A DNA stretch of 36,266 nucleotides from a virus: the IMG/VR virus record IMGVR_UViG_3300032278_004289, positions 1 through 36,266 of that record. One strand, written 5' to 3'. Numbering within the stretch: the first letter of the stretch is position 1; each line of letters starts with the position of its first letter. The notes beneath the pieces are model-generated. The model was given only the letters and a program-made list of their open reading frames with translations, made no database searches and had not been told where the DNA came from. Made by a program: the position numbers and the translations under genes. This document shows, one piece after another, positions 1 through 36,266 of the stretch.

Positions 1-1233
1 TCATCCCAGCTTCTGCCTTTCCTGTTCCGCCAGCCAGTTGCGATAGGTGGTGGCCACGCAGCGGGCGGCGCCAGCGGTGTCGCCGGGCATGTAGGTGTCG
101 AGGATCGTTTTGTGCCCCAGCACGGCGTGGCCGCTGAGCGCGGTGATGTTGCGGCTGTGGTTGCCGGCGTCCTTGTGCATGATCATGCCGGTGCGGCGAA
201 GATCGCGGAACTGGCAAGCGTCGATCGCCTGCGCCAGCGCGGGCTGGTCGCGGATGATGGCGACGGCGGCAGCGGCATCGCGGCATTCGCGGAAGCGGCG
301 CTGCATCAGCCAGTCGGGCATCGGCTGCATCGGATCAACCGGATTGGGGAAGACATGGCCACCCGATCCCGCCTGCATCGCGGCGATGATCGGGCCGTGC
401 AACATCGGCGGCACGGGCGCGTCGACCCAGGTGCCGGTCTTTTGCTGGCACAGGCGAAAGCCCATGACGCGGCCCTGCGGATTGGCGAGCACGGCGGCGT
501 CCTGCGCATCGATGCCGGTCATTTCGCGCCACGCCATGCGGTTGAAATGGCGGATATCGCCCTGCCGCTGGCAAAGCCACAGCCCCAGATCGACCGCGAG
601 CGACACCCAGGGATAGCCGAGCTCGATCGCGGCTTCGGCGATCGCCTCGCGCGCGTCGGCCTCGATCCTTGTCATCCGCGCAACCGGCTCGGGAATGCGA
701 ATTCTGCTGGCGGGATTATTGCTGATCAATCCCTTGCGCTGTGCGAAGGAAAGCAGCAGGCGCAGCACGCGAAGCTTGGGCGCGGCGGTGTGCCGTCCGG
801 CCGATATCAGCGCCTCGCGAAGATCCTCGACCATCTGCCGGTCGATATGACGGACCTGCACGGGGCGCCCGCCGGTATCGACCGCCCAGAGCTGAAGCCA
901 GCCGATCCGGCTGCGATATTCGCGCTGGGTGGCGGGCTTGAGCGCGTTGAAATCGTCGCTGGCATAGAAGCGGGCGACCAGATCGTCGAGGCGCACGACG
1001 CGCGGCGCCGCCGGTGGCGCCTGAAGCCCGTCGGCGGGCGCGCGGGCATCCAGCGCCCGCACCTGACGGTTACGCTCGAGCGCCAGCGTGATCGCCTCTG
1101 CCTCGCCGCAATCGTAAGTGATGTCCTGCCAGCCCAGCTTGCGCAGGCGCGGCGATGCCTTCCAGTCCCAGACGAGCGTGCCGTCCGCCTTGGTACGGGC
1201 GAACAGGTAGGGGATTTGGCGCTTCTTAGGCAT
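1..1233 (-). CDS. int: Tyrosine-recombinase integrase
   Basis: Site-specific recombinase that would integrate and excise the phage at an att site. The 410-aa product has an N-terminal arm-binding/SAM-like core (roughly residues 80-180) and a C-terminal catalytic domain. Visible catalytic residues are R223 (in LCQRQGDI), K265 (QQKTG), R346 (in QFRDLRRTG), H369 (SGH) and the nucleophile Y381 (LDTYMP). The usual HxxR box reads RxxR (R343-D-L-R346), a variant I recall as common in alphaproteobacterial phage integrases. I chose the ATG at 1233, giving MPKKRQIPYLFAR, over an upstream in-frame start at 1284 because the extra 17 residues are low quality and lie inside the preceding gene, which it overlaps by 8 nt. 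The stop codon is the first three bases of the window, so the att site is probably just outside. Confidence 0.95.
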   Translation of the reverse strand: MPKKRQIPYLFARTKADGTLVWDWKASPRLRKLGWQDITYDCGEAEAITLALERNRQVRALDARAPADGLQAPPAAPRVVRLDDLVARFYASDDFNALKPATQREYRSRIGWLQLWAVDTGGRPVQVRHIDRQMVEDLREALISAGRHTAAPKLRVLRLLLSFAQRKGLISNNPASRIRIPEPVARMTRIEADAREAIAEAAIELGYPWVSLAVDLGLWLCQRQGDIRHFNRMAWREMTGIDAQDAAVLANPQGRVMGFRLCQQKTGTWVDAPVPPMLHGPIIAAMQAGSGGHVFPNPVDPMQPMPDWLMQRRFRECRDAAAAVAIIRDQPALAQAIDACQFRDLRRTGMIMHKDAGNHSRNITALSGHAVLGHKTILDTYMPGDTAGAARCVATTYRNWLAEQERQKLG

Positions 1234-1537
1234 CGAAATCCTCCACGCGCTCGACCTGGCGGTCGGCGAGCGCGTCGCCGCCATCGTCGCTCATCGGCAG
1301 CGCGGCCGGTTCGGCAGCGGTGGCAAGCTGCCGCGCGAGCTTGACGGCGCGGGGATCGGCGGCGACCTCGCTGGCCAGTCGCTCGAGCATGGCCGCTGGC
1401 GGTGGCTCGGTGCTGATCATCCTGCGGATGGCGCGTTCGCCAATGCCCAAATGATCGACGGCGCGCTGGACGCCGCCAATGTGGCGGACGAAATTCCTGA
1501 AAGCGGCGATGCGCTGTGCGTCTTTTGGTGTTCCCAT
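1226..1537 (-). CDS. Small HTH protein upstream of integrase, possible excisionase
   Basis: A 103-aa protein not assigned to a named family. Residues 10-60 (AAFRNFVRHIGGVQRAVDHLGIGERAIRRM) look like a helix-turn-helix that senses a partner by a short recognition helix, and the rest is Ala- and Asp-rich. It overlaps the integrase start by 8 nt, so the two are translationally coupled. That position is where a recombination directionality factor often sits, which is the only basis for suggesting an excisionase role. The ATG at 1537 is preceded by AAAAGGAAGCC, a good ribosome site. A longer in-frame TTG start at 1600 would only add unconvincing residues. The protein recalls the 92-aa HTH gene at 14980 in style (predicted HTH with tandem Arg/Leu helix), but I cannot show homology. 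Confidence 0.8.
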   Translation of the reverse strand: MGTPKDAQRIAAFRNFVRHIGGVQRAVDHLGIGERAIRRMISTEPPPAAMLERLASEVAADPRAVKLARQLATAAEPAALPMSDDGGDALADRQVERVEDFDA

Positions 1538-1596
1538 GATCGGCTTCCTTTTGCCAAAGCGGGGTGGGCGATGCTGCGCCCGGTGGTGTGGTTTCG

Positions 1597-1833
1597 TCAA
1601 GCGGGGCTGAACCAGGCGCCGACAACCGGACGCAGCCGCGTCGCGGCGGTGGGCCAGACAATGCGGATGTCCTGGCAGTGGTGCTCGGTCGTCGGGTGGT
1701 TAGCCTTGTGGATCGCGATCGCGCTGGGGCTGTGATTGACGGCGATGTCGACGTCGCGGCCGATCGCCTGCGCGATTCCGGTCGACGCGCCGCCGCCACC
1801 GGCGAACCCGTCGATGAACAGGCCGTTGATCAC
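1597..1833 (-). pseudogene. Truncated N-terminus of DNA cytosine-5 methyltransferase
   Basis: The 78-residue frame begins like a phage C5-cytosine methyltransferase: LFIDGFAGGGGASTG (SAM-binding motif I, residues 5-19), then a Rossmann-type stretch (VDIAVNHSPSAIAIHKANHP), then RPVVGAWFSPA. In complete enzymes of this type the last segment continues into SPDCKHFS, which carries the catalytic cysteine. Here the frame stops immediately after FSPA, so the catalytic loop, target-recognition domain and C-terminal motifs are all absent. No other frame before 1537 continues the protein. The start is GTG in a GTGA overlap with the gene upstream, so it is still in operon register. Either it is a decayed fragment or a retained SAM-binding stub; loss of methylation activity is a firm inference. 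Confidence 0.75.
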
Positions 1834-2192
1834 TTCCCACCGCCTTTCGCCAGCGCGGCGAGCAGGTTATCGGTGGCGGCGACAACCTCAGCGTCGCTGT
1901 GCCAATCACCGCCCTGCGCCAAATACCCAGCGTAGATCGTCGCCGCCATCTGCGCGCGGACGGGATCGACCGTGGGCTGCGCTGCGGGCATACGGCTGCG
2001 GTTGAAGACGACTTGCGGGCCTTCGGGGAAGCCGGAAACCCGCCCGAGCGAAGTGACATAAGCGTTGCCCGAACCAACGCGCCGCCCAATCCAATACTCG
2101 CCGTCACCATCCGGCACGCCATCACACTTCACCGGCACGCCGAACGCCACAAGGTCGTCAGCCGCCCAGTCGATCGGAATGAAATCGGTCAT
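1830..2192 (-). CDS. Hypothetical phage protein, 120 aa
   Basis: Function not recognised. The product starts MTDFIPIDWAADDLVAFGVP and has a compact N-terminal region rich in Gly/Asp (PDGDGEYWIGRR, VTSLGRVSGFP) followed by a helical C-terminus (MAATIYAGYLAQGG, VVAATDNLLAALAKGG). I chose the ATG at 2192 because it is preceded by AAGGAGGACAAG, the strongest Shine-Dalgarno in this operon. An alternative ATG at 2231 (MNNRPQSRFKEDK...) overlaps the upstream stop as ATGA and cannot be excluded. It couples by GTGA to the methyltransferase fragment downstream. Confidence 0.75.
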   Translation of the reverse strand: MTDFIPIDWAADDLVAFGVPVKCDGVPDGDGEYWIGRRVGSGNAYVTSLGRVSGFPEGPQVVFNRSRMPAAQPTVDPVRAQMAATIYAGYLAQGGDWHSDAEVVAATDNLLAALAKGGGK

Positions 2193-2227
2193 CTTGTCCT
2201 CCTTGAACCGGGATTGCGGGCGGTTGT

Positions 2228-2488
2228 TCATGCGTCGGCCTCGCCGGTGAGCCGTGCGATCGCCGCATAGACATCGACGGTGCGCGCGGCCGCGCGCGCA
2301 TTGATCGCGGCGGCGGCGCGCTTGAGCCAGCCGCGATAATCGGCCTTGCGCTTGTCCGCCCAGGCGCCGAGCAGCGGTGCGCGGATCGCCGGCGGGGTGG
2401 CGCGGAAACAGGGGTCGCAAAGCCGCTGGCCGCGCTTGCGCTGCCGCCCGCACCCCGGCACGTCGCAGATGTGCGCGCGCCTCGCCAT
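2228..2488 (-). CDS. Small zinc-ribbon-like protein, 86 aa
   Basis: The N-terminus holds four cysteines in two pairs, ICDVPGC (C8, C13) and LCDPC (C24, C27), with basic residues between, which suggests a zinc-binding knuckle and possible nucleic-acid contact. The remainder is a basic, Ala-rich helix pair (WADKRKADYRGWLKRAAAAI). No enzyme motif is visible. The ATG at 2488 overlaps the stop of the upstream small gene by one base (TGATG), and the stop touches a downstream ATG (ATGA), so it is embedded in a coupled chain of early accessory genes. The role is unknown; a DNA- or protein-binding host-takeover factor is possible but unproven. Confidence 0.75.
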   Translation of the reverse strand: MARRAHICDVPGCGRQRKRGQRLCDPCFRATPPAIRAPLLGAWADKRKADYRGWLKRAAAAINARAAARTVDVYAAIARLTGEADA

Positions 2489-2622
2489 CACGGTTCGACC
2501 TTCATGCCCAGCCGCGCGCATTCGCGTTCGAGCTGGCGGACGCGGGCGCGCGCCCGTTCGAGCTGTTCGGGCAGGCGGCGCCAGCGCAGATAGGTGGCGT
2601 TGTCGACCGGGCGGTTGGTCAT
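2488..2622 (-). CDS. Very small coiled-coil-like protein, 44 aa
   Basis: Reverse-complement translation gives a 44-residue product: MTNRPVDNATYLRWRRLP followed by a heptad-like helix, EQLERARARVRQLERECARL, and a short tail GMKVEP. Both ends fit the operon exactly: its ATG at 2622 lies in an ATGA overlap with the stop of the gene upstream (2619), and its TGA forms TGATG with the start of the zinc-ribbon gene downstream. That double coupling is the main reason to call it real despite its size. The Leu/Arg/Glu pattern suggests a short coiled coil that could dimerise or bind a partner. No family recognised. Confidence 0.7.
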   Translation of the reverse strand: MTNRPVDNATYLRWRRLPEQLERARARVRQLERECARLGMKVEP

Positions 2623-2921
2623 GCCGCCGCCTCGTCGGCGTCGTCCAGCGGCTCGACGTCGACGTCATCGACATCGGCGTCGTAAGGACCGACCCGATCA
2701 AATATCTCGCGAGCAATCGCCTTCGCCTGGTCGGTGCTGCCCGCTTCGACCTCGAAGACTTCGGTCTCTTGGGATGGGACGGTATAGAAAATCGTGACCC
2801 TGAAACGAGGCCCCGCGCCGCCGCAAGCCATTGCCCAGCTCGGATCATAGTATTTGCGCATCGCGTGCATCGACGCGGGAAAAGGCATCGCTGCGATGTC
2901 GTGAAGGCTCGGTTTGCTCAT
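2619..2921 (-). CDS. Hypothetical acidic phage protein, 100 aa
   Basis: Not recognised. The central segment FRVTIFYTVPSQETEVFEV has alternating hydrophobic residues of beta strands and is followed by an amphipathic helix (STDQAKAIAREIFDRV), so a small alpha/beta fold is likely. The C-terminus is strongly acidic (DADVDDVDVEPLDDADEAAA), a composition seen in DNA-mimic and other host-inhibitory phage proteins, though that is only suggestive. It starts in an ATGA overlap with the upstream gene at 2918 and ends in another at 2622. Confidence 0.75.
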   Translation of the reverse strand: MSKPSLHDIAAMPFPASMHAMRKYYDPSWAMACGGAGPRFRVTIFYTVPSQETEVFEVEAGSTDQAKAIAREIFDRVGPYDADVDDVDVEPLDDADEAAA

Positions 2922-3223
2922 GCCGCCGTTCCGTCGGTCATCGGCGCGATCAGCGCGGCGACCTTGGCCGGGATGGCGAAGGCTTCGCGGATGCCCTGCG
3001 CCAGCTGGCGCGCGTCGGCGAGCGGGATGGTGAGGAAGCGATCAGGCGCGATGCGGGTGCGCACGGTGCCGTCGTGGCCGAAGATTTCGGCCATATCGGC
3101 GCTCAAATCGAGGCGATCGGCGGCGTCGAGCACGTCATCCTCGATCAGCGCGAAGATGTCGTCGCCGTGGATGATCGTGACGGTGCGGTTGCGCGGGGAA
3201 TAGACGGCGACGGGGCGGGTCAT
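2918..3223 (-). CDS. Hypothetical phage protein, 101 aa
   Basis: Not recognised. The sequence reads as a small globular protein: beta-like N-terminus (PVAVYSPRNRTVTIIHGDDIF), an acidic middle (LIEDDVLDAADRLDLSADM) and a helical C-terminus (PLADARQLAQGIREAF). There is no signal peptide, membrane segment or catalytic motif. ATGA overlaps at both ends place it in the same coupled leftward operon. The acidic pI resembles its neighbour at 2619 but the two share no visible sequence similarity. Confidence 0.75.
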   Translation of the reverse strand: MTRPVAVYSPRNRTVTIIHGDDIFALIEDDVLDAADRLDLSADMAEIFGHDGTVRTRIAPDRFLTIPLADARQLAQGIREAFAIPAKVAALIAPMTDGTAA

Positions 3224-3621
3224 TGGTCAGCCACCCCAAGCAGCACATCGGCGTGGCACCACGGCGATGTAAGCGGGCACCAGCATTGTAGGTCCATGCC
3301 GGCAAGCCGCGCCAAATTCTGGATAAGGCTGTGACGCCACCGCGCCATCGCGGCGATCTCGGCATCACTGAACCAGGCACAGCGAAGTATGTGCGCGGTC
3401 ACGTCGCCCGCCAGCCATGCGCGATACAGAATAACGCCGCGCGCGTGACCAATGCGCGGGCGTCGCTCAAATGGATTGCTCCAAAGTGTCGGACGCCCGA
3501 CATAGATCGCGCCGGGAGGGCAATATGCATGCGATTTGCGTGTTCTTTGAAGTCGGCGCGGAGCGCCGTTGATCGGAGGGGCGGAACGCCCCTCCGATCC
3601 GAAGGACGGGCAAACGATCAT
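3220..3621 (-). CDS. DUF4326-family protein
   Basis: The 133-aa product carries the DUF4326 signature: AIYVGRPTLWSNPF near residue 38, a GH..G..LYR.WL segment in the middle, and near the C-terminus a Cys/His cluster LQCWCPLTSPWCHADVLL. I recall DUF4326 as frequent in phage accessory regions; the conserved Cys and His residues hint at metal binding, and the biochemical role is unknown to me. The ATG at 3621 (ATGA overlap with the repeat-protein gene) is the only start codon before the conserved block. Its first 35 codons include a perfect 13-bp inverted repeat (3571-3599), so the initiation region can fold into a strong hairpin. Confidence 0.85.
   Translation of the reverse strand: MIVCPSFGSEGRSAPPINGAPRRLQRTRKSHAYCPPGAIYVGRPTLWSNPFERRPRIGHARGVILYRAWLAGDVTAHILRCAWFSDAEIAAMARWRHSLIQNLARLAGMDLQCWCPLTSPWCHADVLLGVADQ
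3571..3599. repeat. Perfect 13-bp inverted repeat inside DUF4326 5' coding region
   Basis: GATCGGAGGGGCG and its exact complement CGCCCCTCCGATC are separated by three bases (GAA). In leftward RNA this is a very stable hairpin beginning about 22 nt after the DUF4326 start codon and just downstream of the X-Gly repeat gene stop. There is no following U-run, so it is not a canonical intrinsic terminator. It could limit translation or mark an RNA-processing point. Confidence 0.8.
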
Positions 3622-3974
3622 TCGTCGTCCTCTTCATCCCAGCCGTAGCCGGAGCCGTCGCCGGAGCCGTCGCCGGAGCCGTCGCCGGAGCCGTCGCCGG
3701 AGCCGTCGCCGGAGCCGTAGCCGGAGCCGTAGCCGTCGCCGTAGCCGGAGCCGTAGCCGGAGCCGTCGCCGGAGCCGTAGCCGTCGCCGGAGCCGGAGCC
3801 GTAGCCGTCGCCGTCGCCGTAGCCGGAGCCGTCGCCGTCGCCGGAGCCGTCGCCGGAGCCGTAGCCGGAGCCGTAGCCGTCGCCGTAGCCGGAGCCGTCG
3901 CCGGAGCCGTAGCCGGAGCCGTAGCCGGAGCCGGAGCCGTCGCCGGAGATGGTGGCGGAGGTCACCGCACCCAT
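3618..3974 (-). CDS. X-Gly dipeptide repeat protein (X = Asp, Ser or Tyr)
   Basis: The 118-aa product has a 9-residue head (MGAVTSATI), then 51 consecutive X-Gly dipeptides in which X is only Asp, Ser or Tyr (for example DGSGYGDGYGSG), then an acidic tail WDEEDDE. Adjacent YG-YG pairs never occur, while DG-DG and SG-SG do. Such composition predicts a disordered, highly soluble chain with evenly spaced aromatic stickers, reminiscent of phase-separating or silk-like sequences; no function is known to me. I recall similar Gly/Asp/Tyr repeat proteins in other phages next to DUF6948 genes. The ATG at 3974 overlaps the end of the DUF6948-like gene by 13 nt and the stop overlaps the DUF4326 start. 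The opposite strand is also open as an Arg-Ser repeat, which I treat as a shadow. Confidence 0.75.
   Translation of the reverse strand: MGAVTSATISGDGSGSGYGSGYGSGDGSGYGDGYGSGYGSGDGSGDGDGSGYGDGDGYGSGSGDGYGSGDGSGYGSGYGDGYGSGYGSGDGSGDGSGDGSGDGSGDGSGYGWDEEDDE
3642..3947. repeat. Hexanucleotide tandem repeat, 51 units
   Basis: On the plus strand every 6-bp unit is GCC plus one of GTA, GTC or GGA. In the minus-strand gene this encodes Gly (always GGC) alternating with Tyr (TAC), Asp (GAC) or Ser (TCC). Five consecutive GAC-GGC-TCC-GGC 12-mers lie near the 3' end of the gene (about 3645-3704), indicating recent slippage expansion. Third codon positions are invariant C. Confidence 0.9.
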
Positions 3975-4258
3975 GTCGCGCTCTCGATGCTGGTCACTGC
4001 TTCCGGGGTGCAGTCGATGATCTCGATCGCTTCGGTCAGGGTGATGTTGACCGGATCGGCCACACGGCTGCGGGTTGTGTCGAGTCCTTTGGCGGCGAGG
4101 CCGCTGCAGCTGTTCGCGCCGTACCAGTAATGAATGCGGCGGCTGCGCTGCAGATCGACTTCCTTGCCGTCGCGGCGCGCGAGATAGCCGAAGTGGACAC
4201 CCGCCGAATACGTGCGGACGATAACGGGCTTGAGAGCGGTTTCAGTCGTGTCGGTCAT
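3962..4258 (-). CDS. DUF6948-like phage protein
   Basis: A 98-aa protein with the pattern I associate with DUF6948: VIVRTYSAGVHFGYLARRDGKEV, then RRIHYWYGANSCSGLAAKG and a C-terminal ITLTEAIEIIDCTPEA. This is a small beta-rich domain found in phage accessory regions; function unknown. I chose the ATG at 4258 because GGAGAAC lies 7 nt upstream. In-frame ATGs at 4270 and 4282 would add up to eight residues (MAFSMENI) and overlap that ribosome site. Its last 13 nt overlap the X-Gly repeat gene, so the two are co-translated, and I suspect they act together. Confidence 0.8.
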   Translation of the reverse strand: MTDTTETALKPVIVRTYSAGVHFGYLARRDGKEVDLQRSRRIHYWYGANSCSGLAAKGLDTTRSRVADPVNITLTEAIEIIDCTPEAVTSIESATWVR

Positions 4259-4284
4259 GATGTTCTCCATTGAAAAGGCCAAGC

Positions 4285-4317
4285 AAAAACGATGCGCGCG
4301 GAGGCCCAGGCCGCGCG
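4285..4317 (-). terminator. Weak leftward terminator or attenuator
   Basis: CGCGCGG (4295-4301) pairs with CCGCGCG (4311-4317) around a 9-nt loop. In leftward RNA the stem is followed, after five bases, by a run of five U (A-run at 4285-4289). It sits in the only sizeable gap of this operon, between the 119-aa gene and the DUF6948-like gene, so partial attenuation of the distal genes is plausible. Confidence 0.4.
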
Positions 4318-4318
4318 A

Positions 4319-4678
4319 TCAAAGCGGTGGCTGCACGTCAATGCGGTCGAGGACGGCGAGGCCGATCGCGAGCGCCTTGACGATGTTGTCGCGCGCGGTG
4401 CCCGGTCGCCATGCCTCGCGTTCCCACGGCCATTCGGGGCATGGTTGCTGCGGATGGTGATGCTTGCCGTGCAGCTGGTCGATCGCGGTGGCGAGATAGC
4501 TTTGCGCCGCCAGCGCGAGGGTGGCGGGGTGATGACCGAGATCGTGCTGCAGATCGAAGCCGTATTGCTCGATTTGTTCGATGCGCTCCAGCAGCGCATC
4601 CTGGAGCGGGCCAGGTCCAATCAAGCCAAGGCAGCTCGCCTGAATAAGCTTGCGAATAACGTCGGGCGGCAAAATCAT
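4319..4678 (-). CDS. Phage protein of the ERxxQIExxG...WPWxxxxW family
   Basis: The 119-aa product resembles a widespread phage family with an ERxxQI..QG..L.HD block (here LERIEQIEQYGFDLQHDLGHH, residues 29-50), LALAAQSYLATA, a WPW..EAWRPG segment and a helical LALIGLAVLDRID-like end. Members are often annotated hypothetical and sometimes loosely linked to nucleotide pyrophosphohydrolases; I do not see a full MazG or dUTPase catalytic set and do not assign an activity. The ATG at 4678 overlaps the upstream stop by one base (TGATG). Confidence 0.75.
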   Translation of the reverse strand: MILPPDVIRKLIQASCLGLIGPGPLQDALLERIEQIEQYGFDLQHDLGHHPATLALAAQSYLATAIDQLHGKHHHPQQPCPEWPWEREAWRPGTARDNIVKALAIGLAVLDRIDVQPPL

Positions 4679-4851
4679 CACAGCCTCCCCGCCGCCCAAG
4701 CAGCGAAGATGCCGACGAAGATCCATGCGAACAGCAACGTCAGGATCATGTCGGTGGCGGCGCGCACGTGCGGCGAGGGCGGCGGCAGTTCCTGGTGGAA
4801 CAGTGACGGGCGATCGCTGTCGAGGCGGCGGATGCGATAGCGGCGCTTCAT
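4678..4851 (-). CDS. Small single-pass membrane protein, 57 aa
   Basis: Reverse-complement translation gives a basic N-terminus (MKRRYRIRRLDSDRPSLF), a proline stretch (ELPPPSPHVRAA) and one hydrophobic helix (DMILTLLFAWIFVGIFAAWAA, residues about 34-54) ending GRL. The start sits in an ATGA overlap with the gene upstream (4848) and the stop overlaps the next start as TGATG, which supports it as a true gene. It should be an inner-membrane protein with its basic N-terminus in the cytoplasm. Early-operon location argues against holin; superinfection exclusion is a possible role, unproven. Confidence 0.7.
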   Translation of the reverse strand: MKRRYRIRRLDSDRPSLFHQELPPPSPHVRAATDMILTLLFAWIFVGIFAAWAAGRL

Positions 4852-5201
4852 GCGGCACCGCCCTTCGCGCGGGCGATCGCTGCGGCAGCCTGTTCGGCGG
4901 CGACGGCGGCATGCGCGTTCGCCAAGTCGGTCAACGCCTGCCCGACGCTGATTGCCTCATCGACCGTCAACTGGATGCACAGCCCCATGCCATGCGGCAG
5001 GGCGTCTGGACTGCGCAGCAGCAGGAGCGTGATCCGTTCGCCGCTGGCGCCCAGCAGGCGACCGATGTTGATGTGGTTAGCATCGTTGATGACAAAGTCG
5101 TTGCCGCGACAACTTATCATGTGCACGCCCAGCTCCGGTCTGGGATCGCCCGCAATCGAGCGTGCTGCGGTGTCATGTTCCGTCGGAATGCGCGGGATCA
5201 T
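4848..5201 (-). CDS. Hypothetical phage protein, 117 aa
   Basis: Not recognised. Residues 20-85 alternate hydrophobic and polar residues as in a beta sandwich (VHMISCRGNDFVINDANHI, ERITLLLLRSP, GMGLCIQLTVDEAI) and the last 30 residues form an Ala-rich helix (ANAHAAVAAEQAAAAIARA). The ATG at 5201 is in an ATGA overlap with the upstream gene. A longer in-frame start at 5318 would add 39 Arg-rich residues that shadow the neighbouring gene, so I reject it. Confidence 0.75.
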   Translation of the reverse strand: MIPRIPTEHDTAARSIAGDPRPELGVHMISCRGNDFVINDANHINIGRLLGASGERITLLLLRSPDALPHGMGLCIQLTVDEAISVGQALTDLANAHAAVAAEQAAAAIARAKGGAA

Positions 5202-5671
5202 GCGCCTGCCCCCGCGACGAGCCGCAGCGCGCGCGCCTTCATCGTGTCGCGCAGAGCGGACGGCGAGGGCATGGCGCCAGCGGCACCGGGACCGGCGGGG
5301 CCGCGCCCGTCGTGCCACGCATCGAATTCGGCGGCGTCCCAGCGGCTGTTGACGTGGATCGCGCGCGGACCCGTTACCGGAACGCGGCCAACCATGCGCG
5401 GCGTCAGCGGCAGCGGCATTGCCTGATGCTGCGCGAGCATGCGCAGACGGTCGATGATCGTGCGCCGCGAGAAATGGGCCATGCCGAGCGCGCGGGCGAC
5501 ATCGCCCAGCGCGTAGCGTCCCTGCCGCCCGCCCGTTTGGGGGAGCGAGCCGGCAAGCGGCAGGGACGCCGCACCAACGCCGTGCGCGCGCGGGGACACG
5601 CGCACGGCGCCTTCGGGAACACGCGGGGGGGCGCCCGCACCCGAACCGTGAAGATAGGAAACCGATGCCAT
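5198..5671 (-). CDS. Putative winged-helix DNA-binding protein, first gene of leftward operon
   Basis: The 157-aa product has a low-complexity N-terminus (Gly/Pro/Ala) and a central block RYALGDVARALGMAHFSRRTIIDRLRMLAQHQAMPLPLTPRM that reads as a helix-turn-helix with a recognition helix SRRTIIDRLRML, followed by a beta-type wing and an acidic WDAAEFDAWHDG segment typical of phage DNA-binding/excisionase-like proteins. As the promoter-proximal gene of the operon driven from 5705-5733, it could be an early regulator. I chose ATG 5671, with GAAAGG about 9 nt upstream; the extension to 5758 would read through the promoter. Confidence 0.7.
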   Translation of the reverse strand: MASVSYLHGSGAGAPPRVPEGAVRVSPRAHGVGAASLPLAGSLPQTGGRQGRYALGDVARALGMAHFSRRTIIDRLRMLAQHQAMPLPLTPRMVGRVPVTGPRAIHVNSRWDAAEFDAWHDGRGPAGPGAAGAMPSPSALRDTMKARALRLVAGAGA

Positions 5672-5704
5672 CGCAGAGCCTTTCGCCAAAAAATCAGCGC
5701 GGCT

Positions 5705-5733
5705 TATTTGTCCTAACGGGACAGTTGGCGCAA
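5705..5733 (-). promoter_or_regulatory. Leftward early promoter with operator O1
   Basis: On the minus strand TTGCGC (5728-5733) and CAAATA (5705-5710) are spaced by 17 nt. The spacer and -10 contain the palindrome TTGTCCTAACGGGACAG (5708-5724, plus-strand reading). The start codon at 5671 follows after a short leader. A repressor bound here would block the integrase-side operon. Confidence 0.65.
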
Positions 5734-5742
5734 GCGAAAAAT

Positions 5743-5759
5743 TTGACCAGAGGGACAAT
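5743..5759. promoter_or_regulatory. Degenerate operator-like site O2
   Basis: TTGACCAGAGGGACAAT resembles the TTGTCC-N5-GGAYAA consensus with one side degenerate. Its centre lies 35 bp from that of O1, on the side of the repressor gene end. Close pairing of a strong and a weak site is typical of cooperative repressor binding. Confidence 0.45.
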
Positions 5760-5776
5760 CGGCGCGCGCGGGCATG

Positions 5777-5798
5777 AAAAACCCCGGTGCGCCTGGGG
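5777..5798 (-). terminator. Terminator of the repressor transcript
   Basis: In leftward RNA CCCCAGG and CCGGGG form a short stem with one bulged A and a CGCA loop, immediately followed by five U (A-run 5777-5781 on the plus strand). It lies 36 bp past the repressor stop and before the leftward promoter, isolating the two units. Confidence 0.6.
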
Positions 5799-5833
5799 CG
5801 ACCGAGGTGAAAGCGATCAGCGGTTGGAGGGTG

Positions 5834-6253
5834 TCAGGCGCGCTTGCGCGGCAACTCGTGCGGGCTGTCCAGACCGTCGACGGGGCCGGGATCAAAGCGC
5901 GAAAGCTGTTCGGCGACGACATGGATCGCGCTGCCGACGCGATCGTTGCGATCGCGCATGGCCGCGATGACGGCGCGTTCGCGGCTGTCGAGGCTCCACG
6001 GATTATCGCGATCGGCCAGCAGCGAGGCGGGATCGGTGTCGAGCACGCGCGCGAGCCGCCGCAGCCAATCGAGCGTCAGCGGCCGTTCGCCGCGTTCGAG
6101 CTTTGACAGCATCGACGGCGTGGTGCTGTCGCCGAGCTGGTCGACGACATCCTGCAGCGTCATCCGCAAATCCTGGCGGCGCTGGCGGATGCGATTGGGC
6201 ATGGTTTCGGCAGGACGGGCCATGAGCGGGAATTCTAAAATCGTCGCCGACAT
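5834..6253 (-). CDS. Xre-family (CI-like) repressor lacking peptidase domain
   Basis: A 139-aa cytoplasmic DNA-binding protein. Residues 20-80 (after the MSATILEFPL leader) form an Xre/Cro-C1 helix-turn-helix: NRIRQRRQDLRMTLQDVVDQLG, STTPSMLSKLERGERPLTLDWLRRLARVLDTDPASLL. The remaining about 55 residues lack the S24 autopeptidase Ser-Lys pair and are too short for that domain, so SOS/RecA-driven self-cleavage is not expected. I chose the ATG at 6253 because GGAGGG lies 9 nt upstream; an internal ATG at 6223 has no such site. It is divergent from the Cro-like gene at 6332 and flanked by operator-like palindromes on both sides, which is the classical immunity arrangement. It is the best candidate for binding the 17-bp palindromes found at other operons. 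Confidence 0.85.
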   Translation of the reverse strand: MSATILEFPLMARPAETMPNRIRQRRQDLRMTLQDVVDQLGDSTTPSMLSKLERGERPLTLDWLRRLARVLDTDPASLLADRDNPWSLDSRERAVIAAMRDRNDRVGSAIHVVAEQLSRFDPGPVDGLDSPHELPRKRA

Positions 6254-6261
6254 CGCCAAAT

Positions 6262-6278
6262 CCCTCCATTTGGACCAA
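6262..6278. promoter_or_regulatory. Degenerate operator-like site O3 at the repressor leader
   Basis: CCCTCCATTTGGACCAA matches one half of the consensus well when read on the minus strand (TTGGTCC). It overlaps the repressor ribosome-binding site GGAGGG, so binding here could autoregulate the repressor. Confidence 0.4.
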
Positions 6279-6303
6279 GCCGAGAAAAAACAGGCTTGCG
6301 TTA

Positions 6304-6320
6304 TTGTCCCATTTGAACAA
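6304..6320. promoter_or_regulatory. Operator O4 between repressor and Cro-like gene
   Basis: TTGTCCCATTTGAACAA is a near-perfect 17-bp palindrome located 12 bp before the Cro-like start codon. A TTGCGT (6296-6301) sits just upstream, but I cannot define a convincing -10 box. The gene start at 6332 has no clear Shine-Dalgarno, so a short-leader or leaderless transcript is possible. Confidence 0.65.
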
Positions 6321-6331
6321 AACAAGCCGCC

Positions 6332-6625
6332 ATGACAACCCTGGCAGGCATTAAAATCCGAACTTACCGCGATGATCAAGCGCTGACGCGTGCCGAATTG
6401 GGACTGATGGTGGGCGTGGCGCCGGAAACGGTCGCGGGGTGGGAAGTGCACGGCAAGCGTGCGCGCCCCGAAGCCGCCGAGCGGCTGGTGAAGCGTGGCA
6501 TCGTCGAATTTGCCGACTGGTATCGTCCGGCGATGTGCGGGCGGTGCGAACGCAGCGTCGCCGATCCCGCGGTTGCGTGCTGCACGGCGCCCAATTGCAT
6601 GCTGGCGAAGAAACTGGCGAGCTGA
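6332..6625 (+). CDS. Cro-like HTH regulator with C-terminal Cys cluster
   Basis: A 97-aa protein. Residues 1-55 form a Cro/C1-type helix-turn-helix (IKIRTYRDDQALTRAELGLMVGVAPETVAGWEVHGKRARPEAAERLVKRG). The C-terminus has CGRC and CCTAPNC, four cysteines that could bind zinc. It is the first gene of the rightward operon, divergent from the repressor, so a Cro-type switch or an activator role is likely. The extra metal-binding tail is unusual for Cro. No ribosome site is visible before the ATG. Its stop forms TGATG with the primase start. Confidence 0.8.
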   Translation: MTTLAGIKIRTYRDDQALTRAELGLMVGVAPETVAGWEVHGKRARPEAAERLVKRGIVEFADWYRPAMCGRCERSVADPAVACCTAPNCMLAKKLAS

Positions 6626-7686
6626 TGGGCGCGGGCAATGCGGTCGATCCCGATGCCCTGCGTCGCCGCGCCGAGGCGGTTCAGGCGCGGATCGCGATCA
6701 GCAAAATCGTCGGCGCCGACGTTGCGCTGACCAAGCGGGGCCGGGAATGGGTGGGGCTGTGCCCGTTCCACAACGGCACGTCGCTGGGCAATTTCACGGT
6801 CAATGATGCCAAGGGGCTGTATCACTGCTTTGCCTGTGGCGCGAACGGCGATCACATCGGTTATCTGCGGGCGCGCAAGGGATTATCGTTCGGCGAGGCG
6901 CTGCGGCTGCTCGAGGCCGACGCGGGCATCGACTTTCGCGACGCCAAGGCGGTGGCGCAGCTCGATCGCGACCGCGCGCGGCGCGAGCGGGCGGCGGCGG
7001 ACGAAGCCGAGCGCAAGCGGCGCGGCGCAGAAGGGCTGTGGCACCATGCGGCGCCGCTGCACGCAAGCCCGGGCGAGGCCTATCTGCGGGGGCGCGCGAT
7101 CGATTTTGGCGTGATCGGCAAATATCCCGGCGCGATCCGGTTCCGGCACGATTGCCCGCACGGCCCGACCGGGCAGAAAATGCCTGCGATGCTGGCGGCG
7201 ATGGTGTCGATCGACGGGCAGCACATGGCGACGCACCGGACCTTTCTGGCCCGCGCGGCGGATGGCTGGCGCAAGGCGCCGGTCGAGCCGAACAAGATGA
7301 TCCTGGGCAGCTTTGCGGGCGCGCATATCCCGATCAACAAGGGCGCGTGCGGGCCAATGCCGCTGCGCGACGTGCCGCCGGGAACGGTGGTGCATATCAG
7401 CGAAGGCATCGAGGATGCGCTGTCGGTGGCGATGGCGCACCCCGACTGGCGGATCGTCGCGGCGGCGACGCTGGGCAACATCGGCGCGGTAGCGCTGCCG
7501 CCGCAAGTCCGCGACGTCGTGGTGATCGGCCAGCATGACCGCCCGGGCAGCGCGGCCGACAATGCACTGGAACGGCAAATCGCGGCGATGCAGGGGCGCG
7601 GCCTGCGGGTGGCGTGCCTGTGGCCCGATCCGAGGTACAAGGATTTCAACGACCAGCTGCGCGGCCTGCCGATGGTGACGGCGTGA
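6625..7686 (+). CDS. DNA primase, CHC2 zinc finger plus Toprim
   Basis: Makes RNA primers for phage DNA replication. In the 353-aa product the zinc finger is CPFH (C46, H49) and CFAC (C68, C71), and the sequence around it (VGLCPFHNGTSLGNFTVN, GLYHCFACGANGDHIGYL) matches DnaG-type CHC2 domains. A charged helix (residues 110-135) links it to a Toprim domain: VVHISEGIEDALSVA (E260) and VVVIGQHDRPGSAADNAL. The expected acidic pair D-x-D reads Q303-H304-D305, so one metal-ligand Asp appears replaced. It is shorter than DnaG and lacks a C-terminal helicase, which is supplied separately by the gene at 7866. An upstream in-frame start at 6439 is rejected because it overlaps the Cro-like gene. Confidence 0.9.
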   Translation: MGAGNAVDPDALRRRAEAVQARIAISKIVGADVALTKRGREWVGLCPFHNGTSLGNFTVNDAKGLYHCFACGANGDHIGYLRARKGLSFGEALRLLEADAGIDFRDAKAVAQLDRDRARRERAAADEAERKRRGAEGLWHHAAPLHASPGEAYLRGRAIDFGVIGKYPGAIRFRHDCPHGPTGQKMPAMLAAMVSIDGQHMATHRTFLARAADGWRKAPVEPNKMILGSFAGAHIPINKGACGPMPLRDVPPGTVVHISEGIEDALSVAMAHPDWRIVAAATLGNIGAVALPPQVRDVVVIGQHDRPGSAADNALERQIAAMQGRGLRVACLWPDPRYKDFNDQLRGLPMVTA

Positions 7687-7862
7687 CGCGCGCCGACGAT
7701 GGGCAATTCGTCGCGGCGGCATGTTCGGGCAAGGCCAGGTTTGCCACATGGTCGAGCGCCAGCCGGTCGCGCAAGCGCATGCTGCACCGGCGCGCCGCCA
7801 TCTGCGCGCGGCTGTCAATCTATCGATGCCGGTTCTGCCAGCATTGGCATATCGGCGGCTGA
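7683..7862 (+). CDS. Small zinc-binding phage protein, 59 aa
   Basis: The GTG at 7683 overlaps the primase stop as GTGA and yields VTRADDGQFVAAACSGKARF..., ending YRCRFCQHWHIGG. The C-terminal C-x2-C-x2-W-H-I-G pattern is one I recognise from many small phage proteins placed between replication genes; it probably binds zinc and nucleic acid. The protein is very basic. It ends 3 nt before the helicase start. A longer frame from 7614 would overlap the primase and is rejected. Confidence 0.7.
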   Translation: MTRADDGQFVAAACSGKARFATWSSASRSRKRMLHRRAAICARLSIYRCRFCQHWHIGG

Positions 7863-7865
7863 CGC

Positions 7866-9701
7866 ATGGCCGGGGGACTGAAATCGATCGCCGGAACGCG
7901 CCCGGTCGAGGCGCCGGACATGCGGACCGCCGATGTGCCAAATCCGTTCGACGGCTATACGCTGCCGCCCGATTGTCCGGTGACGCCGCTGGGGATCCAA
8001 GGGCTGAAGCTGTGGGTGCTGGATGCGGCCAACCAGTTGATCGCGATGACCACGGATTGCCGCAAGGGCGACATGGTGCTGCTGTTCGGCGGCGAGCAGT
8101 GGTTGAAGCTGCACTTTCCCCAATATCCGGCGCCAACCAAGGAAAACCCCAACCCCGAACCCAACAAGTTCAACCAGGCCGAGGCGCAGACCGCGCTGAT
8201 CAGCGCGTGCCATGCCAAGGGGATTTTCGATCCGCAAGGCCGGGTGTTCGGGCGCGGCGCGCACCGGATCGGCGACGACGGCGAGCAGCTGGTGCTGCAC
8301 ATGGGGCGATCGGTGCTGATCGCCGGTGAAACCGACAAGAAGGGCAAGCCGATGATGTCGCTGCGCGAGGTCGCGGCCGGCGCGCTGGGCGACAAGCTGT
8401 TCCCGGCACAATCCCCCCTGCCCCCGCCCGCCACCGATCCGAGTTCGCCGCAGGAAGCCGAGGCGTTGATGGCGTTGTTCGGCGAATGGCGGTTCCAGAG
8501 CGAGGCGGCGCCGCTGCTGCTGCTGGGCATGTCGGCGCAGATGCACATATGCGGCGCGCTGAACTGGCGGTCGCACATGTGGCTGGCGGGACCGACCAGC
8601 TCGGGCAAATCCGAACTGCAACGGCTGATCCGCGCGGTGCATGGCGGCTGGTGCCTGTATACCGAAGACGCCAGTGAAGCGGCGGTGCGGCAGACGCTGA
8701 AGGACGACACGCTGCCAGTGCTGATCGACGAAGCCGAAAAGCACGACAATCCCGAAAAACAGCAAGCCATATTGAACCTGATGAAAAAGGCATCGTCGGG
8801 GGCAAAGCTGCACCGTGGCAGCAGCGATCACCGCGCGCAGGAATTCACCGCGCAATCGGCGTTCCTGTTTTCGTCGGTGCTGCACGGGCTGGCGAAGGGC
8901 GAGGAAATCAACCGCGTCGTCATCCTGAACATGCAAAGCGTGCTGGCGCGCGCCGATCTGTGGGTGCCGCCCGATCTGAAATTCTGGCGTGCGACCGGTC
9001 GCAAGATGCACCGCCGCATGATCGAGCAATGGCCGCGTTTCCAGCGCACCTTTGCCGAATACAAGCTGGCGATCGCGTCGCAGGGCGTGGAAGGGCGCTG
9101 GCTCGACACGTTCGGCACATTGCTGGCCTGTGCCGACTGCCTGCTGTTCGATCGCCCGCCAAGCCAGGAAAGCGAACTGAACGACGGTTTTGGGCGCGAA
9201 AAGCGGTGGGTGTCGATGATCATGCCGCTGGTGTGGGAAGGGCGCATGTCGGCGAAAAGCGACGTCGAGCGGTGCCTGATGCACCTGCTGTCGATCCAGC
9301 TGCCCGGTGCCAACGGCAACCCGCCGGAAGCGGTGGGCACATGGTTGAGCCGCGCGATGGCGCCAGTGGATGATCTGGGCGGCATCAACGAAACGGCGCG
9401 CGCGCGGCTGAAGCAAATGGGGCTGCGCCTGATCAAGCTGCGTCACGAAGGCGGCTGGAAGGTCGACGGCGAGCCGCAGCCCGACGACTGGAAAACCGGA
9501 TGGCTGGCGGTGGCCTATCCTTCGTTCGATCCGCTGAAACGCGAGTTCGACAAATCGAAGGAATGGGCGGGCGGCGCCTATCTGCAATCGCTGGGCAAGC
9601 TGCCCGATGTCGCAAAGCCGCTGAAGGTGCGCTTTGGCGGGCCGTCGCCATACAACGCGATCGCGATCCCGCTGACGGCGATCCGCGAGGATGAGGGATA
9701 G
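7866..9701 (+). CDS. D5/SF3-like replicative helicase ATPase
   Basis: The 611-aa product most resembles D5/DUF927-type phage replication ATPases. The N-terminal 200 residues form a primase-associated or DNA-binding region of unclear fold. The ATPase core begins near residue 235 with Walker A GPTSSGKS (242-249) and Walker B PVLIDEAE (284-291); HGLAKGEEINRVV (340-352) may hold the sensor/arginine elements. Together with the primase two genes upstream this gives a primase-helicase pair for replication initiation and fork progress. The C-terminus (YPSFDPLKREFDKSKEWAGGAYLQSL) resembles a small winged-helix-like end. It is the last rightward early gene, with 33 bp to the convergent gene at 9735 and no obvious terminator between. 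Confidence 0.85.
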   Translation: MAGGLKSIAGTRPVEAPDMRTADVPNPFDGYTLPPDCPVTPLGIQGLKLWVLDAANQLIAMTTDCRKGDMVLLFGGEQWLKLHFPQYPAPTKENPNPEPNKFNQAEAQTALISACHAKGIFDPQGRVFGRGAHRIGDDGEQLVLHMGRSVLIAGETDKKGKPMMSLREVAAGALGDKLFPAQSPLPPPATDPSSPQEAEALMALFGEWRFQSEAAPLLLLGMSAQMHICGALNWRSHMWLAGPTSSGKSELQRLIRAVHGGWCLYTEDASEAAVRQTLKDDTLPVLIDEAEKHDNPEKQQAILNLMKKASSGAKLHRGSSDHRAQEFTAQSAFLFSSVLHGLAKGEEINRVVILNMQSVLARADLWVPPDLKFWRATGRKMHRRMIEQWPRFQRTFAEYKLAIASQGVEGRWLDTFGTLLACADCLLFDRPPSQESELNDGFGREKRWVSMIMPLVWEGRMSAKSDVERCLMHLLSIQLPGANGNPPEAVGTWLSRAMAPVDDLGGINETARARLKQMGLRLIKLRHEGGWKVDGEPQPDDWKTGWLAVAYPSFDPLKREFDKSKEWAGGAYLQSLGKLPDVAKPLKVRFGGPSPYNAIAIPLTAIREDEG

Positions 9702-9734
9702 GGGCGTGAAGCGCATTGAGCAGATCGGCGCGCG

Positions 9735-10151
9735 CTAGAGCTCCGGCTCGCCGACGATCGCCAGGTGGCGCTCCATATATTCGACGATATCCATGCGACC
9801 GGCCGCGCGATCCTCGTCGCGCCATTTCTGCACGAGGCGGCGGTGGATGCGCGCCGCCGCCTTGCCGGTGGCGCGCTGGGCATCGGTGCCGCGCGTGCCG
9901 TCGCGGGTGATGCGCGCGGCATAGGCATAGGGGATATCGACGCGCCCGCGCACCGTCTGGCGGTTCTTCCATGTGTCGCGGTGCGCGGGGCAGCAGAACA
10001 TGGTGCCCGCCATGCGCGGCTTGAACAGCGTGAGGCATTCAGGGCAGGGCCGCTCGGCGTAGACGGGGCGATTGTCCGGTGGATCGGGCGGCGCGCCGTT
10101 GTGGCCGATCAGGGGCGAGGCTTGTAACAAGCCTTGGGCGTCGTCCGTCAT
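9735..10151 (-). CDS. Zinc-ribbon phage protein, 138 aa
   Basis: Last gene of the second leftward operon. After a flexible N-terminus containing SPLIGHNGAPPDPPDN it has PCPECLTLFKPRMAGTMFCCPAHR, a C-x2-C...C-x3-H zinc ribbon of the kind found in small phage proteins, then a basic region (RATGKAAARIHRRLVQKWRDEDR) and a helical end. Likely DNA- or RNA-binding; no catalytic motif. The ATG at 10151 lies in an ATGA overlap with the gene upstream. An in-frame extension to 10340 adds Arg-rich shadow sequence and is rejected. Confidence 0.8.
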   Translation of the reverse strand: MTDDAQGLLQASPLIGHNGAPPDPPDNRPVYAERPCPECLTLFKPRMAGTMFCCPAHRDTWKNRQTVRGRVDIPYAYAARITRDGTRGTDAQRATGKAAARIHRRLVQKWRDEDRAAGRMDIVEYMERHLAIVGEPEL

Positions 10152-10597
10152 GCGGTCTGTTCCCTTGCGACGAACACCACAGGCGGGCCGATCAGTACGA
10201 CGTCGGCGCCGCCGTGCTTGGCCTGCATCGCGTGATAAGCGCCGAGCGCGTCGCGGTGCGGGCCGAAGAAGGCATGTTTGCCATAGGGCGCCGGAGTGCC
10301 CGGTCCTTCGAACGACGCGAGCGGCACGATGCGGAAGCATTCAAAATCGCCGCCGCCGCGAAAAATGCAGCCGCCGGTCATGACCCACTCCGCGTCGCGA
10401 AAGGCGAACGGGCGCGACACCCTGCCGGTCTCGCCGAGCGATTGGGCCGAATAGCTTGCCTCGACCGCCGCGCGCGTCGGCTGCCCGCGCTTCGCGATCG
10501 CGAGGGTTTCCCATCTGGTCGGCGCGATCGGCGCGACCGCGCGCGGCGGCTCGATCGCGGCGAACATATCGAACTGGCGGGGGTCGGCGCGCTTCAT
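10148..10597 (-). CDS. Hypothetical protein with beta-clamp-binding-like N-terminus (QFDMF)
   Basis: The 149-aa product begins MKRADPRQFDMFAAI. QFDMF (residues 8-12) matches the beta-sliding-clamp-binding pentapeptide consensus (QL[SD]LF; compare QADMF in DnaE). The following domain (residues 55-149) is alpha/beta with WVMTGGCIFRGGGDFECFRIVPL and HRDALGAYHAMQAKHG and resembles small phage proteins that modify or read out nucleotides, but I do not recognise it. It shares its first 17 residues with the adjacent gene at 10594. The ATG is in an ATGA overlap with that gene. Confidence 0.75.
   Translation of the reverse strand: MKRADPRQFDMFAAIEPPRAVAPIAPTRWETLAIAKRGQPTRAAVEASYSAQSLGETGRVSRPFAFRDAEWVMTGGCIFRGGGDFECFRIVPLASFEGPGTPAPYGKHAFFGPHRDALGAYHAMQAKHGGADVVLIGPPVVFVAREQTA
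10553..10597. repeat. 45-bp imperfect direct repeat, copy A
   Basis: Nearly the same 45 bp occurs at 10936-10980 (copy B), with six mismatches by eye. Both copies begin a gene and encode the shared MKRADPRQFD[MF]FAAI peptide. Substitutions are mostly conservative, suggesting a duplicated and retained peptide module. Confidence 0.8.
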
Positions 10598-10980
10598 GCT
10601 GCCAGCCCATCGAGCCAGCGCAGGATCATCTGCCCGACCTTGCCACCGGCACGCATCCGATCGCGCATTTCCGCGCACGCGTAGAACAGCGCATCGTCGC
10701 GGGTCTGTGCAAAGTTGCCCCATTTCGGGCCGACCCGGTAGCTGCCGCCGCCTTGCTCGTCGCTCCAGCTGGTCGACCACATCCACCGGCCATCGGTGTG
10801 CGGGTGCAGTTCGATGCGGGCATAGTCCCACGCCATGCGCGGGTGGGGTAATATCAGCGTTTCCATGATGTCGCCGCGCACGACTTCGCCGTCTGGATCG
10901 ATCCGGCGCGGCGCAGCTGGCGCGCGCGTCGGAGCGATGGCGGCGAAGAAGTCGAATTGGCGGGGATCGGCGCGCTTCAT
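10594..10980 (-). CDS. Hypothetical protein with beta-clamp-binding-like N-terminus (QFDFF)
   Basis: A 128-aa protein starting MKRADPRQFDFFAAI; QFDFF at residues 8-12 fits the clamp-binding consensus. After a Pro/Ala linker the main domain is METLILPHPRMAWDYARIELH...WMWSTSWSDEQGGGSYRVGPKWGNF...RDDALFYACAEMRDRM, a beta-sheet plus helix unit rich in Trp that I do not recognise. It is unlike the main domain of the neighbour at 10148, so the two genes share only a short targeting peptide. The ATG sits in an ATGA overlap with the gene at 10977. Confidence 0.75.
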   Translation of the reverse strand: MKRADPRQFDFFAAIAPTRAPAAPRRIDPDGEVVRGDIMETLILPHPRMAWDYARIELHPHTDGRWMWSTSWSDEQGGGSYRVGPKWGNFAQTRDDALFYACAEMRDRMRAGGKVGQMILRWLDGLAA

Positions 10981-11375
10981 AGCAGCACCGGTTCGTTGGC
11001 CGCAATGAACAGCGGCAAGTGTGCGGCGTCGGCCTGGTCGCGGCCGGTGGGCGTGCGCAAGGGGCTGGCGATGCGTAGCGCGAGCAGCTGGCGCTCGCCG
11101 TCGTCGATCGCGGGCAGGCCGAATTGCGCGCGGCACGCGGCGCGCCCGACATTCTCGGCGGCGCTGCCCGTGAGGCCATCGCGCGCGCCGGTGAGTTCGG
11201 CGTAGAAACCGCGCTCGAAATGGCGCTGGGCGCGTTCGTTGCGGGGATAGGCGCGGCGCGCCTGCGTGACCACGGCGGGCGCGCTGTTCATCGCGTGAAC
11301 GATTTCGGCCATTTCCTCGCGGGTAAGCTCGCTTTGGTGCTTCTGCATGATTTCGCGGGTGAGTGTGAGCGACAT
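10977..11375 (-). CDS. Hypothetical phage protein, 132 aa
   Basis: Not recognised. A largely helical protein: N-terminal LTREIMQKHQSELTREEMAEIVHAMN, then RRAYPRNERAQRHFERGFYAELTGAR, then a Gly/Ala-rich loop and a C-terminal RIASPLRTPTGRDQADAAHLPLFI. The ATG at 11375 is preceded by AAAAGGAGGCC about 9 nt upstream, so it decides the start over an in-frame ATG at 11414. Its leader is part of a repeated GGCAAAAGGARGCC element seen at two other leftward genes. Confidence 0.75.
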   Translation of the reverse strand: MSLTLTREIMQKHQSELTREEMAEIVHAMNSAPAVVTQARRAYPRNERAQRHFERGFYAELTGARDGLTGSAAENVGRAACRAQFGLPAIDDGERQLLALRIASPLRTPTGRDQADAAHLPLFIAANEPVLL

Positions 11376-11453
11376 GGCTTCGGCCTCCTTTTGCCGGGGG
11401 GATGCTGGCTGCATCTTGCGCGCGCCGATCGCACCGACGCGCGGGGGGTGCAG

Positions 11454-11741
11454 TCAGTCGTCGGAATCTTCGAAGCGGGCGAGGATCGCCCGCGTATCAG
11501 CTGCCTGTCGGCGGAAATGTTCGGCGCTCATCGCAGCGCCGCGCGCGGTCATGATTTGCGCGCTCCTTCCGGGATTTTGTTTTTCCCATGCGGCGAGCTG
11601 GATTGCAGCTTTTTCGCAATTAGCCGCGTCTTGATCGAATCGTTTTGCGGCCACACGAAGCGCGTGGGTCACCATGTGGTAATCACGATGGCCAAGCAGC
11701 TGCTCAACTTGCTCGCCAAACGTCAGTCGGGTGTCTTGCAT
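11454..11741 (-). CDS. Hypothetical phage protein, 95 aa
   Basis: Not recognised. A helical protein (LTFGEQVEQLLGHRDYHMVTHALRVAAKRFDQDAANCEKAAIQLAAWEKQ) without motifs. The ATG at 11741 has AGAGGAAC 7 nt upstream. The gap of 78 bp to the next gene (11375) contains a Shine-Dalgarno leader but no clear promoter or terminator. Confidence 0.7.
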   Translation of the reverse strand: MQDTRLTFGEQVEQLLGHRDYHMVTHALRVAAKRFDQDAANCEKAAIQLAAWEKQNPGRSAQIMTARGAAMSAEHFRRQAADTRAILARFEDSDD

Positions 11742-11752
11742 GTCTGTTCCTC

Positions 11753-12697
11753 TCAAAAAGCGAAGGCGTGTTGTGGGGCGCTGGGCGCGGCGATCGGCGC
11801 GGGCGTGGCGCGCGGCGCTGGCGTTGCCGCCCCGACCCGGTCGGCGTCGCCAGCATTGGCCAGCACGAGATCGGCGGCGGTTTGCGCGAGTGCTGCAGCC
11901 TTAAAGATCAGCTTTTTGTCGGCGCGCATTGCCGCCAGCCAATGGCCGACATAGGACGCATGGTCGTTGATATGATCCGCCGCGATGCCAAGGCGGGCGC
12001 AAACGAAAGCGGCGCCGATTTCCGCGACCAGTTCCTCAAAGGCATAGCCCGCGCTGCCGAACCTATCGTTGGTGAGGCGGTCGAGCCGATGCTTGGCGCC
12101 CGTCCAGTGGACCAGCTCGTGCGCCAGCGTCGCCAGATAAAGCCCGGTCGTGCGGAACAGCTCGAAACGCGGAAGGCAGATGGCGTCGGCGCCGGGGCTG
12201 TAATAAGCTTGATTGCCGCCGTTCTCGGTGATCGTCGCGCCAGTAGAGCGCAGCGCCGCCTCCGCGCTATCGTCGCGCTGCTTGTCGGGCAGGGTGGACA
12301 GGCTGGGGACGGCGAAGCGATCGCCAAGGCCGTCGATCTGATCGACGTTGAACACCGCGTATTGGCGCAGCATGGGCACGCGGCGGGTTTCTTCATCGCT
12401 GTTGGGCGCTTCAACTTCCAGCGTCTTATAGAATACTACGCGGGTTGCCTTTTCGCCCTTGCGGACCATGCCGCCGAGCGCTTGGGCTTGCTTGAACGTC
12501 ATCCAGGTCGGATTGCTGTACCCGCTGGCAAACGCGGTAAGCCCAAGGATCAGCGAATTGATGCCGCGATATTCGTCGCCGGTGACGCGCTGGGGCATGC
12601 TGGCGATGGTGAGCCAACGGGCGCCGCCTGATTTGGCGCCCGCCTCGATCGCGGCGATGATTTGATCCGTGACGGATGCGTGCAGGTCGGGCTTCAT
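11753..12697 (-). CDS. ardC: ArdC-type antirestriction protein
   Basis: The 314-aa product matches ArdC-like antirestriction proteins: an N-terminal ssDNA-binding domain with YRGIN (residues 43-47) and VRKGEKATRVVFYKTL (78-93), and a C-terminal zincin-like metallopeptidase domain with HELVHWTGAKHRLDRL, where H193-E194-L-V-H197 is the HExxH motif. Such proteins are carried on plasmids and phages and protect incoming DNA from host restriction, and the early operon location fits. A Pro/Ala tail (TPAPRATPAPIAAPSAPQ) ends the protein. The ATG at 12697 forms an ATGA overlap with the gene upstream; the extension to 12769 is rejected as it shadows that gene. Confidence 0.9.
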   Translation of the reverse strand: MKPDLHASVTDQIIAAIEAGAKSGGARWLTIASMPQRVTGDEYRGINSLILGLTAFASGYSNPTWMTFKQAQALGGMVRKGEKATRVVFYKTLEVEAPNSDEETRRVPMLRQYAVFNVDQIDGLGDRFAVPSLSTLPDKQRDDSAEAALRSTGATITENGGNQAYYSPGADAICLPRFELFRTTGLYLATLAHELVHWTGAKHRLDRLTNDRFGSAGYAFEELVAEIGAAFVCARLGIAADHINDHASYVGHWLAAMRADKKLIFKAAALAQTAADLVLANAGDADRVGAATPAPRATPAPIAAPSAPQHAFAF

Positions 12698-12855
12698 GCC
12701 ACCAGCTCCTCGATGCTCTCGATCATCCAGCCGTTGATGAAGATGCGTTCGCCGGTTTCGGCGTCCCATGCCTCAAAGCGCGTGTCGAAATCGGTGTCCT
12801 CGGCGACTTCGACTTCCAAGTCGTACATGCCGGATGAGATCAGGTAGCGCTTCAT
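12694..12855 (-). CDS. Hypothetical small acidic protein, 53 aa
   Basis: A 53-aa acidic protein, MKRYLISSGMYDLEVEVAEDTDFDTRFEAWDAETGERIF..., likely a single small beta-type domain. No motif. Held by ATGA overlaps to the ardC start and to the gene upstream. The acidic composition resembles other small phage early proteins; role unknown. Confidence 0.75.
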   Translation of the reverse strand: MKRYLISSGMYDLEVEVAEDTDFDTRFEAWDAETGERIFINGWMIESIEELVA

Positions 12856-13094
12856 GCCAGCACCGCCTCGGCGTCGAGCGCCGCCAGTTCGTTGAAAATC
12901 GCGCCGACCGCTGCGTCGCAATCGGCAATATCGATGCTGTCACCGGTGAGCGCTTCCCAATCGTCATAGAAATCGGCGGCGGCTTCGCCCGCCGCGATGG
13001 TGACGCGCTGGCGCGTGGCAGTGTCGATCAGGTGGATTTGACCGCCTGCGGTCGGTTGATCGACCGTGTAGCGGGGCAGCTGCAGAAAGAACAT
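12852..13094 (-). CDS. First gene of second leftward operon, 80 aa hypothetical
   Basis: An 80-aa acidic protein: MFFLQLPRYTVDQPTAGGQIHLIDTATRQRVTI (beta-rich) followed by helices (AAADFYDDWEALTGDSIDIADCDAAVGAIFNELAAL). Not recognised. I chose the ATG at 13094 because GGAGG lies 6 nt upstream (GGAGGCCAAC); starts at 13106 and 13133 are possible. It is the promoter-proximal gene of the operon driven from 13143-13175. Its leader contains the repeated GGCAAATGGAGGCC element. Confidence 0.75.
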   Translation of the reverse strand: MFFLQLPRYTVDQPTAGGQIHLIDTATRQRVTIAAGEAAADFYDDWEALTGDSIDIADCDAAVGAIFNELAALDAEAVLA

Positions 13095-13142
13095 GTTGGC
13101 CTCCATTTGCCAAGGGGGCGAAGGGATATCCAACGCCTTGTA

Positions 13143-13176
13143 ACGTCCTAATAGGACATTTTATACGATGTCAAGC
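13143..13176 (-). promoter_or_regulatory. Leftward promoter with operator O5
   Basis: The palindrome ACGTCCTAATAGGACAT (13143-13159) lies about 50 bp upstream of the 80-aa gene start. On the minus strand TTGACA is followed 15 nt later by TATTAG, and TATAAA lies between; either can serve as -10. Binding to the palindrome would occlude both. Confidence 0.6.
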
Positions 13177-13359
13177 GATATCTGTTCCGCGCCATTTCAA
13201 GTGCCCGACCGCCCGCGCCCAAGGCATGCCGCGCACCCGGACCCGTTGGTTTCAAGCAAGATTTCGCGGGAGATTGGCCGCGCGGCGGGGTCGGGGTGGC
13301 GTTCCGTCCGTTATGGGGTTGATTTTATCTTATGCTGCAAAATCAAATGCATACACAGC
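13160..13359. other. Gap without a convincing gene, left half
   Basis: Part of the roughly 1-kb interval between the leftward operon (13094) and the small terminase (14174). A plus frame 13168-13482 is open but shows no family resemblance and its 3' part is built from the inverted repeat. I see no tRNA. The stretch ends in an A/T-richer segment around 13320-13350. Confidence 0.5.
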
Positions 13360-13459
13360 GTTCCGAGCGTTCCCGTTCCAGCGGTTGCTCACCTAGCGCG
13401 TGCGCTCGCCTGCGTGCGCGCCACAAGCGGCCAGTTGGAACGGTCGGAACGCTCGGAAC
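13360..13459. repeat. Large inverted repeat with GTTCC/GGAAC iterons
   Basis: GTTCCGAGCGTTCC (13360-13373) is exactly complementary to GGAACGCTCGGAAC (13446-13459). Both arms are extended by a further GTTCCA/TGGAAC block with a 3-nt offset. Each arm therefore holds three GTTCC units in a row. The loop is about 72 nt. Function unknown; a protein-binding cluster, replication origin or recombination site are all possible. Confidence 0.7.
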
Positions 13460-13484
13460 AGCCTTTTAATTCATTCTCTTAAGC

Positions 13485-13500
13485 GTTCTATAGATAGAAC
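13485..13500. repeat. 16-bp palindrome GTTCTAT-AG-ATAGAAC
   Basis: A perfect 7-bp inverted repeat around AG, directly after the GTTCC/GGAAC array and 12 bp before the terminase promoter. AGAAC is repeated once more just downstream (13505-13509). It may be the A/T-rich continuation of the same binding array. Confidence 0.6.
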
Positions 13501-13512
13501 AGACAGAACGGG

Positions 13513-13540
13513 TTGCGCCGAATTGTCCCAATGGGATAAG
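13513..13540 (+). promoter_or_regulatory. Rightward late promoter with operator O6
   Basis: TTGCGC (13513-13518) and GATAAG (13535-13540) are spaced 16 nt. The palindrome TTGTCCCAATGGGATAA (13523-13539) fills the spacer and forms the -10. Spacing and layout are the same as at the capsid promoter 20597-20624. It would drive the terminase-portal-scaffold unit through a leader of about 630 nt. Confidence 0.65.
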
Positions 13541-14173
13541 TCGGCGGCATGGCAAGCTCGCTGATCTCGGCTGCGAATAAACAACGGGGCGGATATGCGC
13601 CGTGCGCTGGCCAATGGGTGTCGGGCGGGCGTGGTGGGTGGCGGCTGGGAGATTTTTGGTTGCAGCTGGGGCGCTCGAGCGCGGCCTGGTCACGCGGATC
13701 GGCGCGGAAATCGCCTGATGTCGGATGCTCGGTTGTCGGATGGCGGGGGGAAAGCCGCAGAAATGCGTTGCTGCGTGGCGCCAGTCCGCTAATTGCCAAT
13801 TTTCAGACGCCGATCGGCACCCCCCCCAGCTTGGTTTTTGCCGCCGCCGGCACGCCGGGGGGGCTTCCCCCTTTTGGTCGCGCCTGTCCCCGTGACGGGG
13901 GTCGCGACCGTGCGACCGGAAATCTGGAAAATCGCCGCCCGATTGCCGTCGAGGCGGCGCCTTCGCGCCCCTTCCGGCTTGCAAGCCTGATCCGGCCCGC
14001 AAAATCGGAACGTCCGCAGTGGAAAACGGGGTCGGGGGCGACAAGCCGCGCGCAAAGCCCGATCGATCCGGCGAAAACCGGCGCAACCGGGCAGAAAGTG
14101 ACGGGTCCGGGTGATGCTGCGCACCTGCGCGAAATGGGGGGCGAAACGGCGACGCTAGGCACGGGAAATTCCC
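13541..14173. other. Structured 630-bp non-coding leader, possible cos region
   Basis: No convincing gene on either strand. A plus frame (13549-14184) is open but its composition is that of non-coding DNA. The stretch has homopolymer runs (eight C at about 13820, seven G at 13857), a G-run/C-run hairpin with T4 (13857-13875) and a larger nested hairpin (13876-13909). It lies directly before the small terminase, where cos or pac sites are usually found. Confidence 0.5.
13857..13909 (+). repeat. Two adjacent hairpins, first terminator-like
   Basis: The first hairpin is a G-run (13857-13863) and C-run (13867-13871) followed by TTTT. The second is GGTCGCG (13876-13882) paired with CGCGACC (13903-13909), enclosing CCCC/GGGG. 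Together they form a compact structured element in the terminase leader; the first could act as an attenuator. Confidence 0.55.
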
Positions 14174-14983
14174 ATGTCAACTGAACGGTCGAGCCTTGCC
14201 CGCGCGTTCGAAGCGATGGCCGAAGATGCGGGGCATATGGGCGCTGCGGTCAGTGCCGAGCAGCTTGACCTGCTGCGCGACGAGAGAGGCAAGCTGCCGG
14301 GAAATGTGTTTCAGCTGGTGCGCGAAAACGAGCGCCAGCGCGGTCCCGGACGTCCCGCAGGGTCGCGCAACCGCCGCAGCGACGATCTGGCGCGGCTGTA
14401 CCTGTCGAAATATCCCGATCCCGTGCTGGCGATGGGCGCGCTGGCCAATACGCCGCTCGACCAGTTGATCGAAACGATCCTGATCGCCGACAGCACGGTC
14501 GAGCGCGAGGAACGGCTGTTCGATCTGATCGATCGCGCCGAGGCAATGATTGCCGAGGTGATGAAAGGGCTGTCGGCGGGCGTGGTCAGCGAGGCCACGA
14601 TCGACAAGGTGACGGCGATCCTCGACCGGATTTTCGACGCGGCCAAAGCGCTGAAAATGAAACCCGGCGATCTGGCGATCAAGGCGCTGAACCTGACGCT
14701 GGCGGCGCAAAGGTCCGCAGCGGAATATATTCATTCGAAGAAACCTGTCGCGATGGACGTCACGCACCGGGTCGACGGCGTCATTCTCGCGGCGCCGATG
14801 GCGCCAGCGGGGGCGACGTTCGACCAGCGCGACGAACTGATCCGCAAGGCGGGCGAAGGCATTGCCCGCATGCTGGCCGATGGCCGGATCGATCCGGCCA
14901 TGATCGCGAATTACCGAATGGTCGACGGCCAGTTGGTCGATGCCGAATTCACCGAGGTCGATGACGACGGGGGCGACAAATGA
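14174..14983 (+). CDS. Terminase small subunit-like protein
   Basis: The 269-aa product likely recognises packaging sites on phage DNA and recruits the large subunit encoded two genes downstream. Residues about 55-80 read GPGRPAGSRNRRSDDLARLYLSKYPDPVLAMGALAN, a basic AT-hook-like GRP plus helix pattern common in small terminases. The middle is helical and Glu-rich (VEREERLFDLIDRAEAMIAEVMK) as expected for an oligomerisation core, and the C-terminus is acidic. QLDLL at residues 30-34 resembles a clamp-binding peptide. No strong ribosome site precedes the ATG at 14174. Confidence 0.75.
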   Translation: MSTERSSLARAFEAMAEDAGHMGAAVSAEQLDLLRDERGKLPGNVFQLVRENERQRGPGRPAGSRNRRSDDLARLYLSKYPDPVLAMGALANTPLDQLIETILIADSTVEREERLFDLIDRAEAMIAEVMKGLSAGVVSEATIDKVTAILDRIFDAAKALKMKPGDLAIKALNLTLAAQRSAAEYIHSKKPVAMDVTHRVDGVILAAPMAPAGATFDQRDELIRKAGEGIARMLADGRIDPAMIANYRMVDGQLVDAEFTEVDDDGGDK

Positions 14984-15258
14984 CATCGCCCGCTTCCCAC
15001 GCAAGCGTGCCGGAAAAACGGCACAGCTTCGCCGACCGGCTGCACCGAGTGATGGCACTCGACAAAGCAGGCGACCTGGTCGGGAAGGCGGTGCTGGCCG
15101 ACGCGATGGGCATGCCGGTTCGGACGCTGCGGTCGTACAGCGCCGTCGAGCGGCGCCTGCCCGACGCGGCGCTGATCGAAGCGGCGCAGGCGCTGGAGGC
15201 CAAATGTGCCGAAATATCGGCACATGCAGCGCTGCTGCGCGGGCTGGCGGCAGCATGA
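14980..15258 (+). CDS. Small HTH protein between terminase genes
   Basis: A 92-aa protein with a plausible helix-turn-helix: VGKAVLADAMGMPVRTLRSYSAVERRLPDAAL (residues 34-65), with a helical C-terminus (AAQALEAKCAEISAHAALLRGLAA). Coupled by ATGA to both terminase genes. Its place suggests a packaging-associated DNA-binding protein; the division of labour with the 269-aa protein is unclear, and it could itself be the true site-recognition subunit. Confidence 0.75.
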   Translation: MTSPASHASVPEKRHSFADRLHRVMALDKAGDLVGKAVLADAMGMPVRTLRSYSAVERRLPDAALIEAAQALEAKCAEISAHAALLRGLAAA

Positions 15259-16838
15259 GCGAGACCCAAAAGCCGCTGGTCGATCTGATGCTGCCGGTCG
15301 GGCCGGTGGCGGAAGCTTTCGTGCTCGATCAGCGGTTCATCACCGGCATCATGGGGCCGTTCGGATCGGGCAAGACGACAAGCTGCATCCTGAAAATCTT
15401 TCAGTCGCCGCATCTGCAAAACCCCGGCCCGGACGGCGTGCGGCGCGTGCGCTGGTGCGTGGTGCGCGACACCTATCAGCAGCTCGAGACCAACGTGATG
15501 AACAGCTGGTTCACCTGGTTTCCAAAGACCAAGGCGAACTGGAACGGGCGCGAGATGTGTCACCGCCTGCGGTTCGAGTATCTGCCGAACGACGGCCGGC
15601 CTGCCTATCCGATCGAAATCGAAATGTATTTCCGCGCGATGGGCGACCAGAAAGCCGAGCAGGTGCTGAAAGGCCTGGAACTGACCGGCCTGTGGCTGAA
15701 CGAAACCGACACGCTCGACAAGTCGGTGCTGCGTTTCGGCCTGCCGCGTACCGGCCGCTATCCGAGCATGAAAATGGGCGGCTGCCAGTGGAGCGGCGTG
15801 ATCTGCGACTTCAACGCGCCCGACGTCGACAACTGGACTTATGACCTTTTCGTCGACCAGACGGTGCTGAACGAAACATTGAGCCCCGAGGAAATCGACG
15901 AAATCCGCGCGCAACTCGGCCAGCGGTTCGGTATCGGCTTTCATCGCCAGCCCGGGGGGCGATCCAAAGACCCACTGCCCGAAAATCTGCGCAACCTGGA
16001 AAAGGGATATTACGAAAAGCAGCGGCTGAACATGACGGAAAGCGATGTCCGTCGTTTCATCGACAATGAATTTGGCGCGGTCCGCAACGGGCAGAAAGTA
16101 TATCCCGAATATAACGACGAATTTCATTGCGCCCGCGAGCCGTTGAAGCCGCTGCCCGGGGTGCCGGTATGCGGCGGCCTCGACGGCGGCAACACCCCGG
16201 CGATGGTATTCGGGCAGCGGCTGGCAAATGGCCAAATCCGCACGCTCGACGAACTGGTCGTGTACGCGCCGAGCAGTGACGACACGCTCGACCGGCTGGG
16301 GCCGCGCGCGTTCGGCAAGCTTGCGGGGGAAATGTGGGCCGAAAAGTTCGGGCGTTGCACCTTGGGCGAAATCTGGGGCGATCCCGCGATCTGGAACGGC
16401 GATCTGGGCGATGATCACAGCTGGATCAAGGAATTCGAAAGAGGCTGGCTGGAAGGCTGCAAAATCCGCGTGAAGGTGAAGCCCGCGCCGGTGCGCGGCA
16501 ATCGTCTGACGCCGCGGCTGGAAGCGGTGCGAACGGGTCTGGTGATCAACGCAGCGGGCGGCGCGCCTGGGCAACTGATTTCGCCAAGCTGCCGGGTGCT
16601 GCGGCGGGGTTTCAACAATGGCTATGTGATCACGCGGCGCAAGCTGTCCAACGGCGGCGGCGCATGGAAGGACGAGCCTGAAAAGAACGATTACAGCCAC
16701 GTCCACGACGCCAAGCAATATCTCGACCTGGGGCTGACGAAGCGCGGCGACGCGCTGGCGGCGGAGGATCGTGGCACGCGCAAGCCCGACCGCGCCAAGG
16801 CGCGCGTGCGGACGGCGGGCGGGTTCTGGGCAGCATGA
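15255..16838 (+). CDS. terL: Terminase large subunit
   Basis: ATP-driven packaging motor and nuclease, 527 aa. Walker A is GPFGSGKT (residues 34-41), and the Walker B-type segment is TGLWLNETD, in which E150 is catalytic but the usual preceding Asp is Asn. The C-terminal RNase H-like nuclease shows D310 (CGGLDGGNTPAMVF), D376 (EIWGDPAIW) and a final HDAKQYLD. The start is ATG 15255 in an ATGA overlap; an in-frame start at 14940 would run through the preceding gene. The Ter proteins and the portal form one cotranscribed block. Confidence 0.93.
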   Translation: MSETQKPLVDLMLPVGPVAEAFVLDQRFITGIMGPFGSGKTTSCILKIFQSPHLQNPGPDGVRRVRWCVVRDTYQQLETNVMNSWFTWFPKTKANWNGREMCHRLRFEYLPNDGRPAYPIEIEMYFRAMGDQKAEQVLKGLELTGLWLNETDTLDKSVLRFGLPRTGRYPSMKMGGCQWSGVICDFNAPDVDNWTYDLFVDQTVLNETLSPEEIDEIRAQLGQRFGIGFHRQPGGRSKDPLPENLRNLEKGYYEKQRLNMTESDVRRFIDNEFGAVRNGQKVYPEYNDEFHCAREPLKPLPGVPVCGGLDGGNTPAMVFGQRLANGQIRTLDELVVYAPSSDDTLDRLGPRAFGKLAGEMWAEKFGRCTLGEIWGDPAIWNGDLGDDHSWIKEFERGWLEGCKIRVKVKPAPVRGNRLTPRLEAVRTGLVINAAGGAPGQLISPSCRVLRRGFNNGYVITRRKLSNGGGAWKDEPEKNDYSHVHDAKQYLDLGLTKRGDALAAEDRGTRKPDRAKARVRTAGGFWAA

Positions 16839-16854
16839 CGAAAGGATCGATGTG

Positions 16855-17082
16855 ATGGCGTTTGCAATCCCCCTGATCGGACTTGCGGGCAGTGTGATCG
16901 GCAGTGCGCTGTCGAAGCCCAAGACGGTGCAGCCGGTTGCGCAGCCGCAGGCGACGCCGCGCGGCAACAGCGTGATCGCCGACGCGCTGGCCGCGCGACG
17001 CGGTACGGGCATCAACCAGGTAACGGGTGCCGGTGGCATCGAAAGCAGCACCACGGCGAAAAAATCGCTGATGGGCCAATAG
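16855..17082 (+). CDS. Small virion-associated-like protein, 75 aa
   Basis: MAFAIPLIGLAGSVIGSALSKPKTVQPVAQPQATPRG...RRGTGINQVTGAGGIES...KKSLMGQ. A hydrophobic start, a Pro/Gln linker and a C-terminal RRGT...TG.GG...KK.L.G pattern are typical of small proteins located between terminase and portal in T7-like podoviruses; I recall these as head or tail accessory proteins. The ATG at 16855 has AAAGGA 8 nt upstream. Confidence 0.7.
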   Translation: MAFAIPLIGLAGSVIGSALSKPKTVQPVAQPQATPRGNSVIADALAARRGTGINQVTGAGGIESSTTAKKSLMGQ

Positions 17083-17091
17083 GAGGTCGAA

Positions 17092-17610
17092 ATGACGGAC
17101 GAAACCATCACGGTCGAATATGATCTGGGCGAAGTGATTGCCGGTACGGTCGACGATATCGTCGCCAAGCTGGCGTCGATGACAGCTGCGGAGCTGAACG
17201 AACTCCACGAGCGCGAGGAAGCGGGCAAGAACCGCGCGACATTGCTGGCGGCGATCCACCGCGAGATCAAGGTGCGCGCGGAGCAGGACGGCGAAGACTT
17301 GCCGCCCGCCGAGACTGACGATCCTGTGTATGATGGCTGGTCGATCGATCTTCTGGGCGAGGACGAACAGCCGGTCGCGCTGCCGCCGATCGCGGTTGAT
17401 CCCGATCCTGCTGCGATCGCCAGCGACTGCAAGTTCATGCGCCAAATCGAAATCGGCGCGCACATGCCGCGAATGACGATCATCGCGGCGGTGCTGCGGC
17501 TCAACGACGCACCGCGTGCGCGCGCCGATCTGGTGTTTCCGGTGACGGCCGGCGCTGGGCAGGCGGTGACGTTTGCGGCCGGGACGTTCGCGTTCAAGCC
17601 GATCGCCTGA
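17092..17610 (+). CDS. Hypothetical phage protein with ELNELHEREEAGKNR helix motif, 172 aa
   Basis: Not assigned. An acidic N-terminus leads to VDDIVAKLASMTAAELNELHEREEAGKNRATLLAAIHREI (residues 19-58), a motif of SAP/HeH-like short helix pairs found in phage proteins. A linker is followed by a C-terminal beta-rich domain (IGAHMPRMTIIAAVLRLNDAPRARADLVFPVTAG) that could be a virion accessory domain. The ATG at 17092 is preceded by AGGAGGTCGAA, the best ribosome site in the late region. Confidence 0.7.
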   Translation: MTDETITVEYDLGEVIAGTVDDIVAKLASMTAAELNELHEREEAGKNRATLLAAIHREIKVRAEQDGEDLPPAETDDPVYDGWSIDLLGEDEQPVALPPIAVDPDPAAIASDCKFMRQIEIGAHMPRMTIIAAVLRLNDAPRARADLVFPVTAGAGQAVTFAAGTFAFKPIA

Positions 17611-17635
17611 TCGCGCCAGCATAAAGGACGGAAGC

Positions 17636-19300
17636 ATGTTCGACGCCGCGACCATCGAGCGCAACCAGGCCCGCATGCAAAGCGCGCGGTCGAATTTCGA
17701 CAGCCTGTGCGGCGAGCTCGCGGCGTTGATCATGCCCGAAGCGCGCGAGGGCTGGCACGGCACGCACTACAGCCAAGGGGTGCAGCTGACCAACCAGCAA
17801 TATGACGAATATGGCGCGCAGGCGCATGCCGACGGCACCAGCGTTTTCGAGCAATTCACGATGCCGCGCGGCCAGAAATGGCAGAAGATCAGGATTGCCA
17901 ATGATCGCATCATGGAAAGCGTAGTCAATGCCCAGTGGCTCGAAGGGCTGGAAGACCTGATTTTCATGATGCGCAACGATCCCAAATCGGGGTTCGTCAG
18001 CAACATTCACCAGTCCGCCGAAAGCCTGCTGGCATTCTGGGGGCAATCGATGTGGGTCGACAAGCGCGTTGACGACTATGGCCGCTTTGCCGGGATATCC
18101 TATCAGTCGGAGGCAGTCAGCGGCATCTGGATCGATCGCGATGCCGAAGGCAATGTGATGCGCGTGCATCGGAAGGTGCAGCTGTCGGGAGAGGCGCTGG
18201 TGCGCAAGTTCGGCGATGAAGCCCCCAAGCTGGCGCGGGAGGCGATGGCGCAGGACAAGCCGCGCCGCGACGACATGTTCGACATCATCCATGTGATCGA
18301 ACGCAATCCGAACATGATCCCCGGCCGCGCCGACATGGCGGGCAAACCGTGGATCGGCTGTTATTTCTCGGTGCGCGGCAAAGAGGTTTTCAAGACCGGC
18401 GGCTATCGCACGCTACGCCGGATCGTCAGCGTTTTCCGCCGCGCGCCGTCCGAAACCTATGGCCGCAGCAACAACATGCAGATCCTGCCAGCGCTGCGCG
18501 CGTCGCAAGTGATCATGCAGGACCGGGTGCTCGCGACCGAGCTGGCGGTCAAGCGCCCGCTGCTGTCGATGGATGATGAACTCGACCAGGGCGTGATCGA
18601 CATGTCGCCGTGGGGCGTGACCTATGGCGGGCTGGACGAAGCGGGCCGCGAAAAGCTGAAGCCGATGATGGAGATTTCCGACCTGTCGGCAGCCGGATCA
18701 TTGCACGCGGAAATCCGCCAAGTGATCGACCGCGCCAATTTCCGCGACCTGATGCAGATCAACCGCGAAATCAAGACGCATGTCAGCGTGGCACGGACGA
18801 TGGAGGAAATCGCCGAAAAGGGCACGCTGCTGTCGCCGCTGGCCCGGCAGGAACAGGAATGGTTCGCGCCGATGCTCGATGCCGAGCTCGATATCCTGTG
18901 GGAAGCGGGATGGCTGGACGACATGCCGCCCGACATCGAGCGCTGGGTTGCCGAAGGCGGCGGGTTGAACGTCGTTTACGACAATGACCTGTCGCGGATG
19001 CAGCAGGCCAATGAAGCGATCGGCTATCTTCGGACCGCCGAACAAGTCAGCAGCCTTGCCGCCGCCGCGCCGCAGGTGGTCGACATGTTCGTGCGCGAAT
19101 ATCCGCTCGAGCGCGTGATCCCGGGGCTTGGCAAGGTAAACGGCATCCCGGCGAGCTGGCGCGCGACCGACGAAGAAAAGCAGGCGATGGACGAAGCCAA
19201 GGCGCAGCAGGCGCAGGTGCAGCAATTGCTGCAGGCCGCGCCGATCATCGCCGAAACCACCAAGAACCTGGCGGCAGCGGAGGGCGCCGGTGTCGCTTGA
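17636..19300 (+). CDS. Portal (head-tail connector), podovirus type
   Basis: The dodecameric gate through which DNA enters and leaves the capsid. The 554-aa product has the layout of podoviral head-tail connector proteins: N-terminal helices (NQARMQSARSNFDSLCGELAALIMPEA), a central WxxxxxxGISYQSEAVSGIWIDRDAEGNVMRVHRKVQLS region, AETYGRSNNMQILPALRASQVIMQD and a helical barrel-like C-terminus with Gln/Ala-rich tail. The ATG at 17636 has AAAGGACGG upstream. Length is close to T7 gp8 (about 536 aa). The overlap with the next gene is 11 nt. Confidence 0.88.
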   Translation: MFDAATIERNQARMQSARSNFDSLCGELAALIMPEAREGWHGTHYSQGVQLTNQQYDEYGAQAHADGTSVFEQFTMPRGQKWQKIRIANDRIMESVVNAQWLEGLEDLIFMMRNDPKSGFVSNIHQSAESLLAFWGQSMWVDKRVDDYGRFAGISYQSEAVSGIWIDRDAEGNVMRVHRKVQLSGEALVRKFGDEAPKLAREAMAQDKPRRDDMFDIIHVIERNPNMIPGRADMAGKPWIGCYFSVRGKEVFKTGGYRTLRRIVSVFRRAPSETYGRSNNMQILPALRASQVIMQDRVLATELAVKRPLLSMDDELDQGVIDMSPWGVTYGGLDEAGREKLKPMMEISDLSAAGSLHAEIRQVIDRANFRDLMQINREIKTHVSVARTMEEIAEKGTLLSPLARQEQEWFAPMLDAELDILWEAGWLDDMPPDIERWVAEGGGLNVVYDNDLSRMQQANEAIGYLRTAEQVSSLAAAAPQVVDMFVREYPLERVIPGLGKVNGIPASWRATDEEKQAMDEAKAQQAQVQQLLQAAPIIAETTKNLAAAEGAGVA

Positions 19301-19628
19301 GCATGAAATCGCCGCGATCGAGCTGCGTGCGCGGGAAGCCCGCAAGGGCCTGATCGACCGGCTGGTCAAACGCAGAAACCGGATCGCCGCCTATCGGGCA
19401 CTGTTCGTCGGCGAGGACGGCGTGATCCGGCCTGAAGCCGTGCCCGTGCTGGCCGATCTGGCCGCGACCGCGCGGATTGGCTTCGCCGACGATGCCACGA
19501 TGACCAATGACCAATTGCGCGACCGCGCCGCCAAGCGGGCGATCGTGCTGCACCTTTTTGCCTGCATCGATCTCGACGGGCATCAACTGGCCGACCTTGG
19601 CCGCAAAATCAGGGACCATCAACCATGA
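19290..19628 (+). CDS. Bbp19-like phage protein
   Basis: A 112-aa helical protein. The segment RALFVGEDGVIRPEAVPVLADLAATARIGFAD...DRAAKRAIVLHLFACIDLD follows the pattern I associate with Bbp19-like podovirus proteins, which sit between portal and scaffold; role not established. It starts at a GTG inside the end of the portal gene and stops in an ATGA overlap with the scaffold gene. Confidence 0.7.
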   Translation: MSLEHEIAAIELRAREARKGLIDRLVKRRNRIAAYRALFVGEDGVIRPEAVPVLADLAATARIGFADDATMTNDQLRDRAAKRAIVLHLFACIDLDGHQLADLGRKIRDHQP

Positions 19629-20491
19629 CCGACGCTGCCCCCGCAAACCAAACACCGCAGACGCCGACGCCCACGCCCGCACCTTCGAGCGCGGTGATGG
19701 ATGCGATGACACCGGCGCCGAGCCCGTCGCCGACGCCGACGCCGACGCCCACCGACCGCTGGCAGGACAAGTGGCTGCCCGCCGACCTGCGCGCCGATGA
19801 AACGCTGGCGACGTACAAAGACCCCGAAAGCGCATTTCGTGCGCTGGTGGAAACCAAGGCCTGGGCGCGTGGGCGTGTCGCCATTCCGGCGGCAGGCGAC
19901 GAAGCGGCTTTTGCCGAATTCGCGAGCAAAATCCGCCCCGAAAAGGCCGAGGATTACAAGCTGGGCGACGACAAGGGGCAGGCCACGCCGCTGGCCGAGG
20001 CATTCCGAAAGACGTTCCATGACATCGGCCTGCATCCCGTGCAGGCCGAGAAGCTGAACGCCGCCTGGAACCAGCATCAGGCCGATCTGATCAGCCAGCA
20101 GCAGCAGGCGGGCAAGGACGCATTGATGGCAGTCGAAATGGAATATGGCACCAGCGGCTATAACCAGCGCCTGACCGCCGTCGAAGCGACGTTGCGCAAT
20201 CTGGGCATCGAGGCGAACGACCTGTTGCCAGCGCTCGAGCAGGCTTACGGCACCGACAAGGCGATCCGCGCGATGTTCAAACTGGCAGAAGTGACCGGCG
20301 AACTGGGCAAGGTCGACGGCGATACGGTCGCGCTCCGCATGGGCCGCATGACGAAGGCCGAGGCGCAGGCCGAGCTGGATCGCCAGAACGCCAGCAGCGA
20401 CAAGGAAATGCAAGCCAAGCTGGCCGATCCCAAATCGCCCGAATATGCGCTGCGGCGCAAGCTAATGGAGCGCCTCGCACAGCCGAATTGA
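19625..20491 (+). CDS. Capsid scaffolding protein
   Basis: Placed directly between portal and major capsid, with the features of a podoviral scaffold. The 288-aa product has a Pro/Thr/Ser-rich N-terminus (PTPTPAPSS...PSPTPTPTPTD, residues 9-44) followed by WQDKWLPADLRADETLATYKDPESAFRALVETKAWARGR, an all-helical, Gln/Ala-rich core (AEKLNAAWNQHQADLISQQQQAGKDALMA) and a basic helical C-terminus (LRRKLMERLAQPN), which in scaffolds contacts the capsid. The stop at 20491 is followed by a strong terminator, so it is the last gene of the terminase-portal unit. Confidence 0.82.
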   Translation: MTDAAPANQTPQTPTPTPAPSSAVMDAMTPAPSPSPTPTPTPTDRWQDKWLPADLRADETLATYKDPESAFRALVETKAWARGRVAIPAAGDEAAFAEFASKIRPEKAEDYKLGDDKGQATPLAEAFRKTFHDIGLHPVQAEKLNAAWNQHQADLISQQQQAGKDALMAVEMEYGTSGYNQRLTAVEATLRNLGIEANDLLPALEQAYGTDKAIRAMFKLAEVTGELGKVDGDTVALRMGRMTKAEAQAELDRQNASSDKEMQAKLADPKSPEYALRRKLMERLAQPN

Positions 20492-20539
20492 GCCAAGGCG
20501 GTCGCCACCTTGCGGGGGCAGGCGGCTTGATCGCCGAGG

Positions 20540-20578
20540 AAGGGGGCTGCGATGCGCCGTCGATCGCAGCCCCCTTTT
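20540..20578 (+). terminator. Strong intrinsic terminator after scaffold gene
   Basis: AAGGGGGCTGCGAT (20540-20553) and ATCGCAGCCCCCTT (20563-20576) are perfectly complementary over 14 bp with a 9-nt loop, followed by a U-run starting inside the stem end (TTTT at 20575-20578). It should stop most transcripts from the terminase promoter before the capsid gene. Confidence 0.85.
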
Positions 20579-20596
20579 CATGTGCGATATTCACGG

Positions 20597-20624
20597 TTGA
20601 CAGATTTTGTCCCCTGCGGATAAA
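20597..20624 (+). promoter_or_regulatory. Major capsid promoter with operator O7
   Basis: TTGACA (20597-20602, a perfect -35) and GATAAA (20619-20624) are spaced 16 nt. The palindrome TTGTCCCCTGCGGATAA (20607-20623) lies between and forms the -10. It follows the terminator by 18 bp. Confidence 0.75.
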
Positions 20625-20801
20625 AACCGCGTCATCCTTCGGCCTCACCGCGCAAGCGGACCCGGATGCTTCGGGGTAAAGTGCCCCCGCCCACGGCGCG
20701 CGACAGTGCCGAGACGGACCCGGAGCGGTGGCCGCGCCACCGGAGCCGGCCTCTCCAGTCGAAACCAAGCATCAACCCCTTGTTTTCATCTGGAGGCACG
20801 C
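20625..20801 (+). other. Leader (5' UTR) of the major capsid gene
   Basis: About 170 nt with no gene. It contains a GGTGGC-CGC-GCCACC hairpin (about 20726-20740) and C-rich stretches, and ends with TGGAGGCACGC before the ATG at 20802. An in-frame extension from 20607 is open by chance but overlaps the promoter, so it is rejected. A structured leader may stabilise the highly expressed capsid mRNA. Confidence 0.6.
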
Positions 20802-21737
20802 ATGCCCGCTGAATTTTCACAGAATTTGCGCGATATCGAGTTCGTCAACAATGTGACGATGGTCCTGCAGCAGGAACCCGGTATCCTCTATCCGCTCGCC
20901 GGGATGACCATGTCGGGCGAGGGATCGACCGAAGTCAAGATCGAGGATCGCTTCGGTCAGATGACGCTGGGTCGCAAGACCGAGCGCAACGGCGACACCA
21001 ACTATGTCGATGTGCAGAACACCCGCCGCTTCGCCAAAAAGCCCGGGTCCTATGACGTCGCGACGCTGATCGACCGCAACGATGTGAAATCGACGTCGGT
21101 CGATCCGAAGTCGCCGCTCGTCATGGCTGCGGCGATGGCAACCAAGAAATATCACGACGATCAGTTCCTGGTCGGCTGGTGGGGCAATGCCTGGGAAGGC
21201 GTGAGCAGCGCCACGACGGCGGTACCGTTCACCAGCGGCAACAAGATCGCGGTCGATCTGGAAGTTTCGGGCACCAACACCGGCCTGACGCTCGCCAAGC
21301 TGAAGGAGCTGAAGCGCCAGCTGCAGAAGTCGAACGTCAATTTCCGGCAGGAACAGCCGATCATCCTGCTCGACCCGGACGCCGAAGTCGATCTGTTCGG
21401 GATCACCGAATACGTCAATTATTTCTACAACGACAAGAAGCCGCTGGTCGATGGCGAGCTGAAGCCGTTCATGGGCTTCCGCTTCCTGACGGCCAACCTG
21501 GGCGATGCGGTTGCCTATCCCGAGGCCGCCGCGCTGTTCAAGCCGTCGTCGGTCAACCGGCTGCCGGTCATCGTGCCGTCGGGCATCGCGCGGGTCGTGT
21601 GGACCGAATTCTTCGGTCGCGTCGAGCCCAACATGAACAAGAAATATTCGGAACAGATTTACGCCGAAGCGGAGGCAACCGTCGTCCGCACCGACGAGAA
21701 AAAGGCCTGGTACATCGAAACCCGGCCGCTGTCCTGA
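20802..21737 (+). CDS. Major capsid protein
   Basis: A 311-aa protein in the position of T7-like gp10 and consistent with a HK97-fold shell subunit: MPAEFSQNLRDIEFVNNVTMVLQQEPGILYPLAGMTM (N-arm), DRNDVKSTSVDPKSPLVMAAAMATKKYHDDQFLVGWWGNAW (spine helix/A-domain type), GLTLAKLKELKRQLQKSNVNFRQEQPIILLDPDAE and a C-terminal SGIARVVWTEFFGRVEPNMNKKYSEQIYAEAEATVVRTDE. No extended N-terminal scaffold domain is present; the scaffold is a separate gene. The start at 20802 has GGAGG 7 nt upstream. It is transcriptionally isolated by its own promoter and by terminators before and after it. Confidence 0.85.
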   Translation: MPAEFSQNLRDIEFVNNVTMVLQQEPGILYPLAGMTMSGEGSTEVKIEDRFGQMTLGRKTERNGDTNYVDVQNTRRFAKKPGSYDVATLIDRNDVKSTSVDPKSPLVMAAAMATKKYHDDQFLVGWWGNAWEGVSSATTAVPFTSGNKIAVDLEVSGTNTGLTLAKLKELKRQLQKSNVNFRQEQPIILLDPDAEVDLFGITEYVNYFYNDKKPLVDGELKPFMGFRFLTANLGDAVAYPEAAALFKPSSVNRLPVIVPSGIARVVWTEFFGRVEPNMNKKYSEQIYAEAEATVVRTDEKKAWYIETRPLS

Positions 21738-21744
21738 TGACGCC

Positions 21745-21780
21745 GGCGGGCAGGCGTCCGTCCTGCCCGCCCTTCCCTTC
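21745..21780 (+). terminator. Terminator after major capsid gene
   Basis: GGCGGGCAGG (21745-21754) pairs perfectly with CCTGCCCGCC (21762-21771) around a 7-nt loop, followed by CTTCCCTTC. The U-run is interrupted, so partial readthrough into the next gene is likely. Confidence 0.6.
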
Positions 21781-21827
21781 ATGCGGCCCAGCCCCGCGCA
21801 ACCGGCTGAAGATGCAGGAGCAAGACA

Positions 21828-22256
21828 ATGGCCGACCGTTATGGCGATCTGAACCTGACCACCGCGAACACCCTGGGCAACGGCGCCGTCGTCAATGCCG
21901 GTGTCCGCATGTACCGCAAGGTTTTCAACTTCGCGACCGATGCCGATGGCAACGCCGCCAACACCGATCTGCTGCACGCCGTTCGCATTCCGGCTGGCGG
22001 GCTGCTGACCGGGCTGAAGGTGTCGGCATCGGCCGATTTGAGCGCGACGGACATCACCGTCGGCAGCAAGGCATCGGCGGCGCGTTTCGTCGCATCGACC
22101 GCGCTGCCCAATGCGACCACCAAGGAACTGACGATCAAGCATGCCGAGCTGATCGGCGCGCCGCTGACCGACGCGCTCGATCTTTTCATCACGCCGTCCG
22201 CAAACTGGCCGACCGTCGGCACGCTGGTCGTTCTGGCGGAAATCTCGCACCGATAA
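21828..22256 (+). CDS. Virion (head decoration-like) protein, 142 aa
   Basis: Not assigned to a named family. The 142-aa product is beta-rich (RYGDLNLTTANTLGNGAVVNAGVRMYRKVFNF, PAGGLLTGLKVSASADLSATDITVGSKASAARFVAS, SANWPTVGTLVVLAEIS), the kind of sequence seen for decoration or minor head proteins after the capsid gene. AGGAG lies 9 nt before the ATG at 21828. No promoter of its own is visible, so it probably depends on readthrough from the capsid promoter. Confidence 0.65.
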   Translation: MADRYGDLNLTTANTLGNGAVVNAGVRMYRKVFNFATDADGNAANTDLLHAVRIPAGGLLTGLKVSASADLSATDITVGSKASAARFVASTALPNATTKELTIKHAELIGAPLTDALDLFITPSANWPTVGTLVVLAEISHR

Positions 22257-22294
22257 GGGGAAGGTCGGCGGCGTAGCCGTCGACCGTCCGCTTG

Positions 22295-22360
22295 GCGGCG
22301 GCACCGAAACGGATCGTCCAGCACGGATAATTCGGAGTGGGAACTGATCGGTGCCGCCGC
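22295..22360. repeat. 13-bp inverted repeat flanking operator O8
   Basis: GCGGCGGCACCGA (22295-22307) is exactly complementary to TCGGTGCCGCCGC (22348-22360). The 40-nt loop holds operator O8. The right arm would be in the transcript of the tail-tube operon. Confidence 0.7.
22314..22331 (+). promoter_or_regulatory. Operator O8 with GATAAT -10 box
   Basis: TCGTCCAGCACGGATAA (22314-22330) matches the 17-bp consensus and the right half plus the next base gives GATAAT (22326-22331). No good -35 is present 15-17 nt upstream, so this promoter may be weak or activator-dependent. The tail-tube gene starts at 22390. Confidence 0.5.
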
Positions 22361-22389
22361 ATTCCATCTGACCGCCAGAGGCGCCGCCG

Positions 22390-23013
22390 ATGCCAACCGC
22401 TGCCCCAAGCCAGACCGATATCGCCAACGGCGCGCTGAACGCCGTCGGATCGACCGAGGTCCTGACAAGTATCGACAGCAACAGCCATTCGGCAAAGCGC
22501 ATTCGTACTGCATGGCCCGAAGTGCTGCGCACGCTGCTGGCCGAACATCCGTGGAATTTCGCGGTGCGGCGGGCAATGCTGGTCGAGGATGGGGAAGCGC
22601 CGCAATTCGGCTACAAGCGCCGGTTCCGCCTGCCCGCCGATGCCCTGCGCATCCTGCCGTTCGCGCGCGACGACGACAATTATCGCAAGACCGAGCGCGA
22701 AGGCGCATTCATGCTGGCCGACGAGCCGGGGCCGATGCCGATCCGCTATATCGCGCTGATCGAAGACACGTCGCAATGGGCGCCGCATTTCGCGACGGCG
22801 ATGAAATTCGCGCTGGCAGCGACGATCGCCGAAGGCGTGACGCAAAGCGAAAGCATCAAGCAGGACATGCAGCGCGCCGCCGAAGACGCGCTGATGGATG
22901 CCAAAAGGCGCGACGGGCTCGAGACGACGCAGGTGCAGCGCGGGCGCCCGATCGTCAACAGCCGCTGGGTCGCGGCGCGCCGCAGCCCCTATGCCGGTGA
23001 TGGCCTGCGGTGA
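22390..23013 (+). CDS. Tail tubular protein A-like (T7 gp11 type)
   Basis: The 207-aa product begins with the helical pattern of podoviral tail tubular protein A (SQTDIANGALNAVGSTEVLTSIDSNSHSAKRIRTAWPEVLRTLLAEHPWNFAVRRAMLV), followed by YKRRFRLPADALRILPFAR and a helical C-terminal half. It forms the gatekeeper ring between portal and nozzle. It overlaps tail tubular B as GTGA. AGAGGCG precedes the ATG. Confidence 0.85.
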   Translation: MPTAAPSQTDIANGALNAVGSTEVLTSIDSNSHSAKRIRTAWPEVLRTLLAEHPWNFAVRRAMLVEDGEAPQFGYKRRFRLPADALRILPFARDDDNYRKTEREGAFMLADEPGPMPIRYIALIEDTSQWAPHFATAMKFALAATIAEGVTQSESIKQDMQRAAEDALMDAKRRDGLETTQVQRGRPIVNSRWVAARRSPYAGDGLR

Positions 23014-25298
23014 GCCGGATCACGCCATCGCAGACCAATTTCAACGGCGGCGAGATTTCGGCGCGGTTGCGCGGGCGCACCGAACTGAACATCTATGACA
23101 TCGCGCTCGACGCCCTGACCGGGTGGGTGCCGCTGCCCGAAGGCGGGCTTGAAGCGTGTCCGGGGCTGATCCAGGTCGCGCCCGCGAAAGGGCCGTGCCG
23201 CCTGATCCCGTTCGATTACAATGCCACACAGGGCTATGTCATCGAAATGAGCGCCGGGACGGCGCGCTTTTACACGAACGATGCCCGCATCGAGGATGAA
23301 GGCGCGCCGATCGAGCTGGCAATCCCATATGACAAGCCCGCGATCGACGCGCTGATGTGGGAACAGAGTTACGACGTGCTCTATCTGTTTCACCGCGCCT
23401 ATCAGACGCGGCAGCTGGTGCGCAGCGCCGCCGACAGTTTCGTGCTGTCGCCGCTGGCCTTCACCGATGGCCCGTTCGAGGATCGCAACAAGGATGAAGC
23501 GCTGTTCGTCTATGCGAGCGGCGTCGATGGCGATGTGACGCTGCATGCGCAGCGCGGCGGGGCGCCCGAAGCCCTGTTTGCGGTGGGCGATATCGGCGGG
23601 CTATTCCAGATCGAGGTCGATGATTTCGGATCGATTTCGAGCTGGGAACCGACGATCACGGTGACGCCGGGGCAATATCTGACATCGAACGAACGGGTGT
23701 ACCGCGTTGTGGGCGGCGCGACCCGGACCGGCACGGTCGCGCCGATCCACAATGCAGGCGTCGAGTGGGATGGCATCGGCAAGGGCAAAGACATCAACGA
23801 CAAGGATGCCGGCGGCGTGCAGCTGGAATATGTCTGCAACCGGCTGGGGATCCTGCGCATCACCGGCTTTACCGATAGCGCGACGGTGACGGCGACGGTG
23901 CTGAAGCGCCTGCCCTTCACCGCCACGAACAACAATTACACCTATACCGGCGGATATTATGATCGCGCGTGGGGCGCCTATACCCCGCCCCACGGCGCGG
24001 TCGTTTACCAATATGGCAGCTGGCGGTGGCGGTTCGGCGCCTTTTCGACGCGGCGCGGCTGGCCTTCGAGCGGGATCATCTGGAACCAGCGGCTGGTTCT
24101 GGCGAAGGATGACCGCCTGTATGGCAGCGTGGTCGGCGACCTGCAAAGCCATGCGACGTACAACGAGCTGGGCGAAGTCAGCACCGACCAGGCCTTTGTC
24201 GTCCGAATCGACGATGCCAATCCGATCGTCGCGATGATGACCGGCGAAAGGTTGCTGGTGATGACCGCCAGCGGCATGTTCTCGGTCGGTCCGAGCAACG
24301 CGGCGCAGGGCGTGGGACCGGGCAACATCAAGTCGGTGCGGCAGAACAACGAAGGCGCCGCACCACGCCCGACGGTGATGCTCGATGGCCGCCCGATCTA
24401 TATCAGCAAGAACCGCCGCCGCGTGATCGAGGCCGATTATTCGGCGCAGCGCGACCGCATCGGCGCGAATGACCTGACGCGCTACGCGCGCCACATGGGC
24501 GGCGCGCGGTTCACCGATATCGTGTCGGCGCGCGACCCCAACCGGCTGCTGTGGGCGCTGCGCGGCGATGGATCGCTGGCCTGTGCAGCCTATCTGCCCG
24601 AAGAACAGGTGCTGGGCTGGTCAAACCGTCCGCTGGCGAGTGGCGTCGCCGCCCGATCGATCGCGTCGATCACCGACCCGTTGGGAGAACATCATCAGCT
24701 GTGGGTGGCCGTGCAGATCGGCAGCGACTGGCATGTGACGCGGATGGATCAGTTTCGCCAGGAAGGCGATGCAATCGATCCGGTGATGACCGACATGGCA
24801 GTGCAGTATCAAGGCGCGCCCGCGACGACATTCGGGCCGGTGCCGTGGTTTGCCGACAGGGTGATCGATGTTCAGGCCGACGGTGCGCTGTATCTGGACC
24901 TGCCATGCACCAGCGATGGTCACTTCACGCTGCCCGTCGCGGCATCCTACGTCGATGCGGGGCTGAAAGCCGATTGCATGCTGCGCACGCTGCCGAATTC
25001 GAAAGGCAGCGACAATGGCGCAACGCTGGGCAAGATGCAGCGGATTTCGCGGCTGACGATCGATGTCTGGGAAGCGCGCGCCTTGCAGGTGCAGGTGCAA
25101 GGGTGTGATCCGATCGATCTGGAACAGTTGCGAACCACGAGCCTGACCGAGCGCGGTTTCGAGCGCGACACCGGGCCGATCGTGATCGAGGATACCGGCA
25201 ATCTGGACCGCCTGGGCCAGATAATCGTGCGTCGGATCGGCCCCGCTGCGGCAACGCTGCGCGCGATCTGCCCGACGATCGAGGTGCAGCAGCGATGA
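23010..25298 (+). CDS. Tail tubular protein B-like (T7 gp12 nozzle type)
   Basis: The 762-aa product matches podoviral nozzle proteins: SQTNFNGGEISARLRGRTELNIYDIALDALTGWVPLPEGGLEACPGL at the N-terminus, then FDYNATQGYVIEMSAGTARFYTND, FHRAYQTRQLVRS and a central beta-propeller-like region (SRRGWPSSGIIWNQRLVLAKDDRLYGSVVGDLQSHATYN..., MLDGRPIYISKNRRRV...). It is the hexameric tail nozzle that contacts the fibres. GTG start in a GTGA overlap with tail tubular A; length is close to T7 gp12 (794 aa). Confidence 0.88.
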   Translation: MSRITPSQTNFNGGEISARLRGRTELNIYDIALDALTGWVPLPEGGLEACPGLIQVAPAKGPCRLIPFDYNATQGYVIEMSAGTARFYTNDARIEDEGAPIELAIPYDKPAIDALMWEQSYDVLYLFHRAYQTRQLVRSAADSFVLSPLAFTDGPFEDRNKDEALFVYASGVDGDVTLHAQRGGAPEALFAVGDIGGLFQIEVDDFGSISSWEPTITVTPGQYLTSNERVYRVVGGATRTGTVAPIHNAGVEWDGIGKGKDINDKDAGGVQLEYVCNRLGILRITGFTDSATVTATVLKRLPFTATNNNYTYTGGYYDRAWGAYTPPHGAVVYQYGSWRWRFGAFSTRRGWPSSGIIWNQRLVLAKDDRLYGSVVGDLQSHATYNELGEVSTDQAFVVRIDDANPIVAMMTGERLLVMTASGMFSVGPSNAAQGVGPGNIKSVRQNNEGAAPRPTVMLDGRPIYISKNRRRVIEADYSAQRDRIGANDLTRYARHMGGARFTDIVSARDPNRLLWALRGDGSLACAAYLPEEQVLGWSNRPLASGVAARSIASITDPLGEHHQLWVAVQIGSDWHVTRMDQFRQEGDAIDPVMTDMAVQYQGAPATTFGPVPWFADRVIDVQADGALYLDLPCTSDGHFTLPVAASYVDAGLKADCMLRTLPNSKGSDNGATLGKMQRISRLTIDVWEARALQVQVQGCDPIDLEQLRTTSLTERGFERDTGPIVIEDTGNLDRLGQIIVRRIGPAAATLRAICPTIEVQQR

Positions 25299-25726
25299 TC
25301 CGCGTCGATCCGTTTCGGGAAAGCGATCTGGCGCTGATCCGCGTTCAGCCGGTACAGGCAGCCGAGCTTGCGGCGTCGGCGCATGCCGCGGCGTTCTATG
25401 CGCGCGCGGGCAATGCGTTCACCGTGCGCGACCGTCATGACCGGGTGGTGATGTGCGCCGGCGCGCTGGAACATCATGCCGAGCATGCGAGCCTGTGGTG
25501 CGTGCTGGCAGCCGACATCGGCGGCGCGATGATGCTGGCGCTGACACGCCGGGTCAGAATGTTCATCAAGCGCCAGCGCCATCGTCGGCTCGACTGCCAG
25601 GTACGACTGGCACATCGTGAGGGCCATCGCTGGGCCGAGCTGTTGGGCCTGACGGTGGAAACCCATCTGACCGACTATTATCCGAACGGTGAAACCGTCG
25701 TTTTCTATCGGAGGCGTGCGCGATGA
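25295..25726 (+). CDS. Internal virion protein A-like, GNAT fold (T7 gp13 type)
   Basis: The 143-aa product has the acetyltransferase-like layout seen in T7-type gp13: FRESDLALIRVQPVQAAEL, MCAGALEHHAEHASLWCVLAADI and, at the C-terminus, VRLAHREGHRWAELLGLTVETHLTDYYPNGETVVFY. Whether it has acetyl-CoA activity is unknown; the canonical Q/RxxGxG/A loop is not evident, so a structural role in assembly is more likely. It is the first of four ejection-module genes and couples by ATGA on both sides. Confidence 0.7.
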   Translation: MIRVDPFRESDLALIRVQPVQAAELAASAHAAAFYARAGNAFTVRDRHDRVVMCAGALEHHAEHASLWCVLAADIGGAMMLALTRRVRMFIKRQRHRRLDCQVRLAHREGHRWAELLGLTVETHLTDYYPNGETVVFYRRRAR

Positions 25727-26289
25727 GTTTTGCCGGACCCCTGAGCATCGCGCTGAATGCCATCGGCGAGGTCGCGGGCGGATTGCAGCAGAATACCGCG
25801 CTCCGTGCGCAGGCGGCGGTCGACGATCAGAATGCGCAGCGCACGCTGTTGCAGACCGAGCAGCAGGCATTGCAGACGCGCCGCGACGAACGGCGCCAGT
25901 CGGGCGCCCTGTTGGCGGCGATGGCGGGCGACGGGGTGCAACTGGGCACCGGATCGACCGCAGACGTTCTGGCCGAAGCGGCGGTGCAACGGGAATATGA
26001 AATCCTGAACCTGCGACGCCAGGGCGCGCAACAGGCCAATAATCTGTACCAGGCCGCCGAGGACAAGCGGCATGCAGGCCGACAGGCGATCGTCAACGGG
26101 TTGTTCGGCGCGGTTGCCGGCGCGATCAACGGCGTCAGTCAGCAGCGCGCGCTGCAACAGGCGCAGCGCCAGCGCGAAAAAGAGCGCACGACGATATTGG
26201 GCGGCGGGACCAATCCGGTGCCGCGACCCAGCGTGAGCGGCGGGCGCACGACGTTGAACACCACGAATTCTGCGGGAGGCGGGCGATGA
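25723..26289 (+). CDS. Internal virion protein B-like (T7 gp14 type)
   Basis: A 188-aa Gln/Ala-rich helical protein: a hydrophobic N-terminal segment (GPLSIALNAIGEVAGGLQQ), central coiled helices (NAQRTLLQTEQQALQTRRDERR, AAVQREYEILNLRRQGAQQANNLYQAAED) and a second hydrophobic stretch (AIVNGLFGAVAGAINGV), then a Gly/Thr/Asn-rich tail. In T7 this position encodes an ejection protein that forms a pore in the outer membrane. ATGA overlaps on both sides. Confidence 0.75.
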   Translation: MSFAGPLSIALNAIGEVAGGLQQNTALRAQAAVDDQNAQRTLLQTEQQALQTRRDERRQSGALLAAMAGDGVQLGTGSTADVLAEAAVQREYEILNLRRQGAQQANNLYQAAEDKRHAGRQAIVNGLFGAVAGAINGVSQQRALQQAQRQREKERTTILGGGTNPVPRPSVSGGRTTLNTTNSAGGGR

Positions 26290-28181
26290 CAGACGTATTC
26301 CGTTCGCGCGTCAACACCGATGTCCAGCCGGTGCAGCAGCGCGATCCGGCGGCGTTCCGCAGCGGTGTCGTCGATGGCGTCGAGAAGGTCGGGCAGGCGT
26401 TGCAGGCGGCGGGCGCGCGCGATGCCGCCGTCAAGGGGCAGATTTACGAAAGCGACACGCGGCTGATGGAGATCGAGCGCAAGCGCGCCATCGCCGCCAA
26501 ATCGGCCGAAGTGCTGACCCGGCTGCCCGACGTGCAGGACCGGATCAACACGACGATTACCGAGCTGCGCCGCAAATACCCGGCAGGCGGCGCCGAATAT
26601 GTCGCGAAAGCCAATGAAGCGATCACGGCACAACTGAAGGATTTCGGCGCGACACTTGGCGATACGCCCGAAATCCGCCAGCAGTTCGAGCCGGTGATCG
26701 CGCGGCTGGCGGTGGGGACGCGCGCCGAGCAGGTCGACTGGTCGATCAAAACCGGCGCGGCGGTGCAGGGCCAGCAAATCGACGGTGCAGTCGACAAGTT
26801 GAGCAACGCGCTGAACGATCCGGCGATGGACCGGCCAACGGCCGCGCAGCGGCTCGATACGGCAATGACCGCGATCGACGCGATGGTCGGTGAGCTGGAC
26901 GTCGACGAAGCCGTGAGGCTGAAGCTGAAAAGCGCGTATCGCGATCGGTTGACGACGGGCTTTCTGAACGGGCGCATGGCGGCGGGCGATCACCAAGGCG
27001 TTCGCAGTGCGCTCGACAGCGGCCAGCTCGACTATATCGATCCCCGGCTGAAGGACAATTTCAGAAGCCAGACCGACGTCGCCCAGGCGCAGGACGAGCG
27101 CGTTGCCGCGCAGGCGGTCGCCGAGCAGCGCGACGCGGTGCGCGATCAGGTGGCGGCGTACAAGAAGCGGATCGAATTCGGTGAAGTGCCGACGCAGGCC
27201 GAGGCGACCGCGCTCTACAGCGCCGCGCAGGCCGTCAAGCTGGACCCCGCCGATCTGGTCGAAATTCGCGGACTGTCGGTGCAGGTCGGCATCAACCGCC
27301 AATATGCGCCGATGATCGGCAAACCGGGCGGTGCCGATGCCATCCGCCGTGCGACCGAGCGGCTGCAGGCGAAGCGCGACGGCGGCACCGCAACGCCCGA
27401 CGAGCAGATCGCGCTGACGCAGCTGACCAAGCTGGTCGACAAGGCCGACGACGCCGAAGTCGCCAATCTGAAGCCGCTGGCCGCGAAGGGCCCGGAAGGT
27501 GCGTTGCAGGCGATTGCGCAGTTGCGGGGCAGCCGCGACGCGGTGTTCGACCGCGCCGAGAAACTGGCGCCCGGGCTGGGAGCGGTGGCGCTGCTGGCGC
27601 CGGGTTATCGCCGCGACGCGCTGGAAGGGCGCGCGATCCGGCAATCGGGCAAGGAGGGCGATGCCAGAAAATGGGGCGATCCCAAGGTGGTTGAGCAAAC
27701 CGCCGCAGGTGCGCTGGGGCCGATCGCGGGCGAGCTGATGCGCGGCGGGCAATATGATGCGCTGGTCAACACCGCCTGGGACATGATGGCGAGCTGGAAC
27801 GCGCGGCACGGCGTGAGCGGTTTCAACGGCGCCAAATTCAGGGAAGCGCTGATCTATGCCAGTGGCGGTCGCGCGCGGCCGACGGGTGCGATCGAAGGCG
27901 GCATCCAGAATTTCCGGGGGCGCCCGGTGCAATTGCCCGACTGGCAGACTGCCACCGAATTCGACGGGATGATCGCGCGCACTGATTTTTCGAACGCGAT
28001 CTATGCAAACGGCAAGCCCGCCGTAAAGGCGGATATCGTCGCCAATTACACCCCGCGCTACATTGGCGAGGATGAACAGGGGCGGTTCCTGTATCACATG
28101 GTGGATGCCGAAGGTGGCGCGCTGATCGACAAAGGCCGGTCGCCGATCGTGCTCGTTGCCCGCAAACCGGCAGGGCGATAA
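26286..28181 (+). CDS. Internal virion protein C-like ejection protein
   Basis: A 631-aa mostly helical protein in the T7 gp15 position. Long amphipathic helices (DAAVKGQIYESDTRLMEIERKRAIAAKSAEVLTRLPDVQDRI, DVAQAQDERVAAQAVAEQRDAVRDQVAAYKKR) make an elongated core, with a globular C-terminal 130 residues (NAIYANGKPAVKADIVANYTPRYIGEDEQGRFLYHMVDAEG). It likely forms the inner conduit used to deliver DNA through the envelope. No enzymatic motif. The TAATG junction couples it to the 1395-aa gene. Confidence 0.75.
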   Translation: MTDVFRSRVNTDVQPVQQRDPAAFRSGVVDGVEKVGQALQAAGARDAAVKGQIYESDTRLMEIERKRAIAAKSAEVLTRLPDVQDRINTTITELRRKYPAGGAEYVAKANEAITAQLKDFGATLGDTPEIRQQFEPVIARLAVGTRAEQVDWSIKTGAAVQGQQIDGAVDKLSNALNDPAMDRPTAAQRLDTAMTAIDAMVGELDVDEAVRLKLKSAYRDRLTTGFLNGRMAAGDHQGVRSALDSGQLDYIDPRLKDNFRSQTDVAQAQDERVAAQAVAEQRDAVRDQVAAYKKRIEFGEVPTQAEATALYSAAQAVKLDPADLVEIRGLSVQVGINRQYAPMIGKPGGADAIRRATERLQAKRDGGTATPDEQIALTQLTKLVDKADDAEVANLKPLAAKGPEGALQAIAQLRGSRDAVFDRAEKLAPGLGAVALLAPGYRRDALEGRAIRQSGKEGDARKWGDPKVVEQTAAGALGPIAGELMRGGQYDALVNTAWDMMASWNARHGVSGFNGAKFREALIYASGGRARPTGAIEGGIQNFRGRPVQLPDWQTATEFDGMIARTDFSNAIYANGKPAVKADIVANYTPRYIGEDEQGRFLYHMVDAEGGALIDKGRSPIVLVARKPAGR

Positions 28182-31100
28182 TGCCGGGTGTTGTCCTTTC
28201 ATCGCGCCTGTCGCGCGCGCCGGTGCAGCCAAGCCAGCGGCGCGGCCCCGATCCGACGTTTCTGGAAACGCTGGATGCCACAATTCGCGCGTCGGCAGAT
28301 GCAGAAGGCGGCGACAAGGCACGCGAACGAGAGGCCATCGACAAAATCTATGGCGATGTCGTCGATCAGCTCGATCGTCAGGGATTGAGCAATCCGGCCT
28401 ATGTGCGCCGCGATATCACCAACCTGTTCCAGCGTAGCTATGACGGCGATGCCATCTGGCAGGGGATCACCCGCGCGCGCGCGCGGAACCCGCAAGCCTT
28501 TGCAAATTTGCCCAAATCGCAGGCCGAATTCATCGATTGGGCAACCGCAGACGTGCGCAGGGAAACGATCGACCGCGCTGATCGCGCGGCGCGGGGATCT
28601 GGCGCTGCAAGAACGCTGGGCATGCTCGCCTATGGCGCGAGCGATCCGGTCAACATCGCGACCATTCCAATCGGCGTCGGGGGTGCTGAAACAATCACCG
28701 GCGCGATTTTGCGCGAAGGCATTTTCAACGCCAAGATCGAAGCGCTGCAAACGCCGATCACGGCAATGGAGCGTGAAGCGCGCGGCGAGAAATACGGCGT
28801 CGATCAGGCGTTGACCGACATTGCGTTGGCCGGCGCTGCCGGTGCCGTTTTCGGCGGTATCGGCAAATCATTCGAAAAAGTTGTGGACGGACGCGAGGCG
28901 GCGATCGCCAAGATCCATGACGTGCTGCCGCCATCGCTGAAAAAGCGCTGGGCATCGCCAGCTGAAATCCGCACGGCCGACCTGCCCGACATCGCCGAAG
29001 CGGTCATCGGGCGCGACAATATGAGCGCCGACGAACGCGCCGCTGCCGACCTGATCCGGCGCGAGGCCGAAGTTGATGCTGCCAGCCCGTTCGAGCGCAA
29101 TGGCGCGGGGGCGGCGGCACATCAGGAAGGCTTTGCCGAGGCTCTGGCCGCCGTGATGGGGCAGGCACCAGCGCCGTCACGGCGTGCCGAGCTGCTGGCG
29201 TCGACATCGGCGGGCGGCGCCGTCGGCGGACGGGTCGATACCGGCTTTGTGCCCGCACGCGATGCGCTGAAGAACCGCATTCGCGCGGTCGAGAGCAGTG
29301 GCAATGATGCCGCCGCGTCGAGCGCGGGCGCGGTCGGCCGATATCAGTTTCTGGCATCGACATGGCTGCGATACTACAAACGGCGCTTCGGCGACGGCGA
29401 ATCCGACGCTGCCATTCTGGCGAAGCGCACCGATGGCGCGTTGCAGGAAACGCTGGTCAATGACCTGATCGCCGACAATGCCGCTTTCCTGCGGCGGCAG
29501 GGCGAGGCCGAGACCGCAGGCAATCTGTATCTGGTGCATTTTGCCGGACCCGGCAACGCCCGCAAGCTGTTCGATCTGCCGCCCGAAACTCCGGCGCGCG
29601 ACATATTTTCGGCAGCGGCGATCCGTCATAATCCGTTCCTGCGCGACATGACGGCGGGCGATGTGATCGCCTGGGCGCACCGGAAGATGGACGAGCCGGT
29701 GCCGCCGCGTGCGGGCGCGCGCGCCGTGATTGACGGCGCGGGCAGCGAAGCGGCAGCGGTGCAGGCCGAAATCGACCGGCTGGCCGCCGAACGCCAGACC
29801 CTGCAAAGGCAGGAAGATGCCATCGCCGGCGAAGCGCCGCCGTTGCCCGAGGCGCCGCCGCTTGCGCCCGAGCCGGTGCGCGGGATCGAGCCGACCGAGC
29901 CGTTGCCGCTGCCGCTCGACGGCGCCGACGCGCCAAGGCTGCCCGCCAGCAAGCCGGGGCGGGAGCGCGCTTTCGACGAAAATGGCACGCCGTTCGAATA
30001 TGGCACGGTGAATGTGTCCGACATCAAGGTCGATGCGCAGCTGATGCAGTTCAAGTCAGGCGGTGATGCGGCAGGCCGCACAGCGGCCCTGAAAAGCGAA
30101 GTCAAATGGAAACCGCTGTCGAGCGACCCGATCACGCTGTGGGAGCGGCGCGACGGGACGCTTATCGTCGCCGATGGACATCAACGTGTGGGGCTGGCGA
30201 ACGACGTGCGCGCCCGCGAAGGCCGCGATATTCCGATCCGGGCAGTGATCCTGCGCGAGGCCGACGGCATCACCGCCGGGGATGCCCGGGTGATCGCGGC
30301 GATCAAGAACATCAATCAGGGAACCGGCACGATATTGGACGCTGCCAAGGTTATCCGCACCATCGGGGATGACCGGATTGGCGAATTGCTCAATCAAGGT
30401 GCCAGCGAGAGCGTCGCGCGCCTTGCGCGCGATCTGGCGCGACTGGCCGATGTGCCGTTCGGCGCGGTTGCCAATGGCGTTATCCGCGAAGATTTCGGAT
30501 CGATCATCGGGCGGCTGGTGCCGGAAGGCGAAGGCGTGCAGAACGCAATGATCGACCTTATTGCCAAGACGAAGCCCGCCAACCGGACGCAAGCCGAAAG
30601 CATCGTGCGCGACGGGCTGGCGGCGGGCCTGATCGACGGCCAACAGACCGACATGTTCGGCACGCTCGATATGGCGAAAAGCCTGTTCATCGAACGGGCC
30701 AAGGTTCTTGACGGCGGGCTGCTGCGTTTCAAAAAGCTGAAATCCGTGTTCAATGTGGCGGCGCGCGAAGCCGAGACATTGAAGGGCGCGGGCAACCAGA
30801 TCGACAAGGCGCGATCGGCGCAGGAGGCACTGACCAATGACCAATGGATCGACCTCATCCAGCGACTTTCCAGCACCGCCGGACCCGTCAAAGACGCCCT
30901 CGACGCCGCCGCCCGCGACCTCGCCGGTGGCGCAAAACTCGCCGAAGCCGTGGACGGATTTGTCCGACGCATCCGCGAGCTGGACCCCCAGGAGCTCATC
31001 ATGGCTGGGCGGGATGCTGCGGGCGATGGCCCGGTTCGGCCCGCCGGAGGAATAGCCGACGCCGAGGCATCGCTGTTCGACACCCCCGCCGCGAACGAAG

Positions 31101-32368
31101 CGGCGGCTGCCCCGTTCCGCGACCCCGACGGCGCGGCGGTGCAGCAGCAGGCCGACAACCTGTTCCACGATTTGGAAGCTCCACCGATCGACCGCTCAAG
31201 CTCCGCCATAGAAGGCGATGAGCCGTTATTTCAGCTACGCGAAACGAAAGCCGAGGCAAGGCGGCGGCTGACCGCCATACGCCAGGACGCTCAAAACAAA
31301 GCGATAGATCGCCTGCTGGCCGAAGAAGCGGGTACAATCACGCCGGAGCGTCGCCTTGGGGCGATCGCACAAATTCGCAAGATTTTGATGTCCGAGGCGG
31401 CTCACCCCAACCCGGATCGATTTAAAAGCAAGGTCGAGAACTTGCTGGGCGATCTTCACGAAGCGAGCGCTATGCGTCGCTATCGCGAACGCGATCGTCA
31501 GAGCGGTGCAACCTATATTCGCGAACGACTGCTGCGCGCTCAACGCGAGGGCTACATAAGCGAGGACGGCGTTGCCTTCACCGAATGGTTCGTCCGGCAA
31601 AATCCCGCGCTTCTCGACAATCTTGCCATTTCCATTCGGCAATCGAAAGCCGGCGAGGAGCGCGCGGCGGGAGCCTATTATCCCGCAGGGCGCCTGATGA
31701 TGCTGTTCAAAGGTTCGGTCGCGGACACCACCGTCGTCCACGAAGTGCTGCACCACACCGAGCGGATGATGCCGTATGACATGCGGGTGGCAATCCGGCG
31801 CGAGTGGGCGCGACGTGTGGCGAGCCTGGCCGCGAGCAATGATGAAAGAGCAAAAGCGTTCGCGACTGCGATCATCGAAAATGATCAAGCGCCAACCGCA
31901 GCGACGCGCGAAGCTGTCACGCGTCTGATGCGGCAACAGTCAGACTATCATCTGGTAAATCCATCCGAATTCTGGGCTGTCCATGCGACCGATCTTCTAA
32001 GTCGCCGTCACGAAGCAGGGTCGATCTGGGGACGGATACAAATCTGGCTTGGCGAAATGGTGCAGCACGCGCGCGCGGCGCTGGGTTTGTCGAACGACGC
32101 GCCAGTCTTGCGCGCGCTCAATCATCTGTTGGAACGCGGCGATGGTGAAATCAACGGGCCGATGCTGTCACAGGGGCGGCGTTTCAATCAGATGCGCAAC
32201 GAAACGGGCTCGGCCGAACAAACGATCTTCGCTCCTGCAGGCGGCGTGCTGCGTGCCGAACTGCCGCTGCGCGTGGCCGACGATGCGCCCGAACTGACGG
32301 CGGCGCAGCTGGTCGAAAAACTGCACCGCGAGGAAGCTGAATTGATCGCGATAAGGGATTGTCTTTAA
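28181..32368 (+). CDS. 1395-aa multidomain ejection protein: transglycosylase, ParB-like and HExxH
   Basis: Predicted giant internal virion protein (T7 gp16 position). In order: N-terminal helical region; Gly/Ala-rich hydrophobic segments (about 150-225); a lytic transglycosylase domain near 360-460 with catalytic-type glutamate E371 (RAVESSGN) and AVGRYQFLASTW, which would cut peptidoglycan during DNA injection; a Pro-rich linker (about 540-590); a DdrB/ParB-like domain (about 600-930) with VADGHQRVGLAND (DGHQR at 665-669) and AAIKNINQGTG; and a C-terminal part (about 1000-1395) with HEVLH (1187-1191), a zinc-protease motif. Multidomain cargo of this kind matches the polyvalent protein concept (DdrB-ParB and peptidase domains). 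QTDMF occurs at 822-826. The 3' third uses more A/T-ended codons and may be a later addition. Confidence 0.8.
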   Translation: MPGVVLSSRLSRAPVQPSQRRGPDPTFLETLDATIRASADAEGGDKAREREAIDKIYGDVVDQLDRQGLSNPAYVRRDITNLFQRSYDGDAIWQGITRARARNPQAFANLPKSQAEFIDWATADVRRETIDRADRAARGSGAARTLGMLAYGASDPVNIATIPIGVGGAETITGAILREGIFNAKIEALQTPITAMEREARGEKYGVDQALTDIALAGAAGAVFGGIGKSFEKVVDGREAAIAKIHDVLPPSLKKRWASPAEIRTADLPDIAEAVIGRDNMSADERAAADLIRREAEVDAASPFERNGAGAAAHQEGFAEALAAVMGQAPAPSRRAELLASTSAGGAVGGRVDTGFVPARDALKNRIRAVESSGNDAAASSAGAVGRYQFLASTWLRYYKRRFGDGESDAAILAKRTDGALQETLVNDLIADNAAFLRRQGEAETAGNLYLVHFAGPGNARKLFDLPPETPARDIFSAAAIRHNPFLRDMTAGDVIAWAHRKMDEPVPPRAGARAVIDGAGSEAAAVQAEIDRLAAERQTLQRQEDAIAGEAPPLPEAPPLAPEPVRGIEPTEPLPLPLDGADAPRLPASKPGRERAFDENGTPFEYGTVNVSDIKVDAQLMQFKSGGDAAGRTAALKSEVKWKPLSSDPITLWERRDGTLIVADGHQRVGLANDVRAREGRDIPIRAVILREADGITAGDARVIAAIKNINQGTGTILDAAKVIRTIGDDRIGELLNQGASESVARLARDLARLADVPFGAVANGVIREDFGSIIGRLVPEGEGVQNAMIDLIAKTKPANRTQAESIVRDGLAAGLIDGQQTDMFGTLDMAKSLFIERAKVLDGGLLRFKKLKSVFNVAAREAETLKGAGNQIDKARSAQEALTNDQWIDLIQRLSSTAGPVKDALDAAARDLAGGAKLAEAVDGFVRRIRELDPQELIMAGRDAAGDGPVRPAGGIADAEASLFDTPAANEAAAAPFRDPDGAAVQQQADNLFHDLEAPPIDRSSSAIEGDEPLFQLRETKAEARRRLTAIRQDAQNKAIDRLLAEEAGTITPERRLGAIAQIRKILMSEAAHPNPDRFKSKVENLLGDLHEASAMRRYRERDRQSGATYIRERLLRAQREGYISEDGVAFTEWFVRQNPALLDNLAISIRQSKAGEERAAGAYYPAGRLMMLFKGSVADTTVVHEVLHHTERMMPYDMRVAIRREWARRVASLAASNDERAKAFATAIIENDQAPTAATREAVTRLMRQQSDYHLVNPSEFWAVHATDLLSRRHEAGSIWGRIQIWLGEMVQHARAALGLSNDAPVLRALNHLLERGDGEINGPMLSQGRRFNQMRNETGSAEQTIFAPAGGVLRAELPLRVADDAPELTAAQLVEKLHREEAELIAIRDCL

Positions 32369-32583
32369 TGCGATCGCGTCGCCCTGACGGCGGCCAGCGC
32401 AAGGCCGATGAGCAGCAGCAGAACGCCGAGCGCAACCAACATGCCTGCATTTGCCGCCACAAAGTTGTAGAATTGATCGGCGGTGGTCGGCGGGCCGGTT
32501 CGCGTGCTGATCGCCACAGGGCGTTTCGAAATGCGCGACCCAAGAATGACGCCCGTGTCGATCGACCGAAATCCGTGCATCAT
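32365..32583 (-). CDS. Antisense small membrane protein, 72 aa
   Basis: The only minus-strand gene in the late region, convergent with the 1395-aa gene (4-nt overlap of stops) and divergent from the 885-aa gene. The product is MMHGFRSIDTGVILGSRISKRP..., with one strong hydrophobic helix near the C-terminus (AGMLVALGVLLLLIGLALAAV) followed by a basic tail RATRSH. That N-out or N-in single-span layout resembles small phage membrane proteins. A ribosome site is weak. Alternatives are a chance frame or a moron with its own promoter. Location fills the only gap between the two large virion genes, which supports it being real. Confidence 0.5.
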   Translation of the reverse strand: MMHGFRSIDTGVILGSRISKRPVAISTRTGPPTTADQFYNFVAANAGMLVALGVLLLLIGLALAAVRATRSH

Positions 32584-32609
32584 GTTGCCTGTTCCCCGGA
32601 GACTGACCG

Positions 32610-35267
32610 ATGACCCTTGCCCGCTGTATCGCCAAGCTGGGGGGTGAAGGCAAGATCAGCCCCGAGCGGATCGCCGAGGCGACGGCGCGCTATGACGAGC
32701 TGCTCGCCAATTACGAACCCCGGTTCGGGCGCGCGGCAGCCGAGGCGATGGCGAGCGAAAAGGCGCTGGCGGGGATGGAGCGCGATTTCGGGCGCGCGCG
32801 TCGCAACGCCGTGCTGCAGGCCAGGGCGCAGCAGCGGATCGCCGACAATGCCGCGCGGCTATATGACGGCGGCAAGCGCGGCGGGCCGATCGATCCCAAC
32901 GGGCTGGTCGCGCATCTGGTCGATGATGCGCGGGCGCCGTTCGGCAACGTCGAATATCGGTGGAAGAACATCCGCGACACCGCGCACCGGATGATCGGCG
33001 ATATTCTGTGGCGTCACCGTTCCAATGTGGTCGGCGATGCCCGCCGCGCCAGCGACTTCGACGATGTAGTCGACGCGCTGGAAGGGATCGACCGGGGTAT
33101 CAACGCGCGCGAGATGGCCGATGCGGTGAAGCGCACGACGGACTGGCTGCGCGCCAGGTTCAACGCGGCCGGCGGCGACATCGGCCTGCGCGACGATTGG
33201 GCCTTGCCGCATGCGTGGGACGGCGTGAAGGTCGGGCTGGCCAAGTTCGAGACGTGGCGCGCCGACATTCTGGACAATATCGATCGCGCCAAGATGATCG
33301 ACTATGCGACCGACGAGCCGATGGGCGATGCCAGGCTGGATCAGCTGTTGCGCGACATCTATGATCAGCAGGTGTCGAGCGGCGAAATCGGCCGCACGCC
33401 ATCGGGCGCGGTGCAGGGTCGCAGCATGGCGAACCGCCGGATGGAAGCACGGGTGCTGCATTTCGTGCCCGGAGGCTGGCGCCGGGTAAACGAGAAATAC
33501 GGCGTCGGCGGCCCGTATGAAGCGCTGACGCATTACATCGACAACATGGCGCGCGACACGGCGGCGATGGAGATATTGGGGCCGAACCCCGACGCGACGA
33601 TCCGGTGGATGAAGGATCTGACGCGCAATACCGCATTCACCAGCCCGAGCCTGATGCAGCGGCTGAACGTATCGGGCAAGGGCCGGGAAATCGACGCGAT
33701 CTGGGAGGAAATCACGCGTCGCAACCGCGAGGCGGTGCGCCCCAATGTCGCGCTGTTCTTTTCGGCCGTGCGCAACTGGCAGTCGGCGACAAAGCTGGGC
33801 AGCGCCACGCTGTCGAGCCAGGCCGATATCGCGACGGCCGCGCTGACGCAGCGGTTCAACGGCCTGCCCGCCACCGCTGCGCTGCGCACGATCATGGGTG
33901 AATTCAACCCCGCCGATGGAACGCACCGTGCGTGGGCGCGGCGCGAGCTGATGATCAATGAAGAAATGATCGGGCGGGCGGCGGCATTCGGGCGCCAGCA
34001 TTTCAACGAGGACGCCGGCGGCGCAATCACCGCGCCGACGATCGAGGCGCTGAAGGACGGCCGGATCAGCCCGACCGAATATCTGGCGTTGCAGACGCGC
34101 GCCAAGCTGGGCAGCGCCAATGAAATCGCGCGGCGGGCCAGCAGCGGCGTGATCCGGGCGAGCCTGCTCAACCAGTGGACGATGCGGCTGCGCAGCGCCG
34201 TGAATGCGTCGTTCTGGAACGCGATCACCAGCTATGCCGACCTCGACTATGCGGGGCTGAACGATGGATTTCGCGGCTTCCTTGGCCGTTATGGCATCGA
34301 TGCCGCGCGGTGGGACGCGCTGCGCAGCACGCCGCGCAAGGCAATCGGCGATACCGAGTGGATCGTGCCCGACAACATTGCCGACCAGGACCTGCGCAAC
34401 CGTATCGTCGAAGGGGTCTTCACCGAGCTCGATTATGCGGTGACGACAGGCGGCATCCGCCAGCGCGCGGCGCTGACGATCGGGCGACCGGGTGAAATCA
34501 AGCATGAAGTGATCAAGAGCGGCGGGCAGTTCCTGCTGTTTCCGATCACGGTGCTGTGGCGCCACGGCGGGCGGGCATGGCAGCTGACCGACCCGAAAGC
34601 CAAGGCAAGCTATGCCGGGGCCTTTTTCATCGCGACGACGCTGATGGGGGCACTGTCCGAACAGTTGAGCGAATTGTCGCGCGGGAAGGACCCGCGACCG
34701 ATGACCGACGAGAATGGCGCGCCGCGCGGCGATTTCTGGGGCAAAGCGATCAGCCGCGGTGGCGCGCTGGGCTATTACGGCGAAATCTTTGATCATGTTG
34801 CGGCCGAGAATGGGCGCACGCTGAAGGACATCGGCAACGTCCCGCTGGTCGGCAGCATCGACAACTGGACGCGGCTGGTGATCCGCGAGCCGGTGAAGGC
34901 CGCGCGCGGCGCGATGGGCGCGACCGACCGCAAGGGCGAGCCGGTGCAGGCGAATTTCGCCAAGGCAGCGGCCCGTATCGCGCGATACGAAGTCCCCGGC
35001 GACAATCTGTGGTATCTGCGCCTCGCCTATGAGCGCGTGCTGCTCGACCAGCTCGACGAACTCGGCGGGCGCAGCCCTGGCGAGGCGAAGCGGCGGATGG
35101 AACAACGGGCCGCCGAAGAAGGCACGCGCTATTTCGCGCCGATCGGCAGCGGTGTGGGCGGCACGCGACTGCTGGCGCCCGACACGATGGCGCCGCCCGA
35201 CCCGCAGCGCGCGCCCGACCTGACCAATGCCGTGCGCCCGACGCCGGTTGCGCCGCCGCCCGAATAG
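32610..35267 (+). CDS. Large ejection (internal virion) protein, 885 aa
   Basis: A mostly helical 885-aa protein: basic/acidic amphipathic helices in the first 130 residues (ISPERIAEATARYDELLANYEPRFGRAAAEAM), a central region with WQSATKLGSATLSSQADIATAAL and a hydrophobic ASYAGAFFIATTLMGALSEQL near residue 675, then a C-terminal helical stretch (VPGDNLWYLRLAYERVLLDQLDEL). It resembles the C-terminal, helical part of gp16-type ejection proteins, as though the T7 gp16 function were split between this protein and the 1395-aa protein. No enzyme motif seen. GGAGA precedes the ATG at 32610. Confidence 0.75.
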   Translation: MTLARCIAKLGGEGKISPERIAEATARYDELLANYEPRFGRAAAEAMASEKALAGMERDFGRARRNAVLQARAQQRIADNAARLYDGGKRGGPIDPNGLVAHLVDDARAPFGNVEYRWKNIRDTAHRMIGDILWRHRSNVVGDARRASDFDDVVDALEGIDRGINAREMADAVKRTTDWLRARFNAAGGDIGLRDDWALPHAWDGVKVGLAKFETWRADILDNIDRAKMIDYATDEPMGDARLDQLLRDIYDQQVSSGEIGRTPSGAVQGRSMANRRMEARVLHFVPGGWRRVNEKYGVGGPYEALTHYIDNMARDTAAMEILGPNPDATIRWMKDLTRNTAFTSPSLMQRLNVSGKGREIDAIWEEITRRNREAVRPNVALFFSAVRNWQSATKLGSATLSSQADIATAALTQRFNGLPATAALRTIMGEFNPADGTHRAWARRELMINEEMIGRAAAFGRQHFNEDAGGAITAPTIEALKDGRISPTEYLALQTRAKLGSANEIARRASSGVIRASLLNQWTMRLRSAVNASFWNAITSYADLDYAGLNDGFRGFLGRYGIDAARWDALRSTPRKAIGDTEWIVPDNIADQDLRNRIVEGVFTELDYAVTTGGIRQRAALTIGRPGEIKHEVIKSGGQFLLFPITVLWRHGGRAWQLTDPKAKASYAGAFFIATTLMGALSEQLSELSRGKDPRPMTDENGAPRGDFWGKAISRGGALGYYGEIFDHVAAENGRTLKDIGNVPLVGSIDNWTRLVIREPVKAARGAMGATDRKGEPVQANFAKAAARIARYEVPGDNLWYLRLAYERVLLDQLDELGGRSPGEAKRRMEQRAAEEGTRYFAPIGSGVGGTRLLAPDTMAPPDPQRAPDLTNAVRPTPVAPPPE

Positions 35268-35282
35268 CGACGACTGAAAGGC

Positions 35283-35309
35283 TTGCCGTTCTGGTCCTGA
35301 CAGGATAAA
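35283..35309 (+). promoter_or_regulatory. Tail-fibre promoter with operator O9
   Basis: TTGCCG (35283-35288) and GATAAA (35304-35309) are spaced 15 nt; the palindrome TGGTCCTGACAGGATAA (35292-35308) fills the spacer. It lies just after the 885-aa gene and before the fibre gene. Confidence 0.6.
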
Positions 35310-35353
35310 AGCGCCGCAAGCATCGGTCCCAGCTTCCCACTCCGACCCGGTGC

Positions 35354-35377
35354 AAGGCCCCCCAAGCCGGGGGCCTT
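35354..35377 (+). terminator. Hairpin before tail-fibre gene, possible terminator/attenuator
   Basis: AAGGCCCCC (35354-35362) pairs with GGGGGCCTT (35369-35377) around a 6-nt loop. The following bases (GTGG) are not a U-run, so termination would be inefficient. It lies inside the leader of the fibre gene, after the O9 promoter. Confidence 0.45.
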
Positions 35378-35396
35378 GTGGCTGTCGGAGGCGCGG

Positions 35397-36266
35397 GTGA
35401 CGGTTTCAACGACGACGGTATCGTTCAGCTATTACCCCGGCGGCGCGCCGTCGGCGGTTGCCATCCCCTTTGCCTATATCGATCCGAACGATCTGGTGGT
35501 GGTGCGGATCGACGGCGCAACAGGCGCGCGATCGGCGCCGCTGGTGCGCGATGTCGACTATCAGCTGGCGGGCGACGGCCGCAAGGTGACGGGCACGATC
35601 ACGGCGCTGGCGGCATGGCCGGTTGCCGACCGATTTGAAGTGACCCGGCTGACATCGCCGGTCCAGCCCGCCTTGCTGACCCCGGGCGAGCCGCTGCCCG
35701 CGCGCGACCTGGAAAAGCAGCTCGACCGGATGGCGATGCTTGCGCAGGAACAGGTTGCCGATGTCGGCGAGTTGCGCGCGCGCGCGCTGCAGGTGCCTGC
35801 TGGCGAAACGGCGCCGGTGCTCGACAATCTGGCCGGGAACGACGGCGCGTTGATGCGCTATGTCGATGACAAGCTGGAACCGCTGCCAGCCGCCCCGTTC
35901 GCGGGGAAATTCTTTGCGGGCGATGCGACCGGCAAGCCGGTGCCGGCGTCGGGCACCGGCGGCGGCGACGCGGCGCTGCGTGGCGACCTGGCGGGCGACG
36001 ACGGTGCGGCGCTTTCGGGCTACAAACCCAGCGGCGGCATCAGGAAGTCGATTGCCGAATTTCTGCTCTCGCTGCGGCGGACGGTCAGTTACCTGACGCT
36101 CGGCAGCGCGATCACCGCCTTGGGCAATGGCGTGGTGCACCTTGCCCCCGGTACCTACACCGCCGCGACGATCCCCAGCCGCACCAATGGCCTGATCGGA
36201 TCGGGCATCGGCGCGACCGTCATCAACCCCACATCGGCGACGGGCATTGCGCTGACATCGACCGCG
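35397..36266 (+). CDS. Tail fibre, T7 fibre N-terminal type with beta-helix-like start (partial)
   Basis: A long open frame running off the right edge (290 codons visible) that begins GTG after TCGGAGGCGCGG. The N-terminal 150 residues match the T7-type fibre attachment domain: SYYPGGAPSAVAIPFAYIDPNDLVVVRIDGA, LVRDVDYQLAGDGRKVTGTITAL and FEVTRLTSPVQP, followed by coil-like LEKQLDRMAMLAQEQVADVGEL. Further on, YLTLGSAITALGNGVVHLAPGTYTAATIPSRTNGLIGSGIGATVINPTS is the opening of a right-handed beta-helix, the receptor-binding or depolymerase fold common in podoviral fibres. The domain would decide host range. The end is missing. Confidence 0.85.
   Translation, partial: MTVSTTTVSFSYYPGGAPSAVAIPFAYIDPNDLVVVRIDGATGARSAPLVRDVDYQLAGDGRKVTGTITALAAWPVADRFEVTRLTSPVQPALLTPGEPLPARDLEKQLDRMAMLAQEQVADVGELRARALQVPAGETAPVLDNLAGNDGALMRYVDDKLEPLPAAPFAGKFFAGDATGKPVPASGTGGGDAALRGDLAGDDGAALSGYKPSGGIRKSIAEFLLSLRRTVSYLTLGSAITALGNGVVHLAPGTYTAATIPSRTNGLIGSGIGATVINPTSATGIALTSTA

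Follow-up and report, generated by a model that had tools for sequence, protein, structure and literature searches.

A gp16-type podoviral ejection protein with a transglycosylase, a predicted ParB/Noc-like domain and a zincin cassette: a possible carrier of exchangeable cargo

The concept of polyvalent proteins was described by Iyer et al. (2017; PMC5512222), and that article already reports fusions of a DdrB-ParB domain with a lysozyme and of a zincin with a ParB domain. Phage T7 gp16 is a large protein with a transglycosylase, its gene is the last internal-virion gene after gp15, and its C-terminal part reaches the cytoplasm (PMC8954989). The virion RNA polymerase of phage N4 (gp50) is an ejected giant protein that includes a zincin (PMC12633501), and in the P1 head protein DdrB (PMC9024508) a domain of the ParB superfamily precedes a zincin at the C-terminus. 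Here we compare these systems with a 1395-aa protein encoded in a viral window of 36,266 nt, i.e. the whole stretch of DNA that was analysed. An earlier note had read this protein as a polyvalent ejection protein in the T7-type gp16 position, with a transglycosylase (E371), a ParB/DdrB-like domain (DGHQR) and a zinc-protease motif (HEVLH), and all three motifs are indeed where it had placed them in ORF 28181-32368.

This ORF starts with ATG, has zero internal stops and shares one base with the stop codon of the gp15-like gene before it (TAATG). The gene order is tail tubular gp11, gp12, phrog_4177, phrog_418, the gp15-like gene, the 1395-aa ORF and phrog_684, and the gp16 position is confirmed by this synteny with tail and internal-virion genes. 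A phrog_684-type virion protein gene is also found close to most ParB-family and transglycosylase-ParB relatives. The gp15-like gene has no match in Pfam or PHROG and was recognized by its position and by same-order homologues in relatives. The phage also codes for an ArdC-type anti-restriction protein, which is matched by the Pfam model MPTase-PolyVal, and no tRNA genes were found within the window. The features are as follows.

25723..26289, + strand: internal virion protein (gp14-like); phrog_418, E 1.1e-14
26286..28181, + strand: gp15-like upstream gene, 631 aa; homologues in relatives 25-41% identical
28181..32368, + strand: gp16-position ejection/internal virion protein gene; intact ORF, podoviral tail and internal-virion synteny
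28181..29230, + strand: N-terminal region, aa 1-350; conserved in relatives
29243..29695, + strand: lytic transglycosylase (SLT/GEWL-like), aa 355-505; catalytic E371, codon 29291-29293
29996..30928, + strand: predicted ParB/Noc-like domain, aa 606-916; AlphaFold and Foldseek, family in IMG/VR
30173-30187, + strand: codons of DGHQR (aa 665-669) in the ParB/Noc-like N domain, about aa 606-735
within 29996..30928, + strand: predicted HTH domain, about aa 736-820, then family-specific C-terminal helices
31202..32194, + strand: zincin metallopeptidase cassette, aa 1008-1338 (331 aa); homology to relative L091, conserved motifs, N4 profile
31739-31753, + strand: HExxH codons of HEVLHH (aa 1187-1192)
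31967-31969, + strand: codon of the distal E1263
32291..32365, + strand: C-terminal helical tail, aa 1371-1395, ending IRDCL; tail profile
32610..35267, + strand: downstream virion structural protein; phrog_684, E 5.8e-123

Over the first 543 residues, the counterparts in other podoviruses are 32-44% identical (blastp). The most hydrophobic stretches of the protein, although only weakly hydrophobic, lie at aa 146-235, and the region of aa 1-350 is a possible membrane or core part. The transglycosylase proposed earlier holds: the domain matches the endolysin gp144 / 3bkh (phmmer, E 7e-5), and E371, located in RAVESSGND, is invariant across the 13-sequence homologue alignment A6. The Pfam model Transglycosylas stays under its cut-off (E 7.8e-4). 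The protein resembles T7 gp16 in its size, its transglycosylase and its place as the last internal-virion gene after gp15. However, its transglycosylase lies at aa 355-505 instead of the N-terminus, it has extra cargo, and no sequence homology to T7 gp16 is detectable among the Pfam, PHROG and PDB matches.

The claim of a ParB/DdrB-like domain stood for the ParB superfamily and fell for DdrB. The AlphaFold model of aa 606-916 has a pLDDT of 90.3, and Foldseek gave 13 PDB matches with E<1e-3, all of them ParB, Noc or KorB (best E 5.7e-6); taken over the entire query, the TM-scores to ParB are low (0.25-0.35). The predicted fold is a ParB N domain followed by an HTH domain, as in ParB, Noc and KorB. 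The region belongs to a family with at least 527 relatives in IMG/VR, in which Q623, G632, G666, R669, N710 and D720 are conserved in nearly all sequences (~100%). The conservation of GH[QN]R is partly selected, as this motif is part of the search pattern that fits 84 of the 85 sequences in the alignment. The family is without a Pfam model: ParB_N (PF02195) has no match above cut-off, and among 39 members one reaches it sub-threshold (E 5.8e-4), while the intermediate members L110 (E 3e-6) and L051 (E 1e-3) touch it under the curated cut-off. Comparison of the family profile with 14 canonical ParBs was uninformative (P 0.015, wrong register), and the PDB sequence search with family profiles A4 and A5 gave nothing meaningful. 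As to DdrB, PF18763 matches no A1 or A4 member and the profile comparison of the two families (hhalign) gives P 0.76; the ParB-like family against the DdrB-ParB domain of relative L303 gives P 0.6, whereas DdrB against L303 gives 1.3e-25.

When aligned through L110, the elements QFK, DGHQRxxxA and KN of the family, with D665-R669 in VADGHQRVG, parallel QPR, GERRxRA and EN of Myxococcus xanthus ParB. Of its CTPase residues, Q52 corresponds to Q623, conserved in all members, and E93 corresponds by motif alignment to H667. E93 is the catalytic Glu of the GERR motif. Because this position is occupied by His667, CTP hydrolysis may have been lost in the ParB-like domain. Lys709 likewise replaces the Glu of EN, and, in contrast to chromosomal ParB, Noc and KorB, the domain belongs to a virion-type protein.

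The zinc-protease motif lies in VVHEVLHH (H1187-H1191). HExxH occurs in 28 of 2000 shuffles of the protein; however, a chance origin is discounted because relatives whose retrieval did not depend on the HHTERM pattern keep HExxHH in 39 of 40 cases, and all 12 whose retrieval did not depend on the EFWAV pattern keep SE-x-WA. The structure model is zincin-like in its order of elements, namely a helix, three strands, the HExxH helix and a second, more C-terminal helix with E1263 as the distal Glu ligand. The profile of the N4 virion RNA polymerase metallopeptidase matches with P 5.5e-6 (prob 86%) and with HExxH and the distal Glu aligned, whereas unrelated profiles give P >= 0.15. These data support the assignment of aa 1008-1338 to zincins of the N4 virion RNA polymerase kind. 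Foldseek with the peptidase model found no solved zincin in the PDB (nothing below E 0.15) and one strong match in BFVD, a Caudovirales protein. Pfam MPTase-PolyVal does not match the zincin of the window, and weak Pfam matches of its relatives, such as GvpG and SHOCT, were dismissed since they are not shared family-wide. In a scan of the genome collection, 13 relatives of the peptidase turned up in bacterial assemblies (mostly MAGs), and in no case did the same ORF also encode a transglycosylase or ParB.

Single-sequence Pfam and PDB searches of the whole protein find the transglycosylase only, with no ParB and no HExxH family, which could be taken as a refutation of the other two assignments. 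This is reversed by the family profiles and the structure model, as they support both. The polyvalent reading of the earlier note is borne out as well, since the gene adjoins virion genes and its product unites unrelated domains, at least two, namely a peptidoglycan enzyme, a zincin and a member of the ParB superfamily. Our analysis adds the N4 kinship of the peptidase, the mobile 331-aa cassette and the carrier of cargo with conserved ends.

Each of the described zincin proteins differs from this arrangement. The zincin of N4 gp50 is homologous, but it is fused to an RNA polymerase instead of ParB and a transglycosylase, and has HELVHAS where the window has HExxHHxE. To our knowledge, it is unproven that the N4 domain itself cleaves proteins. 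P1 DdrB has the same succession of domains, with HELGHHLEYSNP versus HEVLHHTERMMP at equal spacing, but the zincin profile similarity is weak (P 0.0029), a transglycosylase is missing and its DdrB-ParB domain is another family. In Erwinia phage PEp14 and Stean this peptidase family (35% identity over 1058-1329) is part of a protein of 4914 aa, whose gene in PEp14 adjoins a virion structural protein gene. These giant proteins carry annotations of DarB-like antirestriction (DNA methylase-like) or of transglycosylase, and the ParB/Noc-like domain was not detected in them.

The peptidase cassette is 68% identical to that of L091 over exactly aa 1008-1338, while the core proteins of the two phages are only 29% (gp12) and 35% (gp17) identical. 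Therefore, the cassette has moved between phages. Relative L282 aligns up to aa 1000, lacks the peptidase and has the same tail at its end, the nearest relatives L269-L271 lack both the ParB-like and the peptidase domain, and the zincin is absent from most relatives in the same gene position. In other relatives this protein contains a DdrB-ParB, PBECR1, RadC, GNAT or Zeta toxin domain; the close relative L303 and one other have a true DdrB-ParB domain at the position of the ParB-like domain. The tail profile, for which transglycosylase proteins that have neither ParB nor peptidase were the sole source, gives 19.4 bits on the last 40 residues, a score reached by none of 2000 shuffles, and 11.9 bits on the full-length protein. 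The protein has a single cysteine, C1394. Among the homologous-position proteins 80 of 96 have Cys within the last 30 aa, where its frequency is 2.8% versus 0.11% elsewhere. The tail is probably a packaging or docking element. An IMG/VR search with the full-length protein P0001 gave no pattern match, and the modules were then searched apart; among the best 80 loci per scan no other combination of lytic transglycosylase, ParB and zincin was found. This combination, the ParB/Noc-like family and the tail appear to be new; the sections of Iyer et al. 2017 (PMC5512222) that we consulted do not mention the conserved single-Cys tail.

The reading that we favour, and hold with some confidence, is that a temperate podovirus has here a large, polyvalent ejection protein of the gp16 type, in which conserved ends flank a slot for exchangeable cargo. 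The entry part (aa 1-350 and the transglycosylase) would be packaged in the head, ejected before the DNA and would cut peptidoglycan locally. The cargo would consist of a ParB/Noc-like domain, DNA-binding and of NTP-binding type, and of the N4-type zincin, followed by the one-cysteine tail that most relatives keep whatever the cargo. The protein would enter the cell with the first DNA. Either in the head or once inside the cell, the zincin might cut the chain to which it belongs and so release the ParB-like domain, which could bind the entering DNA or that of the host within the first minutes. The most specific form of this proposal, a general delivery carrier with a ParB/Noc-like clamp that is freed by the zincin and acts on entering phage DNA or the host nucleoid, we regard as a long shot.

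One would argue that the zincin acts in assembly instead, by processing the ejection protein or a scaffold in the prohead or as a structural element for encapsidation, and this deserves serious consideration, even if we would not bet on it. According to PMC5512222, P1 DdrB, in which a ParB domain is likewise joined to a zincin at the C-terminus, undergoes processing to about 76 kDa prior to packaging, and the peptidase-containing region of N4, to which our cassette is related, is needed for encapsidation while the polymerase stays uncut. However, the strict conservation of the catalytic residues speaks against a purely structural role, and a peptidase that most same-position relatives lack is not generally needed for assembly. 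The zincin could also be directed at the host and cut a cytoplasmic protein that serves defence or regulation; its movement between phages with unrelated cores is effector-like and the same phage encodes the ArdC-type protein, but its closest described homologues are discussed mainly as self-processing or encapsidation domains, and we find this improbable.

Similar doubts concern the ParB-like domain. Iyer et al. proposed a DNase/NTPase effector action for DdrB-like ParB domains, and here such an effector would act as infection begins, nicking or degrading the DNA of the host or of competitors. The invariant Arg of DGHQR is reminiscent of the one in the active site of ParB/Srx nucleases (PMC5512222), and DdrB-ParB domains in the same position suggest that the two families may be functional replacements. 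On the other hand, the model predicts complete N and HTH domains, more a DNA-binding clamp than a free nuclease, and the incoming phage DNA would be endangered unless the domain discriminates; thus we consider a nuclease rather unlikely. Ordinary structural mosaicism, with middle domains that are degenerate fillers inactive in the host, would fit with a cargo that is dispensable at the family level, as in L269-L271, but the active-site residues are kept across the divergent relatives examined, which makes this explanation the hardest to believe.

Since the ParB/Noc-like family, with its hundreds of members, lacks a Pfam model, it escapes routine annotation. If the proposal of a delivered clamp is true, a ParB clamp would come with the virion and be loaded from the first moment of infection. 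Ejection proteins are usually viewed as conduits, and this family also carries various enzymes while its ends are mostly kept. The conserved tail is a concrete candidate for a packaging or docking signal and a possible handle to load chosen proteins into podovirus particles.

Judged by its clear PHROG matches, the window, which is one entire IMG/VR record of 36,266 bases, is the genome of a temperate podovirus, with the gene under study following a gp15-like gene:

1-1284, minus strand: integrase (PHROG)
14940-16838: terminase large subunit (PHROG)
17573-19300: head-tail adaptor/portal (PHROG)
20607-21737: major head protein (PHROG)
22390-23013 and 23010-25298: two tail tubular proteins (PHROG)
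25723-26289: internal virion protein (phrog_418)
26286-28181: gp15-like gene
28181-32368: gene under study, 1395 aa
32610-35267: virion protein (phrog_684)

The 1395-aa frame is unbroken and starts with an ATG that overlaps the upstream gp15-like gene's stop. Elsewhere in the genome, 11753-12769 (minus) encodes an anti-restriction protein of the ArdC type, matching ArdcN (E 1.5e-31) and MPTase-PolyVal (E 1.6e-46); it is a second zincin, distinct from the peptidase cassette described below. Two long opposite-strand ORFs of 633 and 611 aa overlap at 7815-9716 (minus) and 7866-9701 (plus), and the minus-strand one had no PHROG or Pfam match.

Phage records searched by tblastn matched the protein piecewise, not whole: residues 11-503 were found in a faecal phage scaffold, 612-903 in Ruegeria phage 45A6, Dunaliella viridis virus SI2 and Prochlorococcus phages P-SCSP1, and C-terminal residues 1058-1329 (933-1322 in one record) in Erwinia phages Stean, PEp14 and Pavtok. 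Therefore, the modules were examined separately. Virus SI2 (HQ332136.1, 8966-11341), with an algal host on record, has phage tail genes and an ejection gene of this podoviral ParB type, and looks like a bacteriophage.

The earlier note had proposed a transglycosylase, a ParB/DdrB-like domain and a zinc protease, and its key residues E371, DGHQR (665-669) and HEVLH (1187-1191) are indeed present. The transglycosylase is supported: Pseudomonas phage endolysin gp144 and the lytic transglycosylase 3bkh are similar to residues 360-467 (E 7e-5), and E371 is invariant in an alignment of 13 homologues; the Pfam matches fall below curated cut-offs. In one related locus (L330) a separate downstream ORF of 325 aa (14904-15878, plus) is a second copy of this transglycosylase type, perhaps an endolysin.

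The central domain (aa 606-916) has at least 527 relatives in IMG/VR, and the window's copy matches no Pfam family. Its AlphaFold model (39 sequences, mean pLDDT 90.3) gave 13 PDB Foldseek matches below 1e-3, the best at 5.7e-6, to ParB, Noc or KorB only, spanning the N domain and the HTH domain over about 220 columns. Their TM-scores over the full query are just 0.25-0.35, probably due to the longer query and a differing domain arrangement; the Noc DNA-binding domain alone reaches 0.64-0.66 normalised to its own length, with E-values near 0.4-1. Divergent members reach Pfam ParB_N below cut-off (L110, E 3e-6; L051, E 1e-3). Through L110, alignable with M. xanthus ParB, the Q of QPR falls on Q623 and GERRxRA on DGHQRxxxA, where His replaces the Glu. 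The L110 protein (3849-11642, plus; 2598 aa), the most divergent member and the bridge to ParB_N, has ParB-like, weak possible C5-methylase-like, peptidase and LPD38 domains. The ParB part of the earlier assignment is supported by the fold matches, and the DdrB-ParB family was rejected, as it had no Pfam match and a profile comparison gave P 0.76.

When the protein was shuffled 2000 times, 28 of the shuffles contained HExxH, and the motif is therefore poor evidence for a zinc protease when taken by itself. That claim gains its support from two motifs kept together, HExxHH occurring in 39 of 40 relatives retrieved via the distal pattern only and SE-x-WA in all 12 retrieved via the proximal pattern only, and from a profile match to the peptidase region of N4 virion RNA polymerase (69 sequences; probability 86%, P 5.5e-6). 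This comparison aligns HExxH and the distal Glu (N4 NEFMAW, window SEFWAV), whereas unrelated profiles gave P of at least 0.15. The C-terminal zincin of P1 DdrB shares the HExxHHxE spacing, but its profile score is weaker (P 0.0029). The model (pLDDT 78.7) had no PDB fold match; it shows a helix, three strands, the HExxH helix and then the E1263 helix, arranged as PMC5512222 describes for polyvalent zincins.

Among the fetched loci the window alone unites all three modules. The first set and the transglycosylase-based set, which share some contigs, each contain 13 ORFs that pair a transglycosylase with the ParB-like domain; ParB-like domain and peptidase are joined in one locus, L110. By core genes the nearest phages are L269-L271 (gp12 53-62% identical), which have neither ParB-like domain nor peptidase. 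The cassette (aa 1008-1338) shares 68% identity with that of L091, a phage whose gp12 and gp17 are just 29% and 35% identical to those of the window. Since homologues align to aa 1000 and have no cassette (L011 and L016 in a single run, L282 in segments 14-503 and 615-1000), it seems to have been inserted after aa 1000 and before the tail. The place after the transglycosylase also varies: in relatives without the ParB/Noc-like domain it holds DdrB-ParB in 2 of 44 proteins, PBECR1 in 3, RadC in 1 and GNAT in 1, the rest being mostly without assignment. L303 (6879-10439, plus) has a true DdrB-ParB (PF18763, aa 678-798, E 6.4e-31) where the window has its ParB/Noc-like domain; therefore, two different ParB-type families fill one slot. 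In L272 (6933-9875, plus) a PBECR1 nuclease domain (aa 612-702) follows the transglycosylase. Three ParB members without transglycosylase (L024, L034, L083) carry a Zeta-toxin kinase (E 1e-17 to 5e-22), which follows the ParB-like domain and precedes the C-terminal cysteine tail.

The lone cysteine of the window protein is its penultimate residue, C1394. In 96 non-redundant proteins from loci encoding homologues of the window gp11, gp12 or gp17, 80 have a cysteine within the last 30 residues, where its frequency is 2.8% versus 0.11% elsewhere. A profile of the tail, built from transglycosylase proteins that have neither ParB nor peptidase, matches the C-terminus of most transglycosylase-ParB proteins and almost nothing else in 12,496 ORFs. 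The last 40 residues of the window protein score 19.4 bits, a value reached by 0 of 2000 tail shuffles; within the full-length protein the tail scores 11.9 bits only.

The observation is real and well supported as anatomy, and a mechanism can be proposed. By analogy to T7 gp16 (PMC8954989), the entry part would be packaged, be ejected and cut peptidoglycan, and the cargo would arrive in the cytoplasm. Either in the head or once the protein has entered, the N4-type zincin may process the chain. For the ParB-like domain the likeliest role is DNA binding under NTP control, and a serious rival is that it acts as a nuclease instead. The window protein is a variant of the polyvalent-protein theme (Iyer et al., 2017), to which it adds a ParB/Noc-like family that Pfam does not model, the exchange of an N4-type cassette, and a bracketed cargo slot with a conserved tail.
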